DNA of 64,000 bases from Thermotoga neapolitana DSM 4359. GTDB taxonomy: Bacteria; Thermotogota; Thermotogae; Thermotogales; Thermotogaceae. A program made the translations under genes and the position numbers. The stretch spans positions 1,024,729 through 1,088,728 of the forward strand of contig NC_011978.1 in assembly GCF_000018945.1 (NCBI RefSeq). Reading direction: 5' to 3'. Of the stretch, positions 1 through 64,000 are shown piece by piece (positions within the stretch are counted from its first letter, which is position 1; every line of letters starts with the position of its first letter). The notes beneath the pieces are model-generated. The model had not been told where the DNA came from. It saw nothing but the letters and a program-made list of their open reading frames with translations, and did not search any database.

Positions 1-354
1 TTCTTTCGGTGTTTCGTTGGGATAGAAGGGAAGAGGTTCCGCTTTGGAGAGGATTTCTATTCTTTCGGCGACAACTTCTATCTCACCGGTTGCTATGTTT
101 GGATTTTCCGTGCCTTCTGGTCTTCTCCGTACGGTTCCTTCGACCAGAACAACGGACTCCCGTGTGAGTTCGTCCACCGTTTCGTAGGCTTTGCTGTTCA
201 CATCGCACACGATCTGTGTTTCACCGTATCTATCCCTCAGATCGATGAATCGAACCCCTCCAAGGTCCCTTATTCTGTCCACCCATCCACAGAGTTTCAC
301 TTTCTTTCCTTCGTCCTCTACTCTGAGTTCGCCACAGGTATGAGTTCTCAACAT
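1..354 (-). CDS. aspS: Aspartyl-tRNA synthetase, N-terminal part (runs off the window)
   Basis: Charges tRNA-Asp with aspartate in the cytoplasm. The 118 visible residues begin [11 protein letters not shown] and contain [20 protein letters not shown], the typical OB-fold anticodon-binding domain of bacterial AspRS. The class II catalytic domain lies outside the window. The ATG at 354 overlaps the stop of the upstream eIF2B-like gene by 7 bases, so the two are probably translated from one mRNA. Confidence is high for the family; the GAD-domain bacterial architecture cannot be checked here. Confidence 0.93.
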
Positions 355-1058
355 GCTGTCCCTCCCTCTGGATCTGTTATTATCGCAGTTATCAACTCAG
401 ATGGAATCACCTCGAACAGATCTGTCTCTTTCAGGGATCTTGAACCGAACTTGAAAGGATCTGCCACCACCAGAAAGGGCTTTTTCTGCTCTCTGCACAG
501 AATCGCAAGCGTGGTTGATCCCACTTTGTTCAGAACATTTCCTGCTTCATCGACATAATCGGCTCCGACAAGGCACAGATCCACTTCTTTTAGGGTTCTA
601 TACGCCATAAGGTCTTCGATGAGTTCGACCTTCAAGCCTTCCCTTCTCAAAGATTCTACCAGTATCCTTCCTTCGCTTCCAGGCCGCGATTCCAGAACGT
701 GAACACAGACTGGTTTCGCCCTGATGAAGGTTTGTTTTAGAGTCTTGCTGTTGCTCAGTGTTATTATCCTTTTTCCTCTGCAAAAAGAAGACGCGTATTC
801 GACTGTGCGCTCCAGTGCTTTTTTTAAAAGGCGACGAAACTCCGATAGTTCTTTCTTTGGTGGATTTGCTTTCAGAAAACGCGCCAGTTTTTCCAGAACC
901 GCCATGGGTTTTTCATCACAGAAAAGGTCTATATCCCTTATCACCTCATCCATGTTCAGAGATTCGAAATTGTTCTCGATGAAGTTGATCAGACGTTCTG
1001 CTACTTCCTGCGATCCTTCTGTTTTCATCTGGCTCAAAAATTCCCGTACCCTGTGCAC
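348..1058 (-). CDS. eIF2B-alpha / methylthioribose-1-phosphate isomerase-like protein
   Basis: A 236-residue protein of the eIF-2B/MtnA/ribose-1,5-bisphosphate isomerase superfamily. The Rossmann-like half is clear: [45 protein letters not shown] and [11 protein letters not shown] match the conserved segments of that family. The N-terminal helical part is short, as in archaeal-type homologues. The exact substrate cannot be told from sequence; a sugar-phosphate isomerase is the safest reading. The GTG start at 1058 has GAGGTGG seven bases upstream. It is co-directional with aspS and overlaps it, which suggests co-transcription rather than a shared pathway. Confidence 0.75.
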
Positions 1059-1199
1059 TCCGGTACCACCTCACATAAGTATTGTATCCCAATTTCCTTC
1101 CGTTCCAAATAAGTAGTTGTAATCGGTGTTTTTCTGGTGTTTTCGGAAATTTTCAGAAATTATCTGGAAATAAATTGAGAATTCTCCGAAAATCTCTCG

Positions 1200-1228
1200 T
1201 TTACAACCGAAATCATTGGTGTTATAAT
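1200..1228 (+). promoter_or_regulatory. Sigma-70-type promoter for the DUF4912 operon
   Basis: TTTACA at 1200-1205 and a perfect TATAAT at 1223-1228 are separated by 17 bases, about 35 bases upstream of the ATG at 1264. An imperfect dyad TTTTCGGA (1140-1147) / TCCGAAAA (1185-1192) lies just upstream and could be an operator, but this is weak. Confidence 0.7.
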
Positions 1229-1263
1229 TTTCTAAAACGAAGATTAACAAGGGGGCGAAGATC

Positions 1264-2004
1264 ATGAAAAGAGAAGAGATAATCAAGTGGCTCGATACGG
1301 ATCCCACCATACAGGAACTCAAGAGATTCGCAAAGAGTCTGGGACTCAGAGTGAGAAAGGCTATGAAGAAAAAAGATGTCATAAAACTCATAAGAGAACA
1401 TGTGGAAAACACCTCAGTGACGAGTGCATCCTCCGGTGCCCCTGCTTTGAAGCAGGAAACACCCGCAGATCTCACGCTTCCCAGAACTTACAACAAGAAC
1501 AAACTCGTTCTCATGCCCGTCAATCCCTACGTGGTGTTCTCCTACTGGGATTTCGATGATGAAACAAGAAATTTGATGAAACAGAAAGCGAGAGAAGGAA
1601 AGGCCGTTATCAGACTTTACGATGTCACCTTCATAATGTTCGATGGAACAAACGCCCACAGGACCTTCGAATACAGACTCGATGAAACCACGCTTGAAGC
1701 GGGAAACTTCTACTTCCAGGTTCCCATGCCCAAGGCGGACTATCTCTCGGAGATGGGCTATCTCGATGACGAGGGAAGGTTCTTTCCTGTGATGAGGTCC
1801 AATGTGGCAAGGACCCCGGCTGCTTCTCCTTCGACTTCTTCCAGAGAAAGATGGTATGATCTGCGTAGCAAAAAGAGGAGTGTGATCCTCTCCGAAGGAA
1901 GTCTGGTGAAACCGATAGAAAAGCTGAGAGGTGTAACCTCTCCTGGTTGGCCTTCTGGACAGGGAATAGGTATAATGTGGGAGATCTTCAGAAGCGGGAG
2001 GTAA
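1264..2004 (+). CDS. DUF4912 domain protein with N-terminal Rho-N/SAP-like helix
   Basis: A 246-residue protein. Residues about 10-45 (LKRFAKSLGLRVRKAMKKKD) resemble a small SAP/Rho-N-type nucleic-acid-binding fold. Residues about 75-200 carry the DUF4912 signature, VLMPVNPYVVFSYWDFDDET followed by IRLYDVTF and an N/G-rich beta segment. The molecular role of this family is not known to me. It is the first gene after a strong promoter and is followed four bases later by a GH57 branching enzyme. In many bacteria DUF4912 genes sit beside GH57 enzymes, so a link to glycogen-type glucan is plausible but inferred. Confidence 0.7.
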   Translation: MKREEIIKWLDTDPTIQELKRFAKSLGLRVRKAMKKKDVIKLIREHVENTSVTSASSGAPALKQETPADLTLPRTYNKNKLVLMPVNPYVVFSYWDFDDETRNLMKQKAREGKAVIRLYDVTFIMFDGTNAHRTFEYRLDETTLEAGNFYFQVPMPKADYLSEMGYLDDEGRFFPVMRSNVARTPAASPSTSSRERWYDLRSKKRSVILSEGSLVKPIEKLRGVTSPGWPSGQGIGIMWEIFRSGR

Positions 2005-2008
2005 TCAC

Positions 2009-3594
2009 ATGCGTGGAAAAATTTTGATATTTCTGCACGCCCATCTTCCATACGTTCATCATCCAGAGTACGATCACTTTCTGGAGGAGAGGTGGTTGTT
2101 CGAGGCCATAACGGAGACCTACATACCCCTTTTGATGATGTTCGATGAGATAGATGATTTTCGGCTCACCATGTCCATCACTCCACCGTTGATGGAAATG
2201 CTCTCCTCCAGAGACCTTCACGAAAAGTACAAAAAACATATGGAAAAGCTCATCGAACTTGCAGATAAAGAGGTGGAAAGGACAAAATCCGAGCACCCTT
2301 TGAAACACAAGATGGCAAAGTTCTATCGGGAACATTTCGAAAAGGTGCTGAACGTCTTCCTGTCTTACGACGGGAACATACTCGATGGTTTCAAAAAACA
2401 CCAGGAGACGGGCAAGTTGGAGATCGTGACATGCAACGCGACACACGCTTTTCTACCGCTCTATCAGATGTACCCGGAGGTGGTGAACGCTCAGATCTCG
2501 GTTGGTGTAAAGAACTACGAAAAACACATGGAAAAACACCCAGGGGGATCTGGCTTGCCGAGTGCGGTTATTATCAGGGGCTGGACCTGTATCTTGCCCA
2601 GAACAACATAGAGTACTTCTTCGTTGATTCACACGCGTTCTGGTTTGCCGATGAACAGCCAAGGTACGGTGTCTACCGTCCTGTTATGACACCGAGTGGC
2701 GTGTTCGTCTTCGCCAGAGATCCAGAATCGAGTGAGCAGGTGTGGAGTGCGATGGTTGGATATCCTGGAGATCCGAGGTACAGGGAGTTCTACAGAGACA
2801 TTGGATTCGACAGGGAAATGGAATACATAAAAGATTATATCGATCCATCCGGTGTGAGGGTGAACACGGGGATAAAATACCACAGAATCACATCGAAGAG
2901 TCTTGATGCATCGCAGAAAGATTACTACGACATAGATGTGGCCATGGAAGCGGTTGAAGAGCACGCAAGGGACTTTCTCCATAAAAAGGAAAAGCAAGTG
3001 AAAAGATTGGTAGATGTGATGGGAGTCGAACCTGTGATCGTAGCACCGTTCGATGCGGAACTCTTTGGTCACTGGTGGTTCGAAGGTGTTTTCTTTTTGA
3101 AGAGGTTCTTTGAACTTGTGAACGAATCCAGAACCCTAAAATTAGTCACCGCTTCGGAAGTCATAGATACACTCGAAGAGGTCCAGATCGTCACACCTGC
3201 CGATTCCAGCTGGGGAGCCGGTGGATACTACGAAACGTGGCTCAACGGAACAAACGACTGGATTTACAGACATCTCCACGAGATGGTAGAAAGGATGGTA
3301 GAGCTTGCCAGAAAATACTACGACAGTTCCGATCCTCTCACAGAGAGAGTGCTCAATCAGATGCTACGAGAACTTTTCCTGGCACAGTCCAGCGACTGGG
3401 CCTTCATCATGACAACAAGAACGAGTGTTGAATACGCAGAAAACAGAACGAAGCTCCACATAAAGAGATTCTTCGACCTCTATGATCAACTCACCAGCGG
3501 AAATATAAACAAAAAGGTCCTTGAATACTACGAGTGGGTGGATGCGATATTTCCGGAGATAAACTTCAGGGTGATGGCGAGGGATGTGGTTTGA
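2009..3594 (+). pseudogene. GH57 glucan branching enzyme (AmyC-like), one-base frameshift
   Basis: Intact, this would be about 528 residues, the size of T. maritima AmyC, a GH57 alpha-1,4-glucan branching enzyme. The N-terminal part (FLHAHLPYVHHPEYDHFLEE) reads from ATG 2009 to near 2541. The rest continues in another frame with the catalytic nucleophile segment GIWLAECGYY and the acid/base segment APFDAELFGHWW. The break lies in CACCCAGGGGGATCTGG (about 2538-2554), where one base is missing relative to the expected H-P-R-G-I-W reading. The C-terminal part otherwise looks intact and conserved, so this may be a recent mutation or a sequencing error at the G5 run rather than a decayed gene. Confidence 0.85.
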
Positions 3595-4373
3595 AGACGT
3601 CTGATTATCTGAAAAAATACGGCATAAGACTCAAAAAACATCTTGGGCAGGTGTTTCTCTCGGACGACAGAATAGCAAAGCGCATAGTGAAAGAGGCCGA
3701 TCTGAAACCAGATGATGTTGTCGTTGAGATAGGAGCAGGTGCGGGTACGCTTACCGAAGAGCTTGCAAAAACAGGAGCGAGGGTGATCGCCTACGAAATA
3801 GATGAAGGCCTTGCACCGATCCTTCAGGAGAGACTTTCAAAGTATCCGAACGTGGAGTTGAGATTTGAAGATTTTCTCAAAGCCAGAGATGTACCGGAAG
3901 AGGCCATCTGCGTCTCTAACATACCGTACAGTGTAACAGGGCCCATCATGGAGAAGATCATAGAGTGGCGATTCAAAAAAGCTATCGTGATGGTTCAGAA
4001 AGAAGTCGGAGAGAGGATTCTCTCTAAGCCTGGAAGAAAGTCTTATGGATATCTTTCTGTGGTGGTTCAGACGTTCTACGAAGTGAGAAAACTCTTCGAT
4101 GTTTCAAGGTCCTACTTTGTTCCAAACCCGGAAGTGGATTCCGTCGTGGTTGAGATGAAAAGAAAAGCGGTGGAGATCGACTTTCCACAGTTCAAAAAGT
4201 TCGTTTCAATGATATTCTCAAAGAAAAGAAAGACACTCAAAAACAATCTCAGGCCGTTCCTTTCTGTTTTTGAAGGTGTGGACCTTTCAAGAAGGGCAGA
4301 ACAACTCAGCATCGAGGAGATAATTGAGCTCTACAACATCTGGAGGAGGGCTCTTGAATGTTCAGAGGAATAA
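3591..4373 (+). CDS. ksgA: 16S rRNA dimethyladenosine transferase
   Basis: RsmA/KsgA makes the two adjacent m6,2A residues near the 3' end of 16S rRNA using S-adenosylmethionine. Visible motifs are the N-terminal [11 protein letters not shown], the SAM-binding [17 protein letters not shown] and the catalytic [11 protein letters not shown] (the N[LI]PY motif), then VVVQ and [10 protein letters not shown]. The best start is TTG 3591, giving [11 protein letters not shown], which overlaps the TGA of the branching enzyme (3592-3594). The longer reading from 3534 has a non-conserved N-terminus. The end overlaps the next gene by 16 bases. Confidence 0.93.
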
Positions 4374-4887
4374 TAGCCGCGATCTGGGATATGGAATCTC
4401 TTGGGGAAATAGGCCCGGACGTTGTTTTTCTTTTGAAGAGTGATATTTTGAATCTGAAGTTCCACCTGAAGATTCTCAAAGACAAAGGGAAAACCGTTTT
4501 TGTTGACGTGGACTTTGTGAGCGGTCTGGGAGAAGGTGAAGAGGCCGTCCTGTTCGTCAAGAAAGCAGGAGCCGATGGGATCATCACGATAAAGCCAAAA
4601 ACTACCTTGCTGCGAAGAAAAACAATATCCCTGCTGTTCTCAGATTCTTCGCACTCGACTCCAAAGCAGTTGAAAAGGGAATCGAGCAGATCGAGTCCCT
4701 TGGAGTGGATGTGGTGGAGATCCTTCCGGGGCTTGTTGCTCCGAAGGTGGCAAAGAAAATACCCGGCAGGACCGTCATCGCCGCCGGGCTTGTTGAAACA
4801 GAGGAAGAGGCAAGAGAAATACTCAAGCACGTGAGTGCGATCTCTACAAGTTCAAGAAGCCTCTGGAGGATGAAGTTTCAACCATGA
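4358..4887 (+). pseudogene. GlpP-like glycerol-3-phosphate antiterminator paralogue, frameshifted
   Basis: Similar to the intact GlpP at 8337-8894. The first part ([44 protein letters not shown]) reads from ATG 4358. The C-terminal part (VDVVEILPGLVAPKVAKKIP, VIAAGLVETEEEA) lies in another frame. The frames join if the A5 run at 4597-4601 had six A, giving KPKNYLAAKKNNIPAV. So one A is missing, by mutation or base-calling error. If intact it would be about 176 residues and bind leader RNA to prevent termination in response to glycerol-3-phosphate. Its last 44 bases overlap the convergent CoA-binding gene. Confidence 0.8.
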
Positions 4888-5239
4888 TGCATTTCTCGGC
4901 CGAATACTCCATATCGTCCAGAGCGTTCAAGAACTCTTCGATCTCTCTGGAAAACGCACCAGGCTGGTACCAGAACTTCCTAAAGCCTGCTTTGTAGGCC
5001 TTTTCTGTTTCCTCGAGGGCCACCTCTGGTGGTACGACAAAGACTATCACGTCCACATCTTTCGGGAGTTCTTCCACACTCCTGTGAGTTTTGAAACCTT
5101 CTATCTCGTCGTATTTGGGATTCACCGGCAGAACTTCGAATCCCTTGGAAACCAGATCTTTGAGAATTATGTTGCCGTACTTTCTGGGGTTAACCGTTGC
5201 TCCCACGAGCGCTATCTTTTTGAACTTCTTTGGATCCAT
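4844..5239 (-). CDS. CoA-binding domain protein (YccU family)
   Basis: A 131-residue single Rossmann-type CoA-binding domain: KKIALVGATVNPRKYGN, VLPVNPKYDEIEG, VDVIVFVVPPEVALE and a closing segment with EKCIMVET. Related domains form the nucleotide-binding part of acyl-CoA synthetases and succinyl-CoA ligases; the stand-alone form has no firmly assigned reaction. ATG 5239 has GGAGG seven bases upstream. It overlaps DUF1667 by 50 bases, so it probably ends the glycerol operon. Confidence 0.8.
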   Translation of the reverse strand: MDPKKFKKIALVGATVNPRKYGNIILKDLVSKGFEVLPVNPKYDEIEGFKTHRSVEELPKDVDVIVFVVPPEVALEETEKAYKAGFRKFWYQPGAFSREIEEFLNALDDMEYSAEKCIMVETSSSRGFLNL

Positions 5240-5606
5240 TTTCCAACCTCCTCACTGTTCTTGTCACAACCAGATTCGCTCCCGTTCCAAACAGATCTTT
5301 CAGAACGATATCACCAGATTTCACGGGTGCTTCCACTTTTATCTCTCTGACGATCTTCATCAACTCCGGTATGAACCTTTTTGGAATCGGTCTGTCGGTT
5401 TTGACCGACGCAAGAGGCAGCTCCCCGTTGAGCACCCTTATACTGGTTGGAACCACCCTTTTCGGATCTCTGATTTCGTCTTTTGCGTATTCTACACCTC
5501 TGGGGCATCTGTTTCCACTGATCGATTTTATATGACCCTCTTCATTTAGTTCCACCTTAATTTTACACCCGATCGGGCACTGAACGCAAACGACGTTTTT
5601 CAGCAT
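5190..5606 (-). CDS. DUF1667 CxxC protein, partner of the FAD oxidoreductase
   Basis: Begins MLKNVVCVQCPIGCKIKVEL, with a CxxCxxxC cluster and a fourth cysteine in GNRCPRG, so it may carry an Fe-S cluster or metal. DUF1667 proteins are encoded next to anaerobic glycerol-3-phosphate dehydrogenase and an NAD(P)/FAD oxidoreductase, and probably replace the GlpC-type electron-transfer subunit; that role is inferred from context. The ATG at 5606 sits just after the TGA of the upstream oxidoreductase (5608-5610) with GAGGAGGTG in front of it. A longer reading from 5654 lies inside the neighbour and has no ribosome site. Confidence 0.82.
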   Translation of the reverse strand: MLKNVVCVQCPIGCKIKVELNEEGHIKSISGNRCPRGVEYAKDEIRDPKRVVPTSIRVLNGELPLASVKTDRPIPKRFIPELMKIVREIKVEAPVKSGDIVLKDLFGTGANLVVTRTVRRLENGSKEVQKDSARGSNG

Positions 5607-5607
5607 C

Positions 5608-6819
5608 TCATTCCACCTCCTCGACGGACACAACGATCTCATCGAAGCCTTCAAGATCTCTATCTGGGATCTTCACCCTCAACATCTCGCTCGGTACAAG
5701 ATCTTCAAATTCTTTCTCGAACCTTCCCACGGTGAGTTTTCCCTTTTCCATGGGTTTCTTCACTCTCAGATAGAGTGTGAGAGGTTCGATGGGTGTGTAC
5801 CAGATGGGATGGACCACCATCACGTTCTCTCCAGGTTTTACGGGTATCTTCTCCTGGGGAACCTCTCCCTTTACAAACTTTGCGGCGTATCGTCCTGCCA
5901 TTTCTCCTTCGTAACTCACGTAGTCAACAAGATCGAAAATCACGGTGCAGTTTCCCGCCGAGAATATCCATTCTTTTGAACTCTGACCTATATTGGATAC
6001 TCCAATTCCCCTTGAAGTGGGGTTTTTGATCACGAGGTTTTCTATCAACTCCACCTGTGGAATGAGACCAACGGACAACACCAGGGTGTCAACCTTGAAG
6101 ACCTTCTCAGTCCCCGGAATCGGTTTGAAGTTCTCGTCCACTTTTGCAACGACGACTTCTTCCAGTCTCTCTCTTCCTCTCACTTCAACCACAGTGCTGG
6201 AAAGGAACAGGGGTATGTTGTAGTCTTCAAGACACTGAATCACGTTTCTGAGAAGTCCCCCAGCGTAGGGTAGGCGCTCCACCACCCCCACCACTTCCAT
6301 TCCCTCCAGGGTGAGTCTTCTTGCCATGATGAGACCGATGTCTCCAGAGCCGAGGATGAGTGCCCTTTTTCCGGGCAGGCGATTTTCGATGTTTATCAGT
6401 CTCTGGGCAACTCCCGCTGTGAAGATACCGGACGGTCTGTCTCCCGGAATCATGAGGCTGCCAAATGGTCTTTCTCGTGCCCCTGTTGCGTACACCAGAG
6501 CACCAACCTCTACTTTTTCAATTCCTTTTTCTGTAACCAGGATCACCTCTCTGTCACCGATCTGCTTCACGTAGGCGTTCACCAGGGCCTTTACTCCCAT
6601 CTTTTCCATTCTTTCCTGGAACCTTTCGGCGTACTCGGGTCCCGTCAGTTCCTGTCTGAAGTAGTGAAGGCCAAAACCGTTGTGAATACACTGGTTCAGT
6701 ATGCCTCCTGTTCTTTCGTCACGCTCGACAAGAAGAACCTCTGCTCCTTCCTCTTTTGCCTTCAGGGCTGCTGCCATTCCGGCCGCACCGGCCCCTATCA
6801 CCATCACGTCCACCCTCAT
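5608..6819 (-). CDS. NAD(P)/FAD-dependent oxidoreductase of the glycerol operon
   Basis: A 403-residue pyridine-nucleotide-disulphide-type flavoprotein without the redox disulphide. It starts with an FAD dinucleotide fold (VMVIGAGAAGMAAALKAKEE) and has a second, NAD(P)-type fold (KRALILGSGDIGLIMARRL) near residue 150. It also has ATGARERPF and a late FAD segment IFSAGNCTVIFDLVDYVSYE. It overlaps glpA by four bases, and DUF1667 follows directly. In this three-gene arrangement it most likely passes electrons from glycerol-3-phosphate oxidation to a soluble carrier. The acceptor is not visible. Confidence 0.82.
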   Translation of the reverse strand: MRVDVMVIGAGAAGMAAALKAKEEGAEVLLVERDERTGGILNQCIHNGFGLHYFRQELTGPEYAERFQERMEKMGVKALVNAYVKQIGDREVILVTEKGIEKVEVGALVYATGARERPFGSLMIPGDRPSGIFTAGVAQRLINIENRLPGKRALILGSGDIGLIMARRLTLEGMEVVGVVERLPYAGGLLRNVIQCLEDYNIPLFLSSTVVEVRGRERLEEVVVAKVDENFKPIPGTEKVFKVDTLVLSVGLIPQVELIENLVIKNPTSRGIGVSNIGQSSKEWIFSAGNCTVIFDLVDYVSYEGEMAGRYAAKFVKGEVPQEKIPVKPGENVMVVHPIWYTPIEPLTLYLRVKKPMEKGKLTVGRFEKEFEDLVPSEMLRVKIPDRDLEGFDEIVVSVEEVE

Positions 6820-8255
6820 TCTCTCACCTTCCCGTTCACGATCCAGCTGTTTTTCGATTTCATCCTGATCTCAGACATATCCGTGTTGAGTTCTCGCTCG
6901 AGGATCTTTAGAATCCTTGCCATACAGAATCCCCCTTGACACCTTCCAAACATCGCCCTTGTTCTGAATTTGACTCCATCGAGCGTTCTTGCACCCCTTC
7001 TGATCGCTTCCACGATCTCTTTCTCGGTTACCTCGTTGCAAAAACAGACCAGTTTCCCCGCACGTGGATCTTTTTCTATCTCCCTTTTCCACTCCTCGAT
7101 GGGCAAGGATGAGTAGCGTTTTATTCCTTCCCTCAGTGGGTTGAAATTTTTCTTTCTGATGAGCGGAAGCCTCATTCTTTCCTGGATGAGTTCTTCCACC
7201 ACGTACTCCGCCACGGCGGGTGCTGCCGTGAGTCCTGGAGATCTTGTAGCCATGACGTTCACGAAGTTTTCCACCGTTTCACTTTTCTTTATGAAGAAAT
7301 CCTTCTGGGGGCTTTCAGGTCTGAGACCGGAGAAAGTCTTCACAACAAGTGAGAAATCAAGAGATGGCACGAGCTTCCTTGTGAACTCTCGCACCTTTTC
7401 GAGGCCCTCTCTGGTGGTAAGGGGCCTGTTTTTCATTTCTTCCGGAAGATCTTCGGCGGTTGGGCCAAGGAGGATTCCACCATCGACGGTGGGAAGAACG
7501 AGAATTCCTTTTGAAATCTTCGTGGGCGTTGGGAATATCACCCTCTTCACGAGCCCCTGAAGTTTCTTGTCAAGAAGGATGTACTCCCCTTTTCTGGGAT
7601 GTAAAGGAACGTACTCCGCTCCGGCCATTTTCGCTATCTCGTCTGCGTGAAGCCCCGCACAATTTATCACGATGTCTGCCTCGTACTCGTGTTTATCGGT
7701 GATCACTTTCTTTATACGGCCGTTCATCTTCACAAAACCCAGAACCTGTTCACCTAGAACGAGTTTCAGACCATTTTGAAGGGCATTTTCCACGGCCGAG
7801 ATGGCGACCATCCAGGGTTCTGTGATACCAGCCGTTGGTGCATAAAGAGCGTATCTGATCTCTGGATTGAGATTGGGCTCCATCGAAAAGATCTCGTCCC
7901 TTTCCAGGATGGTTAAACCAGCGACACCGTTTTCCTCACCTTGCTTGAGCAGGTGCTCGAGCTCTTTCAGCTCTTCGTCGTTGAACGCCACCACGAAAGA
8001 GCCAGTTCTTTTGAACTCAAAATCCAGTTCTTTCGAGAGTTTCTCATACATGGCGTTTCCTCTCGCACAGAACTGTGCCCGAACACTTCCAGGAGGATCG
8101 TCGTATCCCGCGTGGATAACAGCAGAATTTGCCTTTGTTACACCCCAGCCTACATCGAGGTTTTTCTCTATGAGTATGACTTCAAGATCGTACTTCGTCA
8201 GTTCTCTTGCGATGAGAGAACCGAACACACCCGCACCGATGACAACCGCCTTCAA
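6816..8255 (-). CDS. glpA: Glycerol-3-phosphate dehydrogenase, GlpA type
   Basis: FAD-dependent oxidation of glycerol-3-phosphate to dihydroxyacetone phosphate. The protein starts with KAVVIGAGVFGSLIARELTK (FAD fold), continues as a DAO-type flavoprotein (NSAVIHAGYDDPPGS, INCAGLHADEIA), and ends with a BFD-like [2Fe-2S] domain with CFCNEVT and CQGGFC. I choose TTG 8255, seven bases after GGAGGTG; reading from 8333 would translate a terminator hairpin. About 479 residues. Expression is probably controlled by GlpP at the leader terminator just upstream. Confidence 0.88.
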   Translation of the reverse strand: MKAVVIGAGVFGSLIARELTKYDLEVILIEKNLDVGWGVTKANSAVIHAGYDDPPGSVRAQFCARGNAMYEKLSKELDFEFKRTGSFVVAFNDEELKELEHLLKQGEENGVAGLTILERDEIFSMEPNLNPEIRYALYAPTAGITEPWMVAISAVENALQNGLKLVLGEQVLGFVKMNGRIKKVITDKHEYEADIVINCAGLHADEIAKMAGAEYVPLHPRKGEYILLDKKLQGLVKRVIFPTPTKISKGILVLPTVDGGILLGPTAEDLPEEMKNRPLTTREGLEKVREFTRKLVPSLDFSLVVKTFSGLRPESPQKDFFIKKSETVENFVNVMATRSPGLTAAPAVAEYVVEELIQERMRLPLIRKKNFNPLREGIKRYSSLPIEEWKREIEKDPRAGKLVCFCNEVTEKEIVEAIRRGARTLDGVKFRTRAMFGRCQGGFCMARILKILERELNTDMSEIRMKSKNSWIVNGKVRE

Positions 8256-8274
8256 GTCGAACACCTCCTCAAAT

Positions 8275-8312
8275 AAAAAAGAGCCATACCCCACTCTTGT
8301 GGGATATGGCCC
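8275..8312 (-). terminator. Leader terminator between glpP and glpA, likely GlpP target
   Basis: On the minus-strand RNA bases 8312-8281 form a 14-pair stem with a four-base loop (8295-8298), followed by six U (8280-8275). Two pairs are G-U wobbles on the minus strand but mismatches on plus, so the minus-strand RNA is the selected one. It lies 20 bases before the glpA start and directly after the glpP stop. In Bacillus GlpP prevents termination at just such a leader, so glpA is probably controlled by antitermination here. Confidence 0.78.
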
Positions 8313-8336
8313 TCTCTTTTTCTCTCTCCACATGTA

Positions 8337-10438
<2,102 letters not shown>

Positions 10439-10441
10439 TTA

Positions 10442-12142
10442 TCAGATCTTGAACTTTTCTACATCCTCTTTCAACTCATCTGAGAGTTTCTTCAGTTCTG
10501 TTCCAACATCTGCTATTCTCTTTGCGGCTTTTTCTTGTTCTGTAATGTTAGTGGAGACCTCTTCTATTTCGTCGGCAACCGTTGTTGTTGTCTTGGCAAC
10601 CGCATCGAGGGCACTGCTCATCTCTTCGGATGCGGCGCTGAGTTCCTGGGCACTCGCGGCGATTCCCTCGATCCTTGCGGCAAGATCCTCTATTCTGGAT
10701 ACGATCTGGTTGAAGTTTTCGTAGGACTCTTCCACCAGTTTTCTCGCATCTTTTGTGATCTCGACGTTTTCCTTCGACATCTCGTTCGTTCTTTCTACAC
10801 CTTCTCTGATGTTCTCGAGGATCTGACTGATTTCTTCCGTTGCCCTCTGACTCTCTTCTGCTAGCTTCCTGATCTCATCGGCAACAACGGCAAAACCCCT
10901 TCCGGCCTCTCCAGCCCTTGCTGCCTCTATGGCGGCGTTGAGGGCAAGTAGGTTCGTCTGTTCTGCTATGCTCTGAATCGTTCTCACGATTTCTTCTATG
11001 TTTCTTGCGCTTTCTGTGACCTTGAGAACAACCTCGGCGGTCGTTCTGGAGTTCTCTGAAACATCTTCCACTTTTCTGACCGCTTCCTCGAGAACCTTCT
11101 GGCCATTCTTTGCGAAGTTCGATATGTTCTCTGCGTTCTCTGAGATCTCCTGGATGAGTTTGGAGATGTTCTGGGAGTTGGCGGCGACCTCTTCGGATCC
11201 GGATGTGACTTCTTCTATGGATGCAGAAGCATTCTGAACTTCCCTGCTGATCGTCTCGGACGCCCTTGCGATCTCCTCGAGGGCACCTCGAAGTTGCTGC
11301 GAGAGGGCAAAGAGTTCCTCGGAGACCCTTTCCACCTCATCCTGCGACTTGTCTATCTCCGAAACGATCTTTCTCAGATTTTCGAGTGTTTCATTCAACT
11401 TCTGAGAGATGGCACCGAACTCGTCCTTTGACCTTATATTCACAGACACGGAAAGATCTCCACCGGATATCTTCTCAAGGGCAGAAAGGATCGCTCTTGT
11501 CTTTCTGGAAAGCACCCTTCCATAGAAGAGGATGGCAACTATCACACCAAGACCTATTATTCCAACTATCAGAACGTTTCTGAAAACAAGTCCTCCGACG
11601 ATCGCTTTCACATCGTCCACGTATATTCCTGTTCCCACGATCCAGTTCCAGGGTTTGAAGAGTTTCACGTAGGAAACCTTCGGTTCAGGTTTGTCACTTC
11701 CTGGTTTGGGCCAAGAGTATTCGACAAAACCTTCTCCTTTTTCTTTTGTTACCTTCACCATTTCGTTGAAGAGGTACACACCGTTTGGATCTTTGTAATC
11801 ACTCAGGTCCTGACCGTTCATCTCTGGCTTGATCGGGTGAAACACCATCCTGGGGTGGGTGTCGTTGATCCAGAAGTAGTTGTTGTCGTCGTATCTGATC
11901 TTTCCTACGAGGGACTTTGCCAGGTTCTGTGCCTGCTCTCTTGTGAGTTCTCCTTTCTGTTCCATCTCGTATGCTCTCTCCAGAATGCCGTAGACCGTCT
12001 CAACCAGGTATTTTGCTTCATCCTTTTTCCTCTCCATGATAGTGTTGTAGACGGTTGTATTCATGAGGACGTACTGTGTCACAAAGAAAGCCAGCACAAC
12101 CACCACGCCGATTACCAGGACTTTGGCAGAAATACTTCTCAT
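10442..12142 (-). CDS. Methyl-accepting chemotaxis protein with single Cache sensor
   Basis: A 566-residue chemoreceptor. A transmembrane helix at residues about 7-28 is followed by a roughly 150-residue periplasmic domain with [19 protein letters not shown] and [14 protein letters not shown], typical of sCache_2 domains. Then come a second membrane helix near 190-215, a HAMP linker, and a long helical signalling domain whose hairpin tip is [20 protein letters not shown] and [12 protein letters not shown]. It lies upstream of glpK; whether it senses glycerol or another small molecule cannot be told. Confidence 0.93.
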
Positions 12143-12198
12143 GTCTGAAACCTCCTCTTTGAAGTATTTATGAAATTTTGATGAACATCAGCAAAGAA

Positions 12199-12207
12199 AT
12201 TATACCA
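12199..12207 (-). promoter_or_regulatory. Extended -10 promoter for the chemoreceptor gene
   Basis: On the minus strand TGGTATAAT (12207-12199) is a perfect -10 hexamer with the TGn extension and no clear -35. It lies about 57 bases before the ATG at 12142, directly after the rex terminator. Confidence 0.6.
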
Positions 12208-12234
12208 CAAAAGAGGGGGCTGTTCCCCCTCTTT
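12206..12234 (-). terminator. Terminator of the hydrogenase-rex operon
   Basis: A ten-pair stem, AAAGAGGGGG (12210-12219) with CCCCCTCTTT (12225-12234), and a five-base loop. It lies 20 bases after the rex stop. The minus-strand RNA ends in UUUU. Confidence 0.75.
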
Positions 12235-12252
12235 GATCGCTCGAAAATGCGG

Positions 12253-17177
<4,925 letters not shown>

Positions 17178-18317
17178 CTAACAGTATTGAACGTTCACTA
17201 TTTTTCCTCTTTCCTGAAGGATGTGAGCGATATCCTTCACCAGTCTGAACTTCAGGGATATGTCGTGACTGAACAGTGGATTTTGATGAGCCGGGTTTAT
17301 CGCCCTTCCAACGAAGAAATTGATCTCATCGGCCTCCAGAAGGTTTTTCACGATGAATTTCGCTCCGTACCCCATCTCTTCGGATTGTCCCTCAAGGTAT
17401 CTGAACACCTGAGTCAGCGTGACGATCCCCTCTGTTAGAAGATCGATTCCCTCCATGTATCCAACGGGTGGAGAGTTCTCTGAGAACGTGTAAAGATCTA
17501 TCTCCACCTTCTTTCCAGTGACTCTTTCGAATATCTGACCCGTGGTACCACCACACACGATCTTTTTCCCGGGAAGACTCAGGAATTTTTTCACGTACTC
17601 TTCATCTTTTTCCTTCCTCTCAGGTGGTCCAACAAACAGGTTCAGAATGCGCTTTTCACGAAAGTTCAAACAGGCAACGAGTGTGTCGTCTCCCTTCACA
17701 TCTCTGTCCAGTTTCTCTGCAAGCCTCACAAAGTGTCTGACGATATCTTCGGGAGGAACATGGTTTCTGAGAAGGTGTCTTATTTCGCCCTCGATGTTTT
17801 CAACTCCAAAACCTAAGGGAAAAAGCTCCGTTCCCATTCCCGCCTGTGAGAGTCCATCTGTTGCAAGAAAAAGTATCATTCCTTCCTCAGGATGGAATTC
17901 CCAGATGGAAATTTGTCTTCCCTCTATGTTGATGCTCTTCTTTTCTGGATGAATCCGTCTGTTCTTCCTGAAAAGCATCACCACGGGAAACTCGTACTCC
18001 ACCACGGTACAGATTTCGTTCTTGAAATCACACACCACGGAGCACAGGTTGGAGTAACTGATTCCCCTCACCCTGCAAACAGGAAGCGTGGCGAGAATCG
18101 TTCTGAAGACATCTGTCACAGCAAGACCGTTCGCCAGCATGGTTGTTGCAATGGTTGAGGTAAGGGTTGAAAGAATGCTCGCCTTTATACCGCTTCCAAG
18201 TCCATCGGAGATGCTGACCACGATTTTTTCACTCTCTTTTTTCACCCTGATCGAGTCTCCACAGACTTCCTCACCCTTTTTGTTCTTCGAGGCGAAGAAC
18301 ACATCACAGGTCAGCAT
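17178..18317 (-). CDS. SpoIIE/PP2C-family protein phosphatase of the hydrogenase operon
   Basis: A 379-residue protein whose first half is a PP2C/SpoIIE serine phosphatase: VSISDGLGSGIKASILSTLT, MILFLATDGLSQAGM and GDDTLVAC supply the metal-binding aspartates. The second half (from about residue 215) is an extra domain with KIVCGGTTGQIFERVTGKK that I do not recognise as catalytic. The gene overlaps hydS by 14 bases and precedes hydC by three. Together with HydS it probably forms a signalling branch controlling hydrogenase level; its protein target is unknown. Confidence 0.8.
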   Translation of the reverse strand: MLTCDVFFASKNKKGEEVCGDSIRVKKESEKIVVSISDGLGSGIKASILSTLTSTIATTMLANGLAVTDVFRTILATLPVCRVRGISYSNLCSVVCDFKNEICTVVEYEFPVVMLFRKNRRIHPEKKSINIEGRQISIWEFHPEEGMILFLATDGLSQAGMGTELFPLGFGVENIEGEIRHLLRNHVPPEDIVRHFVRLAEKLDRDVKGDDTLVACLNFREKRILNLFVGPPERKEKDEEYVKKFLSLPGKKIVCGGTTGQIFERVTGKKVEIDLYTFSENSPPVGYMEGIDLLTEGIVTLTQVFRYLEGQSEEMGYGAKFIVKNLLEADEINFFVGRAINPAHQNPLFSHDISLKFRLVKDIAHILQERGKIVNVQYC

Positions 18318-19869
18318 CGTTTCCCCCCATGAACATCTTCAGTTCCAGGAAACTGCTCTTTGTCTCTGCAATCGATTCACCGAGAATACCGGCTATTTCC
18401 TGAGCGATTCTCATCTGTTTGTTCAGCATCTCCTCGACCTTTTTGAGCGTCTCCTGTTTCAGTCTGTTGAGTTCTTCGTCTTTTAACTTCTCCTGGGTGA
18501 CATCCACAAGCATGAGAACCTCTTCTCCTTCCTCGAGTGAAAATCTCTTCACGAAGAAGAATCTTTTATCGTCAAGTGACAGCATGTTCCCCACCATGTT
18601 CATCGCTTTTGTCAGTATTTCCGGGTCACTTCCTGCCAGATCTCCCGCCAGCTTGTTTCTGTAGATCACCTTTCCTTCCTTAAGAACGAAGACGGCGTTG
18701 GGAGACTCTTCGACAACCCTGTAACTGGATGACCTCACCAGATCCAGAAGGTACACAAAGCACATCTCCTTTTCTGCCTTTCCAAGGACGACCGCTTTCG
18801 CTTTCTCACGGCACGAATCGTATCCGCAGGCACCACAGTTCAGTTCCTTTTTTGGGTCGTCTTTTCCGGTCGACACGAGAACTTTTTTGATCTCCTCTTC
18901 AGGAACGTCTACACTTTTGGATCTGTTCCTGAAGGGCCTGAATGTTTCTATTTCGAAGAAATCTATCTTCGGTTCTTCTGGAAGCTTCTTTTGCCACTCA
19001 AGGATCCTGTCTTTTCCTGCACCCTTCTTTTTCATCACGGGGCCGTTCAGACAGCTTCCATAGCAGGCAGATGCCTCGATGAAAACATTTCTGTATTCGT
19101 CGATTCGGGAAAAGACTTTCATCAGGTTTTCTATCCCTTCCACCACCATCTTTTTCTCCCAGGGGATGGAGACGGTGTAGTTGATTCCATCCGTTGTCGG
19201 GAAAAATCTTGCCCTGCTTGGATACGGAGGATCGGGGAGTGTCTCTTTTGCCTGTGTTTCATCGATGATTTCTTCGAGTTCTTCGAACGTGAGGACGATA
19301 TCCACGAGGCTGCTCTCTTCTTTCTTTGCTATACAGGGCCCCACGAAGACAACAGGAAAGTCTCCATAGCGCTTTTTCAGAAACTTTGCGTGGGCCATGA
19401 GAGGGGAGTCAACCGGTGTCAGATACTTCAGAACATGCGGGAAGTGTTTTTCTGCAAGGTTTACGACCACAGGACACGCCGCTGTCACAACGGGGGCATC
19501 ACTTTTTTCAAAGACCTCGGTGTACCTTCTTGAGACGATCTCTGCCCCAACGGCCGTTTCCTGAACGACCATGGCTCCCATCTTTTTGAGGGATCCAATC
19601 GCCTTCAGTGGATTTTCGAAGTAGGCAAAAAACGAAGGTGCGATGGAAGCAAGAAACGGTTTTTGAAGATTCAAAAGTTTCTCCGTGTCTTTTCTGTAGA
19701 TTCTTGCACTCTGGGGACAGACCTCCAGACACGTTCCACAGAATATGCACTCTTCCACCACCACGGTGGATTTACCGGATCTGAAAGAAACCGCCTTGAC
19801 AGGACAGTTTCTCAGACACTTGTAACAGTACCTGCAATCCGTTTCTTTTGAGAATATAAGTTCAGGCAC
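18304..19869 (-). CDS. hydS: Putative sensory [FeFe]-hydrogenase with PAS domain (HydS)
   Basis: A 521-residue hydrogenase-like protein with two N-terminal [4Fe-4S] motifs (CRYCYKCLRNCPVKAV; CIFCGTCLEVCPQSA), an H-cluster domain, a further cluster domain (CGACGYDSC) and a PAS domain from about residue 395. The active-site loops differ from HydA. L1 reads TAACPVV, keeping the cluster ligand but replacing the proton-transfer cysteine with Ala. L2 reads GPCIAKKEE and L3 ACYGSCLNGP. Such changes are known from T. maritima HydS, a putative H2 sensor of low activity. It is co-transcribed with a phosphatase, fitting a sensor role. Confidence 0.9.
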   Translation of the reverse strand: MPELIFSKETDCRYCYKCLRNCPVKAVSFRSGKSTVVVEECIFCGTCLEVCPQSARIYRKDTEKLLNLQKPFLASIAPSFFAYFENPLKAIGSLKKMGAMVVQETAVGAEIVSRRYTEVFEKSDAPVVTAACPVVVNLAEKHFPHVLKYLTPVDSPLMAHAKFLKKRYGDFPVVFVGPCIAKKEESSLVDIVLTFEELEEIIDETQAKETLPDPPYPSRARFFPTTDGINYTVSIPWEKKMVVEGIENLMKVFSRIDEYRNVFIEASACYGSCLNGPVMKKKGAGKDRILEWQKKLPEEPKIDFFEIETFRPFRNRSKSVDVPEEEIKKVLVSTGKDDPKKELNCGACGYDSCREKAKAVVLGKAEKEMCFVYLLDLVRSSSYRVVEESPNAVFVLKEGKVIYRNKLAGDLAGSDPEILTKAMNMVGNMLSLDDKRFFFVKRFSLEEGEEVLMLVDVTQEKLKDEELNRLKQETLKKVEEMLNKQMRIAQEIAGILGESIAETKSSFLELKMFMGGNDADL

Positions 19870-20089
19870 TCTGAAGCACCTTCTTTACCAGTTCCTCCAC
19901 GTTTTCAGGGGACACCCCTGTGAACAGACGCCCGTCTATTTCAACACAGATTCCCTGAGAACACCTTCCAAAGCAGAGAGAACCGTAGAGTTTGAAGTTG
20001 TAGTCCTTCTGAAGTTCCCTGAGTTTTTCAACTACCCGGTAGGAACCTTTCAGGTAACAGGAACTTCCCATACAAACCCGGATTGTCAT
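19862..20089 (-). CDS. Small [2Fe-2S] thioredoxin-like ferredoxin
   Basis: A 75-residue protein similar to the C-terminal [2Fe-2S] domain of HydA and to HydC. It has VCMGSSCYLKGSY and SLCFGRCSQGICVEIDG, giving the C-x4-C ... C-x3-C pattern. It overlaps the hydS start by eight bases and is the first gene of the operon. It probably delivers electrons to or from HydS or the hydrogenase; no partner is proven by sequence. Confidence 0.85.
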   Translation of the reverse strand: MTIRVCMGSSCYLKGSYRVVEKLRELQKDYNFKLYGSLCFGRCSQGICVEIDGRLFTGVSPENVEELVKKVLQSA

Positions 20090-20109
20090 CGGTTGTTTTC
20101 CTCCAATAT

Positions 20110-20125
20110 CGTGAACCTTTTCACG
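20110..20125 (-). promoter_or_regulatory. Rex-like palindromic operator of the hydrogenase operon
   Basis: CGTGAA-4-TTCACG is a perfect 16-base dyad 21-36 bases upstream of the first gene. A TTGACT -35-like box is at 20158-20153 on minus, so the dyad lies at or just after the start of transcription. Rex sites have the general form TTGTGA-n6-TCACAA; this is close, and rex itself is the last gene of the operon. Confidence 0.55.
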
Positions 20126-20263
20126 TTATATTTTTCACTATTTTTCGACAAAAGTCAAGGGAGTACACCATGTTGTTACTGTATTCACAAGAAAAGTAAA
20201 CACCGCGCGCTTCAGATTTTTAATCTTTATGAAAAGCAATAGAAATATATGATTGTCAAAATG

Positions 20264-20272
20264 TGGTATAAT
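20264..20272 (+). promoter_or_regulatory. Extended -10 promoter for the inositol-phosphate operon
   Basis: TGGTATAAT at 20264-20272 is a perfect -10 with TGn extension. The leader to ATG 20362 is about 80 bases and ends with ACAGGAGGTGAAGGTAC. The rest of 20159-20263 shows no gene. Confidence 0.6.
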
Positions 20273-20361
20273 AGAATCGGCTACTGCTACAAACTTCCTC
20301 CACCACAATTTCTTTCCTGAAACAACCCCTCGATGAAAAATCTGACAGGAGGTGAAGGTAC

Positions 20362-21510
20362 ATGGTCAAAGTCCTGATTCTTGGTCAGGGCTACGTTGCC
20401 AGCACCTTCGTTGCAGGTCTTGAAAAACTCAAGAAGGGAGAGATCGAACCTTACGGTGTGCCGCTTGCAGGAGAACTTCCGATCGACTTCAAAGATATCA
20501 GGATCGTGGGAAGCTACGACGTGGACAGGGCAAAGATTGGAAAGAAACTGAGTGAAGTGGTCAGTCAGTACTGGTGTGATGTGAACTCTCTGTCCGATGA
20601 TCCCGTCGTTTCCACGGGAGTACACCTTGGAAGCGTGAAGAACCTTCCCATCGAAGCAGAAGGACTCGAAGACAGCATGACCCTGAAAGAGGCCATTGAA
20701 AGGCTCGTCGATGAGTGGTCTAAACTCGACCCTGACGTGATAGTGAACACCTGTACCACCGAAGCGTTCAAGCCTTTCGGAAACAAGGAAGAACTGCTCA
20801 AAGCCATAGAAAACAACGATAAAGAAAGGCTCACAGCCACACAGGTGTACGCCTACGCGGCAACGTTGTATGCGAAAAAACGCGGTGGAGCAGCCTTTGT
20901 GAACGTGATACCGACTTACATAGCGAACGATCCGGCTTTCGTCGAACTCGCAAAAGGGAACAATCTTGTGGTCTTTGGAGACGATGGAGCAACGGGTGCG
21001 ACCCCATTCACGGCAGACGTGTTGAGCCATCTTGCCCAGAGGAACAGGTATGTCAAAGATGTCGCACAGTTCAACATAGGTGGAAACATGGACTTTCTTG
21101 CACTCACCGATGAAGGAAAGAACAAGAGTAAAGAGTTCACAAAGTCCAGTATCGTGAAAGACATCCTCGGTTACGATGCACCGCACTACATAAAACCAAC
21201 GGGCTATCTTGAACCCCTCGGAGACAAAAAGTTCATAGCGATCCACATTGAGTACACGAGTTTCAACGGTGCAACCGATGAACTCATGATAAGCGGAAGG
21301 ATCAACGACAGTCCAGCCCTTGGAGGTCTTCTTGTGGATCTTGTAAGACTCGGAAAGATCGCCCTCAACAGGAAAGAGTACGGAACAGTCTATCCTGTGA
21401 ACGCCTTCTACATGAAGAATCCCGGTCCATTTGAAGGAAAGAACATACCGAGGATCATCGCGTACGAGAAGATGAGGATCTGGGCGGGACTGAAACCAAA
21501 ATGGCTGTGA
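20362..21510 (+). CDS. ino1: myo-Inositol-1-phosphate synthase
   Basis: Converts glucose-6-phosphate to L-myo-inositol-1-phosphate with NAD, the first step to di-myo-inositol phosphate, a heat-protective solute of hyperthermophiles. At 382 residues it is the short prokaryotic/archaeal type. It begins with an NAD-binding turn (KVLILGQGYVASTFVAGL) and contains CTTEAF, FGDDGATGATPFTADVLSHL and NIGGNMDFLALTD, all conserved in the family. The two following genes complete the pathway. Confidence 0.95.
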   Translation: MVKVLILGQGYVASTFVAGLEKLKKGEIEPYGVPLAGELPIDFKDIRIVGSYDVDRAKIGKKLSEVVSQYWCDVNSLSDDPVVSTGVHLGSVKNLPIEAEGLEDSMTLKEAIERLVDEWSKLDPDVIVNTCTTEAFKPFGNKEELLKAIENNDKERLTATQVYAYAATLYAKKRGGAAFVNVIPTYIANDPAFVELAKGNNLVVFGDDGATGATPFTADVLSHLAQRNRYVKDVAQFNIGGNMDFLALTDEGKNKSKEFTKSSIVKDILGYDAPHYIKPTGYLEPLGDKKFIAIHIEYTSFNGATDELMISGRINDSPALGGLLVDLVRLGKIALNRKEYGTVYPVNAFYMKNPGPFEGKNIPRIIAYEKMRIWAGLKPKWL

Positions 21511-21530
21511 GGGGCTTTCGCCCCTCTTTC
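21509..21530 (+). terminator. Hairpin after ino1
   Basis: GAGGGGC (21509-21515) pairs with GCCCCTC (21520-21526) around TTTC, followed by TTTCTCTTTC. It is 15 bases before the IPCT ribosome site, so it may only reduce downstream expression. Confidence 0.5.
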
Positions 21531-21550
21531 TCTTTCATGGAGGTGATGCG

Positions 21551-22279
21551 GTGAAAGAAGCGGTCGTACTGGCATCGGGTGTGGGAAAAAGGCTGAGGAC
21601 GGTCACTGGAGAAATTCCCAAAGTTTTCTATAGATTCAACGGCTGTGAACTGGTGAAATATCCGATGATCTCTCTGATGAAAAACGGTGTCGAGAGGTTC
21701 GTGATGGTTGTATCTGAAGGATACGAAGACTATGGTAGGAAAGTTCTGAAAGATCTCGGTGTGGAAGGTGTTGTGATAGAAAACAGCAGGGTTGAACTTG
21801 GGAACGCTTATTCTTTCTTTCTGACCGAGCCCCACGTGAAGAGCGAGAGGTTTTTTCTCTCCTGTGGTGACTCGATTTTTCCACCGGAGGCGCTGAAGAA
21901 CGCCTTCGATGAGGATGAGTTTCACATAAAACTGGGTGTGAGCAAAAGAAAAGACCTGATAGATCCTCAGGAAGCAAGCAAAGTACTCGTTGATGAAAAT
22001 GACCGCATCATCAGAATAGGGAAGAAAATCGATGAGTACAACTACTTCGATACAGGTGTTTTCGTTGTGACGAAAAAGGTCTATCAACTCAGGGATGTCT
22101 TTTCATGGTCGAAGGAGATTTCCCTGTACCATGTTCTGCAGAAGGCCGTCGATCTTGGAATGATTGTGAAGGTGTTTGATTTTGAGGATGCACCGTGGAC
22201 GGAGATAGACTCACCGGAGGATCTGAACGAAAAGGTGTACGAACTGATGGAAAGGATAAAGGAGGGGATACCATGCTGA
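21551..22279 (+). CDS. CTP:inositol-1-phosphate cytidylyltransferase
   Basis: A 242-residue nucleotidyltransferase. VVLASGVGKRLRTVTGEIPK is the NTP-binding signature; FFLSCGDSIFPPEAL carries the metal-binding Asp. Context assigns the substrate: it lies between ino1 and a CDP-alcohol phosphotransferase, the order of the di-myo-inositol phosphate pathway, where CDP-inositol is made from CTP and inositol-1-phosphate. It starts at GTG 21551 after GGAGGTGATGCG. The end overlaps the next gene by seven bases. Confidence 0.88.
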   Translation: MKEAVVLASGVGKRLRTVTGEIPKVFYRFNGCELVKYPMISLMKNGVERFVMVVSEGYEDYGRKVLKDLGVEGVVIENSRVELGNAYSFFLTEPHVKSERFFLSCGDSIFPPEALKNAFDEDEFHIKLGVSKRKDLIDPQEASKVLVDENDRIIRIGKKIDEYNYFDTGVFVVTKKVYQLRDVFSWSKEISLYHVLQKAVDLGMIVKVFDFEDAPWTEIDSPEDLNEKVYELMERIKEGIPC

Positions 22280-22890
22280 GAAAGACCACAGATGGATGGA
22301 TTTCCTCCCTCCTGAACAGAAGAATCTCCACAAGGATAACGAATTTCATCCTGAAAAGGAACTGGAACGTAACACCAAACCAAATGTCTTTCGTCAGTTT
22401 TCTAATTGGAATGATCGCTTTTCCGTTCTATCTGATCAAAATGCCGTGGCTTGCGGCGATCTTCATTCAGATCTCTTCCATTCTAGACGGGGTCGATGGA
22501 GAAATCGCCCGTGCCAGAAACATGAGTTCAAACTGGGGGGCCTTCTTCGATACCATGCTCGACAGGTTCGTCGATATTTTTGCTGTTCTCGGCGTTTCAA
22601 TTTACGGGTATCTTGAAGGGGGTCTTTCCTTTTCTCTTCTTCTCTGGTCGATTCTTTCCGTCAGTGGATCTTTGATGGTGAGCTATCTTCACAGTGTTGG
22701 GAAGGTGTTCGGTACGCACCCTGCGCTGGTGGGGAAACTCTCTGGTTTTGCCTCAAGGGACGTCAGATTGTTTGTGATCTTCGTCTTTTCGCTGTTTGGA
22801 ATGTATCTTCCTGCCCTTGTCTTTGTCTCTGTGTTGTCTTATGTTTACATTACAGTAAAGTTTGTGGAACTTCTGGTACTGAACAGGTGA
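22273..22890 (+). CDS. Di-myo-inositol-phosphate phosphate synthase (CDP-alcohol phosphotransferase)
   Basis: A 205-residue integral membrane enzyme that couples CDP-inositol with inositol-1-phosphate. The family motif is intact at DGEIARARNMSSNWGAFFDT and the following MLDR, i.e. D-G-x2-A-R-x8-G-x3-D-x3-D. Four to six membrane helices follow (for example FPFYLIKMPWLAAIFIQIS, LFVIFVFSLFGMYLPALVFV). ATG 22273 has GGAGGGG upstream. In some archaea this enzyme is fused to IPCT; here they are separate and overlapping. Confidence 0.88.
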   Translation: MLRKTTDGWISSLLNRRISTRITNFILKRNWNVTPNQMSFVSFLIGMIAFPFYLIKMPWLAAIFIQISSILDGVDGEIARARNMSSNWGAFFDTMLDRFVDIFAVLGVSIYGYLEGGLSFSLLLWSILSVSGSLMVSYLHSVGKVFGTHPALVGKLSGFASRDVRLFVIFVFSLFGMYLPALVFVSVLSYVYITVKFVELLVLNR

Positions 22891-22916
22891 TCTGGTGCTA
22901 AACTCTTCTTGAGGTG

Positions 22917-23654
22917 ATGAAGGTGCTGGAACTCGTCGATATCTGGTATGAAGTGGAAGGAAAGACCATTCTGAGGGAGATAAACGCCCGTTTTGAAGAG
23001 AAAAAGGTTTACTCCATTCTTGGAACCAACGGTGCAGGAAAGAGCACCCTCGCTTATCTCATCATGGGACTTGAGGGATACAGACCCACAAGAGGAAAGA
23101 TCCTTCTCGACGGGGAGGATATAACAAACCTTTCCGTGACGGAAAGAGCCAGAAGGGGCATCACCCTCATGTGGCAGGAACCCGCTCGTTTCACGGGAAT
23201 AAAAATCAGAGACTATCTGACGCTCGGTGGGAAGAGAAAGGTTTCAGAGGATGAACTCGAAAGAGTGCTTGAAACGGTGGGGTTGAACCCTCTTCTTTAT
23301 CTGGAAAGAAACGTCGATGAGAAACTGAGCGGTGGCGAAAGAAAGAGAGTGGAACTTGCCAGCATCCTCCTCATGAAACCCAGGTACACCATCCTGGACG
23401 AGCCAGATTCAGGAATAGACATCATGAGCCTTGAGATGATAGAAAGGGTCCTTTCCGAACTTGTGAGTGCGGGTGGTTCTGTGATTCTCGTCACCCACAG
23501 AGAAGAGATTGCCCTGGAAAGCGATTATGCCTTCCTCATCTGCCATGGAACCATTCTGAAAGAAGGAGATCCGTCAACGATCGTTCAGTTCTACAAAAAC
23601 AGCTGTGACAAGTGTGATCACCCGAACGAGCCGCAAGAGGAGATGATCGGATGA
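22917..23654 (+). CDS. SufC-like ABC ATPase
   Basis: A 245-residue ABC ATPase. Walker A is GTNGAGKST, the signature motif is KLSGGERKRVELASILL, Walker B is YTILDEPDSGIDIM and the H-loop is VTHREE. The SufC-type variant of the signature and the SufB/D-like partner overlapping by four bases mark it as an Fe-S assembly ATPase rather than a transporter. The start is uncertain: ATG 22917 is used here, but GTG 22923 has better spacing to GAGG at 22911-22914. Confidence 0.85.
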   Translation: MKVLELVDIWYEVEGKTILREINARFEEKKVYSILGTNGAGKSTLAYLIMGLEGYRPTRGKILLDGEDITNLSVTERARRGITLMWQEPARFTGIKIRDYLTLGGKRKVSEDELERVLETVGLNPLLYLERNVDEKLSGGERKRVELASILLMKPRYTILDEPDSGIDIMSLEMIERVLSELVSAGGSVILVTHREEIALESDYAFLICHGTILKEGDPSTIVQFYKNSCDKCDHPNEPQEEMIG

Positions 23655-24607
23655 TAGTCAAAGACTACAGAAAGGAATTCGAAGCGCTGGCAAAAGCCTA
23701 CGAAAAGGCAGGAGGGGACGTTTCTAAATTTCTCGACAGAAGGATCGCATCGATAATAATAAGCGGTGATAAGGTCATAGGTCTGAACGGTGTCGAGGGA
23801 GTGGAACTCACACCACATCGGATAGAAAACGGCGTACAGGTTGACATGAGAATAAAAGAGGGTGTGGTGGTGGAGTATCCCGTTCACGTGTGCACAGGGT
23901 ACCTCGAGAAAAAGGGCCTTCAGCGGGTGATCTTCAACATAAAACTGGAAAGAGGTGCGAAGGCGATCTTTGTGGCCCACTGCGTCTTTCCCTGGACGGA
24001 GGATTTCACTCACGATGCGCTGATGAACGTGGAACTGGAAGAAGGAGCCTGGATGGAGTACCACGACGAGCACATGCACAGCGAAACGGGATCCATAAAC
24101 CTGATCACAAGATCGATAGCAGAAGTTGGAGAGGGTGCCGTTTACCGGAACACGTTCACTCTGGTGAAAACCAGGATAGGGACTTTGAGGGTGTTCATGG
24201 ACGCCGAGCTGGAAAGGGATGCAGTAGGAGAGCTCTACACGAAAGTAAAGGCAATCGAAGACGACGATGTAGAGGTGAAGGAGATACTGAGATTGAACGG
24301 AAAAGGAGCAAGGGGTCTTGCCAAAACAAACGCGGTTGCACTGGACAGATCGAGGGTTTCTGTTGTGAACGAAGTCTATGGAAACGCTCCTCACACCAGA
24401 GGACACGTGGAATGTCTTGAGATCACGAAAGGAGATGCGGTGGATGTGAGAGCCCTTCCGGTCCTTGTGGTGAAAAACGACACCTCTGAACTCACCCATG
24501 AAGCCTCGATAGGAAGGGTGAACGCAAAACAGCTCGAGACACTCATGGCGAAGGGCCTCACAGAGGAAGAAGCAACGGAGATGATCATAAAAGGTGTTTT
24601 GACATAA
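23651..24607 (+). CDS. SufB/SufD-like Fe-S cluster scaffold
   Basis: A 318-residue protein of the SufB/SufD beta-helix family, shorter than classical SufB (about 470 residues). RGHVECLEITKGDAVDVRAL and the end EASIGRVNAKQLETLMAKGL match the conserved SufB/D core, including the C-terminal interface for SufC. With the ATPase it forms a two-gene minimal SUF-like system, as in many anaerobes and archaea, thought to build or carry [4Fe-4S] clusters. No cysteine desulphurase or SufU is adjacent. The stop lies inside the tRNA-Val promoter. Confidence 0.85.
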   Translation: MIVKDYRKEFEALAKAYEKAGGDVSKFLDRRIASIIISGDKVIGLNGVEGVELTPHRIENGVQVDMRIKEGVVVEYPVHVCTGYLEKKGLQRVIFNIKLERGAKAIFVAHCVFPWTEDFTHDALMNVELEEGAWMEYHDEHMHSETGSINLITRSIAEVGEGAVYRNTFTLVKTRIGTLRVFMDAELERDAVGELYTKVKAIEDDDVEVKEILRLNGKGARGLAKTNAVALDRSRVSVVNEVYGNAPHTRGHVECLEITKGDAVDVRALPVLVVKNDTSELTHEASIGRVNAKQLETLMAKGLTEEEATEMIIKGVLT

Positions 24608-24627
24608 TGGAGATTTTGTTGTAAAAT
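24599..24627 (+). promoter_or_regulatory. Strong promoter for tRNA-Val
   Basis: A consensus TTGACA (24599-24604) and TAAAAT (24622-24627) with 17-base spacing. The -35 overlaps the last codons and stop of the SufB-like gene. Confidence 0.85.
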
Positions 24628-24639
24628 CCATAGACGGAT

Positions 24640-24714
24640 GGGTGCGTAGCTCAGTGGGAGAGCGCTTCCCTCACGAGGAAGAGGTCGCAGGTTCGAGTCC
24701 TGCCGCACCCACCA
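24640..24714 (+). tRNA. tRNA-Val (CAC)
   Basis: The cloverleaf is complete: acceptor GGGTGCG/CGCACCC, D arm GCTC/GAGC, anticodon stem CTTCC/GGAAG with loop CTCACGA, T arm GCAGG/CCTGC with TTCGAGT, and encoded CCA. The anticodon CAC reads GUG valine codons. Confidence 0.96.
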
Positions 24715-24717
24715 GAA

Positions 24718-24748
24718 GGCTCCCTCTAAGGGAGCCGTTAGTTTTTTT
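24718..24748 (+). terminator. Terminator after tRNA-Val
   Basis: GGCTCCC (24718-24724) pairs with GGGAGCC (24730-24736), loop TCTAA, then GTTAG and seven T. Confidence 0.88.
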
Positions 24749-24764
24749 GGAGGGAGGGATCGAA

Positions 24765-26844
<2,080 letters not shown>

Positions 26845-26864
26845 GCAGGAGCAATTAAAAATTG

Positions 26865-26893
26865 TTGAGAACATTCACTCGTTATGCTAAAAT
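26865..26893 (+). promoter_or_regulatory. Promoter of the first Pel cassette
   Basis: TTGAGA (26865-26870) and TAAAAT (26888-26893) are separated by 17 bases, about 28 bases upstream of pelG1. Confidence 0.7.
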
Positions 26894-26920
26894 ATACAAA
26901 AACTACAGGGGTAATCGGGA

Positions 26921-28267
26921 ATGGCTGGAATTTATTTCAAGTTTCCGTTCTTCCGAGATACATTTTTAGGTGCTTCACTGGTTTTCCTTGTTTCGTTTTT
27001 TGAGAATAATTCCTTGTGGTTTATTCCTTTGGTTCTCATAATTTTAGCATCGAAATTTGGTGTTCCTGTTTCACCTTCTACACTTGGGATTCTATCATAT
27101 TCATTCATTGTTTCGACCATGCTTCTAGGTGGATTTGTGCTGATTTTGACAAGATTGATATCAGACTTTTTGTATTTAAAAGATTCTCAGAGAATTTATG
27201 AAAACTATTCAGGATCAATATTTCTTGTAACCCTACTATCTTTTGTAATTGGTATCACAATTTTCAGGGCGTATCAGTACAAAACACTTGCTATTTGGTT
27301 ATTTGTTAGTTTCTCGGTTTTGCGACTTGTTTTATTGTTCGTTGGGAGCATTGAAAAAACACACTTGTTCGTTTTGCCTGTATTGTCTGCTTTCTTGTTT
27401 TTGATAATGTTCTTTAGAACATTTGGAAAAACTTTTGAAGAGAAATATTTGATTATAATAATTACATCTGTGATGAATTTTCTGACTTTTATAGCAAATG
27501 GGATTATCACCAGATATTTAAGAAGTTCTACTCATCCTAGGTTTGATTTTTTTCGTTACGCGCGAAAATATCCTGAATTACCCTTATTGGCATTCTTTTA
27601 TTACCTTTCCTATTGGATTGATAACATATTCATGTGGTTCAAGAAAGGAGTAGAGGTGGCTCCAAATATCATCGTATCTCCTGACTACGATTTTCCATTT
27701 TTTATAGCAGGCATTTCTTTTGTACCGGCTATTATTTTATTCAGTCTGAGCATTGAAACTAGTTTTCTGAAAAAGTATCTATCGTTTTTCTCAGCTATAA
27801 AAAACAACAAAACTCTTGAACAAATAGAGACGCATTTGAGGGAGATACAATTATCCATAAAATATATTCTTCTCAAAACAACATCTATGGTTATTATAAT
27901 AACTATCTTAAATATATCAATAAGCCGATTTTTGAACAAATGGTTTTCTGAATTTTCAATAACAGTTTTTAGAATAGGAACCGTTGGACATGCCTTCAAT
28001 GTTATCTTTTTGTCTATGCTATCGATTTATTTGTATTTCAGTTACTATAGAGAAGCTCTTATAGGGGTCTCTATTTCCTTCTCTGTAAATTCGATTTCAA
28101 CGATAATTTGTGGTACGACAGTACCGGGGTTAGGTTTTCTATTAGCGTTTCTTAGTGGGTCTGCATTTCTTTTAAGAAAAATGAACACAAAAGATTTGAT
28201 ATTCAAAATTTACTCCTCTCAACCTCATGGCTTGGAAAAAGCTGAAAGAATATCTTGGAAACCTTGA
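26921..28267 (+). CDS. PelG-like polysaccharide membrane transporter, cassette 1
   Basis: A 448-residue protein of about 12 hydrophobic helices, homologous along its length to the second copy at 34707. Shared segments include PSTLGILSYSFIVSTML, YFYYLSYWIDN-type FYYLSYWIDNIFMW and the end QPHGLEKAE. PelG is the putative inner-membrane exporter/synthase subunit for Pel exopolysaccharide. Codons are strongly A/T-biased compared with the genes before 26.8 kb, suggesting later acquisition of this cassette. It overlaps pelD1 by 41 bases. The assignment rests on membrane layout and on its PelD- and PelF-like neighbours. Confidence 0.75.
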   Translation: MAGIYFKFPFFRDTFLGASLVFLVSFFENNSLWFIPLVLIILASKFGVPVSPSTLGILSYSFIVSTMLLGGFVLILTRLISDFLYLKDSQRIYENYSGSIFLVTLLSFVIGITIFRAYQYKTLAIWLFVSFSVLRLVLLFVGSIEKTHLFVLPVLSAFLFLIMFFRTFGKTFEEKYLIIIITSVMNFLTFIANGIITRYLRSSTHPRFDFFRYARKYPELPLLAFFYYLSYWIDNIFMWFKKGVEVAPNIIVSPDYDFPFFIAGISFVPAIILFSLSIETSFLKKYLSFFSAIKNNKTLEQIETHLREIQLSIKYILLKTTSMVIIITILNISISRFLNKWFSEFSITVFRIGTVGHAFNVIFLSMLSIYLYFSYYREALIGVSISFSVNSISTIICGTTVPGLGFLLAFLSGSAFLLRKMNTKDLIFKIYSSQPHGLEKAERISWKP

Positions 28268-29429
28268 AAGCAAAAAAACAAACACATATTCTTTGATCGA
28301 AGTATTGATCGTTTACTTAGTCGTGTACTCTGTTACTTTGATTGTTGAACATAAATATATTGAACAATTATATATCATACCATTAATAATTTTTTCGATA
28401 CAACATAATATTGCTGCTCAACTTTTAAATATTTTAATGTATTCTCTCTTTGTGCTTTTCATTTCGAAAAGAGAGTATAATCTTGGAGAAATACTTTTAC
28501 AATATTGCATAATACTTTCAGCTTTTATTTCCTCTTTATTCCATCAAAATCGCATCATCGAAATAAAGCTTTTAAAAGAGGAATTAAAGAGATCAGAAGA
28601 GAAATTGGAGTCATCTAAAAAATATATTAATTATCTAGAAGATGTTATAGATAAGTTAAAAGCAAAATTAATTTATGAAAATGAAGGAATAAGCACTTTG
28701 ATGCTAGATTTATCGTGGGTTTATGTCGAAGATTTAAGGGAATTTGCATATATTTTTCTGGAAAAAGTAACAACTTTCTTGGAGATTAAAAAAGCAGGCT
28801 TTTACTTATATAGAAATGGTTTTTTAAGAGTAATTGCCAGTATAGGTAATCCCTCAATTGGATTTTCTGCTTCGGAGAATCAATCGCTGGTGATAAAAAA
28901 AGCTCTGGAAAAAGGAAGTTGTTCAATATTTGAAGTTTTCAATCAGGTTTCTCACCTTGAAAGAGAACCTTTGTTGGCTGTCAGAGTTGGAGAGGAAAAA
29001 ATCATAGGAGTTATCATCGTAGAAGAACTTGAAGAACCCATTCTTTTGAATAGCATAGAGAAAAACTTGAAGATTCTTTCGGTATGGCTTGCTACGAAAC
29101 TGGAAGGAATTGAGGAGGAAATGAAAAAATACAAGCTACCAGATGGAACATACACTGTTGACTTTTATAATAAAATTAAGCAACGTTTGGCAGACTTCTT
29201 TGAAAAATATGGTCTTCCATTCTCAGAGATCTGTATTTCAATACATAATGATGAATTGAAAAGCGTTCTGAAAGTTATCAGATCTGATGATATCATAGCA
29301 AAAATTAAAGATGATGGCAATAGAATTTCTTTGAAAATACTTTTGCCTTTTTGTGATGAAATAGGACAAATATCGATTATGGAGAGATTAAAACATGTTT
29401 CAAAAACGATTGAGTTTTCAGGTTGTTAA
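28227..29429 (+). CDS. PelD-like c-di-GMP receptor, cassette 1
   Basis: A 400-residue protein. Four N-terminal membrane helices (residues about 20-100) are followed by a coiled coil (KLLKEELKRSEEKLESSKK), a GAF domain (about 150-290) and a degenerate GGDEF domain. The catalytic GGDEF is lost, but an RxxD motif remains as R352-S-D-D355, where the c-di-GMP inhibitory site sits in true GGDEF domains. PelD binds c-di-GMP and switches on Pel synthesis. The ATG at 28227 lacks a clear ribosome site and relies on overlap with pelG1. Strongly A/T-rich codons. Confidence 0.78.
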   Translation: MAWKKLKEYLGNLESKKTNTYSLIEVLIVYLVVYSVTLIVEHKYIEQLYIIPLIIFSIQHNIAAQLLNILMYSLFVLFISKREYNLGEILLQYCIILSAFISSLFHQNRIIEIKLLKEELKRSEEKLESSKKYINYLEDVIDKLKAKLIYENEGISTLMLDLSWVYVEDLREFAYIFLEKVTTFLEIKKAGFYLYRNGFLRVIASIGNPSIGFSASENQSLVIKKALEKGSCSIFEVFNQVSHLEREPLLAVRVGEEKIIGVIIVEELEEPILLNSIEKNLKILSVWLATKLEGIEEEMKKYKLPDGTYTVDFYNKIKQRLADFFEKYGLPFSEICISIHNDELKSVLKVIRSDDIIAKIKDDGNRISLKILLPFCDEIGQISIMERLKHVSKTIEFSGC

Positions 29430-30252
29430 TTTAATCAATTTTTCAATCGCTTTAATCAACTTTTTGATGTGGTTAAATGGAGAAAACAGTATGTTCGATT
29501 TAGTCATAGTGATAAACATTGTCGTACATTTTGCTTTAAACAAAGATCTATCACAATCTATGATAGCACTCGTTACATATCCCTTTGGATTAATCATTTT
29601 TTCGAAGAAAAAAGAGATCGATTTTCGAATTTATGATCAAGAAATTGAAGAAGACTTTCCAGTTCTAAAGGAAAAAAGGCTGGAAATACTTCCTTTAAGA
29701 GGAACTATTTTGTTTGGAACTCCAGATGAAAAAAAGAAACTAATACTTCAAATCGTAGAAGATGTTAAAGATGGAAAAATATCTTCGGATAAGGCTCTTT
29801 CTGTTTTCCGTAAAATGGTGCTCGACCCACATCCAGATGTTGGATTGTACGCATCAGAAGCGATTGGAAAAATAGAAGAATACTTTGGGTTGGTTGAAGA
29901 ATCCTTAGATGAGATTATTAAGAACTTAAATGAAAAGAACATTAAAAATGTTTTAGATTATATAGAATCAGGTTTTTTAGATGGAGAAGTCGGAATTTTT
30001 TATAGGAACATGTTGCTTGAGGGATTGAAGAAAATACCACCCTCACAACCAGAATACTTTGCTCTGCTTTATGAGATTAAAGGAGATGTATTCATACTCA
30101 TAGAGGGATTTTTAAAAACAAAATCCCAGGTGTTGTATAAAAAACTTTTGAAGGAATTATTAAAGAAAAAAGATTATCAAAAACTCAGGTTTTTAATGCT
30201 GTTTGGCCCCTTACCAGATGAAGATAAAGATCTCTATACCTCTTTATCATAA
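29395..30252 (+). CDS. PelE-like protein, cassette 1
   Basis: A 285-residue protein with two N-terminal hydrophobic segments (VVNLINFSIALINFLMWL; MIALVTYPFGLIIF) and a helical, probably repeat-like, cytoplasmic part with FRKMVLDPHPDVGLYASEAI. By position and topology it matches PelE, the helical partner of PelD. It is homologous to the copy at 37242. ATG 29395 follows GGAGAGATTAAAAC. The last 68 bases overlap the convergent pelF1. Confidence 0.68.
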   Translation: MFQKRLSFQVVNLINFSIALINFLMWLNGENSMFDLVIVINIVVHFALNKDLSQSMIALVTYPFGLIIFSKKKEIDFRIYDQEIEEDFPVLKEKRLEILPLRGTILFGTPDEKKKLILQIVEDVKDGKISSDKALSVFRKMVLDPHPDVGLYASEAIGKIEEYFGLVEESLDEIIKNLNEKNIKNVLDYIESGFLDGEVGIFYRNMLLEGLKKIPPSQPEYFALLYEIKGDVFILIEGFLKTKSQVLYKKLLKELLKKKDYQKLRFLMLFGPLPDEDKDLYTSLS

Positions 30253-31600
30253 GATCAAGCCTGTATTTCTTGCGAACGATTTTTTTCGCATTTTGAGAAA
30301 ACACTTTTCTCAGCTCTGCGTCTTCGTACAATTTTAAAATAGCTTTTGCCATCATAATGTGATTTTTAGGAGGTACAATAATTCCACATTGTCCTTCCTC
30401 ATCATAAACCATTTCTTTACATGCACCTACGTCAGTTGCTACAATAGGAACACCTGCTGCCATAGCCTCCAGTATTACGAGAGGTTGTCCTTCTGATACG
30501 CTACTTAGGAGAAGAAGGTCCAGTTTAGGATAGTATTCCCTTACATTTTGTCGTCCTAGGAATTCGACCACATCTTCCAAAAAAAGGTTCTTCGATAGTT
30601 TTTTGCATTCTTCATAATAATCCTGTTCCTCATCTGTTGGGCCGATTATCAAAAATTTTATCTTTTTATTTCTTAAGACATCTTTCACTACTCTTATGGA
30701 CCTTATAGCTGTTTTTACGTCTTTTATTCGGGTAACTCTTCCGACAAAACCTATTATAAATCCTTCGTGTTTTTCTTTGGGCATATCAAATTTGTCTACA
30801 TCAACTCCGTTAGGTATTATCACCATTTTTTTCGGATCAGCACCAAGTTCCAGCTGAAAGAGTTGATTTTTTTTAAAAAGAGTGGTTAATGAGTCACAGG
30901 TATTATACGCTATCATACTAATTGCTCTGAACAAATTAATCCACATGGTTTTGTAGTCTTCGGGAAGCCACTTAGAGATGATTATTTCCCTTTCTCTTTC
31001 TCTATGATAAATCCCGTGTTCTGTTATTATTAGTGGGACATTGTAAAGAAACTTTCCCACAACCCCCACAAGAGAGGCGTAGCCTGTACTTGGAACGTGA
31101 AATATATCACACTTTTCAGGAACAAAATTCAAAGAATTTACGATGGGGAGAATCAAATTTCTGATGACCCAATAGTATTCAGTGAATCCTCTATGACTGA
31201 AAAAGTTTCTGTATGTTTTAACTACAAGGTTCCAGAATTCTTTACTAGAGAATATTTTGGAAAAAGACTTTCCGGCATTTTTTTCTATAAAATTCTCTAG
31301 TATAGAAACCAGTTCTTCCAAGCTTCGGTTTTTTACAATTACATCTGTTATGGTGTCGAGCATTGAAAGATCGGCCTTTTCAGAGATATCGGGATCGAAA
31401 TCCCCAAAAATGTTTACCTCGTGTACACGAACCACGTTTTTTGGTATTTTGTACCTGACTTCTCTCTTTTTTGAATCTGGTCGTAAGTGATAGATTTCAA
31501 ACTCAAATTCTGGAAGATTGGAGATAAGTGTTTGGATCCAACTTGAAACACCTCCTGTAATGTAAGGGTAAGTACCTTCAGCAATAATACCTATCCTCAT
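30185..31600 (-). CDS. PelF-like GT4 glycosyltransferase, cassette 1
   Basis: A cytosolic 471-residue glycosyltransferase that would polymerise the Pel sugar chain from a UDP-sugar. It has the PelF-type opening GTYPYITGGVSSWIQTLI and the hallmark TEHGIYHREREREI. The GT4 donor site follows: IIGFVGRVTRIKDVKTAI, LSSVSEGQPLVILEAMAAGV and PIVATDVGACKEM. It starts at ATG 31600 by alignment with the second copy; ATG 31612 directly abuts GGAGGG and is less likely. Unlike G, D and E it is on the minus strand, after the lipoprotein gene, and it is AT-rich. Confidence 0.85.
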   Translation of the reverse strand: MRIGIIAEGTYPYITGGVSSWIQTLISNLPEFEFEIYHLRPDSKKREVRYKIPKNVVRVHEVNIFGDFDPDISEKADLSMLDTITDVIVKNRSLEELVSILENFIEKNAGKSFSKIFSSKEFWNLVVKTYRNFFSHRGFTEYYWVIRNLILPIVNSLNFVPEKCDIFHVPSTGYASLVGVVGKFLYNVPLIITEHGIYHREREREIIISKWLPEDYKTMWINLFRAISMIAYNTCDSLTTLFKKNQLFQLELGADPKKMVIIPNGVDVDKFDMPKEKHEGFIIGFVGRVTRIKDVKTAIRSIRVVKDVLRNKKIKFLIIGPTDEEQDYYEECKKLSKNLFLEDVVEFLGRQNVREYYPKLDLLLLSSVSEGQPLVILEAMAAGVPIVATDVGACKEMVYDEEGQCGIIVPPKNHIMMAKAILKLYEDAELRKVFSQNAKKIVRKKYRLDLMIKRYRDLYLHLVRGQTALKT

Positions 31601-31623
31601 ATTTGTTTTCATCCCTCCGAAAA

Positions 31624-32556
31624 CTATTCCGCAGGTTGTATTCCCTCTATTATATTTACCTCATCGAGTTGCAAATCAGATTTGGCTGCGTAGGGAATGT
31701 AAACCTTTTCTTCACATTTTTTGTAATAATCCAGAATGCGCTCCAGATTTTCTAAAGAATCACTACCGTCGTCCACGTAGTCAACAGAGAGAACAAATTT
31801 TCCGTGCCACCTCAACATATCCAGGTAATGTATTCTACTCTCAGTTTCTTCATCTGGAAGTGGTGTGGTTTTTAAGTAAAAGAGATTTTCAACACTCCAG
31901 CCAGAAACGAACGAGAGTATTCGCCCATCGTCGAACTCAAGGATGTTTTCGCCGTTCTGTGGGATTATCAGGATGTCAGGATTTTCTTTTCTGATGTATT
32001 CTGCTATATCTTCAATCAAATCTATCATCCGCCTGGCTGCCTCTTCTTTTGAGATCTGTCCCGTTGACGACCAGTATTCGAAGGAATCGACTCTATCCAG
32101 ATACACACCTTTGAATCCCTGTGAAAGGATCCTATCGATGTAAGAAAAGATTATATCCTTCCATTCCGGATACCAGTATTTCACGAAGTAATTTCCTGGC
32201 CACATTTTATCTTCTTCTCCAAGCCACTCAGGGGGATTTTCATACCAATCATTTTTCCAGTAAAAACGATAATCTTCCGCTTGTCCTATGTTCAGGTACG
32301 CAACAGGAACAACTCCTGCGTCCAGCATGATTTTTATTTCCTCCTGGGAGTATTCACCCTTTTCACTTCCGTCTCTGGAATAATCTATGACGGCGAGTTC
32401 AAAACCAGAGGAAGCAATTTCAGAGGGATCAGCATTCTGGAGTTGATAGAGCCAGTTTTTGAAAGGTATCTCCCATTCATCTTGAAAGGTCATGCCACAC
32501 GAAGCTATGATCAATGCTATTATAGAAATGAGCAAATTTCTTTTCGTAGAAACCAC
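31624..32556 (-). CDS. TM1410-type glycosidase lipoprotein (PelA hydrolase half)
   Basis: A 310-residue protein of the TM1410 family, a TIM-barrel glycosidase domain also found at the N-terminus of PelA. A lipoprotein signal with IIALIIASC is followed by ELAVIDYSRDGSEKGEYS, VPVAYLNIGQAEDYRFYW, GFKGVYLDRVDSFEYW and ILIIPQNGENILEF, which are conserved in the family. It should trim or release exopolysaccharide outside the membrane. The GTG at 32556 overlaps its own GGAGGTG, so the true start is uncertain. Only 16 bases separate it from the divergent DUF2194 gene. Confidence 0.85.
   Translation of the reverse strand: MVSTKRNLLISIIALIIASCGMTFQDEWEIPFKNWLYQLQNADPSEIASSGFELAVIDYSRDGSEKGEYSQEEIKIMLDAGVVPVAYLNIGQAEDYRFYWKNDWYENPPEWLGEEDKMWPGNYFVKYWYPEWKDIIFSYIDRILSQGFKGVYLDRVDSFEYWSSTGQISKEEAARRMIDLIEDIAEYIRKENPDILIIPQNGENILEFDDGRILSFVSGWSVENLFYLKTTPLPDEETESRIHYLDMLRWHGKFVLSVDYVDDGSDSLENLERILDYYKKCEEKVYIPYAAKSDLQLDEVNIIEGIQPAE
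32515..32523 (+). promoter_or_regulatory. Candidate extended -10 promoter for the DUF2194 operon
   Basis: TGCTATTAT (32515-32523) lies inside the divergent lipoprotein gene, about 50 bases before GTG 32573. No convincing -35 is seen. Confidence 0.4.
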
Positions 32557-32572
32557 CTCCGGGGTGATTCAT

Positions 32573-34717
32573 GTGAAAAAGATGTTCCTAGTGATGTTAT
32601 TTTTGATCTCCTATCTGACCCTTTCTAGGACTCTCCTTCTTTACAAAGGTTCTGAGAATGGATATGGAACTGATGTGCTTTCATCTTATATTATCCCTGT
32701 CCTGAAAAACCTGTACGAAGATTACGATCTGGTTGATGTGGAAAAAGAACTGCCTGATCTTTCAGAGTACGATCTTGTTGTGACCTGTTATTATTCCTCG
32801 AAGATGAGAAACGCAAAGATCTATCTGAAAAAACTATCGGAATACGTTCTCAACGGAGGAAAAATATTTGTAATAAACAACCTTGGAGCCTTTGAAGATC
32901 CATCGGGAGACAGTCCTGGCCTTTCTGATATAAATGCTTTGTTGAATCTTATCGGTGTTCGCTATGAGTATAACTGGCGTCAGGAGGATGTTCTAGATCT
33001 GAAAGTCGATCAGGAATATCTCCTGAAAAGAGTGACACTCCCCGTGAGGAAATCTTTCGATGGATTTTCGATTTTTTCGCCGACTGTAAAAGTTCTGATG
33101 TACGCCGTGACGAGCAGAGGTAATTACCCGGTGATTTTTTATGGAGAACGTGGAGGAATGGCAATTTTTGAGCATGCTTTCGACGAAAGAGGCAATGCCG
33201 TGATAGATTTGGGAAAGATCGTAAGAGACATTCTTCTTTTCAACAAAACAAACCGGATTCTTCTTTTGAAGGAGAACACTCATGTAAAAAAGACGTTCGA
33301 GAATGCTCTTTTCGAAGTGGACACATCGCCCAGGTATCCTCTTTCTTACTATAAGGGCGTGGTGATAACCGAAGATACTCTTCTGGAAAGAGAGGACGTG
33401 AAGAATTACATTGAAAACGGAGGAAGTGTTATTTTTCTTGGAAAGGGGACACATTCAATAACTGGAAATCTTGTACTTGAGAAAAAGCATCTTTACATCC
33501 CAGAAAACATCAACGTGGGATATCACTATGTTAGTTACAGACCTGCTCCTCAAGATGCAGAGGTTTTCATGACGGTAGACGGAACACCTGTTTCCTGGAT
33601 GGTGAAAAGAGGTAAGGGAACTCTTGTGTACTTTCCTCCCGATCTTCTCGAAAAGTGGTCCAGAGGAATTCTGTTTAATGAATTTCTTGTCTCATCTGGT
33701 TTGATAGTCTCTCCCATTGTAAATGTTTTTTCCATCTTCTTTGATGATTTTCCCCTTCCGTCTTATGGTATCAAGCACGATATAACGGGTACGGCGGATG
33801 AAATATTCTATTACAAGATCTGGTGGGAAGATATGAAAAAGCTGTGCAAAGAGTATTCTATGAGGCCGTTTACCGCGCTGATAACAAGTTACAACAACAA
33901 ACCTGAGTACGTTGGTTTTCTTGAGTTTTTGCAGAGCAGGGTCACTCTTGATTTTTTAAAGACGCTTCTGGAAGCAAAGGATGTGAATGTGGGCTTGCAT
34001 GGATACAACCATCTTCCTCCTCTACAAAAAAACTGGAATCCCGATGAATTGAAGATCTCTTACAAAGCTTTGAAGACTTTCCTGAATGAACTTTCAAAAT
34101 CGTATGTTCCTTTCTTTTTTGTGGCTCCCAACAACGAAATTGATAAGGCAAGTATAGAGATTTTGAAAGAGATCTTTCCTTCGATAAAGATCGTTGGGAC
34201 TTCTTATTTGGCAGAAACCGAAACAAGTGAGTACGAAATCTTCGAGGATGTATTGATTTTGCCGAGGACCACAAGTGGGCACTATCCTGTTCAGAGACTT
34301 CTTGTTGAAACCATGTCCACTCTCTTGAACATGGGAACTTTCCATTATTTCACCCATCCTGACGATGTGATCAGTTCCAACAGGAATCCGGAGAGCCGAA
34401 ACTGGGAGTACATGCTTGGACAACTGAGGGAATTTTTCCGTGTAATAAAAAGAAATTACCCATGGTTGAGAAATATGACACCTGAGGAACTGTACGATAC
34501 CTTCAAAGATTACTTCGAAAATAAACCGACAATCGTTTATCATAAAGATAAAATAAATGTGATATTGAATTCGCGTGCAAAACTCCCGCGCTATTTCTTC
34601 CTCAAGAGTGATCAGGATTTTTCCATTCAAGGTGGAGAGTTGATCTATGAAAGAAATGGCTTGTGTGTAATAGAGATGAAAGAAAGGAAAATGGAGGTAT
34701 TGTTGAATGGCGGGTAA
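32573..34717 (+). CDS. DUF2194 protein, PelA deacetylase-like half
   Basis: A 714-residue secreted protein. The signal peptide (KKMFLVMLFLISYLTLS) is followed by a flavodoxin/GATase-like region (residues about 30-200) and, from about 385, a NodB/PelA-like deacetylase domain: IFSIFFDDFPLPSYG, VNVGLHGYNHLPPL and FHYFTHPDDVIS give the Asp-Asp and His-rich metal motifs. DUF2194 is found in Pel-type operons. It probably removes acetyl groups from the sugar polymer at the cell surface. GTG 32573 has GGGGTGA six bases upstream; the longer reading from 32492 removes the signal peptide. It overlaps pelG2 by 11 bases. Confidence 0.78.
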   Translation: MKKMFLVMLFLISYLTLSRTLLLYKGSENGYGTDVLSSYIIPVLKNLYEDYDLVDVEKELPDLSEYDLVVTCYYSSKMRNAKIYLKKLSEYVLNGGKIFVINNLGAFEDPSGDSPGLSDINALLNLIGVRYEYNWRQEDVLDLKVDQEYLLKRVTLPVRKSFDGFSIFSPTVKVLMYAVTSRGNYPVIFYGERGGMAIFEHAFDERGNAVIDLGKIVRDILLFNKTNRILLLKENTHVKKTFENALFEVDTSPRYPLSYYKGVVITEDTLLEREDVKNYIENGGSVIFLGKGTHSITGNLVLEKKHLYIPENINVGYHYVSYRPAPQDAEVFMTVDGTPVSWMVKRGKGTLVYFPPDLLEKWSRGILFNEFLVSSGLIVSPIVNVFSIFFDDFPLPSYGIKHDITGTADEIFYYKIWWEDMKKLCKEYSMRPFTALITSYNNKPEYVGFLEFLQSRVTLDFLKTLLEAKDVNVGLHGYNHLPPLQKNWNPDELKISYKALKTFLNELSKSYVPFFFVAPNNEIDKASIEILKEIFPSIKIVGTSYLAETETSEYEIFEDVLILPRTTSGHYPVQRLLVETMSTLLNMGTFHYFTHPDDVISSNRNPESRNWEYMLGQLREFFRVIKRNYPWLRNMTPEELYDTFKDYFENKPTIVYHKDKINVILNSRAKLPRYFFLKSDQDFSIQGGELIYERNGLCVIEMKERKMEVLLNGG

Positions 34718-36083
34718 GAGTTTTGATTTGCTCTTTTCAAAGAACACCCTTTTTGCAGACGCTCTAGCGTTCTTTTATTCCACGTTCATATACTTTGCCC
34801 CGTGGCTGGTTGTCTTATTTTACATAGTCTGGGTTTCCAGATGGTTTTCTCCCTCCCCATTTTTCCTTGGTGTTTTGACTTACTCTCTCATATTCTCCAT
34901 GATAATTTCAGGCGGAATGTCTTTTCTGATATCCCGTTTCCTGGCAGACAGCATTTACAGAAAGGACTTCAGAAGAATCTACGAAAGTTACATCGGAGCA
35001 GTTCTTCTTGTTTTTGTGGTGTCTTTTGTCGTTGGATGGATGTTCTTCATCTTGAACGATCAATATTCCACCGTTCAGAAAGTGCTTGCCTGTTATGCGT
35101 TGATTGGCTTTTCACTTGTGTGGATACAGATGCAGTTTGCATCCGTTACTGAGAGGAGTTCTTTGATCGTGCTTTCTTTCATACTTGGATTTTCAGTTTC
35201 GGTGTTTCTTGCCAGATACTGGCAGACGGATTTTTCAGAAAAGCTCCTTCTGGTGCTGGACGTGGGAATTGGTTTGATCATCTTTGCGCTCAACTATCTT
35301 GTATTGAGTTACTTAAGAAATTCCACAAGAATGGGATTTGGTTTTCTGACCCTGACAGGAAAATATCCGCAGTTGATCTTTGTTGGCTATTTTTATTACC
35401 TGTCGATCTGGATCGACAACTTCATCATCTGGAAAGCAAAAGGCCAGGAGATATCTCCGGGGTTTTTCTTGTTTTCAGAGTACGATATACCGAAGTTTAT
35501 TGCTGCTCTGTTCTTTATACCGAGTCTTGCTGTGTTCAACGTTGCTATGGAAACAGTGTTCAGAAGAGACTATAAGAATCTCATGTTGTCCATTGTGAAC
35601 AACTCCCCTCTGAAAACCATAAAAGAGAATATGGCAAAGCTTTCCATCTCTCTGAGACAAGCCTTTTTCAGCATGCTTTCCCTGAATCTTGCAGCGCTTG
35701 TTTCGTCTTTCTTTCTGGCACATCCTATCAGAGGGTGGTTCAATTTATCGGAGAATTTCGTTGGTATATTCTTCTGGCTCAGTATGGGTGTGAGTATGAA
35801 TATATCTTTTCTGTCGCTTCTTGTTCTGGTCCTTCATATGGAGTATTACTGGGTTGCTTTTGAAAGTTCTGCTCTGGTGCTGACGTTAAACACCCTGCTT
35901 TCCGTTTTGACGATCGAAAAATTCCCTGGACTCAGTTTTTTCGTTTCCTTTTCATCAGGATTTGTTTATCTTCTTCTGCGGTTCAGGTCGAAAGATTTTC
36001 TTCACGAAGAGTATGTGAAACAACCACTGGGTTTGGAGAAGAGCAAAGTGGAGGTTAAAAAACTTGGGGAGTTGAGAAAGTGA
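34707..36083 (+). CDS. PelG-like polysaccharide membrane transporter, cassette 2
   Basis: A 458-residue membrane protein with about 12 helices, co-linear with the copy at 26921. FFLGVLTYSLIFSMIISGG, GYFYYLSIWIDNFIIWKA and QPLGLEKSK are shared. Codon use is closer to the main chromosome than in cassette 1. It starts at ATG 34707 after GGAGGT and overlaps the DUF2194 gene by 11 bases and pelD2 by four, so A(deacetylase)-G-D-E form one operon. Confidence 0.78.
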   Translation: MAGKSFDLLFSKNTLFADALAFFYSTFIYFAPWLVVLFYIVWVSRWFSPSPFFLGVLTYSLIFSMIISGGMSFLISRFLADSIYRKDFRRIYESYIGAVLLVFVVSFVVGWMFFILNDQYSTVQKVLACYALIGFSLVWIQMQFASVTERSSLIVLSFILGFSVSVFLARYWQTDFSEKLLLVLDVGIGLIIFALNYLVLSYLRNSTRMGFGFLTLTGKYPQLIFVGYFYYLSIWIDNFIIWKAKGQEISPGFFLFSEYDIPKFIAALFFIPSLAVFNVAMETVFRRDYKNLMLSIVNNSPLKTIKENMAKLSISLRQAFFSMLSLNLAALVSSFFLAHPIRGWFNLSENFVGIFFWLSMGVSMNISFLSLLVLVLHMEYYWVAFESSALVLTLNTLLSVLTIEKFPGLSFFVSFSSGFVYLLLRFRSKDFLHEEYVKQPLGLEKSKVEVKKLGELRK

Positions 36084-37276
36084 GGAAAAGAAGAAAACTC
36101 TGGTTCCTGGAGGTTCTTGTCGCGTATTCCGTGGTTTTCTTCTTTGACTACGTATACGAAACGAATGTCTTTGAGAAGAGTTTTCTCAATTTTTACTGGA
36201 TTCCTCTTCTTTTCTTCAGTGTAAGGTACGATTTGGTTGTACACGTGTTCAATGTGTTGGCCTACGCTTTTTCTGTAATCCTTTCAATTACGTTGAGGGA
36301 TCAGAGTTTTGCCTTTCCTGAAGATTTTGCACTGGCAAATTCCATAATTGTCGGTGTATCTACCGTTCTTGCATTGATGAACGAGAAAAGGGTGAAAGAA
36401 ATAGAACGTCTGTCCTTAGATCTCAAAAACAGGGAGAACGATGTGACTGAGTTAAGTAAAACTGTTCAAGATCTACGAAAGAAGTTGAACTCACTGGAAC
36501 TCAAAATGTTCTATGAAGGGGCAGGGATCAGTTCGCTTCTTGTGAAACTGAGAGAAATTCCAACGGATGATTTTGCGGAGTTTTCCCAGAAATTCGTTGA
36601 AACGATTTCGGAGTTCTTTGATTTGAAAAGGATTTTCATCTATGAATACAAGGATGGTTTTTTGAGATTTGTAGCAGGAACGGAAAAGCCAGACCTTGGA
36701 TTTTCACTCAAGAAAGGAGAGTCCGTTGTTGTAGAAAACGCTTTGAAAGAGGGAGTTTGTAGTATTGTTGATGTTATAGAGAGTGTCTCTTCTCAGAATG
36801 AACCGTGGCTGGCTGTGAAGATAGGTACTGATGAAGAGATACTTGGAGTGATAACGGTAGAGGAAGCAGAAACGCTCGAGATTGAAACGGTAGAGGAGTA
36901 TCTTGTGTCTCTTGCAGATTGGATATACCTGGTGATGAGAAAGCTGGACTTCCACAGATACGATAAGTACAGACTGGATGACGGTACCTTTCCACCGGAG
37001 TTCTACGAGAACGAAAAAAGAAAATACAAAACCCTCGAGATACAATACGGTATTCCGTTCACAGAGTCCTGTTTGATACTGAATAAAAGAAGCCTCAGAA
37101 AACTCCTGAGTGCTCTCAGAAAGAGCGACCTGGCTGTGAAAATCTTTGAGGATGAAGACAACGTCTCTCTTAAGATACTTCTTCCCCTATGTGATGAAAT
37201 CGGGTTTGGCATAGTTAAAAAGCGTCTGGAAGGTGAGATAGATGAGATCAAATTTGTCAGTTGTGAATCTCATTAA
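36080..37276 (+). CDS. PelD-like c-di-GMP receptor, cassette 2
   Basis: A 398-residue receptor with four N-terminal membrane helices, a coiled coil (about 105-140; ELSKTVQDLRKKLNSLELKM), a GAF domain (about 150-285) and a degenerate GGDEF domain. The RxxD motif is R347-K-S-D350 in LRKSDLAVKIF; the GGDEF sequence itself is replaced by an acidic stretch, so it should bind but not make c-di-GMP. GTG 36080 overlaps the pelG2 stop. Two HD-GYP genes lie within 7 kb downstream and could lower its ligand. Confidence 0.82.
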   Translation: MRKRRKLWFLEVLVAYSVVFFFDYVYETNVFEKSFLNFYWIPLLFFSVRYDLVVHVFNVLAYAFSVILSITLRDQSFAFPEDFALANSIIVGVSTVLALMNEKRVKEIERLSLDLKNRENDVTELSKTVQDLRKKLNSLELKMFYEGAGISSLLVKLREIPTDDFAEFSQKFVETISEFFDLKRIFIYEYKDGFLRFVAGTEKPDLGFSLKKGESVVVENALKEGVCSIVDVIESVSSQNEPWLAVKIGTDEEILGVITVEEAETLEIETVEEYLVSLADWIYLVMRKLDFHRYDKYRLDDGTFPPEFYENEKRKYKTLEIQYGIPFTESCLILNKRSLRKLLSALRKSDLAVKIFEDEDNVSLKILLPLCDEIGFGIVKKRLEGEIDEIKFVSCESH

Positions 37277-38039
37277 CTTCTCTATAGGACTTCTGAACGT
37301 TGGTTTATGGATCAACGGAAAAAACGACTTCCTGCTCGTCATTTTTCTTTTGAATCTGGTTATAAATTTTCTGGTGAACAGAGATCTTTCGCAGGTACTT
37401 ATAGCTGCTCTGACCTATCCTCTGGGCCTTATAGTACCCCTTAAAAGGAAAAAACCACCGTTTGAAGGTATGGAAAAAACAACTGAAATGGAAGTGCTCA
37501 GAAAGATTTCGAGAAAATCTCTGAAAGAAAGTGTATTCTTCGAAAACGCAACCACCAGGCGCGAAACGATTTTGAGAGTTTCAGAAGACGTTGAAAGAGG
37601 TGAGGTCTCTCTGGAGACGTTCATGAAAGTTTCCAAGAGGTTGATGAAGGATTCCGATTCGGATGTTGTACTCTACGCAACAGAAAGTACGGGAAAGGTG
37701 GAACGCTCTTTTGAAGACGTGGAAAAATTTCTCTCCGGAGTTCCTTTTGAAGAAACCAGAATTTTTTACGGGAGAGTCTGGGATTATCTCGAATCGGATT
37801 TTTTGACAGGAGGAGTTGAAAAATACTACAAAAAATCGATCCTGGCTCGAATCGGAAGAATGGAGAAGGATGAGAAGTATTTCGTGATGAAATACAGGGT
37901 GGATAAAGATCCGACAGTTTTATGGGAAGGTCTGGAAAAGACGAAGTCTCCTTTGATATATAAAATGCTTATGATCGAACTTTTGAAGCGGAAGGATATT
38001 GAGGGAGTCAGGAAATTGAAGGAACTCTTTTCTCAATGA
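37242..38039 (+). CDS. PelE-like protein, cassette 2
   Basis: A 265-residue protein with two hydrophobic segments at the N-terminus (VVNLINFSIGLLNVGLWI; VLIAALTYPLGLIVPL) and a helical cytoplasmic part. It is homologous to the copy at 29395. It starts within pelD2 (35-base overlap) after AAGGTGAGATAG. Its last 32 bases overlap the convergent pelF2, the same unusual arrangement as in cassette 1. Confidence 0.7.
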   Translation: MRSNLSVVNLINFSIGLLNVGLWINGKNDFLLVIFLLNLVINFLVNRDLSQVLIAALTYPLGLIVPLKRKKPPFEGMEKTTEMEVLRKISRKSLKESVFFENATTRRETILRVSEDVERGEVSLETFMKVSKRLMKDSDSDVVLYATESTGKVERSFEDVEKFLSGVPFEETRIFYGRVWDYLESDFLTGGVEKYYKKSILARIGRMEKDEKYFVMKYRVDKDPTVLWEGLEKTKSPLIYKMLMIELLKRKDIEGVRKLKELFSQ

Positions 38040-39420
38040 GCGAAAGATAGATTTTTCTGTAACTTTCGATCATGCGGTCGAGCCTGTATTTTTGAACCAC
38101 TCTACGGGTGTTTTTTGAGAACATCTCTCGCAGTTCATTATCTTCGTAAATCCTCACTATGGCTTTTGCCATGGAGAAATGATCTTTCGGCGGAACGACA
38201 ATACCACATTGCCCATCCCTGTCGTACAGCATCTCCTTACACGAACCTACGTCTGTGGCAACAATTGGTAGCCCAGACGCCATGGCTTCAAGAATTACAA
38301 GAGGCTGACCCTCCGACACACTGCTTAGAAGAAGTAGATCCATTTTTGGATAGTACTCTTTTACATTCTGAGGTCCCAGAAACTCTACGGTGTCTTCCAG
38401 TTTCAAAACTTCAACCATTCTTTTGCACTCTGTGAGATAATCTTCTTCGTCTGCAGGTCCTATGACAAGAAACTTCAGTTTTTCTCGCTGGCCGATCATC
38501 TCTTTAACAAGGCTGATGGCCCTGATTGCAGTCTTCAGATCCTTTATTCTGGAGACACGCCCCACGAATCCTATTATGAAACCCTCGTGTGGCTCTTTTG
38601 GGAGTGAGTAAGCATCAACATCTATAGCATTCGGTATCACGATCATTTTTTCTGGATCTGCTCCGAGTTTTAACTGATAAGCCTGATTCTTTCTAGAAAG
38701 TGTGGTCAGAAGATCCGACATTTCATAAGCGATCATGCTCATAATTCTAAAGAGTTGCACCCACATTGGTTTGTAACTGTCGGGAACCCATGAAGAAAGA
38801 AGGATTTCCCTTTCTCTCTCCTTGTGGTATATGCCGTGCTCCGTTATCAGAAGTGGAGAACCATAAATCACTTTCCCATTTATTCCAACAAGAGAAGCAT
38901 AACCTGTGCTTGGCACATGGTAAATATCGCATCTGTCCGGGGTGAATTGGAGGGCATTGATAACAGGGAGAAAAAGGTTCATTATCATCCAGTAGTACTC
39001 GGTAAAGCCTCTTTCAGAAAAGAAATTTTCGTATATTTTCACCATGATGCTCCAGAATCTTCTTGTTTTAAGCATCTTTCTGATGCTTTTTCCTGTGTTT
39101 TTTTCGATGAATTCAATGGCAAATGGAATTATCGATTCGATCGCCTTTCCTGAAGAAATCTCAGATATTATCCTTTCTAGAGGATCAAAATCAACTTTTC
39201 CAGAGATTTTCGGCTGGAAGTCTCCGAATATATTTAACTCGTGAATTGCTATCACGTTAGATGGGACTTCATATTTGACACTCCGAACTTTGTTGTCGGG
39301 TTTCAGGTAGTATATTTCAAAATCGAACTCTGGAAGATTGATTATTAGCGTGTGAACCCAACTTGAAACCCCACCAGTTACATAAGGATACGTCCCCTCA
39401 AGAACAAGACCTACCTTCAT
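38008..39420 (-). CDS. PelF-like GT4 glycosyltransferase, cassette 2
   Basis: A 470-residue glycosyltransferase closely similar to the copy at 30185. It has GTYPYVTGGVSSWVHTLI, TEHGIYHKEREREIL, IIGFVGRVSRIKDLKTAI and LSSVSEGQPLVILEAMASGL. It should polymerise the Pel sugar in the cytoplasm together with PelG. ATG 39420 follows AGGAGGAAAAAAC. It is transcribed alone, divergently from the HD-GYP gene, with only 63 bases between the two starts. Confidence 0.88.
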   Translation of the reverse strand: MKVGLVLEGTYPYVTGGVSSWVHTLIINLPEFDFEIYYLKPDNKVRSVKYEVPSNVIAIHELNIFGDFQPKISGKVDFDPLERIISEISSGKAIESIIPFAIEFIEKNTGKSIRKMLKTRRFWSIMVKIYENFFSERGFTEYYWMIMNLFLPVINALQFTPDRCDIYHVPSTGYASLVGINGKVIYGSPLLITEHGIYHKEREREILLSSWVPDSYKPMWVQLFRIMSMIAYEMSDLLTTLSRKNQAYQLKLGADPEKMIVIPNAIDVDAYSLPKEPHEGFIIGFVGRVSRIKDLKTAIRAISLVKEMIGQREKLKFLVIGPADEEDYLTECKRMVEVLKLEDTVEFLGPQNVKEYYPKMDLLLLSSVSEGQPLVILEAMASGLPIVATDVGSCKEMLYDRDGQCGIVVPPKDHFSMAKAIVRIYEDNELREMFSKNTRRVVQKYRLDRMIESYRKIYLSLIEKRVPSIS

Positions 39421-39447
39421 GTTTTTTCCTCCTGATTTGATGAGACA

Positions 39448-39475
39448 CTCGATTTATGAGAAAATAAAAATCGAG
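39448..39475. repeat. Inverted repeat between pelF2 and the HD-GYP gene
   Basis: CTCGATTT (39448-39455) and AAATCGAG (39468-39475) flank a 12-base AT-rich centre in the divergent promoter region. It could be an operator for both genes; no regulator is identified. Confidence 0.4.
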
Positions 39476-39483
39476 GTGATAAG

Positions 39484-41181
39484 ATGTCACAGCGAAGATT
39501 GAGTGAGATCGTAAGAGATCTCGTTTACAAAAGGAATCTGCTGCTCGTTTTTATTATATCAATCGCTGTGGCCATTTTTGTGTTCATGATCACGTTCCAG
39601 ATCGACAAAAGATCCTGGTTTGAGAAGATCGATCTGATATCGGGTGAATGGTACCGGGTGATAGACAACTACCAGAACACTCTCAACTTCTTTGTGGCTC
39701 GCCCTGGAGACTTCAAAAATCCTGGAGATATTCTGGAAGTTTTAAAACTGATCCGTGAGCACTTTGGAGATTACATAGCCTACCCGATCTTTGCAACTCC
39801 AGATGGAAAGTATTACATCTATCCTCCCTACGACTTTCCTTCCGATTATGATCCAAGGAAAAGACCATGGTATAGATCTGCCGTTGAAAATCCCAATACT
39901 TCCGTCATCTCACCTCCCTTCACTCACAGAATACTTGGAGTGGTCACATTCGGCATTTCAAGGGCCATCTTTGACAAAGAAGGGAATTTTCTGGGGGTTC
40001 TTGCGATCGATATCGTTCCTGATAGGGTAATGAAAGATCTTTTGCTTTCTGGCATGTATGTGACCTCAAATGATGGTACGGTACTTCTTCAAAACGGTGA
40101 TATCTACGTTCGACTCGATCCTGAAGATTTGAGATCTTCAAGTGAAGGATTCAAAATGGAAATCTCCGGTGTTGCTTTTTTCAAAAAGAAGGGTGAGATG
40201 TTCTTCGTTGTGCAGGTTCCGCTGCTCACCTTCTTGAGAAACTCTCTGTTTCATCTGGGATACGTGATAGGACTTTCGCTTCTTTTCTCTGTTCCGATCG
40301 TCAGAAGAATAACAAGATTGCTCGACAGAGAGTTGGAAAAGCCGCTTGAGAAATTTTCGGGTGCTGCAGAAGAGTACCTGCGTTCCAGAGTTTTCGATAT
40401 CGCAGGAATATCCTCAAGCATTTTTGAAATCAATCAACTGATAGACAACGTGGCCGACATGATAACGATCATAGAATCCCAGAGAGAAGAACTCGAAGCG
40501 TCCTATGAGGAACTGGAAGCGTCTTACTCCGAACTCCAGAAAATGGCACAGAAGATAGAAGAAAAGAGCAAAGCCCTCTCTGAAGCCTATGAATTCTTTG
40601 CTTACAAACTTGCAGACATAGTAGAGGGTTTTGACGAGCCAACGGGAAGCCATGTCAAAAGGATTCAGGAAATATCCAGGTTTCTCGCCGAGAAGATGGA
40701 ATTGCCATCTGAACTTGTGCGTCAGATCTACATCTACGCACCTCTTCACGACATAGGGAAGATAAAAGTTCCTAAGGAGATACTGAACAAGAAGGGAAAA
40801 CTCACGCCTGAGGAATGGGAGATCATGAAGAAGCACACCATCTGGGGAGGAGAACTGCTCTCCGGTAGCAAAGAACTGGAAGTGGCAAAAAACATCGCAC
40901 TGTACCATCACGAAAACTACGATGGAACAGGATATCCCTTCGGGTTGAAAGACGATGATATCCCAATAGAGGCCCAGGTTGTCAAACTGGTCGATGTCTA
41001 CGATGCTCTCCGATCGGAAAGACCCTACAAGAGAGCATTGACACACGAAGAGGCTGTGAAGGTGATACTCGAGGGAGATGAAAAGACCACCCCGTCTCAG
41101 TTTCATCCCAGATTGATCGAGATATTCAAAAACTATCACGAGGAGATCAGAAAGATCTGGGAAAAAGTCTCCTCTGAATAA
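39484..41181 (+). CDS. Membrane HD-GYP c-di-GMP phosphodiesterase with Cache sensor
   Basis: A 565-residue protein. A membrane helix at about 20-40 and a dCache-type outside domain (ATPDGKYYIYPPYDF, DPRKRPWYRSAVENP, LGVLAIDIVPDRVM) are followed by a second helix near 260, a coiled coil (ELEASYEELEASYSELQKM) and an HD-GYP domain. The HD-GYP motifs are complete: PLHDIGKIKVPKEIL, HHENYDGTGYPFGLK and VKLVDVYDALRSERPYK. It should degrade c-di-GMP on an external signal and thereby lower Pel synthesis by PelD. It starts at ATG 39484 after GAGGTGATAAG. Confidence 0.92.
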   Translation: MSQRRLSEIVRDLVYKRNLLLVFIISIAVAIFVFMITFQIDKRSWFEKIDLISGEWYRVIDNYQNTLNFFVARPGDFKNPGDILEVLKLIREHFGDYIAYPIFATPDGKYYIYPPYDFPSDYDPRKRPWYRSAVENPNTSVISPPFTHRILGVVTFGISRAIFDKEGNFLGVLAIDIVPDRVMKDLLLSGMYVTSNDGTVLLQNGDIYVRLDPEDLRSSSEGFKMEISGVAFFKKKGEMFFVVQVPLLTFLRNSLFHLGYVIGLSLLFSVPIVRRITRLLDRELEKPLEKFSGAAEEYLRSRVFDIAGISSSIFEINQLIDNVADMITIIESQREELEASYEELEASYSELQKMAQKIEEKSKALSEAYEFFAYKLADIVEGFDEPTGSHVKRIQEISRFLAEKMELPSELVRQIYIYAPLHDIGKIKVPKEILNKKGKLTPEEWEIMKKHTIWGGELLSGSKELEVAKNIALYHHENYDGTGYPFGLKDDDIPIEAQVVKLVDVYDALRSERPYKRALTHEEAVKVILEGDEKTTPSQFHPRLIEIFKNYHEEIRKIWEKVSSE

Positions 41182-41201
41182 TGAATTTCTCTGTGGAAGA
41201 C

Positions 41202-41237
41202 TTGACTTCTTATCCTATATATGTAAAATACATATAT
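41202..41237 (+). promoter_or_regulatory. Promoter with overlapping palindromic operator
   Basis: TTGACT (41202-41207) and TAAAAT (41224-41229) are 16 bases apart. A perfect inverted repeat ATATATGTA (41217-41225) / TACATATAT (41229-41237) with three central A covers the -10 box, so a dimeric repressor would block the promoter. Confidence 0.65.
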
Positions 41238-41250
41238 GGGAGGTGAGAAT

Positions 41251-41457
41251 ATGTGGTGGGGCAGAGGATTTGGCTGGAGAAGAGGATGGAGAGGAGGATT
41301 CGGTTTTGGAGGGCCGTGGTGGTTTTACTTCGAGTATCCTCCCACACCGCCTACTCCTGAAGAAGAAAAAGAAATGCTCTTGGACTACAAAAGGTTTCTT
41401 GAAGAAGAACTCAGATATGTTGAGGAAAGATTGAAAGAACTCGAAAACAGGAGGTGA
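41251..41457 (+). CDS. Small Gly/Trp/Arg-rich protein with helical C-terminus
   Basis: A 68-residue protein. The first 30 residues are rich in Gly, Trp, Arg and Phe (MWWGRGFGWRRGWRGGFGFG). The second half is an amphipathic charged helix (EEEKEMLLDYKRFLEEELRY). It resembles DUF5320-type small proteins. ATG 41251 follows GGGAGGTGAGA; an ATG at 41236 lies within the ribosome site. It is first in an operon with a similar small protein and a metallo-beta-lactamase-fold protein. The function is unknown; binding of an oxyanion or metal cofactor is a guess from typical neighbours. Confidence 0.7.
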   Translation: MWWGRGFGWRRGWRGGFGFGGPWWFYFEYPPTPPTPEEEKEMLLDYKRFLEEELRYVEERLKELENRR

Positions 41458-41462
41458 GTAAT

Positions 41463-41672
41463 ATGCCAAGGCTTGATGGAACGGGTCCACTCGGTCTGGG
41501 ACCGATGACCGGCAGAGGACTTGGATGGTGCAGATACACTGGCCCGTGGGGCTGGGTAAGACCCTGGATGTGGTGGAGAGGCTTTGGATGGGGCTGGAGA
41601 AGAGGATGGGGATTTGGAATGGGTCTTGCCTGGAGACACAGAAGAGGCTGGGGCTGGAGAGGCTGGTGGTGA
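41463..41672 (+). CDS. DUF5320-like small Gly/Trp-rich protein
   Basis: A 69-residue protein beginning MPRLDGTGPLGLGPMTGRGL, the typical opening of DUF5320 proteins, then a Trp/Gly/Arg-rich tail. It starts at ATG 41463 after AGGAGGTGAGTAAT, six bases after the previous stop. Proteins of this type often sit near MRP/ParA-like ATPases and NifX-like proteins in anaerobes; here the partner is a metallo-beta-lactamase-fold protein. Function unknown. Confidence 0.75.
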   Translation: MPRLDGTGPLGLGPMTGRGLGWCRYTGPWGWVRPWMWWRGFGWGWRRGWGFGMGLAWRHRRGWGWRGWW

Positions 41673-41723
41673 AACGAAGGGGGCAACAGGCCCCCTGAGT
41701 ATTTTTCAAGTGGAGGGAAAAAA

Positions 41724-42491
41724 GTGCGCATATATATCCTGTGTGACGACTCGTCCCTGGGGGACTTCGAACACGAACACGGCTTTTCCGCGCTGGTGGA
41801 TTCCGTTCTTTTCGATACGGGAAAATCCAGTGTGTTTTTAAAGAATGCTGAAAGATTCGGTGTGAATCTCCCGGAGGATGTGGTCGTAAGCCACGGTCAC
41901 TACGACCACGTTGGTGGCCTTTTGCTTTTGACCGGAAAGCGTTTGTGGATCAGGAAAAAAGCCCTGAAACCAAAATATTCCGGTGATAGATACATAGGCG
42001 CTCCTTTTGAGTGGGAAGAGGTTCTTTCGAAGAACGAAACTCGATTTGTAAGCGAAAAGGTGGTTGAAATCAAACCAGGAGTATTTCTTATGGGACCTGC
42101 AAACCTGAGAAACAGAGTCTTTTCTGGAGAGTTTCTTGTGGGAAAGGAAAGGAAGATAGATCTTTTCGAAGACGAACAAACGCTGGTGGTGGATTCAAAG
42201 GGAGGATTGATCATCGTTACAGGGTGCTCTCATCGCGGAATAGACAACATAGTACTGGACGCTGTGGAAACGTTTAAAAAGAAGATTCATCTGGTACTGG
42301 GGGGATTTCATCTTTTGAGATCCTCCGAAAGGGAAATAGAAGATATCGTAGAGCTCTTCAACAAGATCGATGTGAAAACTGTAGCACCATGTCACTGTAC
42401 AGGAAAAAAGGCTGTGGACATTTTCAAAGAAAGATTCAAGGGAAATCTACTGGAATGCCGTGCTGGGGTTACTTTTGAAGTTTCAAATTGA
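41724..42491 (+). CDS. Metallo-beta-lactamase-fold hydrolase
   Basis: A 255-residue MBL-fold protein. The metal motif is VVVSHGHYDHVGGL (H-x-H-x-D-H); later ligands are in VTGCSHRG and APCHCTG. The pattern matches the COG1237 group, related to archaeal dihydropterin-pathway enzymes, but the substrate cannot be given. It starts at GTG 41724 after GGAGGG. The last 23 bases overlap the convergent HD-GYP gene. It shares the operator-controlled promoter at 41202 with the two small DUF5320-like genes. Confidence 0.85.
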   Translation: MRIYILCDDSSLGDFEHEHGFSALVDSVLFDTGKSSVFLKNAERFGVNLPEDVVVSHGHYDHVGGLLLLTGKRLWIRKKALKPKYSGDRYIGAPFEWEEVLSKNETRFVSEKVVEIKPGVFLMGPANLRNRVFSGEFLVGKERKIDLFEDEQTLVVDSKGGLIIVTGCSHRGIDNIVLDAVETFKKKIHLVLGGFHLLRSSEREIEDIVELFNKIDVKTVAPCHCTGKKAVDIFKERFKGNLLECRAGVTFEVSN

Positions 42492-43644
42492 TGAATTCTG
42501 AAAGGTGTTTTTCAAGTATACTGACCATCTTCTGATCCAGCGGCATTTTCTTCATGAGTGAGAGAGCGTCTTCTGGTTTCATAGCCTTTCTGTACGGTCT
42601 ATCGCTGGTAAGAGCATCGAACACGTCTGCCACCGCAAGGATCCTTGCAAGAATAGGTATCTCTTTGTCTTTCAACCCGAGGGGATATCCAGAGCCATCC
42701 ATTCTTTCGTGGTGATAAAGGACAACAGGTACAGTGAAGGACAACTCGGGATACTCCCTCAGTATATCTGCACCAACCACTGGATGTTTTTTGATTATCT
42801 CGAACTCTTCATCGCTGAGTTTTCCAGGTTTGTTCAGAATATGCTCTGGAACAGCGATCTTTCCTATATCGTGCAGATGTCCCGCTATTTCAAGAATTTT
42901 CAACTCTTTTCTTTTGAGGTTCATCTTTTCTCCTATGAGACATGCTATTTTTGCCACGTTTCTGGAGTGCTCAGCGGTGTAGTGGTCTTTTTTCCCAACG
43001 ATGGATACCAGCCTTTCGAGCCCTTCCGTTTCATAGTGAGTCCTCAGGATGGATCTCACAAAAATCGAGTGAAGAACTACGATCAAAAACAAGCCCCCCA
43101 GAGAACTCCAGAATGAAATGGAAAACCAACTACCCCTGGCCTTGCTTTTATACTCCAGATTCCAGAAGGTCTTTTTTCCGCCCTTCTGGAACATCACAGA
43201 AGCACCAATCGTATCCAGAATACCATTCACATCCCACTCTACGTATGCGGTCTTATCCGGTATCAATTCCTCCCCCATGCTGTCGTATATCTTGAACAGC
43301 GCCCAGAGTCTTTCTCCATCGGACTCTATCCTGTAGTACTCTTCTTTGAAGTCCGGTGGAACGTTTAAAATTTTGATCTCCTTTATGTACGGATCGAGAC
43401 CTCTGATCTCTTCGAACGCTTCTTCCATGAACTCCTCATCGTTTCTTTCTATGGCCTCTTTCAACTCTGTCCACTGGAAGTATCCACTCGATACAAGATC
43501 CACAGAGCGCTGAACGATGGTCTGGAAGACCCTGAGCTGATATTGCTCCATTTTCCTCTGATAATGGATCTGAACGAGCGCAACTATCATGAATATGAGC
43601 AGTGCAGAGATCACAAATATCCATCTGTAGCGTGTCAGGTACAA
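42469..43644 (-). CDS. Membrane HD-GYP c-di-GMP phosphodiesterase
   Basis: A 391-residue protein. A membrane helix at about 8-27 is followed by an external domain of about 145 residues, a second helix (FWSSLGGLFLIVVLHSIFV) and an HD-GYP domain with GHLHDIGKIAVPEHIL, HHERMDGSGYPLGLK and VADVFDALTSDRPY. It should hydrolyse c-di-GMP. The sensor domain is not recognised. It starts at TTG 43644 after GGAGGGATAGCGG. It is the second HD-GYP gene near the Pel locus. Confidence 0.9.
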   Translation of the reverse strand: MYLTRYRWIFVISALLIFMIVALVQIHYQRKMEQYQLRVFQTIVQRSVDLVSSGYFQWTELKEAIERNDEEFMEEAFEEIRGLDPYIKEIKILNVPPDFKEEYYRIESDGERLWALFKIYDSMGEELIPDKTAYVEWDVNGILDTIGASVMFQKGGKKTFWNLEYKSKARGSWFSISFWSSLGGLFLIVVLHSIFVRSILRTHYETEGLERLVSIVGKKDHYTAEHSRNVAKIACLIGEKMNLKRKELKILEIAGHLHDIGKIAVPEHILNKPGKLSDEEFEIIKKHPVVGADILREYPELSFTVPVVLYHHERMDGSGYPLGLKDKEIPILARILAVADVFDALTSDRPYRKAMKPEDALSLMKKMPLDQKMVSILEKHLSEFINLKLQK

Positions 43645-43670
43645 CCGCTATCCCTCCAGCAACTCTGTGT

Positions 43671-44177
43671 TCAGGATACCTCCTCTGATGGCTTTGAGAA
43701 GAAACCCACGATCGCAAGTATATCACCGACGAACATGAGGATGAATCCAATTCCAAAGACAACCAAAAGAATCGCACCCCATTTGTAAAAAGAAGCGGCG
43801 GTGTTGAATATGGACACTTTCAAAGTCTCAGCGAGAATTCTGTATGCCTTCACTTTGTAGACAAGAGCGATGATTCCAAGGACGACAACGGTGACAAAAC
43901 CTGCAACAGCAACACCACCGGCAAACAGCCCCCCTGTGAAAATGGCACCGAAAAGGGCAACAGAGAAGACCACGGAAACGATAAGTAGCAAAACTGCGGG
44001 AATCAGAAGGTAATTGAATATCCTCTTCTCTTTTGTAATCTGCGAGATGTTGTAGATACCGATGAGAAACAAAATGAGCCCAACGAGTGAGAAGATCCAT
44101 CCCACTGCAGGGACCGCACCGAGCAATTCGAGGACCATACCGATTCCTGCCAGCGTTTTCGCCGTTGAAAGATCCAT
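43671..44177 (-). CDS. DUF996 membrane protein
   Basis: A 168-residue protein with four or five hydrophobic helices: GMVLELLGAVPAVGWIFSLV, LIPAVLLLIVSVVFSVAL, AVAGFVTVVVLGIIALVYKV and ILLVVFGIGFILMFVGDILA. The N-terminal STAKTLAGIGMVLELLG fits the DUF996 family. The function is unknown. It lies between DUF218 and HD-GYP genes on the same strand, with four bases to the upstream stop. Confidence 0.65.
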   Translation of the reverse strand: MDLSTAKTLAGIGMVLELLGAVPAVGWIFSLVGLILFLIGIYNISQITKEKRIFNYLLIPAVLLLIVSVVFSVALFGAIFTGGLFAGGVAVAGFVTVVVLGIIALVYKVKAYRILAETLKVSIFNTAASFYKWGAILLVVFGIGFILMFVGDILAIVGFFSKPSEEVS

Positions 44178-44181
44178 ACCG

Positions 44182-44895
44182 TCACCTCCCTCTCAGATTG
44201 TACCAGACAAGACCGATCCACTCGTATATAGCTCGGGAGTTCAGATAAAAAGAGGTCGCACTCGGCAGGAAATCGACAAATTCTGGCGTTCCGAAATAAC
44301 AGCCAGCAGGATACGGTACGACCTCGCTGAAGAACTTTTTGAAGGTGTAGAGCGCCCTTCTCATATGGATCGAATCGGTCACGAGTACGATCGGAACGTC
44401 TCCGATCAAATTCTTTGTAAAGAACGCATTTTCATAGGTGTTTCTTGATCTGTTCTCAACGAGAACGTTCTTTTCAGGTACACCAAGAGATACCAGGTAC
44501 TCTTTCATAATAATCGCTTCGGGTTCCAAACCGGAGAGGCTTCCACCCGTGACGAGTATGGGAAGACCAGTTTTTCTGTGAACCTGAAACCCTGTGAGAA
44601 TTCTCCTCAGGGTAGAGTCGCTCAGGCTGTCGCCGGTTTTTGTGTTCCTCTCCACCCCACCACCGAGGATGACGATGACACCGTTTTGAGGAAGACCATC
44701 TGGCACAATTAGATCCTCCTCGAGCGGGCGAAGAAAGAGAAACTCTGCTGGATAGCTGCTCAAAACGTAAAGGAAAGTTGCCAGAAGGACAAAAAGCCAG
44801 CGACCTTTCCTAGAAAAGACAGCCGAAAGAAGAAGTATCAGAATGAAAATCCCGGGAGTGACAAGAAAAGCTCCGATCGTTTTCTGAAGGAACAC
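44182..44895 (-). CDS. DUF218 (ElyC/SanA/YdcF) membrane protein
   Basis: A 237-residue protein with two N-terminal membrane helices and a Rossmann-like DUF218 domain: NGVIVILGGGVERN, LPILVTGGSLSGLEPEA, VPEKNVLVENRSRNTYENAF and VPIVLVTDSIHMRRAL. Members affect envelope lipid-carrier or peptidoglycan metabolism. The GTG start at 44895 follows GGAGGTGAAAGC; the longer reading from 44940 runs into the divergent promoter. Confidence 0.83.
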   Translation of the reverse strand: MFLQKTIGAFLVTPGIFILILLLSAVFSRKGRWLFVLLATFLYVLSSYPAEFLFLRPLEEDLIVPDGLPQNGVIVILGGGVERNTKTGDSLSDSTLRRILTGFQVHRKTGLPILVTGGSLSGLEPEAIIMKEYLVSLGVPEKNVLVENRSRNTYENAFFTKNLIGDVPIVLVTDSIHMRRALYTFKKFFSEVVPYPAGCYFGTPEFVDFLPSATSFYLNSRAIYEWIGLVWYNLRGR

Positions 44896-44955
44896 GCTTT
44901 CACCTCCATTCACGATTTTAACCGAAATGTCGATAATCATAACGGGGGCGAGTGA

Positions 44956-46116
44956 ATGGACATCTGGAAGGTCGTGGGAAGGTACGGCAACGTACTCGTT
45001 CTGTCGAAAAAGAACAGCGTGCTCGTTCTGGAGATAAACGGCAAGATCCCGAAGGTTGGAGAGAGTGTTCGGGTATGGCGCAACAGGCTACTGACGGGAA
45101 AGGAAACCCGTGCAAAGCTCCTTGCACACTTCGATGAGGAACTGGCTCTTAAAGTCTTCAAAACCCCGGGTCTTCTGGGATTTCTTTGCGAAGTATCATC
45201 GGGTTTTGAGAAAAAATACATTCATTTTCTGAAGATGTTCGTGAAACATCTTGTTCCTGGCCGTTTTCTGAGAATAACCGAAGAAAAGAAAAAAATTCTG
45301 AAGGAATTTCTCCCAAAAGCACTTGAGGCAAAAGCTGTAGCATTTCCCAGAAAGTTTTCACTTCGAGAGTTCTTCAGGTTCGTCGATGAGAATTTCAGGA
45401 AAACAGCCTTCGACGTTGACGAGAAAGTTCTGAAAAGAGCCATTTCCATGCGAAGGGTTGTTTTAAGCAACGAGGATCACGATGTGTATCAGATCGATCT
45501 TTCTTTTGAAAAAGGCATCGCGAAAGGGCGTTACATGTTGATCCCTTTCAAAGAAAGAACGCTTTTGATCGTGTTCAAAAAAGAAGTCCTTCCCTTTGTT
45601 TCGTTTCGTGTAAAAGATGACGCGGATCTTTCTTTCCTTGAAGACTTTCTGAAGGGAAACGTCACCGTTGAAAAGAGAGGATCTTCCTGGAGTTTGATCT
45701 GGCGAAGGAAAGAGGTTATAGAGTTCGATCTTCCTGACAGGGAAATCATTCCAAAGCCAGAGAAAATATCAAACCAGGGTGTGATGGACGCTGTCTTTCT
45801 GATCAACGACCTTCTGAACGAAGATGTTAGATTTCTATCCCTGCCTTCTTTCGGGATATCCGAAATATGGTGGGAGAAAAATTCAAGCAGGGTCATCCTC
45901 GTGGTGAACACGCATCGCTTTGGAAAGGTGGCCGCAGACATCTTCCTGGAAGAAAGGAACCTTTCTGTCAGATTCTACGCGGAAAGAAATCTAGAGGAAC
46001 TTTCTTCTCATGCAGAGGAACTCAGAAAAGATCTTGAGTCGATCGGTTTGCTTGCTCAACTCTTCTTTTCCAGGAAGGATCCCATGCTCTGGGAGGGATT
46101 CAATGCGTACGGATGA
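44956..46116 (+). CDS. Uncharacterised protein with FliK C-terminal-like domain
   Basis: A 386-residue soluble protein. No domain is certain, but the last 90 residues (RFLSLPSFGISEIWWEK, VAADIFLEERNLSVRFYAER, SSHAEELRKDLESIGL) have the pattern of the FliK hook-length-control C-terminus. The next gene encodes a FlhB C-terminal-like protein; FliK and FlhB are known partners, and Bacillus has a similar YlqG-YlqH pair outside the flagellar operon. The role here is inferred. ATG 44956 follows GGGGGCGAGTGA. Confidence 0.55.
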   Translation: MDIWKVVGRYGNVLVLSKKNSVLVLEINGKIPKVGESVRVWRNRLLTGKETRAKLLAHFDEELALKVFKTPGLLGFLCEVSSGFEKKYIHFLKMFVKHLVPGRFLRITEEKKKILKEFLPKALEAKAVAFPRKFSLREFFRFVDENFRKTAFDVDEKVLKRAISMRRVVLSNEDHDVYQIDLSFEKGIAKGRYMLIPFKERTLLIVFKKEVLPFVSFRVKDDADLSFLEDFLKGNVTVEKRGSSWSLIWRRKEVIEFDLPDREIIPKPEKISNQGVMDAVFLINDLLNEDVRFLSLPSFGISEIWWEKNSSRVILVVNTHRFGKVAADIFLEERNLSVRFYAERNLEELSSHAEELRKDLESIGLLAQLFFSRKDPMLWEGFNAYG

Positions 46117-46345
46117 TATAAGGAAGGCCGTTGCGTTGAGGTACGATCCTTCTTCGATGAACGCACCAGAAGTTGTTGCAAAGGGAGCAGGAGAAGTAGC
46201 AGAAAAAATCATCGAGATAGCGAAAAGATATGGAATACCCATAGAAGAAAGACCGGACCTAGTGGATGATCTTCTCAGGCTGGAGCTCTTTTCGGAAATT
46301 CCGGAGGAGATGTATCTTGTTATCGCTGAGAATACGCCTTTCTGA
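46103..46345 (+). CDS. FlhB C-terminal-like cytoplasmic protein
   Basis: An 80-residue protein corresponding to the cytoplasmic switch domain of FlhB/YscU: KAVALRYDPSSMNAPEVVAK, AEKIIEIAKRYGIPIEERP and LVDDLLRLELFSEIPEEMY. The self-cleavage N-P-T-H motif of real FlhB is replaced (DPSSMNAP), as in stand-alone homologues. It starts at ATG 46103 after GGGAGGG, overlapping the previous gene by 14 bases, so both are co-translated. Confidence 0.82.
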   Translation: MRTDDIRKAVALRYDPSSMNAPEVVAKGAGEVAEKIIEIAKRYGIPIEERPDLVDDLLRLELFSEIPEEMYLVIAENTPF

Positions 46346-46360
46346 AAAAGTACGACAAAT

Positions 46361-46386
46361 AAAAAGGTCCCCGCAAATTGGGGACC
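46361..46386 (-). terminator. Terminator after tRNA-Pro
   Basis: On minus, GGTCCCC (46386-46380) pairs with GGGGACC (46372-46366) around a seven-base loop, followed by five U. Confidence 0.85.
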
Positions 46387-46387
46387 C

Positions 46388-46464
46388 TGGTCGGGGCGAC
46401 TGGACTCGAACCAGCGACCTCTTGCGCCCCATGCAAGCGCGCTAGCCACCTGCGCTACGCCCCG
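46388..46464 (-). tRNA. tRNA-Pro (GGG)
   Basis: On minus: acceptor CGGGGCG/CGCCCCG, D arm GCGC/GCGC, anticodon stem CTTGC/GCAAG with loop ATGGGGC, T arm GCTGG/CCAGT with TTCGAGT, and encoded CCA. The anticodon GGG (46430-46428) reads CCC/CCU proline codons. Confidence 0.95.
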
Positions 46465-46547
46465 CCGTCTATATATTTTATCACAGACCCGTGGGATTTC
46501 AACACCTGGATCTGGAAAGGTCGTCACGAACTTCTCGAAAACCCCTC

Positions 46548-46576
46548 TTGATTTTTCCCTGAAAATGGTTTAAAAT
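46548..46576 (+). promoter_or_regulatory. Promoter for tRNA-Glu
   Basis: TTGATT (46548-46553) and TAAAAT (46571-46576) with 17-base spacing, 12 bases before the tRNA. Confidence 0.8.
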
Positions 46577-46587
46577 CACTCTGGAGT

Positions 46588-46662
46588 GGCCCCATAGGAT
46601 AACGGCCAGTCCGCCGGATTCTCAGTCCGGAGGTCGGGGTTCGATTCCCCGTGGGGCTACCA
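46588..46662 (+). tRNA. tRNA-Glu (CTC)
   Basis: Acceptor GGCCCCA/TGGGGCT (first pair G-U), anticodon stem CCGGA/TCCGG with loop TTCTCAG, T arm CGGGG/CCCCG with TTCGATT, and encoded CCA. The anticodon CTC reads GAG. Confidence 0.94.
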
Positions 46663-46690
46663 CAGAAAAATCCGATTTTTGTCAACCTCG

Positions 46691-46720
46691 GGGGCTACCA
46701 TCAAGGTAGCCCCTTCTTTG
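46691..46720 (+). terminator. Terminator after tRNA-Glu, resembling the tRNA 3' end
   Basis: GGGGCTACC (46691-46699) pairs with GGTAGCCCC (46705-46713), loop ATCAA, then TTCTTTGTT. Its first ten bases, GGGGCTACCA, repeat the 3' end of the tRNA. Confidence 0.8.
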
Positions 46721-46735
46721 TTATATGGGAGAGCA

Positions 46736-46768
46736 AAAAGGGGCAGCAATGCCTCTTTTCATTTTTTT
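46736..46768 (+). terminator. Second terminator-like hairpin
   Basis: AAAAGGGGC (46736-46744) pairs with GCCTCTTTT (46751-46759) around AGCAAT (one G-U pair), then CA and seven T. The rest of 46663-46864 shows no gene; a TATAAT at 46842-46847 may serve the next gene. Confidence 0.6.
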
Positions 46769-46864
46769 ACAGGCCTTTTGACCACATACAGGAACGCCCT
46801 TCTCACAACCGTTTCAGAATCGTAACCTTCTCATAAGGACTTATAATAATGGGAGGTGATTGTG

Positions 46865-47167
46865 GTGATCAGAAAAACTGTGAGAGGAACAGACGGCAGA
46901 GAGTACACTTTTGTGGCAAAAGAAGGAACGTTTGAAGAGCTTACAGGGCTTGGTACGACCATCAGAGGGCACATACCTGGAACGGACTCTCCTTTCTACG
47001 GCGTTTTAGAAGACGGAGAAGAAGGCCTCAGAGCCTGGATTATGACGTTTCGTGTTGTAAACCGTGTTCCCATCGACAGTGAGACAGAAGAAGAACTTGT
47101 TCGTCTCTTTTTACCACTAGTGGAACGAAGAAGAATAGACCGTTCTATCCTGCTGTACGTTGAATGA
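46865..47167 (+). CDS. Small conserved-looking hypothetical protein
   Basis: A 100-residue soluble protein (VIRKTVRGTDGREYTFVAKE ... LVRLFLPLVERRRIDRSILL). I do not recognise the family. It has no signal peptide or membrane helix; charged and beta-rich at first, helical at the end. The start is GTG 46865, 6-8 bases after GGGAGGTG; GTG 46856 lies inside the ribosome site. A TATAAT at 46842-46847 gives it a promoter, and a good terminator follows, so it is a single-gene unit. Confidence 0.65.
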   Translation: MIRKTVRGTDGREYTFVAKEGTFEELTGLGTTIRGHIPGTDSPFYGVLEDGEEGLRAWIMTFRVVNRVPIDSETEEELVRLFLPLVERRRIDRSILLYVE

Positions 47168-47174
47168 ATAGGGA

Positions 47175-47203
47175 AGCCCGGTCGAAATGGCCGGGCTTTT
47201 TGT
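47175..47203 (+). terminator. Rho-independent terminator
   Basis: AGCCCGG (47175-47181) pairs with CCGGGCT (47191-47197), then TTTTTGTTTTTT. Confidence 0.88.
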
Positions 47204-47268
47204 TTTTTATGGGTCCTCACCAAATTGTTCCAGAGTTGAAACACAAAGAAACGGACTATAACTAGTGG

Positions 47269-47355
47269 AAGGAGGTGAGGTCATAATAGCCAGGGTGTAT
47301 CAGAAAAGGGCAAAGCTCATATCCTGTACTGGTGAAATATTATTTTTTTGTTGAG
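47269..47355 (+). other. Orphan ribosome-site-like sequence with no clear gene
   Basis: GGAAGGAGGTGAGG (47269-47282) is a near-perfect ribosome site followed by ATA ATA rather than a normal start. An open frame of about 24 codons ends in TGA near 47355. It may be a gene remnant. Between 47204 and 47413 nothing else is supported. Confidence 0.25.
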
Positions 47356-47413
47356 GCAGAAGGGAAAAGAAGCTTTTAAAGAATTCTTTGCTTTAAGGTT
47401 TGAAGTGAGAAGA

Positions 47414-47443
47414 TTTTGCATATCAGGGGCTTTGTGATACAAT
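47414..47443 (+). promoter_or_regulatory. Promoter of the repeat protein
   Basis: TTTGCA (47414-47419) and an extended TGATACAAT (TACAAT at 47438-47443), 18 bases apart. The leader to ATG 47530 is about 80 bases. Confidence 0.5.
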
Positions 47444-47529
47444 ACCACCAATTAAATAGTAAATGAGGTTTTCAGAAAGCCTGGAGAAATCGACAGAGTT
47501 CACTTAAATGGTGTAAGGGGGGTGTTTTT

Positions 47530-48306
47530 ATGAGCAAGATGTTTATCACTGTGTTCTTTGGTATAATGCTTGTTACTGTTTCTTTAATTTGCATAGCTGA
47601 AACTGCGCCAGAAATTATTTGGCAGAAAATTCTTGGTGGATCCAGTGATGATTATGCTTTTTCAATTCAACAAACACCCGATGGTGGGTATATAGTGGCT
47701 GGATATACCGAGTCAAACGATGGAGATGTCAAAGGGAATCATGAAAACGGTGACTTTTGGATAGTAAAGCTTGATAAAGATGGAAACATAGAATGGCAGA
47801 AAACTCTCGGTGGATCCAATTGGGATTGGGCTTTTTCAGTTCAACAAACACCCGATGGTGGGTATATAGTAGCTGGATTTACCTGGTCTAATGATGGAGA
47901 TGTTAGTGGAAATCATGGCTCGCTTGACGCTTGGATAGTAAAGCTTGACAAAGATGGAAACATAGAATGGCAGAAAACCCTTGGCGGATCCGGAAATGAC
48001 TGGGCCACTTCAGTTCAACAAACAACCGATGGAGGTTACATAGTGGCTGGAGGAACCTATTCAACCGATGGGGTTATCCGAGGAAATCATGGATCACTCG
48101 ATGCTTGGGTAGTAAAGCTTGACGGCAATGGGAACATGCAGTGGCAAAAAGCACTGGGCGGATCTGGTTCGGATAGTGCTTGGTCAGTTCAGCAGACAAC
48201 AGATGGAGGATACATAGTGGCTGGATTTACCAAATCAAACGATGGAGATGTGACTGGAAATCATGGAAGCGCTGATTTTTGGGTTGTGAAGCTTGGTTGG
48301 CAGTGA
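47530..48306 (+). CDS. Secreted protein made of four 58-residue repeats
   Basis: A 258-residue protein. The signal peptide (MFITVFFGIMLVTVSLICIA, cleavage after AET or nearby) is followed by four tandem repeats with the consensus WQK-LGGS-D-A-SVQQT-DGGYIVAG-T-S-DGDV-GNHG-D-WVVKLD. The pattern resembles bacterial surface beta-propeller or delta-60-like repeats. The unit is 174 bases exactly and the DNA copies are still similar, so duplication is recent. With only four blades and an abrupt end (KLGWQ), it may be a shortened relative of a larger surface protein. Function unknown; it probably acts outside the cell. Confidence 0.75.
   Translation: MSKMFITVFFGIMLVTVSLICIAETAPEIIWQKILGGSSDDYAFSIQQTPDGGYIVAGYTESNDGDVKGNHENGDFWIVKLDKDGNIEWQKTLGGSNWDWAFSVQQTPDGGYIVAGFTWSNDGDVSGNHGSLDAWIVKLDKDGNIEWQKTLGGSGNDWATSVQQTTDGGYIVAGGTYSTDGVIRGNHGSLDAWVVKLDGNGNMQWQKALGGSGSDSAWSVQQTTDGGYIVAGFTKSNDGDVTGNHGSADFWVVKLGWQ
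47620..48306 (+). repeat. Four tandem 174-base repeats
   Basis: Units begin with TGGCA(G/A)AAA at 47620, 47794, 47968 and 48142; the last is cut short by the stop. They are in frame with the gene. Confidence 0.9.
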
Positions 48307-48442
48307 GGTGAGCCTTTGTGGCTTACCTTTGAATCAAAGAAGTTTGGTGGGAGATGATACTGAAAGAGTGACGAGATATTATTCAGTTCCTACACGCATT
48401 TACTTTGTCAAACAAGATAAAGCAAAATCACTCACAACCAAA

Positions 48443-48478
48443 GAAAAGGAGTAGTAATGCTCCTTTTCGTTATTTTAT
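48443..48478 (+). terminator. Rho-independent terminator
   Basis: GAAAAGGAG (48443-48451) pairs with CTCCTTTTC (48460-48468), then GTTATTTTATT. A weaker hairpin, GGTGAGCC/GGCTTACC, lies at 48307-48327 right after the repeat gene. No gene is seen in 48307-48558. Confidence 0.75.
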
Positions 48479-48558
48479 TATTAGGAGTGTTTGGTATCAC
48501 GGTCCTTTGATTACACTCATTGATGCTGGTAAACAGATCTTCTTGATATTTCAACCGC

Positions 48559-49731
48559 TCACCCCTCAAACCTCTGAAGAGAAATCAGCACGCCTCCTGC
48601 GATGAGCGCCATGGAAGTGGTTATGAAGATGTGCGCCGTTGCAACGTAACTGGAGAGAAATCCAAAGAAACCATAGGAAACGGGCAGTAGCGAGAAAGAT
48701 ACGGCTGAGATCAGGGAAAAGATCTTTCCCCTCATTTCCTCCGGTATTGCCAGTTGAAGCAGTGTGATAACGTTTATGTTGAAAAGGGTTTGAAAGATTC
48801 CAATGAGGAAATACATGGCAAACATAAGCCAATGGTTACCCGTCATGGCAAACACGAAAACAGCCAGCCCGTACCCCACCAGATTCAAACCCAGGGTTTT
48901 CACGCTGGCTCTTGTTTTTATCGTTGCCATCAGAAATGTAACAATCAGCCCTCCAAACGACAGCATACTCATCAACGTTCCATAAACCCACTCGCTCTTT
49001 CCCAGTTTCGAGACGTGCTCAGGTAGCAGAACGTGCATTGAACCTGTGAAGAAGTTCATGATGGCAATGACCAGTATCGTCACCAGGATGAACCTCACCG
49101 ATCTTATGTACAAAAGAGCAGATCTTATGTCCTGCCACATCTTCCTTTCTTTTGATACTTTCTTCAGATGCTTTTCTTCAACCTTTATGAACATCTCAAA
49201 GATTCCTGAGATCAGAAAGGACAGAGAATTTATGAGAATCACCCCTGCAAGCCCCACTACCTTCAGAAGGAGGCTTCCAAGGGCAGGTCCAAGTATTTTT
49301 GAGAGGTTCTTCAGCAACCTGTAGAGTGAATTCGCCCTGACCAGGTTTTCTTTTCTGACCAGATCGGGAAGCAGGGAATCAACTGCTGGATTGAAGAAAG
49401 AATCGAACACGGAGACAAGAACGGTGACGATCAGAAGAAGCGCCATCGTTAACTCTGAGAAATATTCCATGAGAAACAGATACATGAACAGAACTCCCCT
49501 GAGAATATCCATCACAACCATCATGTTTCTTCTGCTGTGCCTGTCCACCACCGTTCCAGCGAAGGGACTCACTATTATGGCGGGAAGAAAAGAGGATATC
49601 ATGAAGAGGCCCACGTATTCGCTCGAGCCGGTTTTCGAGTAGAGCCACCATGCCAGTGCAACTTGATAGATCCTGGTGCCGATCAGCGAAACGAACGAAC
49701 CGGAGGCGAAAAGAAGGAGGTTTCTGTTCAA
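48559..49731 (-). CDS. Major facilitator superfamily transporter
   Basis: A 390-residue protein with 12 membrane helices, MFS_3/EntS-like. FASGSFVSLIGTRIYQVALA and SPFAGTVVDRHSRRNMMVVM (the loop 2-3 motif) are typical. Relatives export siderophores, macrolides or peptides. It is last in a minus-strand cluster with the CHAT-like protein (15-base gap) and the radical SAM enzyme, so it may export their product; this is inferred. TTG 49731 follows GGAGGTGAAAGGAG. Confidence 0.85.
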   Translation of the reverse strand: MNRNLLLFASGSFVSLIGTRIYQVALAWWLYSKTGSSEYVGLFMISSFLPAIIVSPFAGTVVDRHSRRNMMVVMDILRGVLFMYLFLMEYFSELTMALLLIVTVLVSVFDSFFNPAVDSLLPDLVRKENLVRANSLYRLLKNLSKILGPALGSLLLKVVGLAGVILINSLSFLISGIFEMFIKVEEKHLKKVSKERKMWQDIRSALLYIRSVRFILVTILVIAIMNFFTGSMHVLLPEHVSKLGKSEWVYGTLMSMLSFGGLIVTFLMATIKTRASVKTLGLNLVGYGLAVFVFAMTGNHWLMFAMYFLIGIFQTLFNINVITLLQLAIPEEMRGKIFSLISAVSFSLLPVSYGFFGFLSSYVATAHIFITTSMALIAGGVLISLQRFEG

Positions 49732-49746
49732 CTCCTTTCACCTCCT

Positions 49747-51675
49747 CTACACGTTCTTCAGTCTGAAGGTGTAGGTGCTGACACTGAGATTGAAGTCTTC
49801 AAACCAGTATACGTAGAGACAGTAGGTCTTGTTGATTCTCTGATCTGTCCTTTTCAGGGCCACCTCGACTTCGAACTTTTCCTCCCCACCAGGCTCAAGC
49901 GTGAAGACCTGAAAATCTCTGCTCAGGTAAATGTTCTCCATTTCGCTTCTGTTCTCACACCACAGATTGAAACACACCAGGTTGTTCGTGGTGTGGACAT
50001 TTTCGTTCCAGACTTTCACGTAGAAGATCTTTCTGTCGGGTTGCTCGTGAACAAGGACTATCTCAGGATACTTCGGGGGATGAACGCTCTCGGTGTCGAA
50101 AACGTTGTGACAGTTGCTGCAAAATCCAGAGTATCTTTTCATGGGTACGAGAGTGTTTTCGCTCTCTTTTATTGACAGGTAATTACCACAGTACGGACAC
50201 CTGATGGTTTTGTGAAGGTCTTCTTCTGCACATCTGACCGTCATGTTTTCGCCGTACACCTCTATGAAAAACTTCGGATTCTGTGAAAGAAGATGATCGG
50301 CCAGAAGGTTGTAGATTCTCTCCTCCACTGCTGACAGATTCTTACTCAATCTGTGCAAATCGAAGTTTTTCAGGTTTCTGTTTGCTTCGTCCAGAACCTC
50401 CGTTTGCTCGTTTATCTTCGAGAAGTAATCGTGAACCTGATTCTGAATCTTCTTGTGCCTGAATCCCAGAAGTTCCAGTTTTCTCATGTTGAAATATCTT
50501 TTTGAATACACATCTTCTCTTAACTTTTTCCCCACTCCGAAAACAATTCTCAACGGCCCATTCACTTCTTCCCATGAATACAAAAAGAGTTTGATACTGT
50601 TTTTGAGCGGATAGGGTATCACCGAGTAGAACACGTCCTTCCTTATCTCGTCGCTGGAAAACACATAGAACTGCCTTTTCAATACTTCATTGAGAATATC
50701 CTCTCCTGCATGAATCTCCAGAAGCCTCATTCCAGAGATTCTGTTGATATCTACAACTATTTCGCTTTTTTCCATTCTCAGCCTGTCCACTTCCAGTTTT
50801 TCTGGAATGGTCACCTTTGCGTTTGGAAAGCCGTAGAGTATGTACGGAAGGTAGTCCGAGCAGTGGTTGTAGGAGTTCGTGTTCAGAATGTAGAGCACTT
50901 CTCCTGCCTCGAATCCGTGAGAGATGAGATGATGGAAAAGAAGAGCCTCACTGTTATAGCCTTGTTTTGGCCTGTAAGAGCTGATGAGGACCTTTGCGTT
51001 CTTCAAAAAGTTCATTCCAACGTTTATGTACTCTCCCTTCTCTGAGGTGGAAATGAGAGTGCTTGAGCACGAGTCCATGAAGATACACTCAGCCTGAACA
51101 TCCTGAGCATAAACCCTCTCATATTCGCAGTTCTGACAGTCCGGGAAGTATCTGTAAATCTCTTCCAGAGGGATGTCTCTGTTGATTCCGCAGATCTTTC
51201 CGTCACTCAGATGCAGATGCCTTCTGTTTCCATCTATCACCATGCTCAAACAGAGCTTTTTGTGCTTCACTCTGTCGAAGTTGTCCACCGTGCTTTCGTA
51301 CCGCGTGAAAACTTCCGCGTTGAGTCTGTGTTTTATACTTTTGTTTTCCTTCCTCAAGATTATAAGATACTGCTGGGGATCAAGTACGATCTGTTCCTGG
51401 TAATTTGCGAGTTTTTCTCTCAGCAGATCGATGGAAAGGGCAGATATCACTCCAAAGTAAATGCCCCTGTCTCTGGAGTATTCATACGCCTGCCTCAGGA
51501 AATTTTCCGTCAGCAGTTTTGGATTGCACACGATTATGAAGTCATTTTCTATCTCTTCTTTCCCGTTGAAGTTATCGGGGGACATTTCATGAATTCTGAA
51601 TTCATCGAGAAAATCAGCCAGTATCCTGGCTGAAAGACCATATTCATCCCCTCTGAAGGCCACAACCTCAAGCAT
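49747..51675 (-). CDS. CHAT-like (caspase-fold) protease with zinc ribbon
   Basis: A 642-residue protein I do not know as a named gene. Residues about 140-320 have the pattern of a CHAT/gingipain-type cysteine protease: candidate His at 153/155 in RRHLHLSDGKICG, candidate nucleophile Cys 203 in CIFMDSCSSTLIS, then NFLKNAKVLISSYRPKQG, HLISHGFEAGEVLYI and LPYILYGFPNAKV, the usual CHAT ending. Extra cysteines (180, 183) sit just before. A coiled region near 420-470, a C-terminal zinc ribbon (CPYCGNYL, CSNCHNVF) and a beta-rich end follow. It overlaps the radical SAM gene by eight bases. Start ATG 51675 after GGGGGGAATGTCGA. Confidence 0.6.
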   Translation of the reverse strand: MLEVVAFRGDEYGLSARILADFLDEFRIHEMSPDNFNGKEEIENDFIIVCNPKLLTENFLRQAYEYSRDRGIYFGVISALSIDLLREKLANYQEQIVLDPQQYLIILRKENKSIKHRLNAEVFTRYESTVDNFDRVKHKKLCLSMVIDGNRRHLHLSDGKICGINRDIPLEEIYRYFPDCQNCEYERVYAQDVQAECIFMDSCSSTLISTSEKGEYINVGMNFLKNAKVLISSYRPKQGYNSEALLFHHLISHGFEAGEVLYILNTNSYNHCSDYLPYILYGFPNAKVTIPEKLEVDRLRMEKSEIVVDINRISGMRLLEIHAGEDILNEVLKRQFYVFSSDEIRKDVFYSVIPYPLKNSIKLFLYSWEEVNGPLRIVFGVGKKLREDVYSKRYFNMRKLELLGFRHKKIQNQVHDYFSKINEQTEVLDEANRNLKNFDLHRLSKNLSAVEERIYNLLADHLLSQNPKFFIEVYGENMTVRCAEEDLHKTIRCPYCGNYLSIKESENTLVPMKRYSGFCSNCHNVFDTESVHPPKYPEIVLVHEQPDRKIFYVKVWNENVHTTNNLVCFNLWCENRSEMENIYLSRDFQVFTLEPGGEEKFEVEVALKRTDQRINKTYCLYVYWFEDFNLSVSTYTFRLKNV

Positions 51676-53452
51676 TCGACATTCCCCCCTGATAGTTGGT
51701 CGTCGATATATCAATACATCGATTAAAGCATTGAGAACAATTTAACTTACATTCCTCATCTGTTGATATAAAGTTCAAAGCCTTAAAATATTCTCTTAAT
51801 AGATAATCTTCTGATATTAAAGTTTTCTGGATCTTCCAAGGACAGTATTTATCAATATATTCCTCAAAGTACCAAGCTGCATTTATACCAAACTCATTCA
51901 GGAGATTCTCAAGATCACTGACAGTATTGAAGCGTTTGCTATGCAAATAGTGTAGCAAGAAAGCTATTTCTAATCCTCCCCTTGAAATCATTGGTTGGAG
52001 TAAAGAAATTGGATGAAACACCGTTGTTTCAAATTTTACAAGCGACTCATTTTCATTTTCATCTTTTTGTCTTTTTTCCACTTTTTCGTCAACAACATCA
52101 TTTGATATAACCACAGGAAATCCTTCTTTTTTAACTTTCTCTACAATGTAAAGAAATCTGTCCTCAATATTCTTAAGCGACGGAAGTTTCACATACTGGA
52201 AAGGAGTGAAAGGTTTAGGATATAAAGGATTTATACCTATTTCCAAGCGCCCATCAGTATTCTTTAGTTTGTTCATTTGATGCCGAACCTTCATTATAAG
52301 ATCTGCTATCTTATCTAAATCCTCAAATGTCTCGCCAGGTATGGCTAAGATAAAGTAAAGACCGAAATCTGGTATGCCATAGAGGGAAGAGATCCTAACC
52401 ACTTCCAATATTTCCTCATCCTTTATTTCGTGTTTACCTATTACTTTGCGTAATCTTCCGCTCGTTTCTGGTGCTACAGTTATCTTTCTTTGGCCGGAAA
52501 TTGCAGCAATCTCTATTATCCGCTTCGACAATTTTTCTAATCTCTGAGAACCGATCCTCACTCTCCCTCCTTTTTTAATGATGTATTCAAGATAATGCTC
52601 TACAATCCTAGTTTCTAGTCCTTCATAGAAGAGTTTAATTATTTCCACATTGCACTGATCAATTGCTAGATCAACTATTTTCTTGAATGTTTCCCATCTT
52701 AAAGTTCTAGGTGGTTTTAACCTATGCCCCATATAACAAAATCTGCATCTTTGGGTACATCCTCGTCTCACTTCTATAGAAAAAACTCTTTCCTCATAAA
52801 CGGTATTTTTAGTAACGAATATACTATGTGCTGGATGTTCGTTTATATCAACAGGACTGGTTTGTTTCACCATACCCGTTTGGAAAAAACCGTGAATACA
52901 AGGCACGTAAATCCCTTCTATTTGAGAGACAGCCTGCAGGAATTTCATACGCTTTCTTTTTACATTTCGATAAACTTTGTATGAATCTATGATTTTATGA
53001 ATAGCCTCTTCTGCCTCTCCTAAGACTATGACATCACAAACTAGAGATAACGGCAGTGGATTATAATTAGCTACAGGTCCTCCACCTATTATAATGGGAT
53101 CGTTCTCTTCTCTGAGAAGATTGATCAATGGTATAGAACCTGCTTTCAATATTTTGAAAGCATTTAACACGATTCCTTCGTATTGAAAACTAATACCTAT
53201 GAAATCACTATCTTTTAGTTTGAAACCGTATTCGAAAGAGAAAGGCTGATCTTCGTCTGTGTAATACCTATCAACAGCAACATCATCTCTAAGATACAGC
53301 TCTTTATACAGGGTCTGGATTCCTAGATTCGGCAAACCGTACTTGTATATGTCAGGAAAAGCCAGAATGAAGATGATTTCATTGCCTTTTAAATTTTTGG
53401 AAGGAAGTATTCTTTCTTCTTCCTTGATCTTATAAAGAAGAGAAGTTCTCAT
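51668..53452 (-). CDS. Radical SAM enzyme with B12-binding-like N-terminal domain
   Basis: A 594-residue enzyme. The N-terminal 170 residues form a cobalamin-binding-like fold without its canonical ligand (FPDIYKYGLPNLGIQTLYKE, DPIIIGGGPVANYNPLPLS, VIVLGEAEEAIHKII). The [4Fe-4S]-SAM motif C232-x3-C236-x2-C239 is in RRGCTQRCRFCYMGH. A C-terminal cysteine cluster (CKLNCSQCFNRC) may hold a second cluster. It resembles the TIGR03960-type family of unknown reaction. Base composition is AT-rich compared with neighbours, suggesting transfer. The upstream leader has a stem-loop and a promoter-like repeat. ATG 53452 follows GGGGGATGAAAC. Confidence 0.8.
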   Translation of the reverse strand: MRTSLLYKIKEEERILPSKNLKGNEIIFILAFPDIYKYGLPNLGIQTLYKELYLRDDVAVDRYYTDEDQPFSFEYGFKLKDSDFIGISFQYEGIVLNAFKILKAGSIPLINLLREENDPIIIGGGPVANYNPLPLSLVCDVIVLGEAEEAIHKIIDSYKVYRNVKRKRMKFLQAVSQIEGIYVPCIHGFFQTGMVKQTSPVDINEHPAHSIFVTKNTVYEERVFSIEVRRGCTQRCRFCYMGHRLKPPRTLRWETFKKIVDLAIDQCNVEIIKLFYEGLETRIVEHYLEYIIKKGGRVRIGSQRLEKLSKRIIEIAAISGQRKITVAPETSGRLRKVIGKHEIKDEEILEVVRISSLYGIPDFGLYFILAIPGETFEDLDKIADLIMKVRHQMNKLKNTDGRLEIGINPLYPKPFTPFQYVKLPSLKNIEDRFLYIVEKVKKEGFPVVISNDVVDEKVEKRQKDENENESLVKFETTVFHPISLLQPMISRGGLEIAFLLHYLHSKRFNTVSDLENLLNEFGINAAWYFEEYIDKYCPWKIQKTLISEDYLLREYFKALNFISTDEECKLNCSQCFNRCIDISTTNYQGGMSNA

Positions 53453-53512
53453 GTTTCATCCCCCAAAATGAACCATTTCTTGCCCTTTGTACAAATTTTC
53501 ATCCTTTACCTC

Positions 53513-53620
53513 TCACTTGAGCCATCGGTCTTTTTCGCTTCTCCTAAAAAGTATATTAAAAGATATTATATACACTCTCTCAAAAAGTTTGCATTTCGTT
53601 CCCTGCGTCTGTCTTGCCAT
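53513..53620 (-). CDS. Possible 35-residue ORF in the radical SAM leader
   Basis: ATG 53620 opens 35 codons (MARQTQGTKCKLFERVYIIS ...). A strong GAGGAGG (53639-53633) lies 12 bases upstream, a little far; non-standard starts lie closer. It may be a leader peptide or precursor, or chance. It contains a TATAAT (53570-53565) that could start the radical SAM transcript. Confidence 0.22.
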   Translation of the reverse strand: MARQTQGTKCKLFERVYIISFNILFRRSEKDRWLK

Positions 53621-53660
53621 CAGAATCAAAATCCTCCTCAACAACTCAGGAACTTTCCCA

Positions 53661-53701
53661 CATCTGCACGGTGCCAATATTTCTCACCCCCCGCACAGAT
53701 G
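53661..53701 (-). ncRNA. Stem-loop in the 5' leader of the radical SAM transcript
   Basis: CATCTGCACGG (53661-53671) and CCGCACAGATG (53691-53701) form an 11-pair stem with a 19-base loop. The two imperfect positions are G-U pairs on the minus-strand RNA but mismatches on plus, so the minus RNA is the folded one. No U-run follows, so it is not a simple terminator. It lies just after the promoter-like repeat at 53713-53731. Confidence 0.45.
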
Positions 53702-53712
53702 CTAAAACACCC

Positions 53713-53731
53713 TATATGGTTTTCAAGTTTT
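53713..53731 (-). repeat. Promoter-like direct repeat, copy 2 (radical SAM side)
   Basis: TATATGGTTTTCAAGTTTT on plus, identical over 19 bases to 54071-54089. Read on minus it is AAAACTTGAAAACCATATA and contains a TTGAAA box and a TATA element. Confidence 0.6.
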
Positions 53732-53840
53732 AAAGAAAATTCTTCAATGATTTGAAAAGAACTTACAGGGCTGTTTTTTAGATCGCAAAATTTCTGTGAA
53801 CTTAAATAAAAATGATTTTTTACGTACAGCAGAACAAGGG

Positions 53841-54038
53841 TTAAAAACTCTGATTTCCAGCAGTTGAACCTTTGAAAGTAACCTCACAAGTAGCTGCACT
53901 TTTGGGTGCAACCTGAACCTGTTCCGTAATCTCACTTTTCCAGGAATGCGTTTCGTTATCTGTCTTCACTTTGTCAGCGAAAATGATTGTAGACAGGAGA
54001 ACGAGTATCAAAAAGATTATCATCAAAACCCTTCGCAT
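53841..54038 (-). CDS. Small secreted peptide precursor
   Basis: A 65-residue protein. The first 22 residues are a clear signal peptide (MRRVLMIIFLILVLLSTIIF, cut after ADK-proximal Ala). The remaining 44 or so are polar with one cysteine (EQVQVAPKSAATCEVTFKG) and end GNQSF. I recognise no family. ATG 54038 is eight bases after AGG in ACAGGTGATCAGA. It is first in the strand order before the radical SAM, CHAT-like and MFS genes, and divergent from a helical-repeat protein. It may be a signalling peptide, a substrate of the cluster, or an unrelated secreted protein. Confidence 0.6.
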   Translation of the reverse strand: MRRVLMIIFLILVLLSTIIFADKVKTDNETHSWKSEITEQVQVAPKSAATCEVTFKGSTAGNQSF

Positions 54039-54070
54039 TCTGATCACCTGTCATCACTTTATCAAACCTT

Positions 54071-54089
54071 ATATGGTTTTCAAGTTTTG
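54071..54089 (-). repeat. Promoter-like direct repeat, copy 1 (peptide side)
   Basis: Identical 19 bases to 53713-53731, here 33 bases before the peptide start. In both copies TTGAAA is followed after 16 bases by a T-A-n3-T hexamer (TAAAGT here, TAGCAT there). Confidence 0.6.
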
Positions 54090-54143
54090 GCTGTTCCAAA
54101 ATCCTCTTTAAAAGCACATTTTCAGCACCAGATTTCATGGGCT

Positions 54144-54173
54144 TTGAAACAATTTGGTTTTTTGAGGTATAAC
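54144..54173 (+). promoter_or_regulatory. Promoter of the helical-repeat gene
   Basis: TTGAAA (54144-54149) and TATAAC (54168-54173), 18 bases apart, 20 bases before ATG 54193. Confidence 0.55.
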
Positions 54174-54192
54174 TATAACAGAGGGAGTAAAG

Positions 54193-55755
54193 ATGAAAAG
54201 TATAGAAGGCCTGAAAGAGACATTCAAGTACGGTGCTTTTTCTCTTCCAGCAGTGAATTACATGCTACTCGAAGAAAACCTTCCAAAAGAGTGCAGAGAG
54301 GTTCTCTGTATACTGAAACTCGCTTGGAAAGGAAACTTCAAAGAAGCGATTCAGAAAACAGATAAAATTTTGAAAAGCTGCAAATCCGAAGCAGCGAAAT
54401 ATTTTCTTTTGGCGAACAAACTGGCATTTTTAAAATATACAGGCAAAGTAGATATGAATCTGTACAGGTACCTGAAAAGAAACCTTCCCAAGATGTCAAA
54501 ATCAATAAGAGATACTGTGATCGTTACTTTAATAAACTTTGAAGCAAGCGGAATAAAGCCACTACGGAAGGTGAGGGTGTGGAAAAACGATTACAGAAAA
54601 TCCACACTTTCCTTTTTATATCTTTCCCTGGCAAGAAGGGAAGCAGATTCTGGAAGACTCTCTGAGGCGGTACACGATTACATACAGGCCTACAGACTAT
54701 CCAGGGAGGTTCCTCACCCAACCTGTATTGTTTCCTCCCTGAACGATCTTGCATGGGATATCAGGGAAAAACATCCAAAACTTGCCCATGCTCTTTCTCA
54801 AGGAGCCGTTTTCTGGCTAGGATACTACAGAGAGGAACCAGGAAATCTCTTTGGAGCCCTGGATACTCTGTTTGTTGTGGAAAAAGACATGGATTCACCG
54901 TCTATCCACAGCACTGCACATATCATCGTTTCGCTTCCCGTACCAGAAGATTATCTGTCTCTACTCAAAAAAGCGAAGAAATTTGTGTTGGACTACACAG
55001 GATCAACTTATCCGAACACAAGTCAGTTGAGAAGATATGTTGAAAAGGTCGCTTGGAAAGGAAAAACTCTCAGCTCCAAAGGTATCTCAGATATATTGAA
55101 AGGGAAAACAAAAATGATTCGTGCAGATACGATAAGAAAACTGTTGACATCTGGTGTTGATACAGGGGCACCTTTTCCTGTCTGGAACGAGTGGATAAAG
55201 ATGGAGATTGAAAGAAAATACAGGGAGTCGTCAGAAAAGCTTAAAGAGCTCCCCTTTCATCAGAGACAAATCCTTTTTCTTACCACCTACATGGCTCTTC
55301 TTGATAGAGAGTTCCTTTCAAGGAAAGAAAGACTCAAAAGGGCATATAAGCTTCTTGAAGATATTGAGTCGTTCGCTGATTTCATGGCAAAAGATCACCG
55401 GACCATGGAATTTGTTGTTTCAATGGTGAAGGCTCATCCTTTCATTGAAGGAAGGAAAGAGACAGTGAAGAGAGCCCTTGGAAGGATGAAAAGAAAGAGA
55501 CTGGAAAGATTCACGCTAAGGTACATCGAGATGAAAGAGTCCGACAGAAAACTCCTTGACAGATTTCTGAGGAACTACGGAAGGTATGATGGGGTGAGGT
55601 TTGGTGTCAGGCTAAAGGGGCCGGATGTGGTGAGGGAGTTTGCAAGGAGGTACTCTCTCAAGGTTCAACCTCTGCTTGTTGCCTTCTGGTGCGAAGAGGA
55701 CGGCAGGGTGAGAAGAAGACTGGAAAGAATCTTGAGGTACATGGTTCAGGGCTGA
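54193..55755 (+). CDS. Helical-repeat (TPR-like) protein, possible regulator
   Basis: A 520-residue, highly charged, all-helical protein without signal peptide or membrane helix. Segments such as AWKGNFKEAIQKTDKILKSC, SLARREADSGRLSEAVHDYI and LNDLAWDIREKHPKLAHAL have TPR spacing. A helix-turn-helix-like stretch (SSKGISDILKGKTKMIRADT) lies near residue 300. The family is not known to me. Divergent pairing with a small secreted peptide recalls RRNPP-type systems, where TPR regulators bind exported peptides; this is an inference. ATG 54193 follows GAGGGAGTAAAG. A hairpin GGTTCA/TGAACC at 55743-55758 and six T at 55772-55777 may end transcription. Confidence 0.55.
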   Translation: MKSIEGLKETFKYGAFSLPAVNYMLLEENLPKECREVLCILKLAWKGNFKEAIQKTDKILKSCKSEAAKYFLLANKLAFLKYTGKVDMNLYRYLKRNLPKMSKSIRDTVIVTLINFEASGIKPLRKVRVWKNDYRKSTLSFLYLSLARREADSGRLSEAVHDYIQAYRLSREVPHPTCIVSSLNDLAWDIREKHPKLAHALSQGAVFWLGYYREEPGNLFGALDTLFVVEKDMDSPSIHSTAHIIVSLPVPEDYLSLLKKAKKFVLDYTGSTYPNTSQLRRYVEKVAWKGKTLSSKGISDILKGKTKMIRADTIRKLLTSGVDTGAPFPVWNEWIKMEIERKYRESSEKLKELPFHQRQILFLTTYMALLDREFLSRKERLKRAYKLLEDIESFADFMAKDHRTMEFVVSMVKAHPFIEGRKETVKRALGRMKRKRLERFTLRYIEMKESDRKLLDRFLRNYGRYDGVRFGVRLKGPDVVREFARRYSLKVQPLLVAFWCEEDGRVRRRLERILRYMVQG

Positions 55756-55978
55756 ACCCAGCGTTCCAGTCTTTTTTGAATCTTTATTTGATTGAAATCG
55801 CTGTAGCGTCTGTCACGATGGAAAAAATGAGAGATGAAAAACTTGCGTAAAAGATGTGATCACAGTACAAAACTACCGGGGGATGTTCCGGCAGACTTAC
55901 AACCCCAAGCATTCAATCCCCCTTTGCATATTCAAAAAAGAAGATTTTTTATTTATTCAATTATAAAGCACGAGAGCG

Positions 55979-56590
55979 ATGATCACGGGAAGGAAAGCGT
56001 GTTTTCTGGTCTGTTTGGTTTTCTTAGCAACACTTTTGCTTGTAAGCTGTGCTGGTGGAATCTTTCAGGGAACAACTGATACTCTTTCTTCAGATGAGGC
56101 AAACAAACTCATAGAAGAGCTTTTAATGGCCAACGAAAACACATCATCACTTGATATTCTAGACCCTGACAGAAAAAAATCAGTCCCGCAAGCCCTTCTC
56201 CGTCCCTGGTCAGGAAGACAAAGCGAAAAAAGAACTTCTGGCGAAGGTATCCTGTGGCTTCCCAGGTAGTGGCGGTGTTGGCACCCGCCAGAGGTGTGAG
56301 GTTCAATCCGCACCTCTGTGGCCATGGAACACCTGCTGCTCCATGGAAGGCAGCCTAGAGCTGCCAGGAATCCCATCTCCTTCAGGGGATTGGAAGTGTC
56401 AAAAAACCATTTTTGTTCAGAAAACCTACTTTCTTTCTCTGAGATGCACAACACAGGATGGAACAGAAACATCTGTCCACTGGCCATGATACTGGTTGGG
56501 GATGACTATTATTTCTTCTCGATAGACATCGTGGATACAGGATCAGGGACGGAAGTCAGGATATATCCGGAACCCTTTTTATCACTGTAA
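55979..56590 (+). pseudogene. Cysteine-rich lipoprotein gene broken by two frameshifts
   Basis: A lipoprotein signal (CLVFLATLLLVSC) opens at ATG 55979, followed by a polar spacer to about KKSVPQA. The reading then continues in another frame (FSVPGQEDKAKKELLAKVSC, RCEVQSAPLWPWNTCCSME, SLRCTTQDGTETSVHWP) and ends in a third (MILVGDDYYFFSIDIVDTGS ... FLSL). The first break fits one extra C at 56191-56193; the second fits one missing base near 56486. The joined product would be about 204 residues with several cysteines and a surface location. No family recognised. The stretch 55778-55978 holds no gene I can support. Confidence 0.6.
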
Positions 56591-56735
56591 TCGTTCAAAA
56601 CCCTGCCTTCCGCTTCGAACTTGATCTGTCCACAGATGCTGGCCTCAAAGCGTGTTCATCAACTTTCTGAGAAAAACATGTTTTTTTGCGGTATTTCTGG
56701 AATATTCAACGCTCTTTCCGCATAATCTCCGTTTT

Positions 56736-56765
56736 TTGCCCTTTGAATGTAAACATTTTCATAAT
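56736..56765 (+). promoter_or_regulatory. Candidate celA promoter with internal palindrome
   Basis: TTGCCC (56736-56741) and CATAAT (56760-56765), 18 bases apart. The perfect dyad AATGT-AA-ACATT (56746-56757) lies between them and could bind a sugar-responsive repressor. 56591-56735 holds nothing recognised. Confidence 0.4.
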
Positions 56766-56790
56766 AGACTGTTTCTTGGAGGTGATAAAC

Positions 56791-57564
56791 GTGGTGGAAC
56801 TGACCGCACCAGGAACGGCAGATTTTCGCTGGAATGACATGCCGCTTTCCATGGAGCTGAATCTGTGGAACGTAGAAAGATACACGGGAACGGTGGTGAT
56901 GAGATTCGACGGTGAAAGACTCACCTTCAACGGTGATGTTGAAGATCTTTCTGCCAGAGAGCCAGAAAGGTACATCCTTGGCTATCCTGAGTTTTACTAC
57001 GGATACAAACCCTGGGAAAGACATGCAGCAGAGGGGACAAAGTTACCTCTGGTAGTGTCTTCTGTGGAGTCCTTCACGGTCGAACTTTCCTTCGAAATAG
57101 ACCACATGCCCTCTCTTCCGCTGAACTTTGCCATGGAAACCTGGCTCACAAGAGAAAAATACCAGGTCGAAGCTTCCATCGGAGATGTGGAGATCATGGT
57201 GTGGTTCTATTTCAACGAACTCACACCGGGTGGAAAGAAAGTGGGAGAGTACACCGTTTCGTTCGAACTTAACGGAGAACAAAAACGTGGAATCTGGGAA
57301 CTCTGGCACGCCGAATGGAACTGGGATTATCTTGCTTTCCGGCTGAAGAATCCTGTGAGAAAGGGGAGGGTGAGATTCAACGTGAAGGATTTTCTCGATG
57401 TTGCAGGAGAGTATCTTTCAAGGTCCACACGTGTGAAGGATTTTGATGATCTGTATTTCACCGTCTGGGAGATCGGAACCGAATTTGGAAGCCCTGAAAC
57501 AAAGAGTGCCCGTTTTGGATGGACGTTCAATAACTTTTCAATCGATATGGAGGTGAAAGGATGA
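56791..57564 (+). CDS. celA: Endo-1,4-beta-glucanase CelA (GH12), no signal peptide
   Basis: Cuts soluble beta-1,4-glucans. The 257-residue GH12 beta-jelly-roll includes NDMPLSMELNLWNVERY, GYPEFYYGYKPWE, the nucleophile region GDVEIMVWFYFNELTPGG and the acid/base region VWEIGTEFGSP. It has no signal peptide, as in T. maritima CelA, so it probably acts on imported oligosaccharides. GTG 56791 is eight bases after GGAGG; the longer reading from 56686 has an unrelated N-terminus. It overlaps celB by four bases. Confidence 0.95.
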   Translation: MVELTAPGTADFRWNDMPLSMELNLWNVERYTGTVVMRFDGERLTFNGDVEDLSAREPERYILGYPEFYYGYKPWERHAAEGTKLPLVVSSVESFTVELSFEIDHMPSLPLNFAMETWLTREKYQVEASIGDVEIMVWFYFNELTPGGKKVGEYTVSFELNGEQKRGIWELWHAEWNWDYLAFRLKNPVRKGRVRFNVKDFLDVAGEYLSRSTRVKDFDDLYFTVWEIGTEFGSPETKSARFGWTFNNFSIDMEVKG

Positions 57565-58385
57565 GGTTGGTCGTCTCTTTTCTTCTTGTGGTTTCTGCCT
57601 TTCTTTTCTCGGCAGAAGTCGTTCTCACAGACATTGGTGCAACAGACATTACGTTCAAAGGCTTTCCGGTGACCATGGAACTCAACTTCTGGAACGTCAA
57701 ATCCTACGAAGGAGAAACGTGGCTCAAGTTCGATGGTGAAAAGGTCCAGTTCTACGCGGATATCTACAACATCGTTCTTCAAAACCCGGACAGCTGGGTT
57801 CACGGCTATCCAGAGATATACTACGGCTACAAGCCGTGGGCGGCGCACAACAGCGGAACAGAGATTCTTCCGGTGAAGGTGAAAGATCTTCCTGACTTTT
57901 ACGTAACCCTTGATTATTCAATCTGGTACGAGAACGACCTTCCGATCAACCTTGCAATGGAAACGTGGATCACAAGAAAGCCAGATCAGACATCTGTTTC
58001 CTCTGGAGACGTCGAGATCATGGTCTGGTTCTACAACAACATCCTGATGCCAGGTGGGCAGAAGGTGGATGAATTCACAACAACGATCGAGATAAACGGC
58101 TCTCCTGTGGAAACAAAATGGGACGTTTACTTTGCGCCCTGGGGCTGGGATTATCTCGCCTTCAGGCTCACAACTCCCATGAAAGATGGCAGGGTGAAGT
58201 TCAACGTGAAGGACTTTGTGGAAAAAGCAGCGGAAGTTATCAAAAAACACTCAACAAGGGTGGAAAACTTCGATGAGATGTACTTCTGCGTCTGGGAGAT
58301 AGGAACAGAGTTCGGTGATCCAAATACCACCGCGGCAAAATTTGGATGGACCTTCAAGGATTTCTCTGTTGAAATTGGAGAATAA
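57561..58385 (+). CDS. celB: Endo-1,4-beta-glucanase CelB (GH12), secreted
   Basis: A 274-residue GH12 enzyme, a tandem paralogue of CelA with a signal peptide (RLVVSFLLVVSAFLFSA). Catalytic regions are GDVEIMVWFYNNILMPGG and VWEIGTEFGDP. It should attack beta-glucan outside the membrane, giving oligomers for uptake and CelA. ATG 57561 overlaps the celA stop. A strong terminator follows. Confidence 0.95.
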   Translation: MRLVVSFLLVVSAFLFSAEVVLTDIGATDITFKGFPVTMELNFWNVKSYEGETWLKFDGEKVQFYADIYNIVLQNPDSWVHGYPEIYYGYKPWAAHNSGTEILPVKVKDLPDFYVTLDYSIWYENDLPINLAMETWITRKPDQTSVSSGDVEIMVWFYNNILMPGGQKVDEFTTTIEINGSPVETKWDVYFAPWGWDYLAFRLTTPMKDGRVKFNVKDFVEKAAEVIKKHSTRVENFDEMYFCVWEIGTEFGDPNTTAAKFGWTFKDFSVEIGE

Positions 58386-58409
58386 CGCAAAAACTCACCG
58401 TGTGAAGAA

Positions 58410-58438
58410 GGCGGGGCAATCCCGCCCTTTTCTTTTTG
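58410..58438 (+). terminator. Terminator of the celA-celB operon
   Basis: GGCGGG (58410-58415) pairs with CCCGCC (58421-58426), loop GCAAT, then CTTTTCTTTTT. Confidence 0.9.
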
Positions 58439-58463
58439 GAAATTTATACTCAAGTAGTATAAT
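58435..58463 (+). promoter_or_regulatory. Promoter with operator-like dyad for the rubrerythrin-like gene
   Basis: TTTGGA (58435-58440) and TATAAT (58458-58463), spacing 17. The dyad TATACT (58445-58450) / AGTATA (58456-58461) overlaps the -10 box. Confidence 0.6.
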
Positions 58464-58505
58464 ATTCTGTGCAGTGTGTGAAAATGAGAACAATGGGGTG
58501 GTTTC

Positions 58506-58943
58506 ATGAAGGTGAAAGACGTTCTCACGTTGGCCATAAGACTGGAAGAAGAGGGAGAAAGGTTTTACAGGGAACTTTCAGAGCATTTCGATGGAAAGAT
58601 AAAGGAAACATTCCTTGAACTTGCAGATCAGGAAAAGCTTCACGCGGAGATCTTCAGAAAGATGTCCGATCAAAACTTCTGGGACGAGGTGGATTCTTAT
58701 CTTTCGGGATACGCCTTCTACCAGGTTTTTCCAGACACCGATGAAATCCTGAAAAGAAAAGATCTGACCCTGAGGGAGGTTCTGGAGATCGCCATATCTG
58801 TGGAAAAAGACAGCATAATCCTCTACTACGAACTCAAAGACGGCCTTGTGAATTCTGACGAACAGAAGACGGTGAAGAGGATCATCGAGCAAGAAAAGGA
58901 ACATTTAAGGAAGCTTCTCGCACTGAAACGCGAAAGATCCTGA
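58506..58943 (+). CDS. Rubrerythrin/ferritin-like diiron protein
   Basis: A 145-residue four-helix protein. Diiron ligands are visible in IRLEEEGERFYRELSEHF, LADQEKLHAEIFRKM, AISVEKDSIILYYELKD and IIEQEKEHLRKLL (repeated E ... E-x2-H). The rubredoxin domain of full rubrerythrin is absent. Probable role: peroxide detoxification or iron handling in an anaerobe. It starts at ATG 58506 after GGGGTGGTTTC. Its end overlaps the convergent Rrf2 gene by 39 bases. Confidence 0.82.
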   Translation: MKVKDVLTLAIRLEEEGERFYRELSEHFDGKIKETFLELADQEKLHAEIFRKMSDQNFWDEVDSYLSGYAFYQVFPDTDEILKRKDLTLREVLEIAISVEKDSIILYYELKDGLVNSDEQKTVKRIIEQEKEHLRKLLALKRERS

Positions 58944-59327
58944 AGCGATGTCTTTCAGGGTGATGCTTGAAAACATCTCTTTTAGATGATCCGACAGCCA
59001 GCTCCAGAAGTACTTTGCCCTGCAGTGTTTGTAATTTTCACAGCGATTGCTGCAGTCCACAATGACAAGGTCTTTTTCAAAAGCCCTGATGATATCTAGA
59101 AACGAAATCTCATCCGCAGACCTTGCAAGCACAAAGCCGCCGTTTTTTCCTTTGATGGAAGAGACAAGGCCAGATCTTTTGAGATAGTGAAGGACTTTCA
59201 GGGTGAAACTTCTTGTGATGTGCTCTTTTTCTGCGAGTTCTGAAGAAGACATCGGTCTGTTTTCCAGAGACAGTCTCATGAGGAGCCTGAGAGCGTATCT
59301 TACATGTTTTTGACACTTTCCAAACAT
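58905..59327 (-). CDS. Rrf2-family transcriptional regulator with cysteine cluster
   Basis: A 140-residue winged-helix regulator: KHVRYALRLLMRLSLENRP, SSSELAEKEHITRSFTLKVL and LVSSIKGKNGGFVLARS. Three cysteines in DCSNRCENYKHC (C-x3-C-x5-C) can hold an Fe-S cluster, as in IscR, NsrR and RsrR. Likely targets are its own promoter and the rubrerythrin-like gene. ATG 59327 is nine bases after GGAGG. It starts 27 bases from the divergent prenyltransferase gene, and the two ribosome sites almost touch. Confidence 0.88.
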   Translation of the reverse strand: MFGKCQKHVRYALRLLMRLSLENRPMSSSELAEKEHITRSFTLKVLHYLKRSGLVSSIKGKNGGFVLARSADEISFLDIIRAFEKDLVIVDCSNRCENYKHCRAKYFWSWLSDHLKEMFSSITLKDIASGSFAFQCEKLP

Positions 59328-59354
59328 CCAAAGCACCTCCGGGAGGGATCAGTG

Positions 59355-60224
59355 TTGAAGTACCTCATAGCCTTGAGACCTTTTTCCTTTGTTGCGAGTG
59401 CCTTTCCTGTCACCGTCGGAGCCATGCTGGCAGAGGATTTCTCCCTGACCAGATACATTCTATCACTGATCGCTGCCGTTTTGCTTCATGCCGGTGTCAA
59501 CACCACGAACGACTATTTTGATTACAAAAGTGGTGTGGACACAAAAGAGTCTCTTGGCTCAAGCGGGCTTCTTGTATCGGGAAAGATCACCCTGAAGGAA
59601 GAACTCTTCCTGAGTGTACTGTGCTACATTGCGAGTGTGGTTCTGGGAATTTTCCTCATAAAGATGTCTGGACTTGCTCTTTTGTGGATCGGGCTTGTCG
59701 GTCTTGTTCTTGGTTATGCGTACACAGGCCATCCCTTCTATCTGAAGTACAGAGCTCTTGGTATGTTCCTCGTGTTCATCCTCATGGGGCCTCTGATGGT
59801 TCTGGGGGCATACTATGTTCAGACGGGAAGGTTCTCAGTTGAGGCACTTTTTGTTTCCGTTCCAATTGGGATTGCCACCGATCTGATACTTCTTGCAAAC
59901 GAGATCAGAGATTCCGAGTACGACAGAAAAAGCGGCATCAAAACCCTTCCCATCCTCATCGGTGATCTTGCCTCCTCCTATCTCTATGCGGTCCTGGTCG
60001 GGCTCATCTACGTTTTCGTCTTCTACCTGGTCGTAACAGGCGTTCTAAAATCCATCGCTCTTGTCAGTCTTGTAGCCTTCTTTCTGTACGCTGGTGTGAT
60101 GAGGCAGCTCTTTCAAAAGTCCACCGGGAAAAAGAGTGCCAGAGAGATCGCTGCCGTTGACAAAATGAGTGCACTGGCTGAGATGATACTCTTTGTTTCC
60201 ATGATCCTGGGACTCATGGGGTGA
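59355..60224 (+). CDS. UbiA/MenA-family prenyltransferase
   Basis: A 289-residue membrane enzyme with about eight helices. The two Asp-rich prenyl-diphosphate sites are NTTNDYFDYKSGVDTKE and LANEIRDSEYDRKSGI. It is closest to MenA, which adds a polyprenyl chain to dihydroxynaphthoate, but no other quinone genes are visible, so the acceptor is uncertain. It lies upstream of etf genes whose complex is thought to reduce a quinone. TTG 59355 (or GTG 59352) follows GGGAGGG. Confidence 0.82.
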   Translation: MKYLIALRPFSFVASAFPVTVGAMLAEDFSLTRYILSLIAAVLLHAGVNTTNDYFDYKSGVDTKESLGSSGLLVSGKITLKEELFLSVLCYIASVVLGIFLIKMSGLALLWIGLVGLVLGYAYTGHPFYLKYRALGMFLVFILMGPLMVLGAYYVQTGRFSVEALFVSVPIGIATDLILLANEIRDSEYDRKSGIKTLPILIGDLASSYLYAVLVGLIYVFVFYLVVTGVLKSIALVSLVAFFLYAGVMRQLFQKSTGKKSAREIAAVDKMSALAEMILFVSMILGLMG

Positions 60225-60229
60225 GAGCG

Positions 60230-60844
60230 ATGAAAAGAATATCTCCTTCTGGTTTCTTTCTTGTTCTTGCCGGGCTTTTTGCAGGATGGTACGTTGTTTT
60301 CCAGACCAGTGTGCTGGACTTCTGGTGGAGGATGTTTCTGACAACGCTGGTTTTCTCCCTTGTTGTGATCCTTCTTGGTGGAAAAAGAAACGTGGTGCCC
60401 AACCGGTACGAGTCACCACTGATAATCTACTCTGCCCTGATCGCGTACCTTGTCTTCGTGATAGGGTATCTGATCTCACTTCTGATTCCAGCGTTTCACA
60501 GCGATGTTGTGAATGTCTACAAACTCTCAACAGGGCAGAGTGTTGTGAAGGTGACGATTCTTCTTCTGTTCATAGCTTTCTTCGAGGAGATCATATGGCG
60601 GGGCTTCATAACGGAGTTTCTTCTTCAGAGGATGGATGTTCTGCCTGCTGTTTTGATTTCTTCAATACTCTACAGCGTGGTTCACGTGTTCACCGGGAAC
60701 ATCGCACTGATAGCGGGGGCTTTTGTTCTTGGATTGATCCTGTCGTTTCTTTACGTGATCACGGGAAAGGTGAGCACAACTGCTTTTTCACATGCACTGT
60801 GGAGCCTTCTCATATTCGTTCTTTTTCCTCTGAAAGGAGGATGA
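60230..60844 (+). CDS. CPBP-family intramembrane metalloprotease
   Basis: A 204-residue membrane protein with about six helices. The family motifs are FFEEIIWRGFITEFL (E-E-x3-R), SVVHVFTGN and TAFSHALWSLL, giving the Glu and His metal ligands. Members process prenylated or signal peptides. It sits between the prenyltransferase and etf genes. ATG 60230 follows GGGGTGAGAGCG; the GTG at 60221 overlaps the previous stop. Confidence 0.82.
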   Translation: MKRISPSGFFLVLAGLFAGWYVVFQTSVLDFWWRMFLTTLVFSLVVILLGGKRNVVPNRYESPLIIYSALIAYLVFVIGYLISLLIPAFHSDVVNVYKLSTGQSVVKVTILLLFIAFFEEIIWRGFITEFLLQRMDVLPAVLISSILYSVVHVFTGNIALIAGAFVLGLILSFLYVITGKVSTTAFSHALWSLLIFVLFPLKGG

Positions 60845-60848
60845 TACT

Positions 60849-60953
60849 GTGAAAACCCTGAGACTCATCGTCGAGTTTCCCGTTGCGCTTTTGATCGTTC
60901 TTTATGTTGGTTTTGACGTCTGGAAAAGGTACCTGAGGAGGCGAGAGAAATGA
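60849..60953 (+). CDS. 34-residue single-pass membrane protein
   Basis: GTG 60849, eight bases after GGAGG, opens 34 codons: a short basic start, one hydrophobic helix (FPVALLIVLYVGFDVW) and a basic end (KRYLRRREK). Its TGA overlaps the ATG of etfB (60950), so it is translationally coupled. It could anchor or assemble the ETF complex at the membrane. No family known. Confidence 0.6.
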   Translation: MKTLRLIVEFPVALLIVLYVGFDVWKRYLRRREK

Positions 60954-61807
60954 ACGTGGTCGTCTGTATCAAACAGGTTCCCGATACAACGAACGTCAGG
61001 ATCGACAGAAAGACGAACAACCTTGTGAGGGAAGGAGTACCATCCATCATAAACCCGGACGATGAAAGGGCCCTTGAACTCGCCGCACAGTTGAAAGAAA
61101 GATTCGGTGCAACTGTCTACGTGATAACGATGGGCCCACCTCAAGCAAAAGAGGCGTTGAAGGATGCCATCGCCTTTGGCCTGGACGAAGCGGTACATTT
61201 GAGCGACAGGGCGTTCGCAGGTGCAGACACCCTTGCCACAACCTACACACTCTACTGGGGGATAAAGAAGATAGAAGAGAAAGTAGGAAAAATAGATCTT
61301 ATACTGACGGGAAAACAGGCGGTGGACGGTGATACCGGACAGGTCGGGCCCGGGCTTGCCACAAGGTTTGGATACGCCCTTGGTGCCTACGTTGTCCGAA
61401 TAGAAGAGATCGATCCAGAAAAAAGAGAGATGGTGATTGTCAGAAGGCTGGACCGCGGGTTTGAAAAGATGCGCTTGAAGATGCCAGCGGTTCTCACGAT
61501 AACGGATGAGTTGAACAAACCAAGGTACGCAGACCTTCCCAATCTCATCAGGGCGATCAGGTACGAGCCCATCGTCTGGACCCACAAGGATCTGGGGCTC
61601 GATCCCAAAAAGTGCGGGTTCTTCGGATCTCCCACAAAGGTTGTGAGTACGAACATTCCTCCTGCAAGAAAGGGTGGGGATATCATATCGAAGAACGAAG
61701 ACCCTGAGGTGGCTGCGGAAAAACTCATAGAGGCTTTGAAGAGATTCGAGGCTGTTCGTCTGGTGGAGGCTTTGAGACCAATTCTGGAAGGTGATGGAAA
61801 TGAGTGA
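60950..61807 (+). CDS. fixA: Electron-transfer flavoprotein beta subunit (FixA)
   Basis: A 285-residue ETF-beta. CIKQVPDTTNVRIDRKTNN, PSIINPDDERALELA and LILTGKQAVDGDTGQVGPGL are typical, the last forming the nucleotide site; in bifurcating ETFs this site binds the FAD that splits electrons. It is first of fixA-fixB-fixC. In T. maritima the EtfABCX complex oxidises NADH while reducing ferredoxin and a quinone. Confidence 0.93.
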   Translation: MNVVVCIKQVPDTTNVRIDRKTNNLVREGVPSIINPDDERALELAAQLKERFGATVYVITMGPPQAKEALKDAIAFGLDEAVHLSDRAFAGADTLATTYTLYWGIKKIEEKVGKIDLILTGKQAVDGDTGQVGPGLATRFGYALGAYVVRIEEIDPEKREMVIVRRLDRGFEKMRLKMPAVLTITDELNKPRYADLPNLIRAIRYEPIVWTHKDLGLDPKKCGFFGSPTKVVSTNIPPARKGGDIISKNEDPEVAAEKLIEALKRFEAVRLVEALRPILEGDGNE

Positions 61808-62816
61808 GAAGAAGTTAATCTTCGTTCTGATCGAACACCACGACGGTAGGGCTCATCCTGTCTCCTGGGAGCTCATTGGAAAGGCAAGGGAACTTGCCTC
61901 AAAACTGGAGAACTCGGAAGTGTGGGGCGTTCTGCTGGGAGAAGGTCTGGAGAATGTAGCAAAAGAGGCGATCCATCGAGGAGCAGACAGGGTTCTTTAC
62001 GTGAAGAACAGAGAGTTCAACACGTACGTGAACTATCTCTACAAGAAGGCCCTTGTGGACATGGTGAGAAAGTATAAACCGGAGATATTCCTGATTGGTG
62101 CGACCCTTGAAGGAAGAGAACTCGCCGGAATGGTAGCGACCGAACTGGAAACGGGTCTGACCGCCGATTGTACTGGACTGGACATAATACCGGACAAAAA
62201 ACTCCTCGCCATGACGAGACCAACCTTCGGTGGAAACCTCATGGCGACCATCATGTGTCCCGATCACAGACCTCAGATGGCAACGGTGAGGCCCGGTGTG
62301 ATGAAGGAACTTCCTCCAGATCCCGAAAGAACGGGAGAGATCATCGAGGAAGAGTACGATCTTGGGACCTATGAGAAGTTGATTGAGATCCTGGAGACGA
62401 TACCGCTTCAAACCCAGGTGAATCTCGAGTACGCTCCCGTCGTGGTTGCCGGAGGAAAGGGAGTGGGAGGACCGGAGGGCTTCAAGAAATTGAAGGAACT
62501 TGCAGATCTTCTTGGAGGGGAGATAGGGGCATCCAGGGCTGCCGTGAAGGCTGGATGGATCTCTCCAGAGTACCAGGTCGGTCAGACCGGAAAAACCGTA
62601 AGGCCTGTCATTTACTTTGCATGCGGTATCTCCGGTGCGATCCAGCACGTTGTGGGAATAAAGGAATCCGAGATCATAGTTGCCATCAACATCGATGAAA
62701 ACGCACCGATATTCGACATAGCCGACATAGGTATAGTGGGAGATCTCCACAAGGTGGTCCCTGCGCTCACATCGAAGCTCAGAGACCTTCTGAACAGAAG
62801 CGGGGTGAGAGGATGA
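61800..62816 (+). CDS. fixB: Electron-transfer flavoprotein alpha subunit (FixB)
   Basis: A 338-residue ETF-alpha. The C-terminal FAD domain is well conserved: PVVVAGGKGVGGPEGFKKL, GASRAAVKAGWISPEYQVGQ, TGKTVRPVIYFACGISGAIQ and INIDENAPIFDIADIGIVGD. I choose ATG 61800, six bases after AAGGTG; GTG 61791 is also in frame. It overlaps fixA by eight bases and fixC by four. Confidence 0.93.
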   Translation: MSEKKLIFVLIEHHDGRAHPVSWELIGKARELASKLENSEVWGVLLGEGLENVAKEAIHRGADRVLYVKNREFNTYVNYLYKKALVDMVRKYKPEIFLIGATLEGRELAGMVATELETGLTADCTGLDIIPDKKLLAMTRPTFGGNLMATIMCPDHRPQMATVRPGVMKELPPDPERTGEIIEEEYDLGTYEKLIEILETIPLQTQVNLEYAPVVVAGGKGVGGPEGFKKLKELADLLGGEIGASRAAVKAGWISPEYQVGQTGKTVRPVIYFACGISGAIQHVVGIKESEIIVAINIDENAPIFDIADIGIVGDLHKVVPALTSKLRDLLNRSGVRG

Positions 62817-64000
62817 AGATAGAATTCGACGTGGTCGTGGTCGGGGCAGGACCGTCTGGCCTTTCCTGTGCGTACGTTCTTGCCAGAAACGGGCTCAAGG
62901 TTGCCGTGGTGGAAAAGGGAGAGTATCCCGGCTCCAAGAACGTGATGGGAGGAGTCCTTTACGTTCATCCGCTGAAAGAGTTGATGCCCGATTTCCTGGA
63001 AAAGGTCTCCGGGTCAAAAGCACTGGAGAGGAACGTCATAGAACAGAATCTATGGGTCCTCGGAAAAGAAGGTGTTGTGAAAATCGGTCACAGAAACGTT
63101 GAGTGGAAAGAGAAACCAAACGCCTTCACCGTTTTGAGGGCAAATTTCGATAGATGGTTCGCTCAGGAAGTGGAGAAAGCGGGGGCTCTGATCATACCGA
63201 AAACCAAGGTGGAGGATTTCCTCAGGAACGAAAAAGGAGAGATAGCGGGCGTTGTGACCTCCAGGCCCAGAGGAGAGATACACAGCAGGGCGGTTGTGAT
63301 CGCTGAAGGTGTGAATCCCATTCTCACGATGAAGGCAGGGCTTAGAAAGGAAGACCTGAAACCTCACATGGTGGCCGTTGCCGTGAAAGAGGTGATCAGT
63401 GTTCCTGAAGACGTTGTGAACAGGATGTTCGGTGTTGAGGGAAACGACGGAGCAACAATAGAACTTCTTGGAAGCTGGTCTGAGGGAATGTTTGGAATGG
63501 GATTTCTCTACGCCAACAGGTCCTCGGTATCTCTGGGGTGTGGTGTCCTTCTCGAAGACCTCAGGAAAAAGAAGATAAAGCCGTATCAACTCCTGGAAAA
63601 CCTGAAGAACCATCCCGTCATCTCCGACATGCTCGGAGAGTACAAAAACAACACCATGGAGTACCTGGCACATCTGATCCCCGAGGGTGGATATTACGCC
63701 ATGCCGAAGGTGTACGGAAACAGGGTGCTCGTGTGCGGAGACGCGGCAATGCTTGTGAACTCAATACACCGTGAAGGGTCGAACCACGCGATCACATCGG
63801 GAAGACTCGCTGCTGAGACACTCCTTGAGGCCTTTGAAAAAGGCGATCTCTCCGAAAAGACCCTGAAGAATTACTACCTCAGGTTGAAGGAATCTTTCAT
63901 ACTGAAGGATCTGGAAAAGTACAAAGACCTCATGCCCACAATGGAGAAGAATCATCAGTTCGTTGAAGTCTACCCCGATCTTGCAAACGATGTTTTGAAG
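62813..64000 (+). CDS. fixC: ETF-quinone oxidoreductase-like flavoprotein FixC (partial)
   Basis: 396 residues are visible and the frame runs off the window. It begins with an FAD fold (FDVVVVGAGPSGLSCAYVLA) and has PGSKNVMGGVLYVHPL and NRVLVCGDAAMLVNSIHREG, matching the FixC family. It should pass electrons from the ETF to a quinone. A FixX ferredoxin gene is expected just beyond 64000. Confidence 0.92.
   Translation, partial: MKIEFDVVVVGAGPSGLSCAYVLARNGLKVAVVEKGEYPGSKNVMGGVLYVHPLKELMPDFLEKVSGSKALERNVIEQNLWVLGKEGVVKIGHRNVEWKEKPNAFTVLRANFDRWFAQEVEKAGALIIPKTKVEDFLRNEKGEIAGVVTSRPRGEIHSRAVVIAEGVNPILTMKAGLRKEDLKPHMVAVAVKEVISVPEDVVNRMFGVEGNDGATIELLGSWSEGMFGMGFLYANRSSVSLGCGVLLEDLRKKKIKPYQLLENLKNHPVISDMLGEYKNNTMEYLAHLIPEGGYYAMPKVYGNRVLVCGDAAMLVNSIHREGSNHAITSGRLAAETLLEAFEKGDLSEKTLKNYYLRLKESFILKDLEKYKDLMPTMEKNHQFVEVYPDLANDVLK

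Follow-up and report, generated by a model that had tools for sequence, protein, structure and literature searches.

The idea that a putative sensory hydrogenase signals to a phosphatase encoded beside it has already been published for such gene pairs. It appears in the sections cited here of a study of Ruminococcus albus (PMC6776011), in which a cluster of AdhE, hydrogenase and group C sensor genes was 111-fold down in co-culture with an H2 consumer. In Thermoanaerobacterium saccharolyticum, deletion of hfsA or hfsB raised adhE transcripts 2- to 3-fold, high ethanol yield required wild-type hfsC (the phosphatase) and hfsD, and deletion of hfsC also slightly lowered hfsD expression (PMC5707799, in the parts cited). 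In a strain of T. thermosaccharolyticum devoid of hfsABCD, overexpression of hfsD alone gave a high-ethanol phenotype (PMC11837493, as excerpted); since hfsD suffices there, high-ethanol output does not strictly require the phosphatase. In Thermotoga maritima, HydS has been studied biochemically (PMC10055695, 2023, and a 2018 paper as cited in PMC11376134), and TM1420-TM1422 are presented as a sensory set ahead of TM1424-TM1426 in the relevant passage of PMC3561251.

The locus analysed here lies in a window of 64,000 nucleotides, the whole stretch of Thermotoga neapolitana DNA that was analysed. Read along the minus strand, genes for a ferredoxin, HydS and a phosphatase precede those for HydC, HydB, HydA and Rex:

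19862..20089, minus strand: small thioredoxin-like [2Fe-2S] ferredoxin, 75 aa, cassette gene 1 (from the ORF list; PF01257, E 6e-10)
18304..19869, minus strand: HydS, a putative sensory [FeFe] hydrogenase of group C (M2f), 521 aa, GTG start
17178..18317, minus strand: PPM (SpoIIE-fold) Ser/Thr phosphatase, 379 aa (SpoIIE PF07228, E 7e-13)
16680..17174, minus strand: HydC (NuoE-like) of the electron-bifurcating hydrogenase
14807..16687, minus strand: HydB (NuoF-like)
12857..14794, minus strand: HydA, catalytic [FeFe] hydrogenase subunit, L1 TSCCP
12253..12906, minus strand: Rex redox repressor, which from its listed GTG start overlaps the hydA end (NF003996, 297.7 bits against a cut-off of 138)

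The ferredoxin, whose cysteines are spaced CX4C...CX3C, overlaps the HydS gene by 8 nt, HydS overlaps the phosphatase gene by 14 nt, and 3 nt separate the phosphatase end from HydC. A first-pass annotation had placed a small ferredoxin gene before HydS and an overlapping SpoIIE-type phosphatase gene after it, and both assignments were confirmed. The locus is probably a signalling cassette of three genes, encoding the ferredoxin, a sensor that carries an output tail and the PPM phosphatase, ahead of the hydrogenase that it would help regulate. As a model of ferredoxin, H2 sensor and phosphatase this is essentially the one proposed for R. albus (PMC6776011, in the sections cited); what is new here is the conserved HydS tail with its tie to the phosphatase, and the presence of the cassette among cyanobacterial hox genes. 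A Rex-box-like palindrome at 20173-20190 was rejected as near chance, the window holding 6 such sites (at most one mismatch) against 3.2 expected.

HydS is built from five elements:

19705..19848, minus strand: 2x[4Fe-4S] ferredoxin-like domain, HydS residues 8-55 (Fer4_10, E 5.6e-8 at 8-52)
19039..19659, minus strand: H-cluster domain, residues 71-277 (PF02906, Fe_hyd_lg_C, E 1.4e-37), L1 TAACP with Ala131
18760..18843, minus strand: CX2CX4CX16C [4Fe-4S] motif, residues 343-370, between H-domain and PAS (PF04060, E 3e-10; spacing read from the sequence)
18475..18738, minus strand: PAS domain, residues 378-465, by alignment to PAS relatives recognised by Pfam
18334..18462, minus strand: conserved C-terminal tail, residues 470-512, the proposed output element on the phosphatase

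The annotation had described an H-cluster with its ligand cysteines kept, Ala in place of the proton-transfer cysteine, and altered L2 and L3 loops, and each point held on inspection. All four ligand cysteines (C132, C179, C269, C273) are present, Ala131 of TAACP stands where HydA has Cys, L2 reads GPCIAKK against MPCTAKK in HydA, and L3 (ACYGSCLNGP) is unlike that of HydA. Among aligned HydS the four ligands are kept in 56/56 (with 2 more gapped), 58/58, 58/58 and 57/58 sequences, respectively. The proton-transfer position is Ala in 19, Cys in 19, Ser in 14 and another residue in 4 of 56 aligned HydS; because 19 of the 56 keep Cys, Ala at this position is no family rule and does not define group C HydS. 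The PAS domain, also claimed earlier, stands by alignment to standalone PAS+tail relatives in which Pfam recognises PAS_9 (best E 2.7e-12), but HydS of the window itself gave no direct Pfam PAS match at E 0.01. In alignment A2, 8 of 18 rows lack the H-domain, so that H-domain columns cannot score as invariant.

The tail is about 40 aa long, with the core KQMxxAQEIAxxLGE(S/T)xAETK. Of 101 phosphatases, 98 are immediately preceded by it, and the remaining three sit so close to a contig edge that only 0-75 bases precede them. The 100 loci behind this count are 20 selected Thermotogota regions, about half of them picked for divergence, plus the 80 top-scoring among 584 confirmed places. A converse survey of 20 chosen genomes, in which positions of tail matches and phosphatases were compared by hand, placed all 18 strong tail matches (E at most 6.1e-6) in phosphatase loci, 17 adjoining the phosphatase and one a gene further away; no tail was found in the four of these genomes that have no phosphatase. 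Mean pairwise identity was 57% for the tail, 41% for the phosphatase, 37% for the H-domain and 27% for PAS. Residues Q485, Q490, A493, L496, G497 and E498 are near-invariant (96 or 97 of 97 tails), and where HydS is split (L113) both halves carry the tail. One locus (L134) repeats another (L116); it is included in the tail-linkage, H-domain-absence and H-cluster residue counts and left out of the clustering of neighbouring genes, the tree, the tail-conservation count, the 79-locus neighbourhood survey and the ferredoxin and hydrogenase-absence counts. The tail-conservation count also leaves out L129, whose HydS is frameshifted.

No fusion of tail and phosphatase was seen among the loci examined, two candidates (L196, L201) proving to be long ORFs with out-of-frame extensions. 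Searched against PDB sequences, the tail profile gave 11 matches at E up to 1, of which one fell below 0.1; this match (8vd6, 'CAP REPEAT', E 9e-7), no stretch of which passes alone, was treated as a repeat artefact, an unproven assignment. The parts of the literature consulted contain no description of the tail.

The input side of the cassette varies. It may be an H-domain, PAS alone or, in L186, a series of CACHE, HAMP, receiver and a weak PAS. Among 99 tail proteins, 38 are PAS+tail proteins with no hydrogenase domain; because of these 38, tail and phosphatase together are taken as the conserved unit, and the H2 sensor is dispensable for the output module. On the phosphatase tree, from which L134, L129 and the three contig-edge loci were left out, the distribution of H-domain versus PAS-only inputs calls for at least five changes, and starred branches force at least three for PAS-only versus the rest. 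Of 89 tail genes preceded by at least 350 bp of sequence, 74 have a small CX4C...CX3C ferredoxin gene, scored by cysteine-spacing motif and size, immediately before them. Such a ferredoxin, a candidate for the electron input proposed in the annotation, also accompanies 29 of 33 H-domain-less cassettes with the same room. We conclude that the unit always kept is sensor tail and phosphatase, usually with the ferredoxin, and that the input is exchangeable. The earlier picture, in which the enzyme shares a gene run with a ferredoxin, an H2 sensor and an output phosphatase, thus stands in part: the order of the genes and the conservation of that order agree with it, but an H2 sensor is not required.

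Linkage is maintained within the phylum and well beyond it. The annotation had named unlinked genes in other Thermotogales as a finding that would overturn its reading; this is not the case, a same-strand HydS lying directly upstream of the phosphatase in 40 of 47 phosphatase-bearing Thermotogota genomes (counting the split G095 and the frameshifted G091). A PAS+tail gene takes that place in another 6, and in the remaining one (G007) the pair falls on different contigs. Linkage of tail and phosphatase spans loci from 13 named phyla. Linkage of the cassette to hydrogenase is common but not universal: in 10 of 79 loci, with at least 8.9 kb of sequence to either side of the phosphatase, neither [FeFe] hydrogenase nor HoxH nor AdhE is present. 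A HydB/HoxF relative occurs in one of the ten. The 'AdhE' cluster comprises 15 proteins, by length 11 bifunctional AdhE (at least 650 aa) and 4 plain Fe-ADH (381-413 aa). The hydrogenase ('90 loci') and ferredoxin ('78 loci') clusters mix related families and were not used.

In ten cyanobacterial loci the cassette follows hoxH, a [NiFe] hydrogenase gene (gene distances read by hand). The phosphatase occurs in 15 of 194 cyanobacterial genomes, and HoxH is present in 15/15 of these versus 57/194 overall. This suggests that the bidirectional [NiFe] hydrogenase has a regulator of which we found no description; the portions of the literature covered give no account of the cassette in hox operons, and the hox-region gene table for Lyngbya majuscula, as cited from PMC2674450, lists no PAS or phosphatase gene.

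The phosphatase has two parts:

17652..18317, minus strand: PPM catalytic domain, residues 1-222 (fold model and PDB matches)
17181..17651, minus strand: conserved C-terminal domain, residues 223-379 (GPP, CGGTT, TEG and INP motifs)

The AlphaFold model (pLDDT 89.6) has a PPM fold, its best VIA-align rows being 3pu9 (Z 23.1, rmsd 3.1, 216 aligned) and 5ucg (Z 22.4, rmsd 3.0, 215 aligned); in this search only residues 1-222 were covered by at least a fifth of rows. D21, D38, G39, D154, G155, D210 and D211, which we take to be the metal-site residues of the PPM family, are each identical in 96/96 rows, the window included. SpoIIE proper was ruled against (TIGR02865, 24.4 bits versus a cut-off of 490.8). 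In the model the first strand of the catalytic domain starts at residue 2, leaving no N-terminal regulatory domain, and helices alpha1 (44-62) and alpha2 (67-77) stand where SpoIIE has its switch helices. Mean column conservation is 0.72 for alpha1 and 0.62 for alpha2 plus loop, against 0.50 for residues 1-37, 0.48 for 89-170 and 0.43 for 171-222. Conservation of alpha1 may partly come from the neighbouring active-site motif. The C-terminal domain, folded alone and with no alignment, reached pLDDT 61, and its best PDB match was an E. coli complex I chain at E 0.011.

In the mechanism that we favour, the sensor's exchangeable N-terminal portion, in this locus the H-cluster, [4Fe-4S] clusters and PAS, would respond to redox state or H2, and the signal would pass to the C-terminal tail. 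The tail would make contact in trans with the phosphatase, a protein of its own, and alpha1/alpha2 are the likeliest site. In SpoIIE these switch helices are repositioned by a helix of the protein's own regulatory domain, through which it dimerises (PMC5468089, in the part cited). The phosphatase would then dephosphorylate a Ser/Thr phosphoprotein and so shift hydrogenase expression or activity and, in ethanol producers, AdhE as well. As to sign, we favour restraint of the phosphatase by the H2-free sensor and its release by H2 or reduction. Gene order, domains, catalytic residues, the tie of tail to phosphatase and the exchange of inputs are observations, whereas physical contact, switch mechanism, sign and substrate are inferred. 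In favour of H2-linked control in vivo are the expression changes in R. albus and the hfs mutants of T. saccharolyticum. We consider it rather likely that an exchangeable redox/H2 input acts in this way, via the tail and in trans, on a phosphatase with no N-terminal regulatory domain of its own. The wider generalisation we rate at about an even chance: a widespread cassette, independent of hydrogenase class and made up of ferredoxin, interchangeable redox/H2 sensor with near-invariant tail, and tail-gated PPM phosphatase, would control how fermentation electrons are disposed of through hydrogenase and AdhE. It would do so in phyla ranging from Thermotogota and Bacillota, with [FeFe] enzymes, to Cyanobacteria, with [NiFe] Hox; the tail would be a universal in-trans switch and H-cluster H2 sensing one of several inputs.

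Against this model we counted the missing fusion, the absence of a linked substrate gene among 79 loci, the high-ethanol phenotype from hfsD alone in T. thermosaccharolyticum, the drop in hfsD expression on hfsC deletion, the ten loci with neither hydrogenase nor AdhE, the active-site motif beside alpha1, and the possibility that the tail is substrate and not switch. In that last case a kinase would phosphorylate the Ser/Thr of LGE(S/T)xAETK, whether HydS or a PAS-tail protein carries it, and the phosphatase would reverse this, setting sensor state. Of 97 tails, 81 have Thr and 14 have Ser at position 499, while at position 503 Thr occurs in 90 and Ser in 2; some Clostridia (L199, L203, L204, L206, L210) have an APH/protein-kinase-like gene between adhE and cassette. 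However, APH-like kinase matches occur in just 3 of 103 Thermotogota genomes and in no Thermotoga, and the near-invariant residues are spread along the tail, more as in an interface than a phosphosite, so that we hold this reading unlikely. The clostridial kinase was accordingly rejected as an opposing kinase here, with no match in the T. neapolitana genome. The annotation had looked to anti-sigma and anti-anti-sigma factors as targets, and classical partner switching would have the phosphatase act on a STAS anti-anti-sigma factor with an RsbW-like kinase as antagonist, both encoded elsewhere. The genome does encode two STAS proteins that pass the family cut-off (L011, L012), a HATPase_c_2 protein resembling RsbW (L003) and, with DRTGG genes on either side, a CBS-HATPase_c_2 protein (L018). 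CBS-HATPase is found in 46/47 phosphatase-bearing Thermotogota versus 35/56 others, a comparison not corrected for kinship. Yet relatives of the genome's own STAS, RsbW, DRTGG and CBS-HATPase proteins were found by tblastn (above 60 bits) in 0 of 79 phosphatase loci, leaving those targets with no neighbourhood support, and a second SpoIIE-family phosphatase (L001/L019; 171 versus 52 bits) could serve the STAS proteins; partner switching is in our view improbable. The DRTGG/CBS-HATPase/DRTGG/PHP cluster, presumably to be expected next to the phosphatase in Clostridia, was likewise rejected as a linked partner, the genome's own copy (L018) having no relative in the 79 loci and remaining a weak candidate.

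Two further readings were weighed. Direct thiol or redox control of the phosphatase via the ferredoxin, with HydS as electron conduit only, could use Cys19 (kept in 98% of 96), Cys81 (94% of 96) and Cys255 (at least 90% of 17), and would suit the ferredoxin found in 74/89 cases; it does not account for a tail that is more strictly conserved and confined to phosphatase loci, and we give it little credence. Scarcely credible is a HydS that is a low-activity, non-signalling hydrogenase with the phosphatase an unrelated operon passenger: the activity of TmHydS and TamHydS is very low but real (PMC11376134, in the part cited), whereas tail and phosphatase are linked in 13 named phyla, often with no H-domain, and hfsB mutants have phenotypes. 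Under the favoured in-trans switch, the tail becomes a precise, mutable element for asking how putative H2-sensing [FeFe] hydrogenases signal, in a family of which T. maritima HydS has already been purified. The linkage to adhE in four phyla offers an explanation of why removal of hfsB changes ethanol yield in biofuel bacteria.

Compared with described systems, the closest is T. maritima HydS, with the same domains and operon position and with Ser267 at the M497 position (PMC10055695); the word 'phosphatase' is absent from the main text of that paper, and the parts cited hold no description of the tail. Thermoanaerobacterium hfsABCD and the R. albus cluster likewise join a PAS-bearing HydS-like sensor, a Ser/Thr phosphatase and a hydrogenase, with H2 or ethanol phenotypes (PMC5707799, PMC11837493, PMC6776011, as excerpted), but their neighbours are a ferredoxin-linked hydrogenase (plus AdhE in R. 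albus), whereas here they are bifurcating HydABC and Rex. The group D (M2e) HydS of Thermoanaerobacter mathranii, also a putative sensory [FeFe] hydrogenase, precedes a bifurcating hydrogenase as here but lacks PAS (PMC8163306, in the passages cited). Ralstonia HoxABCJ, a [NiFe] H2-sensing system, also pairs a hydrogenase-like sensor with a PAS-bearing signalling partner (PMC5707799, PMC8163306, in part), its output being the HoxJ kinase and not a PPM phosphatase. With SpoIIE and RsbU the phosphatase shares the PPM fold, catalytic-site residues and helices at the switch position (PMC5468089, PMC11418112, in the sections cited); unlike them it has no N-terminal regulatory domain, carries an extra conserved C-terminal domain, and apparently has its control element on a separate protein.

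On the minus strand of the window, the gene order is ferredoxin, HydS, phosphatase, HydC, HydB, HydA and Rex, beginning with three overlapping genes:

19862-20089, minus strand: thioredoxin-like [2Fe-2S] ferredoxin, 75 aa
18304-19869, minus strand: HydS
17178-18317, minus strand: SpoIIE-fold phosphatase

The ferredoxin gene overlaps that of HydS by 8 nt, which in turn shares 14 nt with the phosphatase gene, and 3 nt separate the phosphatase from HydC. ORFs and domains at these coordinates bear out the first-pass annotation, which had placed a ferredoxin, HydS and an overlapping SpoIIE-type phosphatase beside hydrogenase genes. HydS comprises two [4Fe-4S] motifs, an H-cluster domain (H-domain), a CX2CX4CX16C motif, a PAS domain and a C-terminal tail (residues 470-512). 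Alignment confirmed that it keeps 4/4 H-cluster ligand cysteines and has Ala (Ala131) for the proton-transfer Cys. Since this position is Ala in 19, Cys in 19, Ser in 14 and another residue in 4 of 56 aligned relatives, Cys loss is frequent in the HydS family and does not define it. The PAS domain claimed earlier was supported by alignment to standalone PAS relatives that Pfam recognises, although a Pfam search did not recognise it in the window protein itself. An imperfect palindrome, TTGTTACTGTATTCACAA (window 20173-20190), lies upstream of the gene run containing rex; we take it to resemble Rex boxes, and its pattern occurs in the window at near-chance frequency.

The phosphatase was present in 47/103 Thermotogota genomes. 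Lack of linkage in other Thermotogales had been named as grounds for refutation; a same-strand HydS match lay directly upstream in 40 of the 47, counting genome G095, where HydS is split, and G091, where it is frameshifted. In 6/47 (loci L114, L115, L117-L120) HydS was replaced by a PAS+tail protein of ~169 aa that lacks the H-domain, and in G007 HydS and phosphatase were on different contigs. In G095 (same genus, L113) two tail proteins stand ahead of the phosphatase, one of PAS+tail and the other of H-domain+FeS+tail composition. In G091, also of the same genus, the frameshift divides HydS (L129:7767-9331) into frames of 301 and 230 aa and those of the phosphatase and HydABC are undamaged; either the sequence is in error there or the sensor was broken recently. 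G085 holds two cassettes (L116:4914-7662 and 10219-11867), one with an H-domain and the other PAS-only, ~2.6 kb apart on opposite strands.

The tail proved to be the constant element of these sensors. It held 8/11 invariant or nearly invariant columns of an 18-sensor alignment, in which H-domain columns cannot score invariant because 8 rows lack that domain. A profile of HydS 470-512 placed the tail directly upstream of 98/101 phosphatases (100 loci); for the other three the contig extends only 75, 0 and 55 bases upstream. In whole-genome searches of 20 chosen genomes, 18/18 matches at E ≤6.1e-6 fell in phosphatase loci, 17 directly upstream and one a gene further (split HydS); one weak match (E 0.0035) fell outside, and the 4 phosphatase-free genomes among the 20 yielded no tail. 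Tails shared a mean pairwise identity of 57% (n = 97), against 41% among phosphatases (n = 96), 37% among H-domains (n = 57) and 27% among PAS domains (n = 95), with Thr/Ser at tail position 499 in 95/97.

What precedes the tail is exchangeable. An H-domain occurred in 58/99 tail proteins (57 with PAS, one without), PAS+tail without H-domain in 38, and FeS+PAS+tail only in 3, one of which is frameshifted (L129) and two of which start at contig ends (L155, L179). One of the 38 (L186, 766 aa) has sCACHE, HAMP and receiver domains plus a PAS of weak score. On the phosphatase tree, which came from a short search with 29/93 inner branches open, the H versus PAS-only label changed at least 5 times, and starred branches forced at least 3 changes between PAS-only and the rest.

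Neighbours vary likewise. Across 79 loci from 13 named phyla, another [FeFe] hydrogenase occurred in 40, HoxH in 10 and AdhE in 10 (8 of these also with [FeFe] hydrogenase). None of the three was found in 27 loci; in 17 of these less than 8.9 kb flanks the phosphatase on one or both sides, but 10 have no such shortage, and the cassette therefore occurs also without these neighbours. Of 89 cases with room, 74 have a small ferredoxin gene ahead of the one for the tail protein. In 10/16 cyanobacterial loci hoxH lay on the same strand, 1.0-3.4 kb from the phosphatase, typically as hoxU-hoxY-hoxH, ferredoxin, PAS-tail, phosphatase. Among 194 cyanobacterial genomes, 57 have HoxH and 15 the phosphatase, and 15/15 of the latter have HoxH (Fisher p 2.4e-9, uncorrected for kinship); the two lie ≤1.3 kb apart on the same strand in 13, 4.3 kb apart in one and on different contigs in one. 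Bifunctional adhE lay on the same strand, 0.8-3.0 kb from the phosphatase, in 11 loci of four phyla, including L114 (Thermotogota); five of the 11 are close Clostridia relatives. In Clostridia (L199:6273-7022, L203, L204, L206, L210), an APH/protein-kinase-like gene, examined with Pfam in L199 and L206 only, lies between adhE and the ferredoxin-HydS-phosphatase genes and is possibly an opposing kinase in those loci.

The phosphatase structure model was good (pLDDT 89.6, 17 sequences) and adopted a PPM fold (3pu9, Z 23.1, rmsd 3.1, 216 aligned; SpoIIE 5ucg, Z 22.4, rmsd 3.0, 215 aligned) without an N-terminal regulatory domain. Seven residues, which we take to be those of the catalytic site, are identical in 96/96 alignment rows. 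Mean conservation was 0.72 for alpha1 (44-62) and 0.62 for alpha2 (67-77) plus loop, the helices at the SpoIIE switch position, and 0.97 for the active-site motif beside alpha1; elsewhere it was 0.50 (residues 1-37), 0.48 (89-170) and 0.43 (171-222). A well-conserved C-terminal domain (window 17181-17651), with near-invariant GPP, GGTT, TEG and N341, had no Pfam match at E 0.01 and may bind a ligand.

Candidate partner-switch genes occur elsewhere in the same genome. A row of RseC-like, DRTGG, CBS-HATPase_c_2, DRTGG and PHP-like genes (RseC and PHP labels by eye) lies outside the window, ~110 kb away (L018:5199-7895); CBS-HATPase is found in 81/103 Thermotogota genomes. A STAS-domain anti-anti-sigma-like gene (L020:5010-5390), flanked by genes resembling aspS and cmk by eye, ends ~1.3 kb before the window start.

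The sensor may restrain the phosphatase until H2 rises. In Thermoanaerobacterium saccharolyticum, PMC5707799 reports that hfsA or hfsB loss raises adhE and ethanol, and that high ethanol yield requires hfsC (the phosphatase) and hfsD; in Ruminococcus albus, the cluster of AdhE, hydrogenase and sensor drops 111-fold in the presence of an H2-consuming partner (PMC6776011). Both fit such restraint. Against it counts the effect of hfsD in Thermoanaerobacterium thermosaccharolyticum, where overexpressing this one gene is enough to bring back high ethanol in the absence of hfsC (PMC11837493). Tail-phosphatase contact, the sign of control and the substrate are what we infer.

The window locus belongs to an already known kind of sensor-phosphatase locus: PMC6776011 proposes a group C [FeFe] hydrogenase with PAS and Ser/Thr phosphatase, and T. 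maritima HydS has been produced and studied (PMC10055695, PMC11376134). In the literature searched, mostly without subscription papers, no description was found of the tail or its exclusive occurrence, of the H-domain being optional, or of hox operons that contain the cassette. The new part is a tail-centred, hydrogenase-independent cassette, testable with purified proteins. SpoIIE is controlled in cis by its own regulatory helix (PMC5468089), whereas here the phosphatase lacks an N-terminal regulatory domain and a separate tail sits on the neighbouring protein wherever sequence is visible, which suggests that the tail would act on the phosphatase in trans, as the SpoIIE helix does in cis.

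Follow-up and report, generated by a model that had tools for sequence, protein, structure and literature searches.

The 64,000-nucleotide stretch of Thermotoga neapolitana DNA analyzed here (the window) probably (roughly 0.7) encodes two paralogous Pel-type synthases that share one set of finishing enzymes, descend from an old duplication followed by differential loss, and make the same kind of polymer in response to different inputs. The arrangement of pelG, pelD and pelE on the plus strand with a convergent pelF on the minus strand occurs twice, at 26921-31612 and at 34707-39420 (coordinates checked against the open reading frames); the two cassettes lie about 3 kb apart, on either side of one GH191/GH114 lipoprotein gene and one DUF2194 gene, and all eight of their genes have uninterrupted reading frames and evolve under purifying selection. 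Cassette 1 consists of pelG1 (26921..28267, +), pelD1 (28227..29429, +), pelE1 (29395..30252, +) and pelF1 (30185..31612, -), the 3' end of which overlaps the convergent pelE1. Cassette 2 consists of pelG2 (34707..36083, +), pelD2 (36080..37276, +), pelE2 (37242..38039, +) and pelF2 (38008..39420, -), convergent with pelE2. The start of pelG2 overlaps the DUF2194 gene, a predicted deacetylase gene, by 11 bases, and the adjacency of these two genes is retained in other Thermotogota loci.

The assignment of these genes to the Pel system, proposed in a preliminary description of the locus, is borne out by the family matches of the PelF, PelG, GH191 and DUF2194 proteins and by the spacing of the c-di-GMP site in both copies of PelD. 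The two predicted GT4 glycosyltransferases match Pfam DUF3492 (PelF1, E 4e-82; PelF2, E 1e-79), exceed the 100-bit cut-off of the NCBIfam PelF model NF038011 with 345 and 320 bits, respectively, and carry an EX7E motif (at 374 and 370). Both predicted membrane exporters exceed the Pfam cut-off for PelG (PelG1, E 1.1e-58, with 12 hydrophobic segments; PelG2, E 7.2e-95). Profile searches thus recognized PelF, but PelD fell below significance in Pfam and NCBIfam, as did PelE. PelD and PelE were assigned by position, membrane topology and iterative family HMMs across Thermotogota, through which each copy is homologous to its counterpart in the other cassette and to other Thermotogota sequences. 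A further basis for PelD, which in Pel systems carries a GAF and a degenerate GGDEF domain, is an Arg-x-x-Asp motif followed by Arg 35 residues on, a putative c-di-GMP site present in both copies (RSDD at R352 in PelD1, RKSD at R347 in PelD2), the spacing of which agrees with R367/D370/R402 of Pseudomonas aeruginosa PelD (PMC2170427); in Bacillus cereus PelD the corresponding role falls to R363/D366/R395 (PMC7112168). There are also weak profile and predicted-fold matches to P. aeruginosa PelD structures, the best for PelD2 being 4eu0, 4euv and 4dmz (E 2e-3 to 5e-3), obtained with a low-confidence AlphaFold model built from three sequences (pLDDT 53, poor overall) of which the C-terminal domain alone is usable. 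PelE1 and PelE2, candidate membrane-anchored scaffolds, have the expected position, size and N-terminal membrane segments and fit a family-wide HMM for Thermotogota.

Each cassette supplies a full inner-membrane synthase module (PelD, PelE, PelF and PelG) but not a complete pel operon, because the hydrolase and the deacetylase are single-copy and no recurrent PelB- or PelC-like gene is nearby: no PelB/PelC outer-membrane export gene is among the annotated genes of the locus, and no extra family recurs across 19 loci. Thus, the duplication in the preliminary claim of two complete Pel cassettes stands, whereas the word complete was an overstatement; the single glycosidase lipoprotein and single DUF2194 protein that it placed between the cassettes were confirmed. 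The lipoprotein gene (31624..32556, -), which shares its strand with pelF1 and lies immediately upstream of it, matches TIGR01370 with 424 bits, the T. maritima TM1410 structures with E of about 1e-148, and P. aeruginosa PelA with E 5e-4. Its residues D154 and E223 are spaced like Asp156 and Glu225 of the T. maritima protein (TmGH191); its GH191 family, this catalytic-pair spacing and the weak match to the PelA hydrolase suggest a PelA-type endo-galactosaminidase. The T. maritima GH191 enzyme was inactive on the GAG oligomers tried (PMC12054363). The DUF2194 gene (32573..34717, +; Pfam DUF2194, E 4e-153) is open from 32492, but conservation of the N-terminus places the likely start near 32573. 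Its product is a predicted membrane-anchored polysaccharide deacetylase, with a profile match of E 1.6e-63 to the B. cereus PelADA structure 9ZAU; residues D418, D419, H503, H507, H622 and D625 (ORF numbering) are invariant, and the metal and catalytic residues D263/H350/H354/H488/D491 of B. cereus PelADA (PMC13254593) are matched. As a homolog of 9ZAU with all catalytic residues, it is probably a PelA-type deacetylase, present in one copy for two cassettes. In the relative G095, a single deacetylase and GH191 protein accompany a cassette-1-type synthase alone, and in T. maritima the same pair accompanies cassette 2 alone; in T. neapolitana this maturation pair would be shared by both synthases. 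A sliding comparison of PelG1 with PelG2 did not show the C-terminal helices, the proposed holding site of the deacetylase, to be clearly conserved, and it favors neither a shared nor a dedicated deacetylase.

Adjoining cassette 2 is a gene (39484..41181, +) for a protein with dCache_1 (Pfam, E 2e-14) and HD_5 (E 7e-35) domains, probably a sensory c-di-GMP phosphodiesterase of the HD-GYP type; an HD-GYP gene also adjoins the locus in G094 and directly follows the deacetylase gene in G095. A promoter-like site (TTGAGA-17-TAAAAT with an extended -10; 26865..26893, +) lies just 5' of pelG1, found solely by a consensus scan (10 of 12 matches); such sites occur across the region at little above the chance rate and are evidence neither of function nor of separate regulation. 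No riboswitch or other known RNA was found by Rfam in 26000-46000.

The full double set is present in only three of 103 genomes (this one, G093 and G094). T. maritima (G091) has cassette 2 and, next to CRISPR repeats, a stub of pelF1 joined to the copied end of a helicase; a plasmid search with this T. maritima insertion gave no match. In G092 the corresponding site is empty and no cassette is present, G095 has only the cassette-1 type, at a different place within the locus, and G096 has none; synteny of the locus varies between species. In a concatenated tree, cassette 1 of the three Thermotoga genomes together with the single cassette of G095 forms the sister clade of cassette 2 (support 100/100 for each). 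The tight-set trees exclude the chimeric T. maritima pelF1 stub and a distant Omnitrophota row, the long branches of which distort a PelF tree that includes them. A duplication younger than the split from G095 was rejected (AU p=0.00016). In the deacetylase tree, the four remaining Thermotoga loci with this gene group to the exclusion of G095 (100/99), which agrees with duplication before the G095 split; in the PelE tree alone, G095 is outside both cassettes (87/81). The two cassettes are probably old paralogs that arose by a duplication predating the divergence of the sampled Thermotoga species and were then differentially lost. Of the two origins offered by the preliminary description, an old duplication that drifted is therefore supported by sister clades inside the genus, and later acquisition of one cassette fails: both predate the split between T. 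maritima-type and T. neapolitana-type species, because G093 has both and G091 keeps the pelF1 stub.

The reported AT-richness of cassette 1 is real (GC 0.30-0.36, against flanks mostly at 0.46-0.50), but cassette 2 with the central genes is likewise AT-rich relative to the flanks (0.40-0.42); GC at third codon positions (GC3) is 0.26-0.32 in cassette 1, 0.42-0.50 in cassette 2 and the central genes, and 0.52-0.585 in the flanks. Acquisition of cassette 1 recently or from an AT-rich donor outside Thermotoga, the composition being that of the donor, would fit these values, the differing synteny and the empty site of G092, but it is largely refuted: cassette 1 sits at the equivalent position in both G093 and G094, with the stub in G091, and is nested with G095 in the genus clade; trees gave no support for a donor outside the genus. 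Moreover, synonymous sites are near saturation between the window and G093 (pS 0.67-0.78), which would have faded a donor signature, yet GC3 of cassette 1 is about 0.3 in both, and the G095 relative has a GC3 of 0.40-0.45. The low GC3 is therefore maintained and not a fresh mark of a donor. Transfer within the genus, of a G095-like cassette 1 into the ancestor of T. maritima and T. neapolitana beside a resident cassette, is the less improbable form, though still unlikely: cassette 1 groups with G095, whose cassette lies elsewhere in the locus, the PelE tree is discordant, and the same topology would result from a transfer that preceded the separation of T. maritima and T. neapolitana. Against it, the outgroup position of G095 in the deacetylase tree, taken as a species proxy, fits vertical descent after an older duplication, and the HD-GYP gene of G095, where cassette 2 would sit, makes loss of cassette 2 the apparent history.

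The copies are homologous gene by gene and clearly diverged, as had been described, with protein identities of 62% for PelF, 31% for PelG, 34% for PelD and 36% for PelE; PelG1 is 49% identical to its G093 copy. The low identities of PelG, PelD and PelE would allow the two synthases to make chemically different polymers, as the preliminary description had entertained, but this is improbable and finds little support because the cores of PelF, which sets the sugar, are nearly alike (201 columns invariant across both copies, nine fixed differences between types, identical EX7E motifs), and a single deacetylase and a single hydrolase are there for both. Decay of cassette 1 to a non-working state is more doubtful still. 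Its AT-richness, its loss in T. maritima and G092, and the faster divergence of PelG1 and PelD1 from G094 (74% and 69% identity, versus 87% and 83% for the cassette-2 counterparts) would accord with decay; however, all four genes are open with motifs intact and dN/dS of 0.07-0.19 (0.07-0.20 across both cassettes, and 0.07 for pelF1 versus G094), and between the window and G093 PelF1 is more conserved than PelF2 (82% versus 71%). Most likely, both copies produce one kind of polymer, with the conditions or inputs differing between them; the earlier suggestion that they respond to different signals is plausible.

In the proposed mechanism, the cytoplasmic PelF of each cassette would polymerize N-acetylgalactosamine, probably from UDP-GalNAc, once membrane-bound PelD binds c-di-GMP; PelE would hold the complex together and PelG would export the chain. 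The polymer that defines the Pel type is an alpha-1,4-linked, partly deacetylated GalNAc chain. The emerging chain may be deacetylated by the single membrane-anchored DUF2194 enzyme, similar to PelADA of B. cereus, and trimmed or released by the single GH191 lipoprotein, and the neighboring sensory HD-GYP protein may reduce the level of c-di-GMP, the signal gating both synthases. The pelGDE/pelF unit would have been duplicated before the sampled Thermotoga diverged, and then lost differentially. A scheme in which antagonistically switched synthases with separate c-di-GMP receptors use the common deacetylase and hydrolase, the active one setting polymer length, rate or acetylation, while gain and loss of the entire island take place at the border of the CRISPR array, is speculative and rather unlikely.

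The pelDEADAFG system of B. cereus ATCC 10987 (PMC7112168, PMC13254593) is similar in having PelD, PelE, PelF, PelG and a membrane-anchored deacetylase homologous to DUF2194, in the c-di-GMP residues of PelD, and in the lack of a recurrent PelB/PelC-like gene in the locus; the T. neapolitana locus differs in having two PelD-E-F-G sets per deacetylase, a GH191 hydrolase, pelF convergent with pelGDE, and a hyperthermophilic host with an outer toga. The pelABCDEFG system of P. aeruginosa has the same PelF and PelG families and PelD site spacing, and the hydrolase and deacetylase correspond to the two halves of PelA, but in T. neapolitana these roles are split over two genes, with GH191 instead of GH166, no PelB or PelC is seen in the locus, and the synthase set is doubled. 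The single-cassette pel loci of Thermotogota, including the TM1410 locus of T. maritima, have the same families, many with deacetylase-pelG adjacency, and those of Thermotogaceae likewise have a convergent pelF. Two pel systems per genome also occur in Nitrosospira multiformis and Leptospirillum ferrooxidans, according to a survey published in 2020 on synthase-dependent exopolysaccharide operons, in which all duplicated operons were at least 10 kb apart and transfer was suggested (PMC7112194). The Thermotoga copies contrast with these as a tandem pair in a hyperthermophile, paralogous inside one genus and arranged around one maturation set. No literature on Thermotoga pel genes was found beyond a mention in that survey and the GH191 structure paper. 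Relatives with both, one or no cassette constitute a ready natural experiment on the role of each copy, so the roles of the synthases, the service of two exporters by one deacetylase, and the exit of Pel without recognizable PelB or PelC are directly testable. The solved but functionally unassigned TM1410 protein of T. maritima is now placed in a Pel locus.

The locus holds two tandem, paralogous sets of Pel synthase genes that enclose one maturation set, and close relatives provide a natural series of losses; it consists of two PelD-E-F-G inner-membrane modules and one hydrolase/deacetylase pair, in effect a split PelA. In the source genome (one contig of 1,884,562 bases), the plus strand carries pelG1, pelD1 and pelE1, followed on the minus strand by the convergent pelF1 (cassette 1, 26921-31612) and the gene of a GH191 lipoprotein, and plus-strand reading continues with a divergent DUF2194 gene, pelG2, pelD2 and pelE2, then the convergent pelF2 (cassette 2, 34707-39420) and a dCache-HD-GYP gene. 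This agrees with the gene map of the preliminary description. PelF and PelG of both cassettes score above the curated model cut-offs. PelD and PelE matched no library model and were assigned by position and by family HMMs built over Thermotogota loci, PelD also by motif and fold. A published survey found no duplicated operons less than 10 kb apart (PMC7112194), whereas the Pel synthases here are in tandem. Just beyond cassette 2 are two HD-GYP-type proteins (39484-41181, 42469-43644), one with a dCache sensor; both also have homologs near the pel locus of the Thermotoga relative G095, where an HD-GYP gene directly follows the deacetylase gene.

The copies are homologous yet diverged, as previously described. 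With 201 columns invariant in both types against just nine fixed differences, PelF makes the same chemistry likely in both cassettes, whereas the membrane and regulatory parts have 31-36% identity between cassettes 1 and 2, a divergence consistent with different partners or inputs. In the most likely mechanism, PelD of each cassette would gate its own PelF via c-di-GMP, with PelE as the scaffold and PelG as the exporter. Both PelD proteins contain Arg-x-x-Asp with a further Arg at +35 residues, the putative c-di-GMP site being R352/D355/R387 in PelD1 and R347/D350/R382 in PelD2; this spacing is that of R367, D370 and R402 of Pseudomonas aeruginosa PelD, each of which is required for c-di-GMP binding (PMC2170427). 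A Foldseek search with a low-confidence model of PelD2 ranked P. aeruginosa PelD structures at the top.

The catalytic domain of the DUF2194 protein matches the structure of Bacillus cereus PelADA (9ZAU; E 1.6e-63), a polysaccharide de-N-acetylase that is needed for pel-dependent biofilm formation, the N-terminal helix of which has been modelled as PelG-binding (PMC13254593). Its invariant residues D418, D419, H503, H507, H622 and D625 align with D262, D263, H350, H354, H488 and D491 of PelADA, predicting a deacetylase. The glycosidase is orthologous to TM1410 of T. maritima, which together with one other enzyme defines family GH191 (PMC12054363), and retains the catalytic Asp-Glu spacing of 69 residues. 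Cleavage of Pel has been demonstrated for one GH191 member, but the T. maritima enzyme was inactive on those GAG oligomers with which it was assayed (PMC12054363). G095 retains the pair with only a cassette-1-type synthase and T. maritima with only cassette 2, which suggests that a single pair is able to work with synthases of either type. No other gene family is widely recurrent beside pel at 19 Thermotogota loci, and therefore an outer-membrane partner such as PelB or PelC is not evident there.

Among 103 Thermotogota genomes, PelF is found in 41 and PelG in 40, and two full sets are confined to one genus (the source genome, G093 and G094); T. maritima is the sole carrier of PelG among 14 named control genomes. 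Outgroup genera of the family have a single layout of deacetylase-pelG-pelD-pelE with convergent pelF, so it is cassette 2 that stands at the ancestral position, and the additional unit is cassette 1, next to the hydrolase gene. In several Thermotogota (L041, L042, L043, L050, L051, L054), pelF is isolated or accompanied by the deacetylase gene alone, and pelG sits elsewhere in the genome or was not found (G087).

The preliminary description, which offered later acquisition of one cassette or an old duplication, was right that two D-E-F-G modules are present, but its interpretation is supported only in part. In a concatenated PelG, PelD, PelE and PelF tree, cassette 1 (three genomes) and the sole cassette of G095 form one clade (100/100) of which cassette 2 (four genomes) is the sister. 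Both fall within the Thermotoga branch (all 100/100). A donor from outside the genus finds no support. The same topology was obtained with PelG (100/99), PelD (100/98) and, weakly, PelF (87/88); PelE alone was discordant, placing G095 outside both cassettes (87/81). The AU test rejected a duplication that postdates the divergence of G095 (p 0.00016), and the tree of the single-copy deacetylase places G095 outside the four other Thermotoga loci with a deacetylase gene (100/99), as expected if the duplication predates the G095 split and cassette 2 was then lost in G095. Alternatively, cassette 1 may have passed from one Thermotoga lineage to another.

Loss is also recorded in G091, which has the size of T. 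maritima MSB8 (1,860,725 bases), and G092, which has that of T. petrophila RKU-1 (1,823,511 bases). G091 lacks pelG1, pelD1, pelE1 and most of pelF1, of which the first 89-93 codons remain (about 87% identical to the window), in frame with the 3'-terminal 156 codons of a helicase gene and adjoining CRISPR repeats (L037:17297-17998 continuing in L059:297-1034; G091:C1:1427297-1428034). The full-length helicase gene is at a separate site adjoining a large CRISPR array; at the junction, 556 bases are 98.7% identical to that site, and beyond them come CRISPR repeats, after which the usual flank resumes. Both cassettes are present in G093, whose sequence flanking the lesion on each side is 97.9-99.3% identical to that of G091. 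Here an 18-repeat CRISPR array between a GH32 gene and pelG1 (about 13600-14760 of the joined stretch from C9:78001, L060/L038) lies at this same border and delimits the pel island on the left. The empty site of G092 (L083:12310-12810, on C1) passes from the GH32 gene through six CRISPR repeats directly to the bases that lie just beyond pelF2 in G093. Such repeats are absent from the pel locus in the window, G094 and G095. The T. maritima junction would be most simply explained by recombination between CRISPR arrays.

Both cassettes are kept by selection, as dN/dS relative to G094 is 0.07-0.19 for cassette 1 and 0.08-0.20 for cassette 2. The reported AT-richness of the first cassette was borne out by GC3, which is 0.26-0.32 in cassette 1, rises to 0.42-0.50 in cassette 2 and the central genes, and reaches 0.52-0.585 in the left flank; it is also low for cassette 1 in G093 and G094, and 0.40-0.45 for its relative in G095. 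Synonymous differences in cassette 1 between the window and G093 are near saturation (0.67-0.78 per site), so that a donor's composition should have faded, and the persisting low GC is therefore upheld by something local, for which mutation, expression level, silencing or repeated exchange may be candidates. Further AT-rich ORFs lie outside the pel locus at 47530-48306 (GC3 0.33) and 51668-53452 (GC3 0.31).
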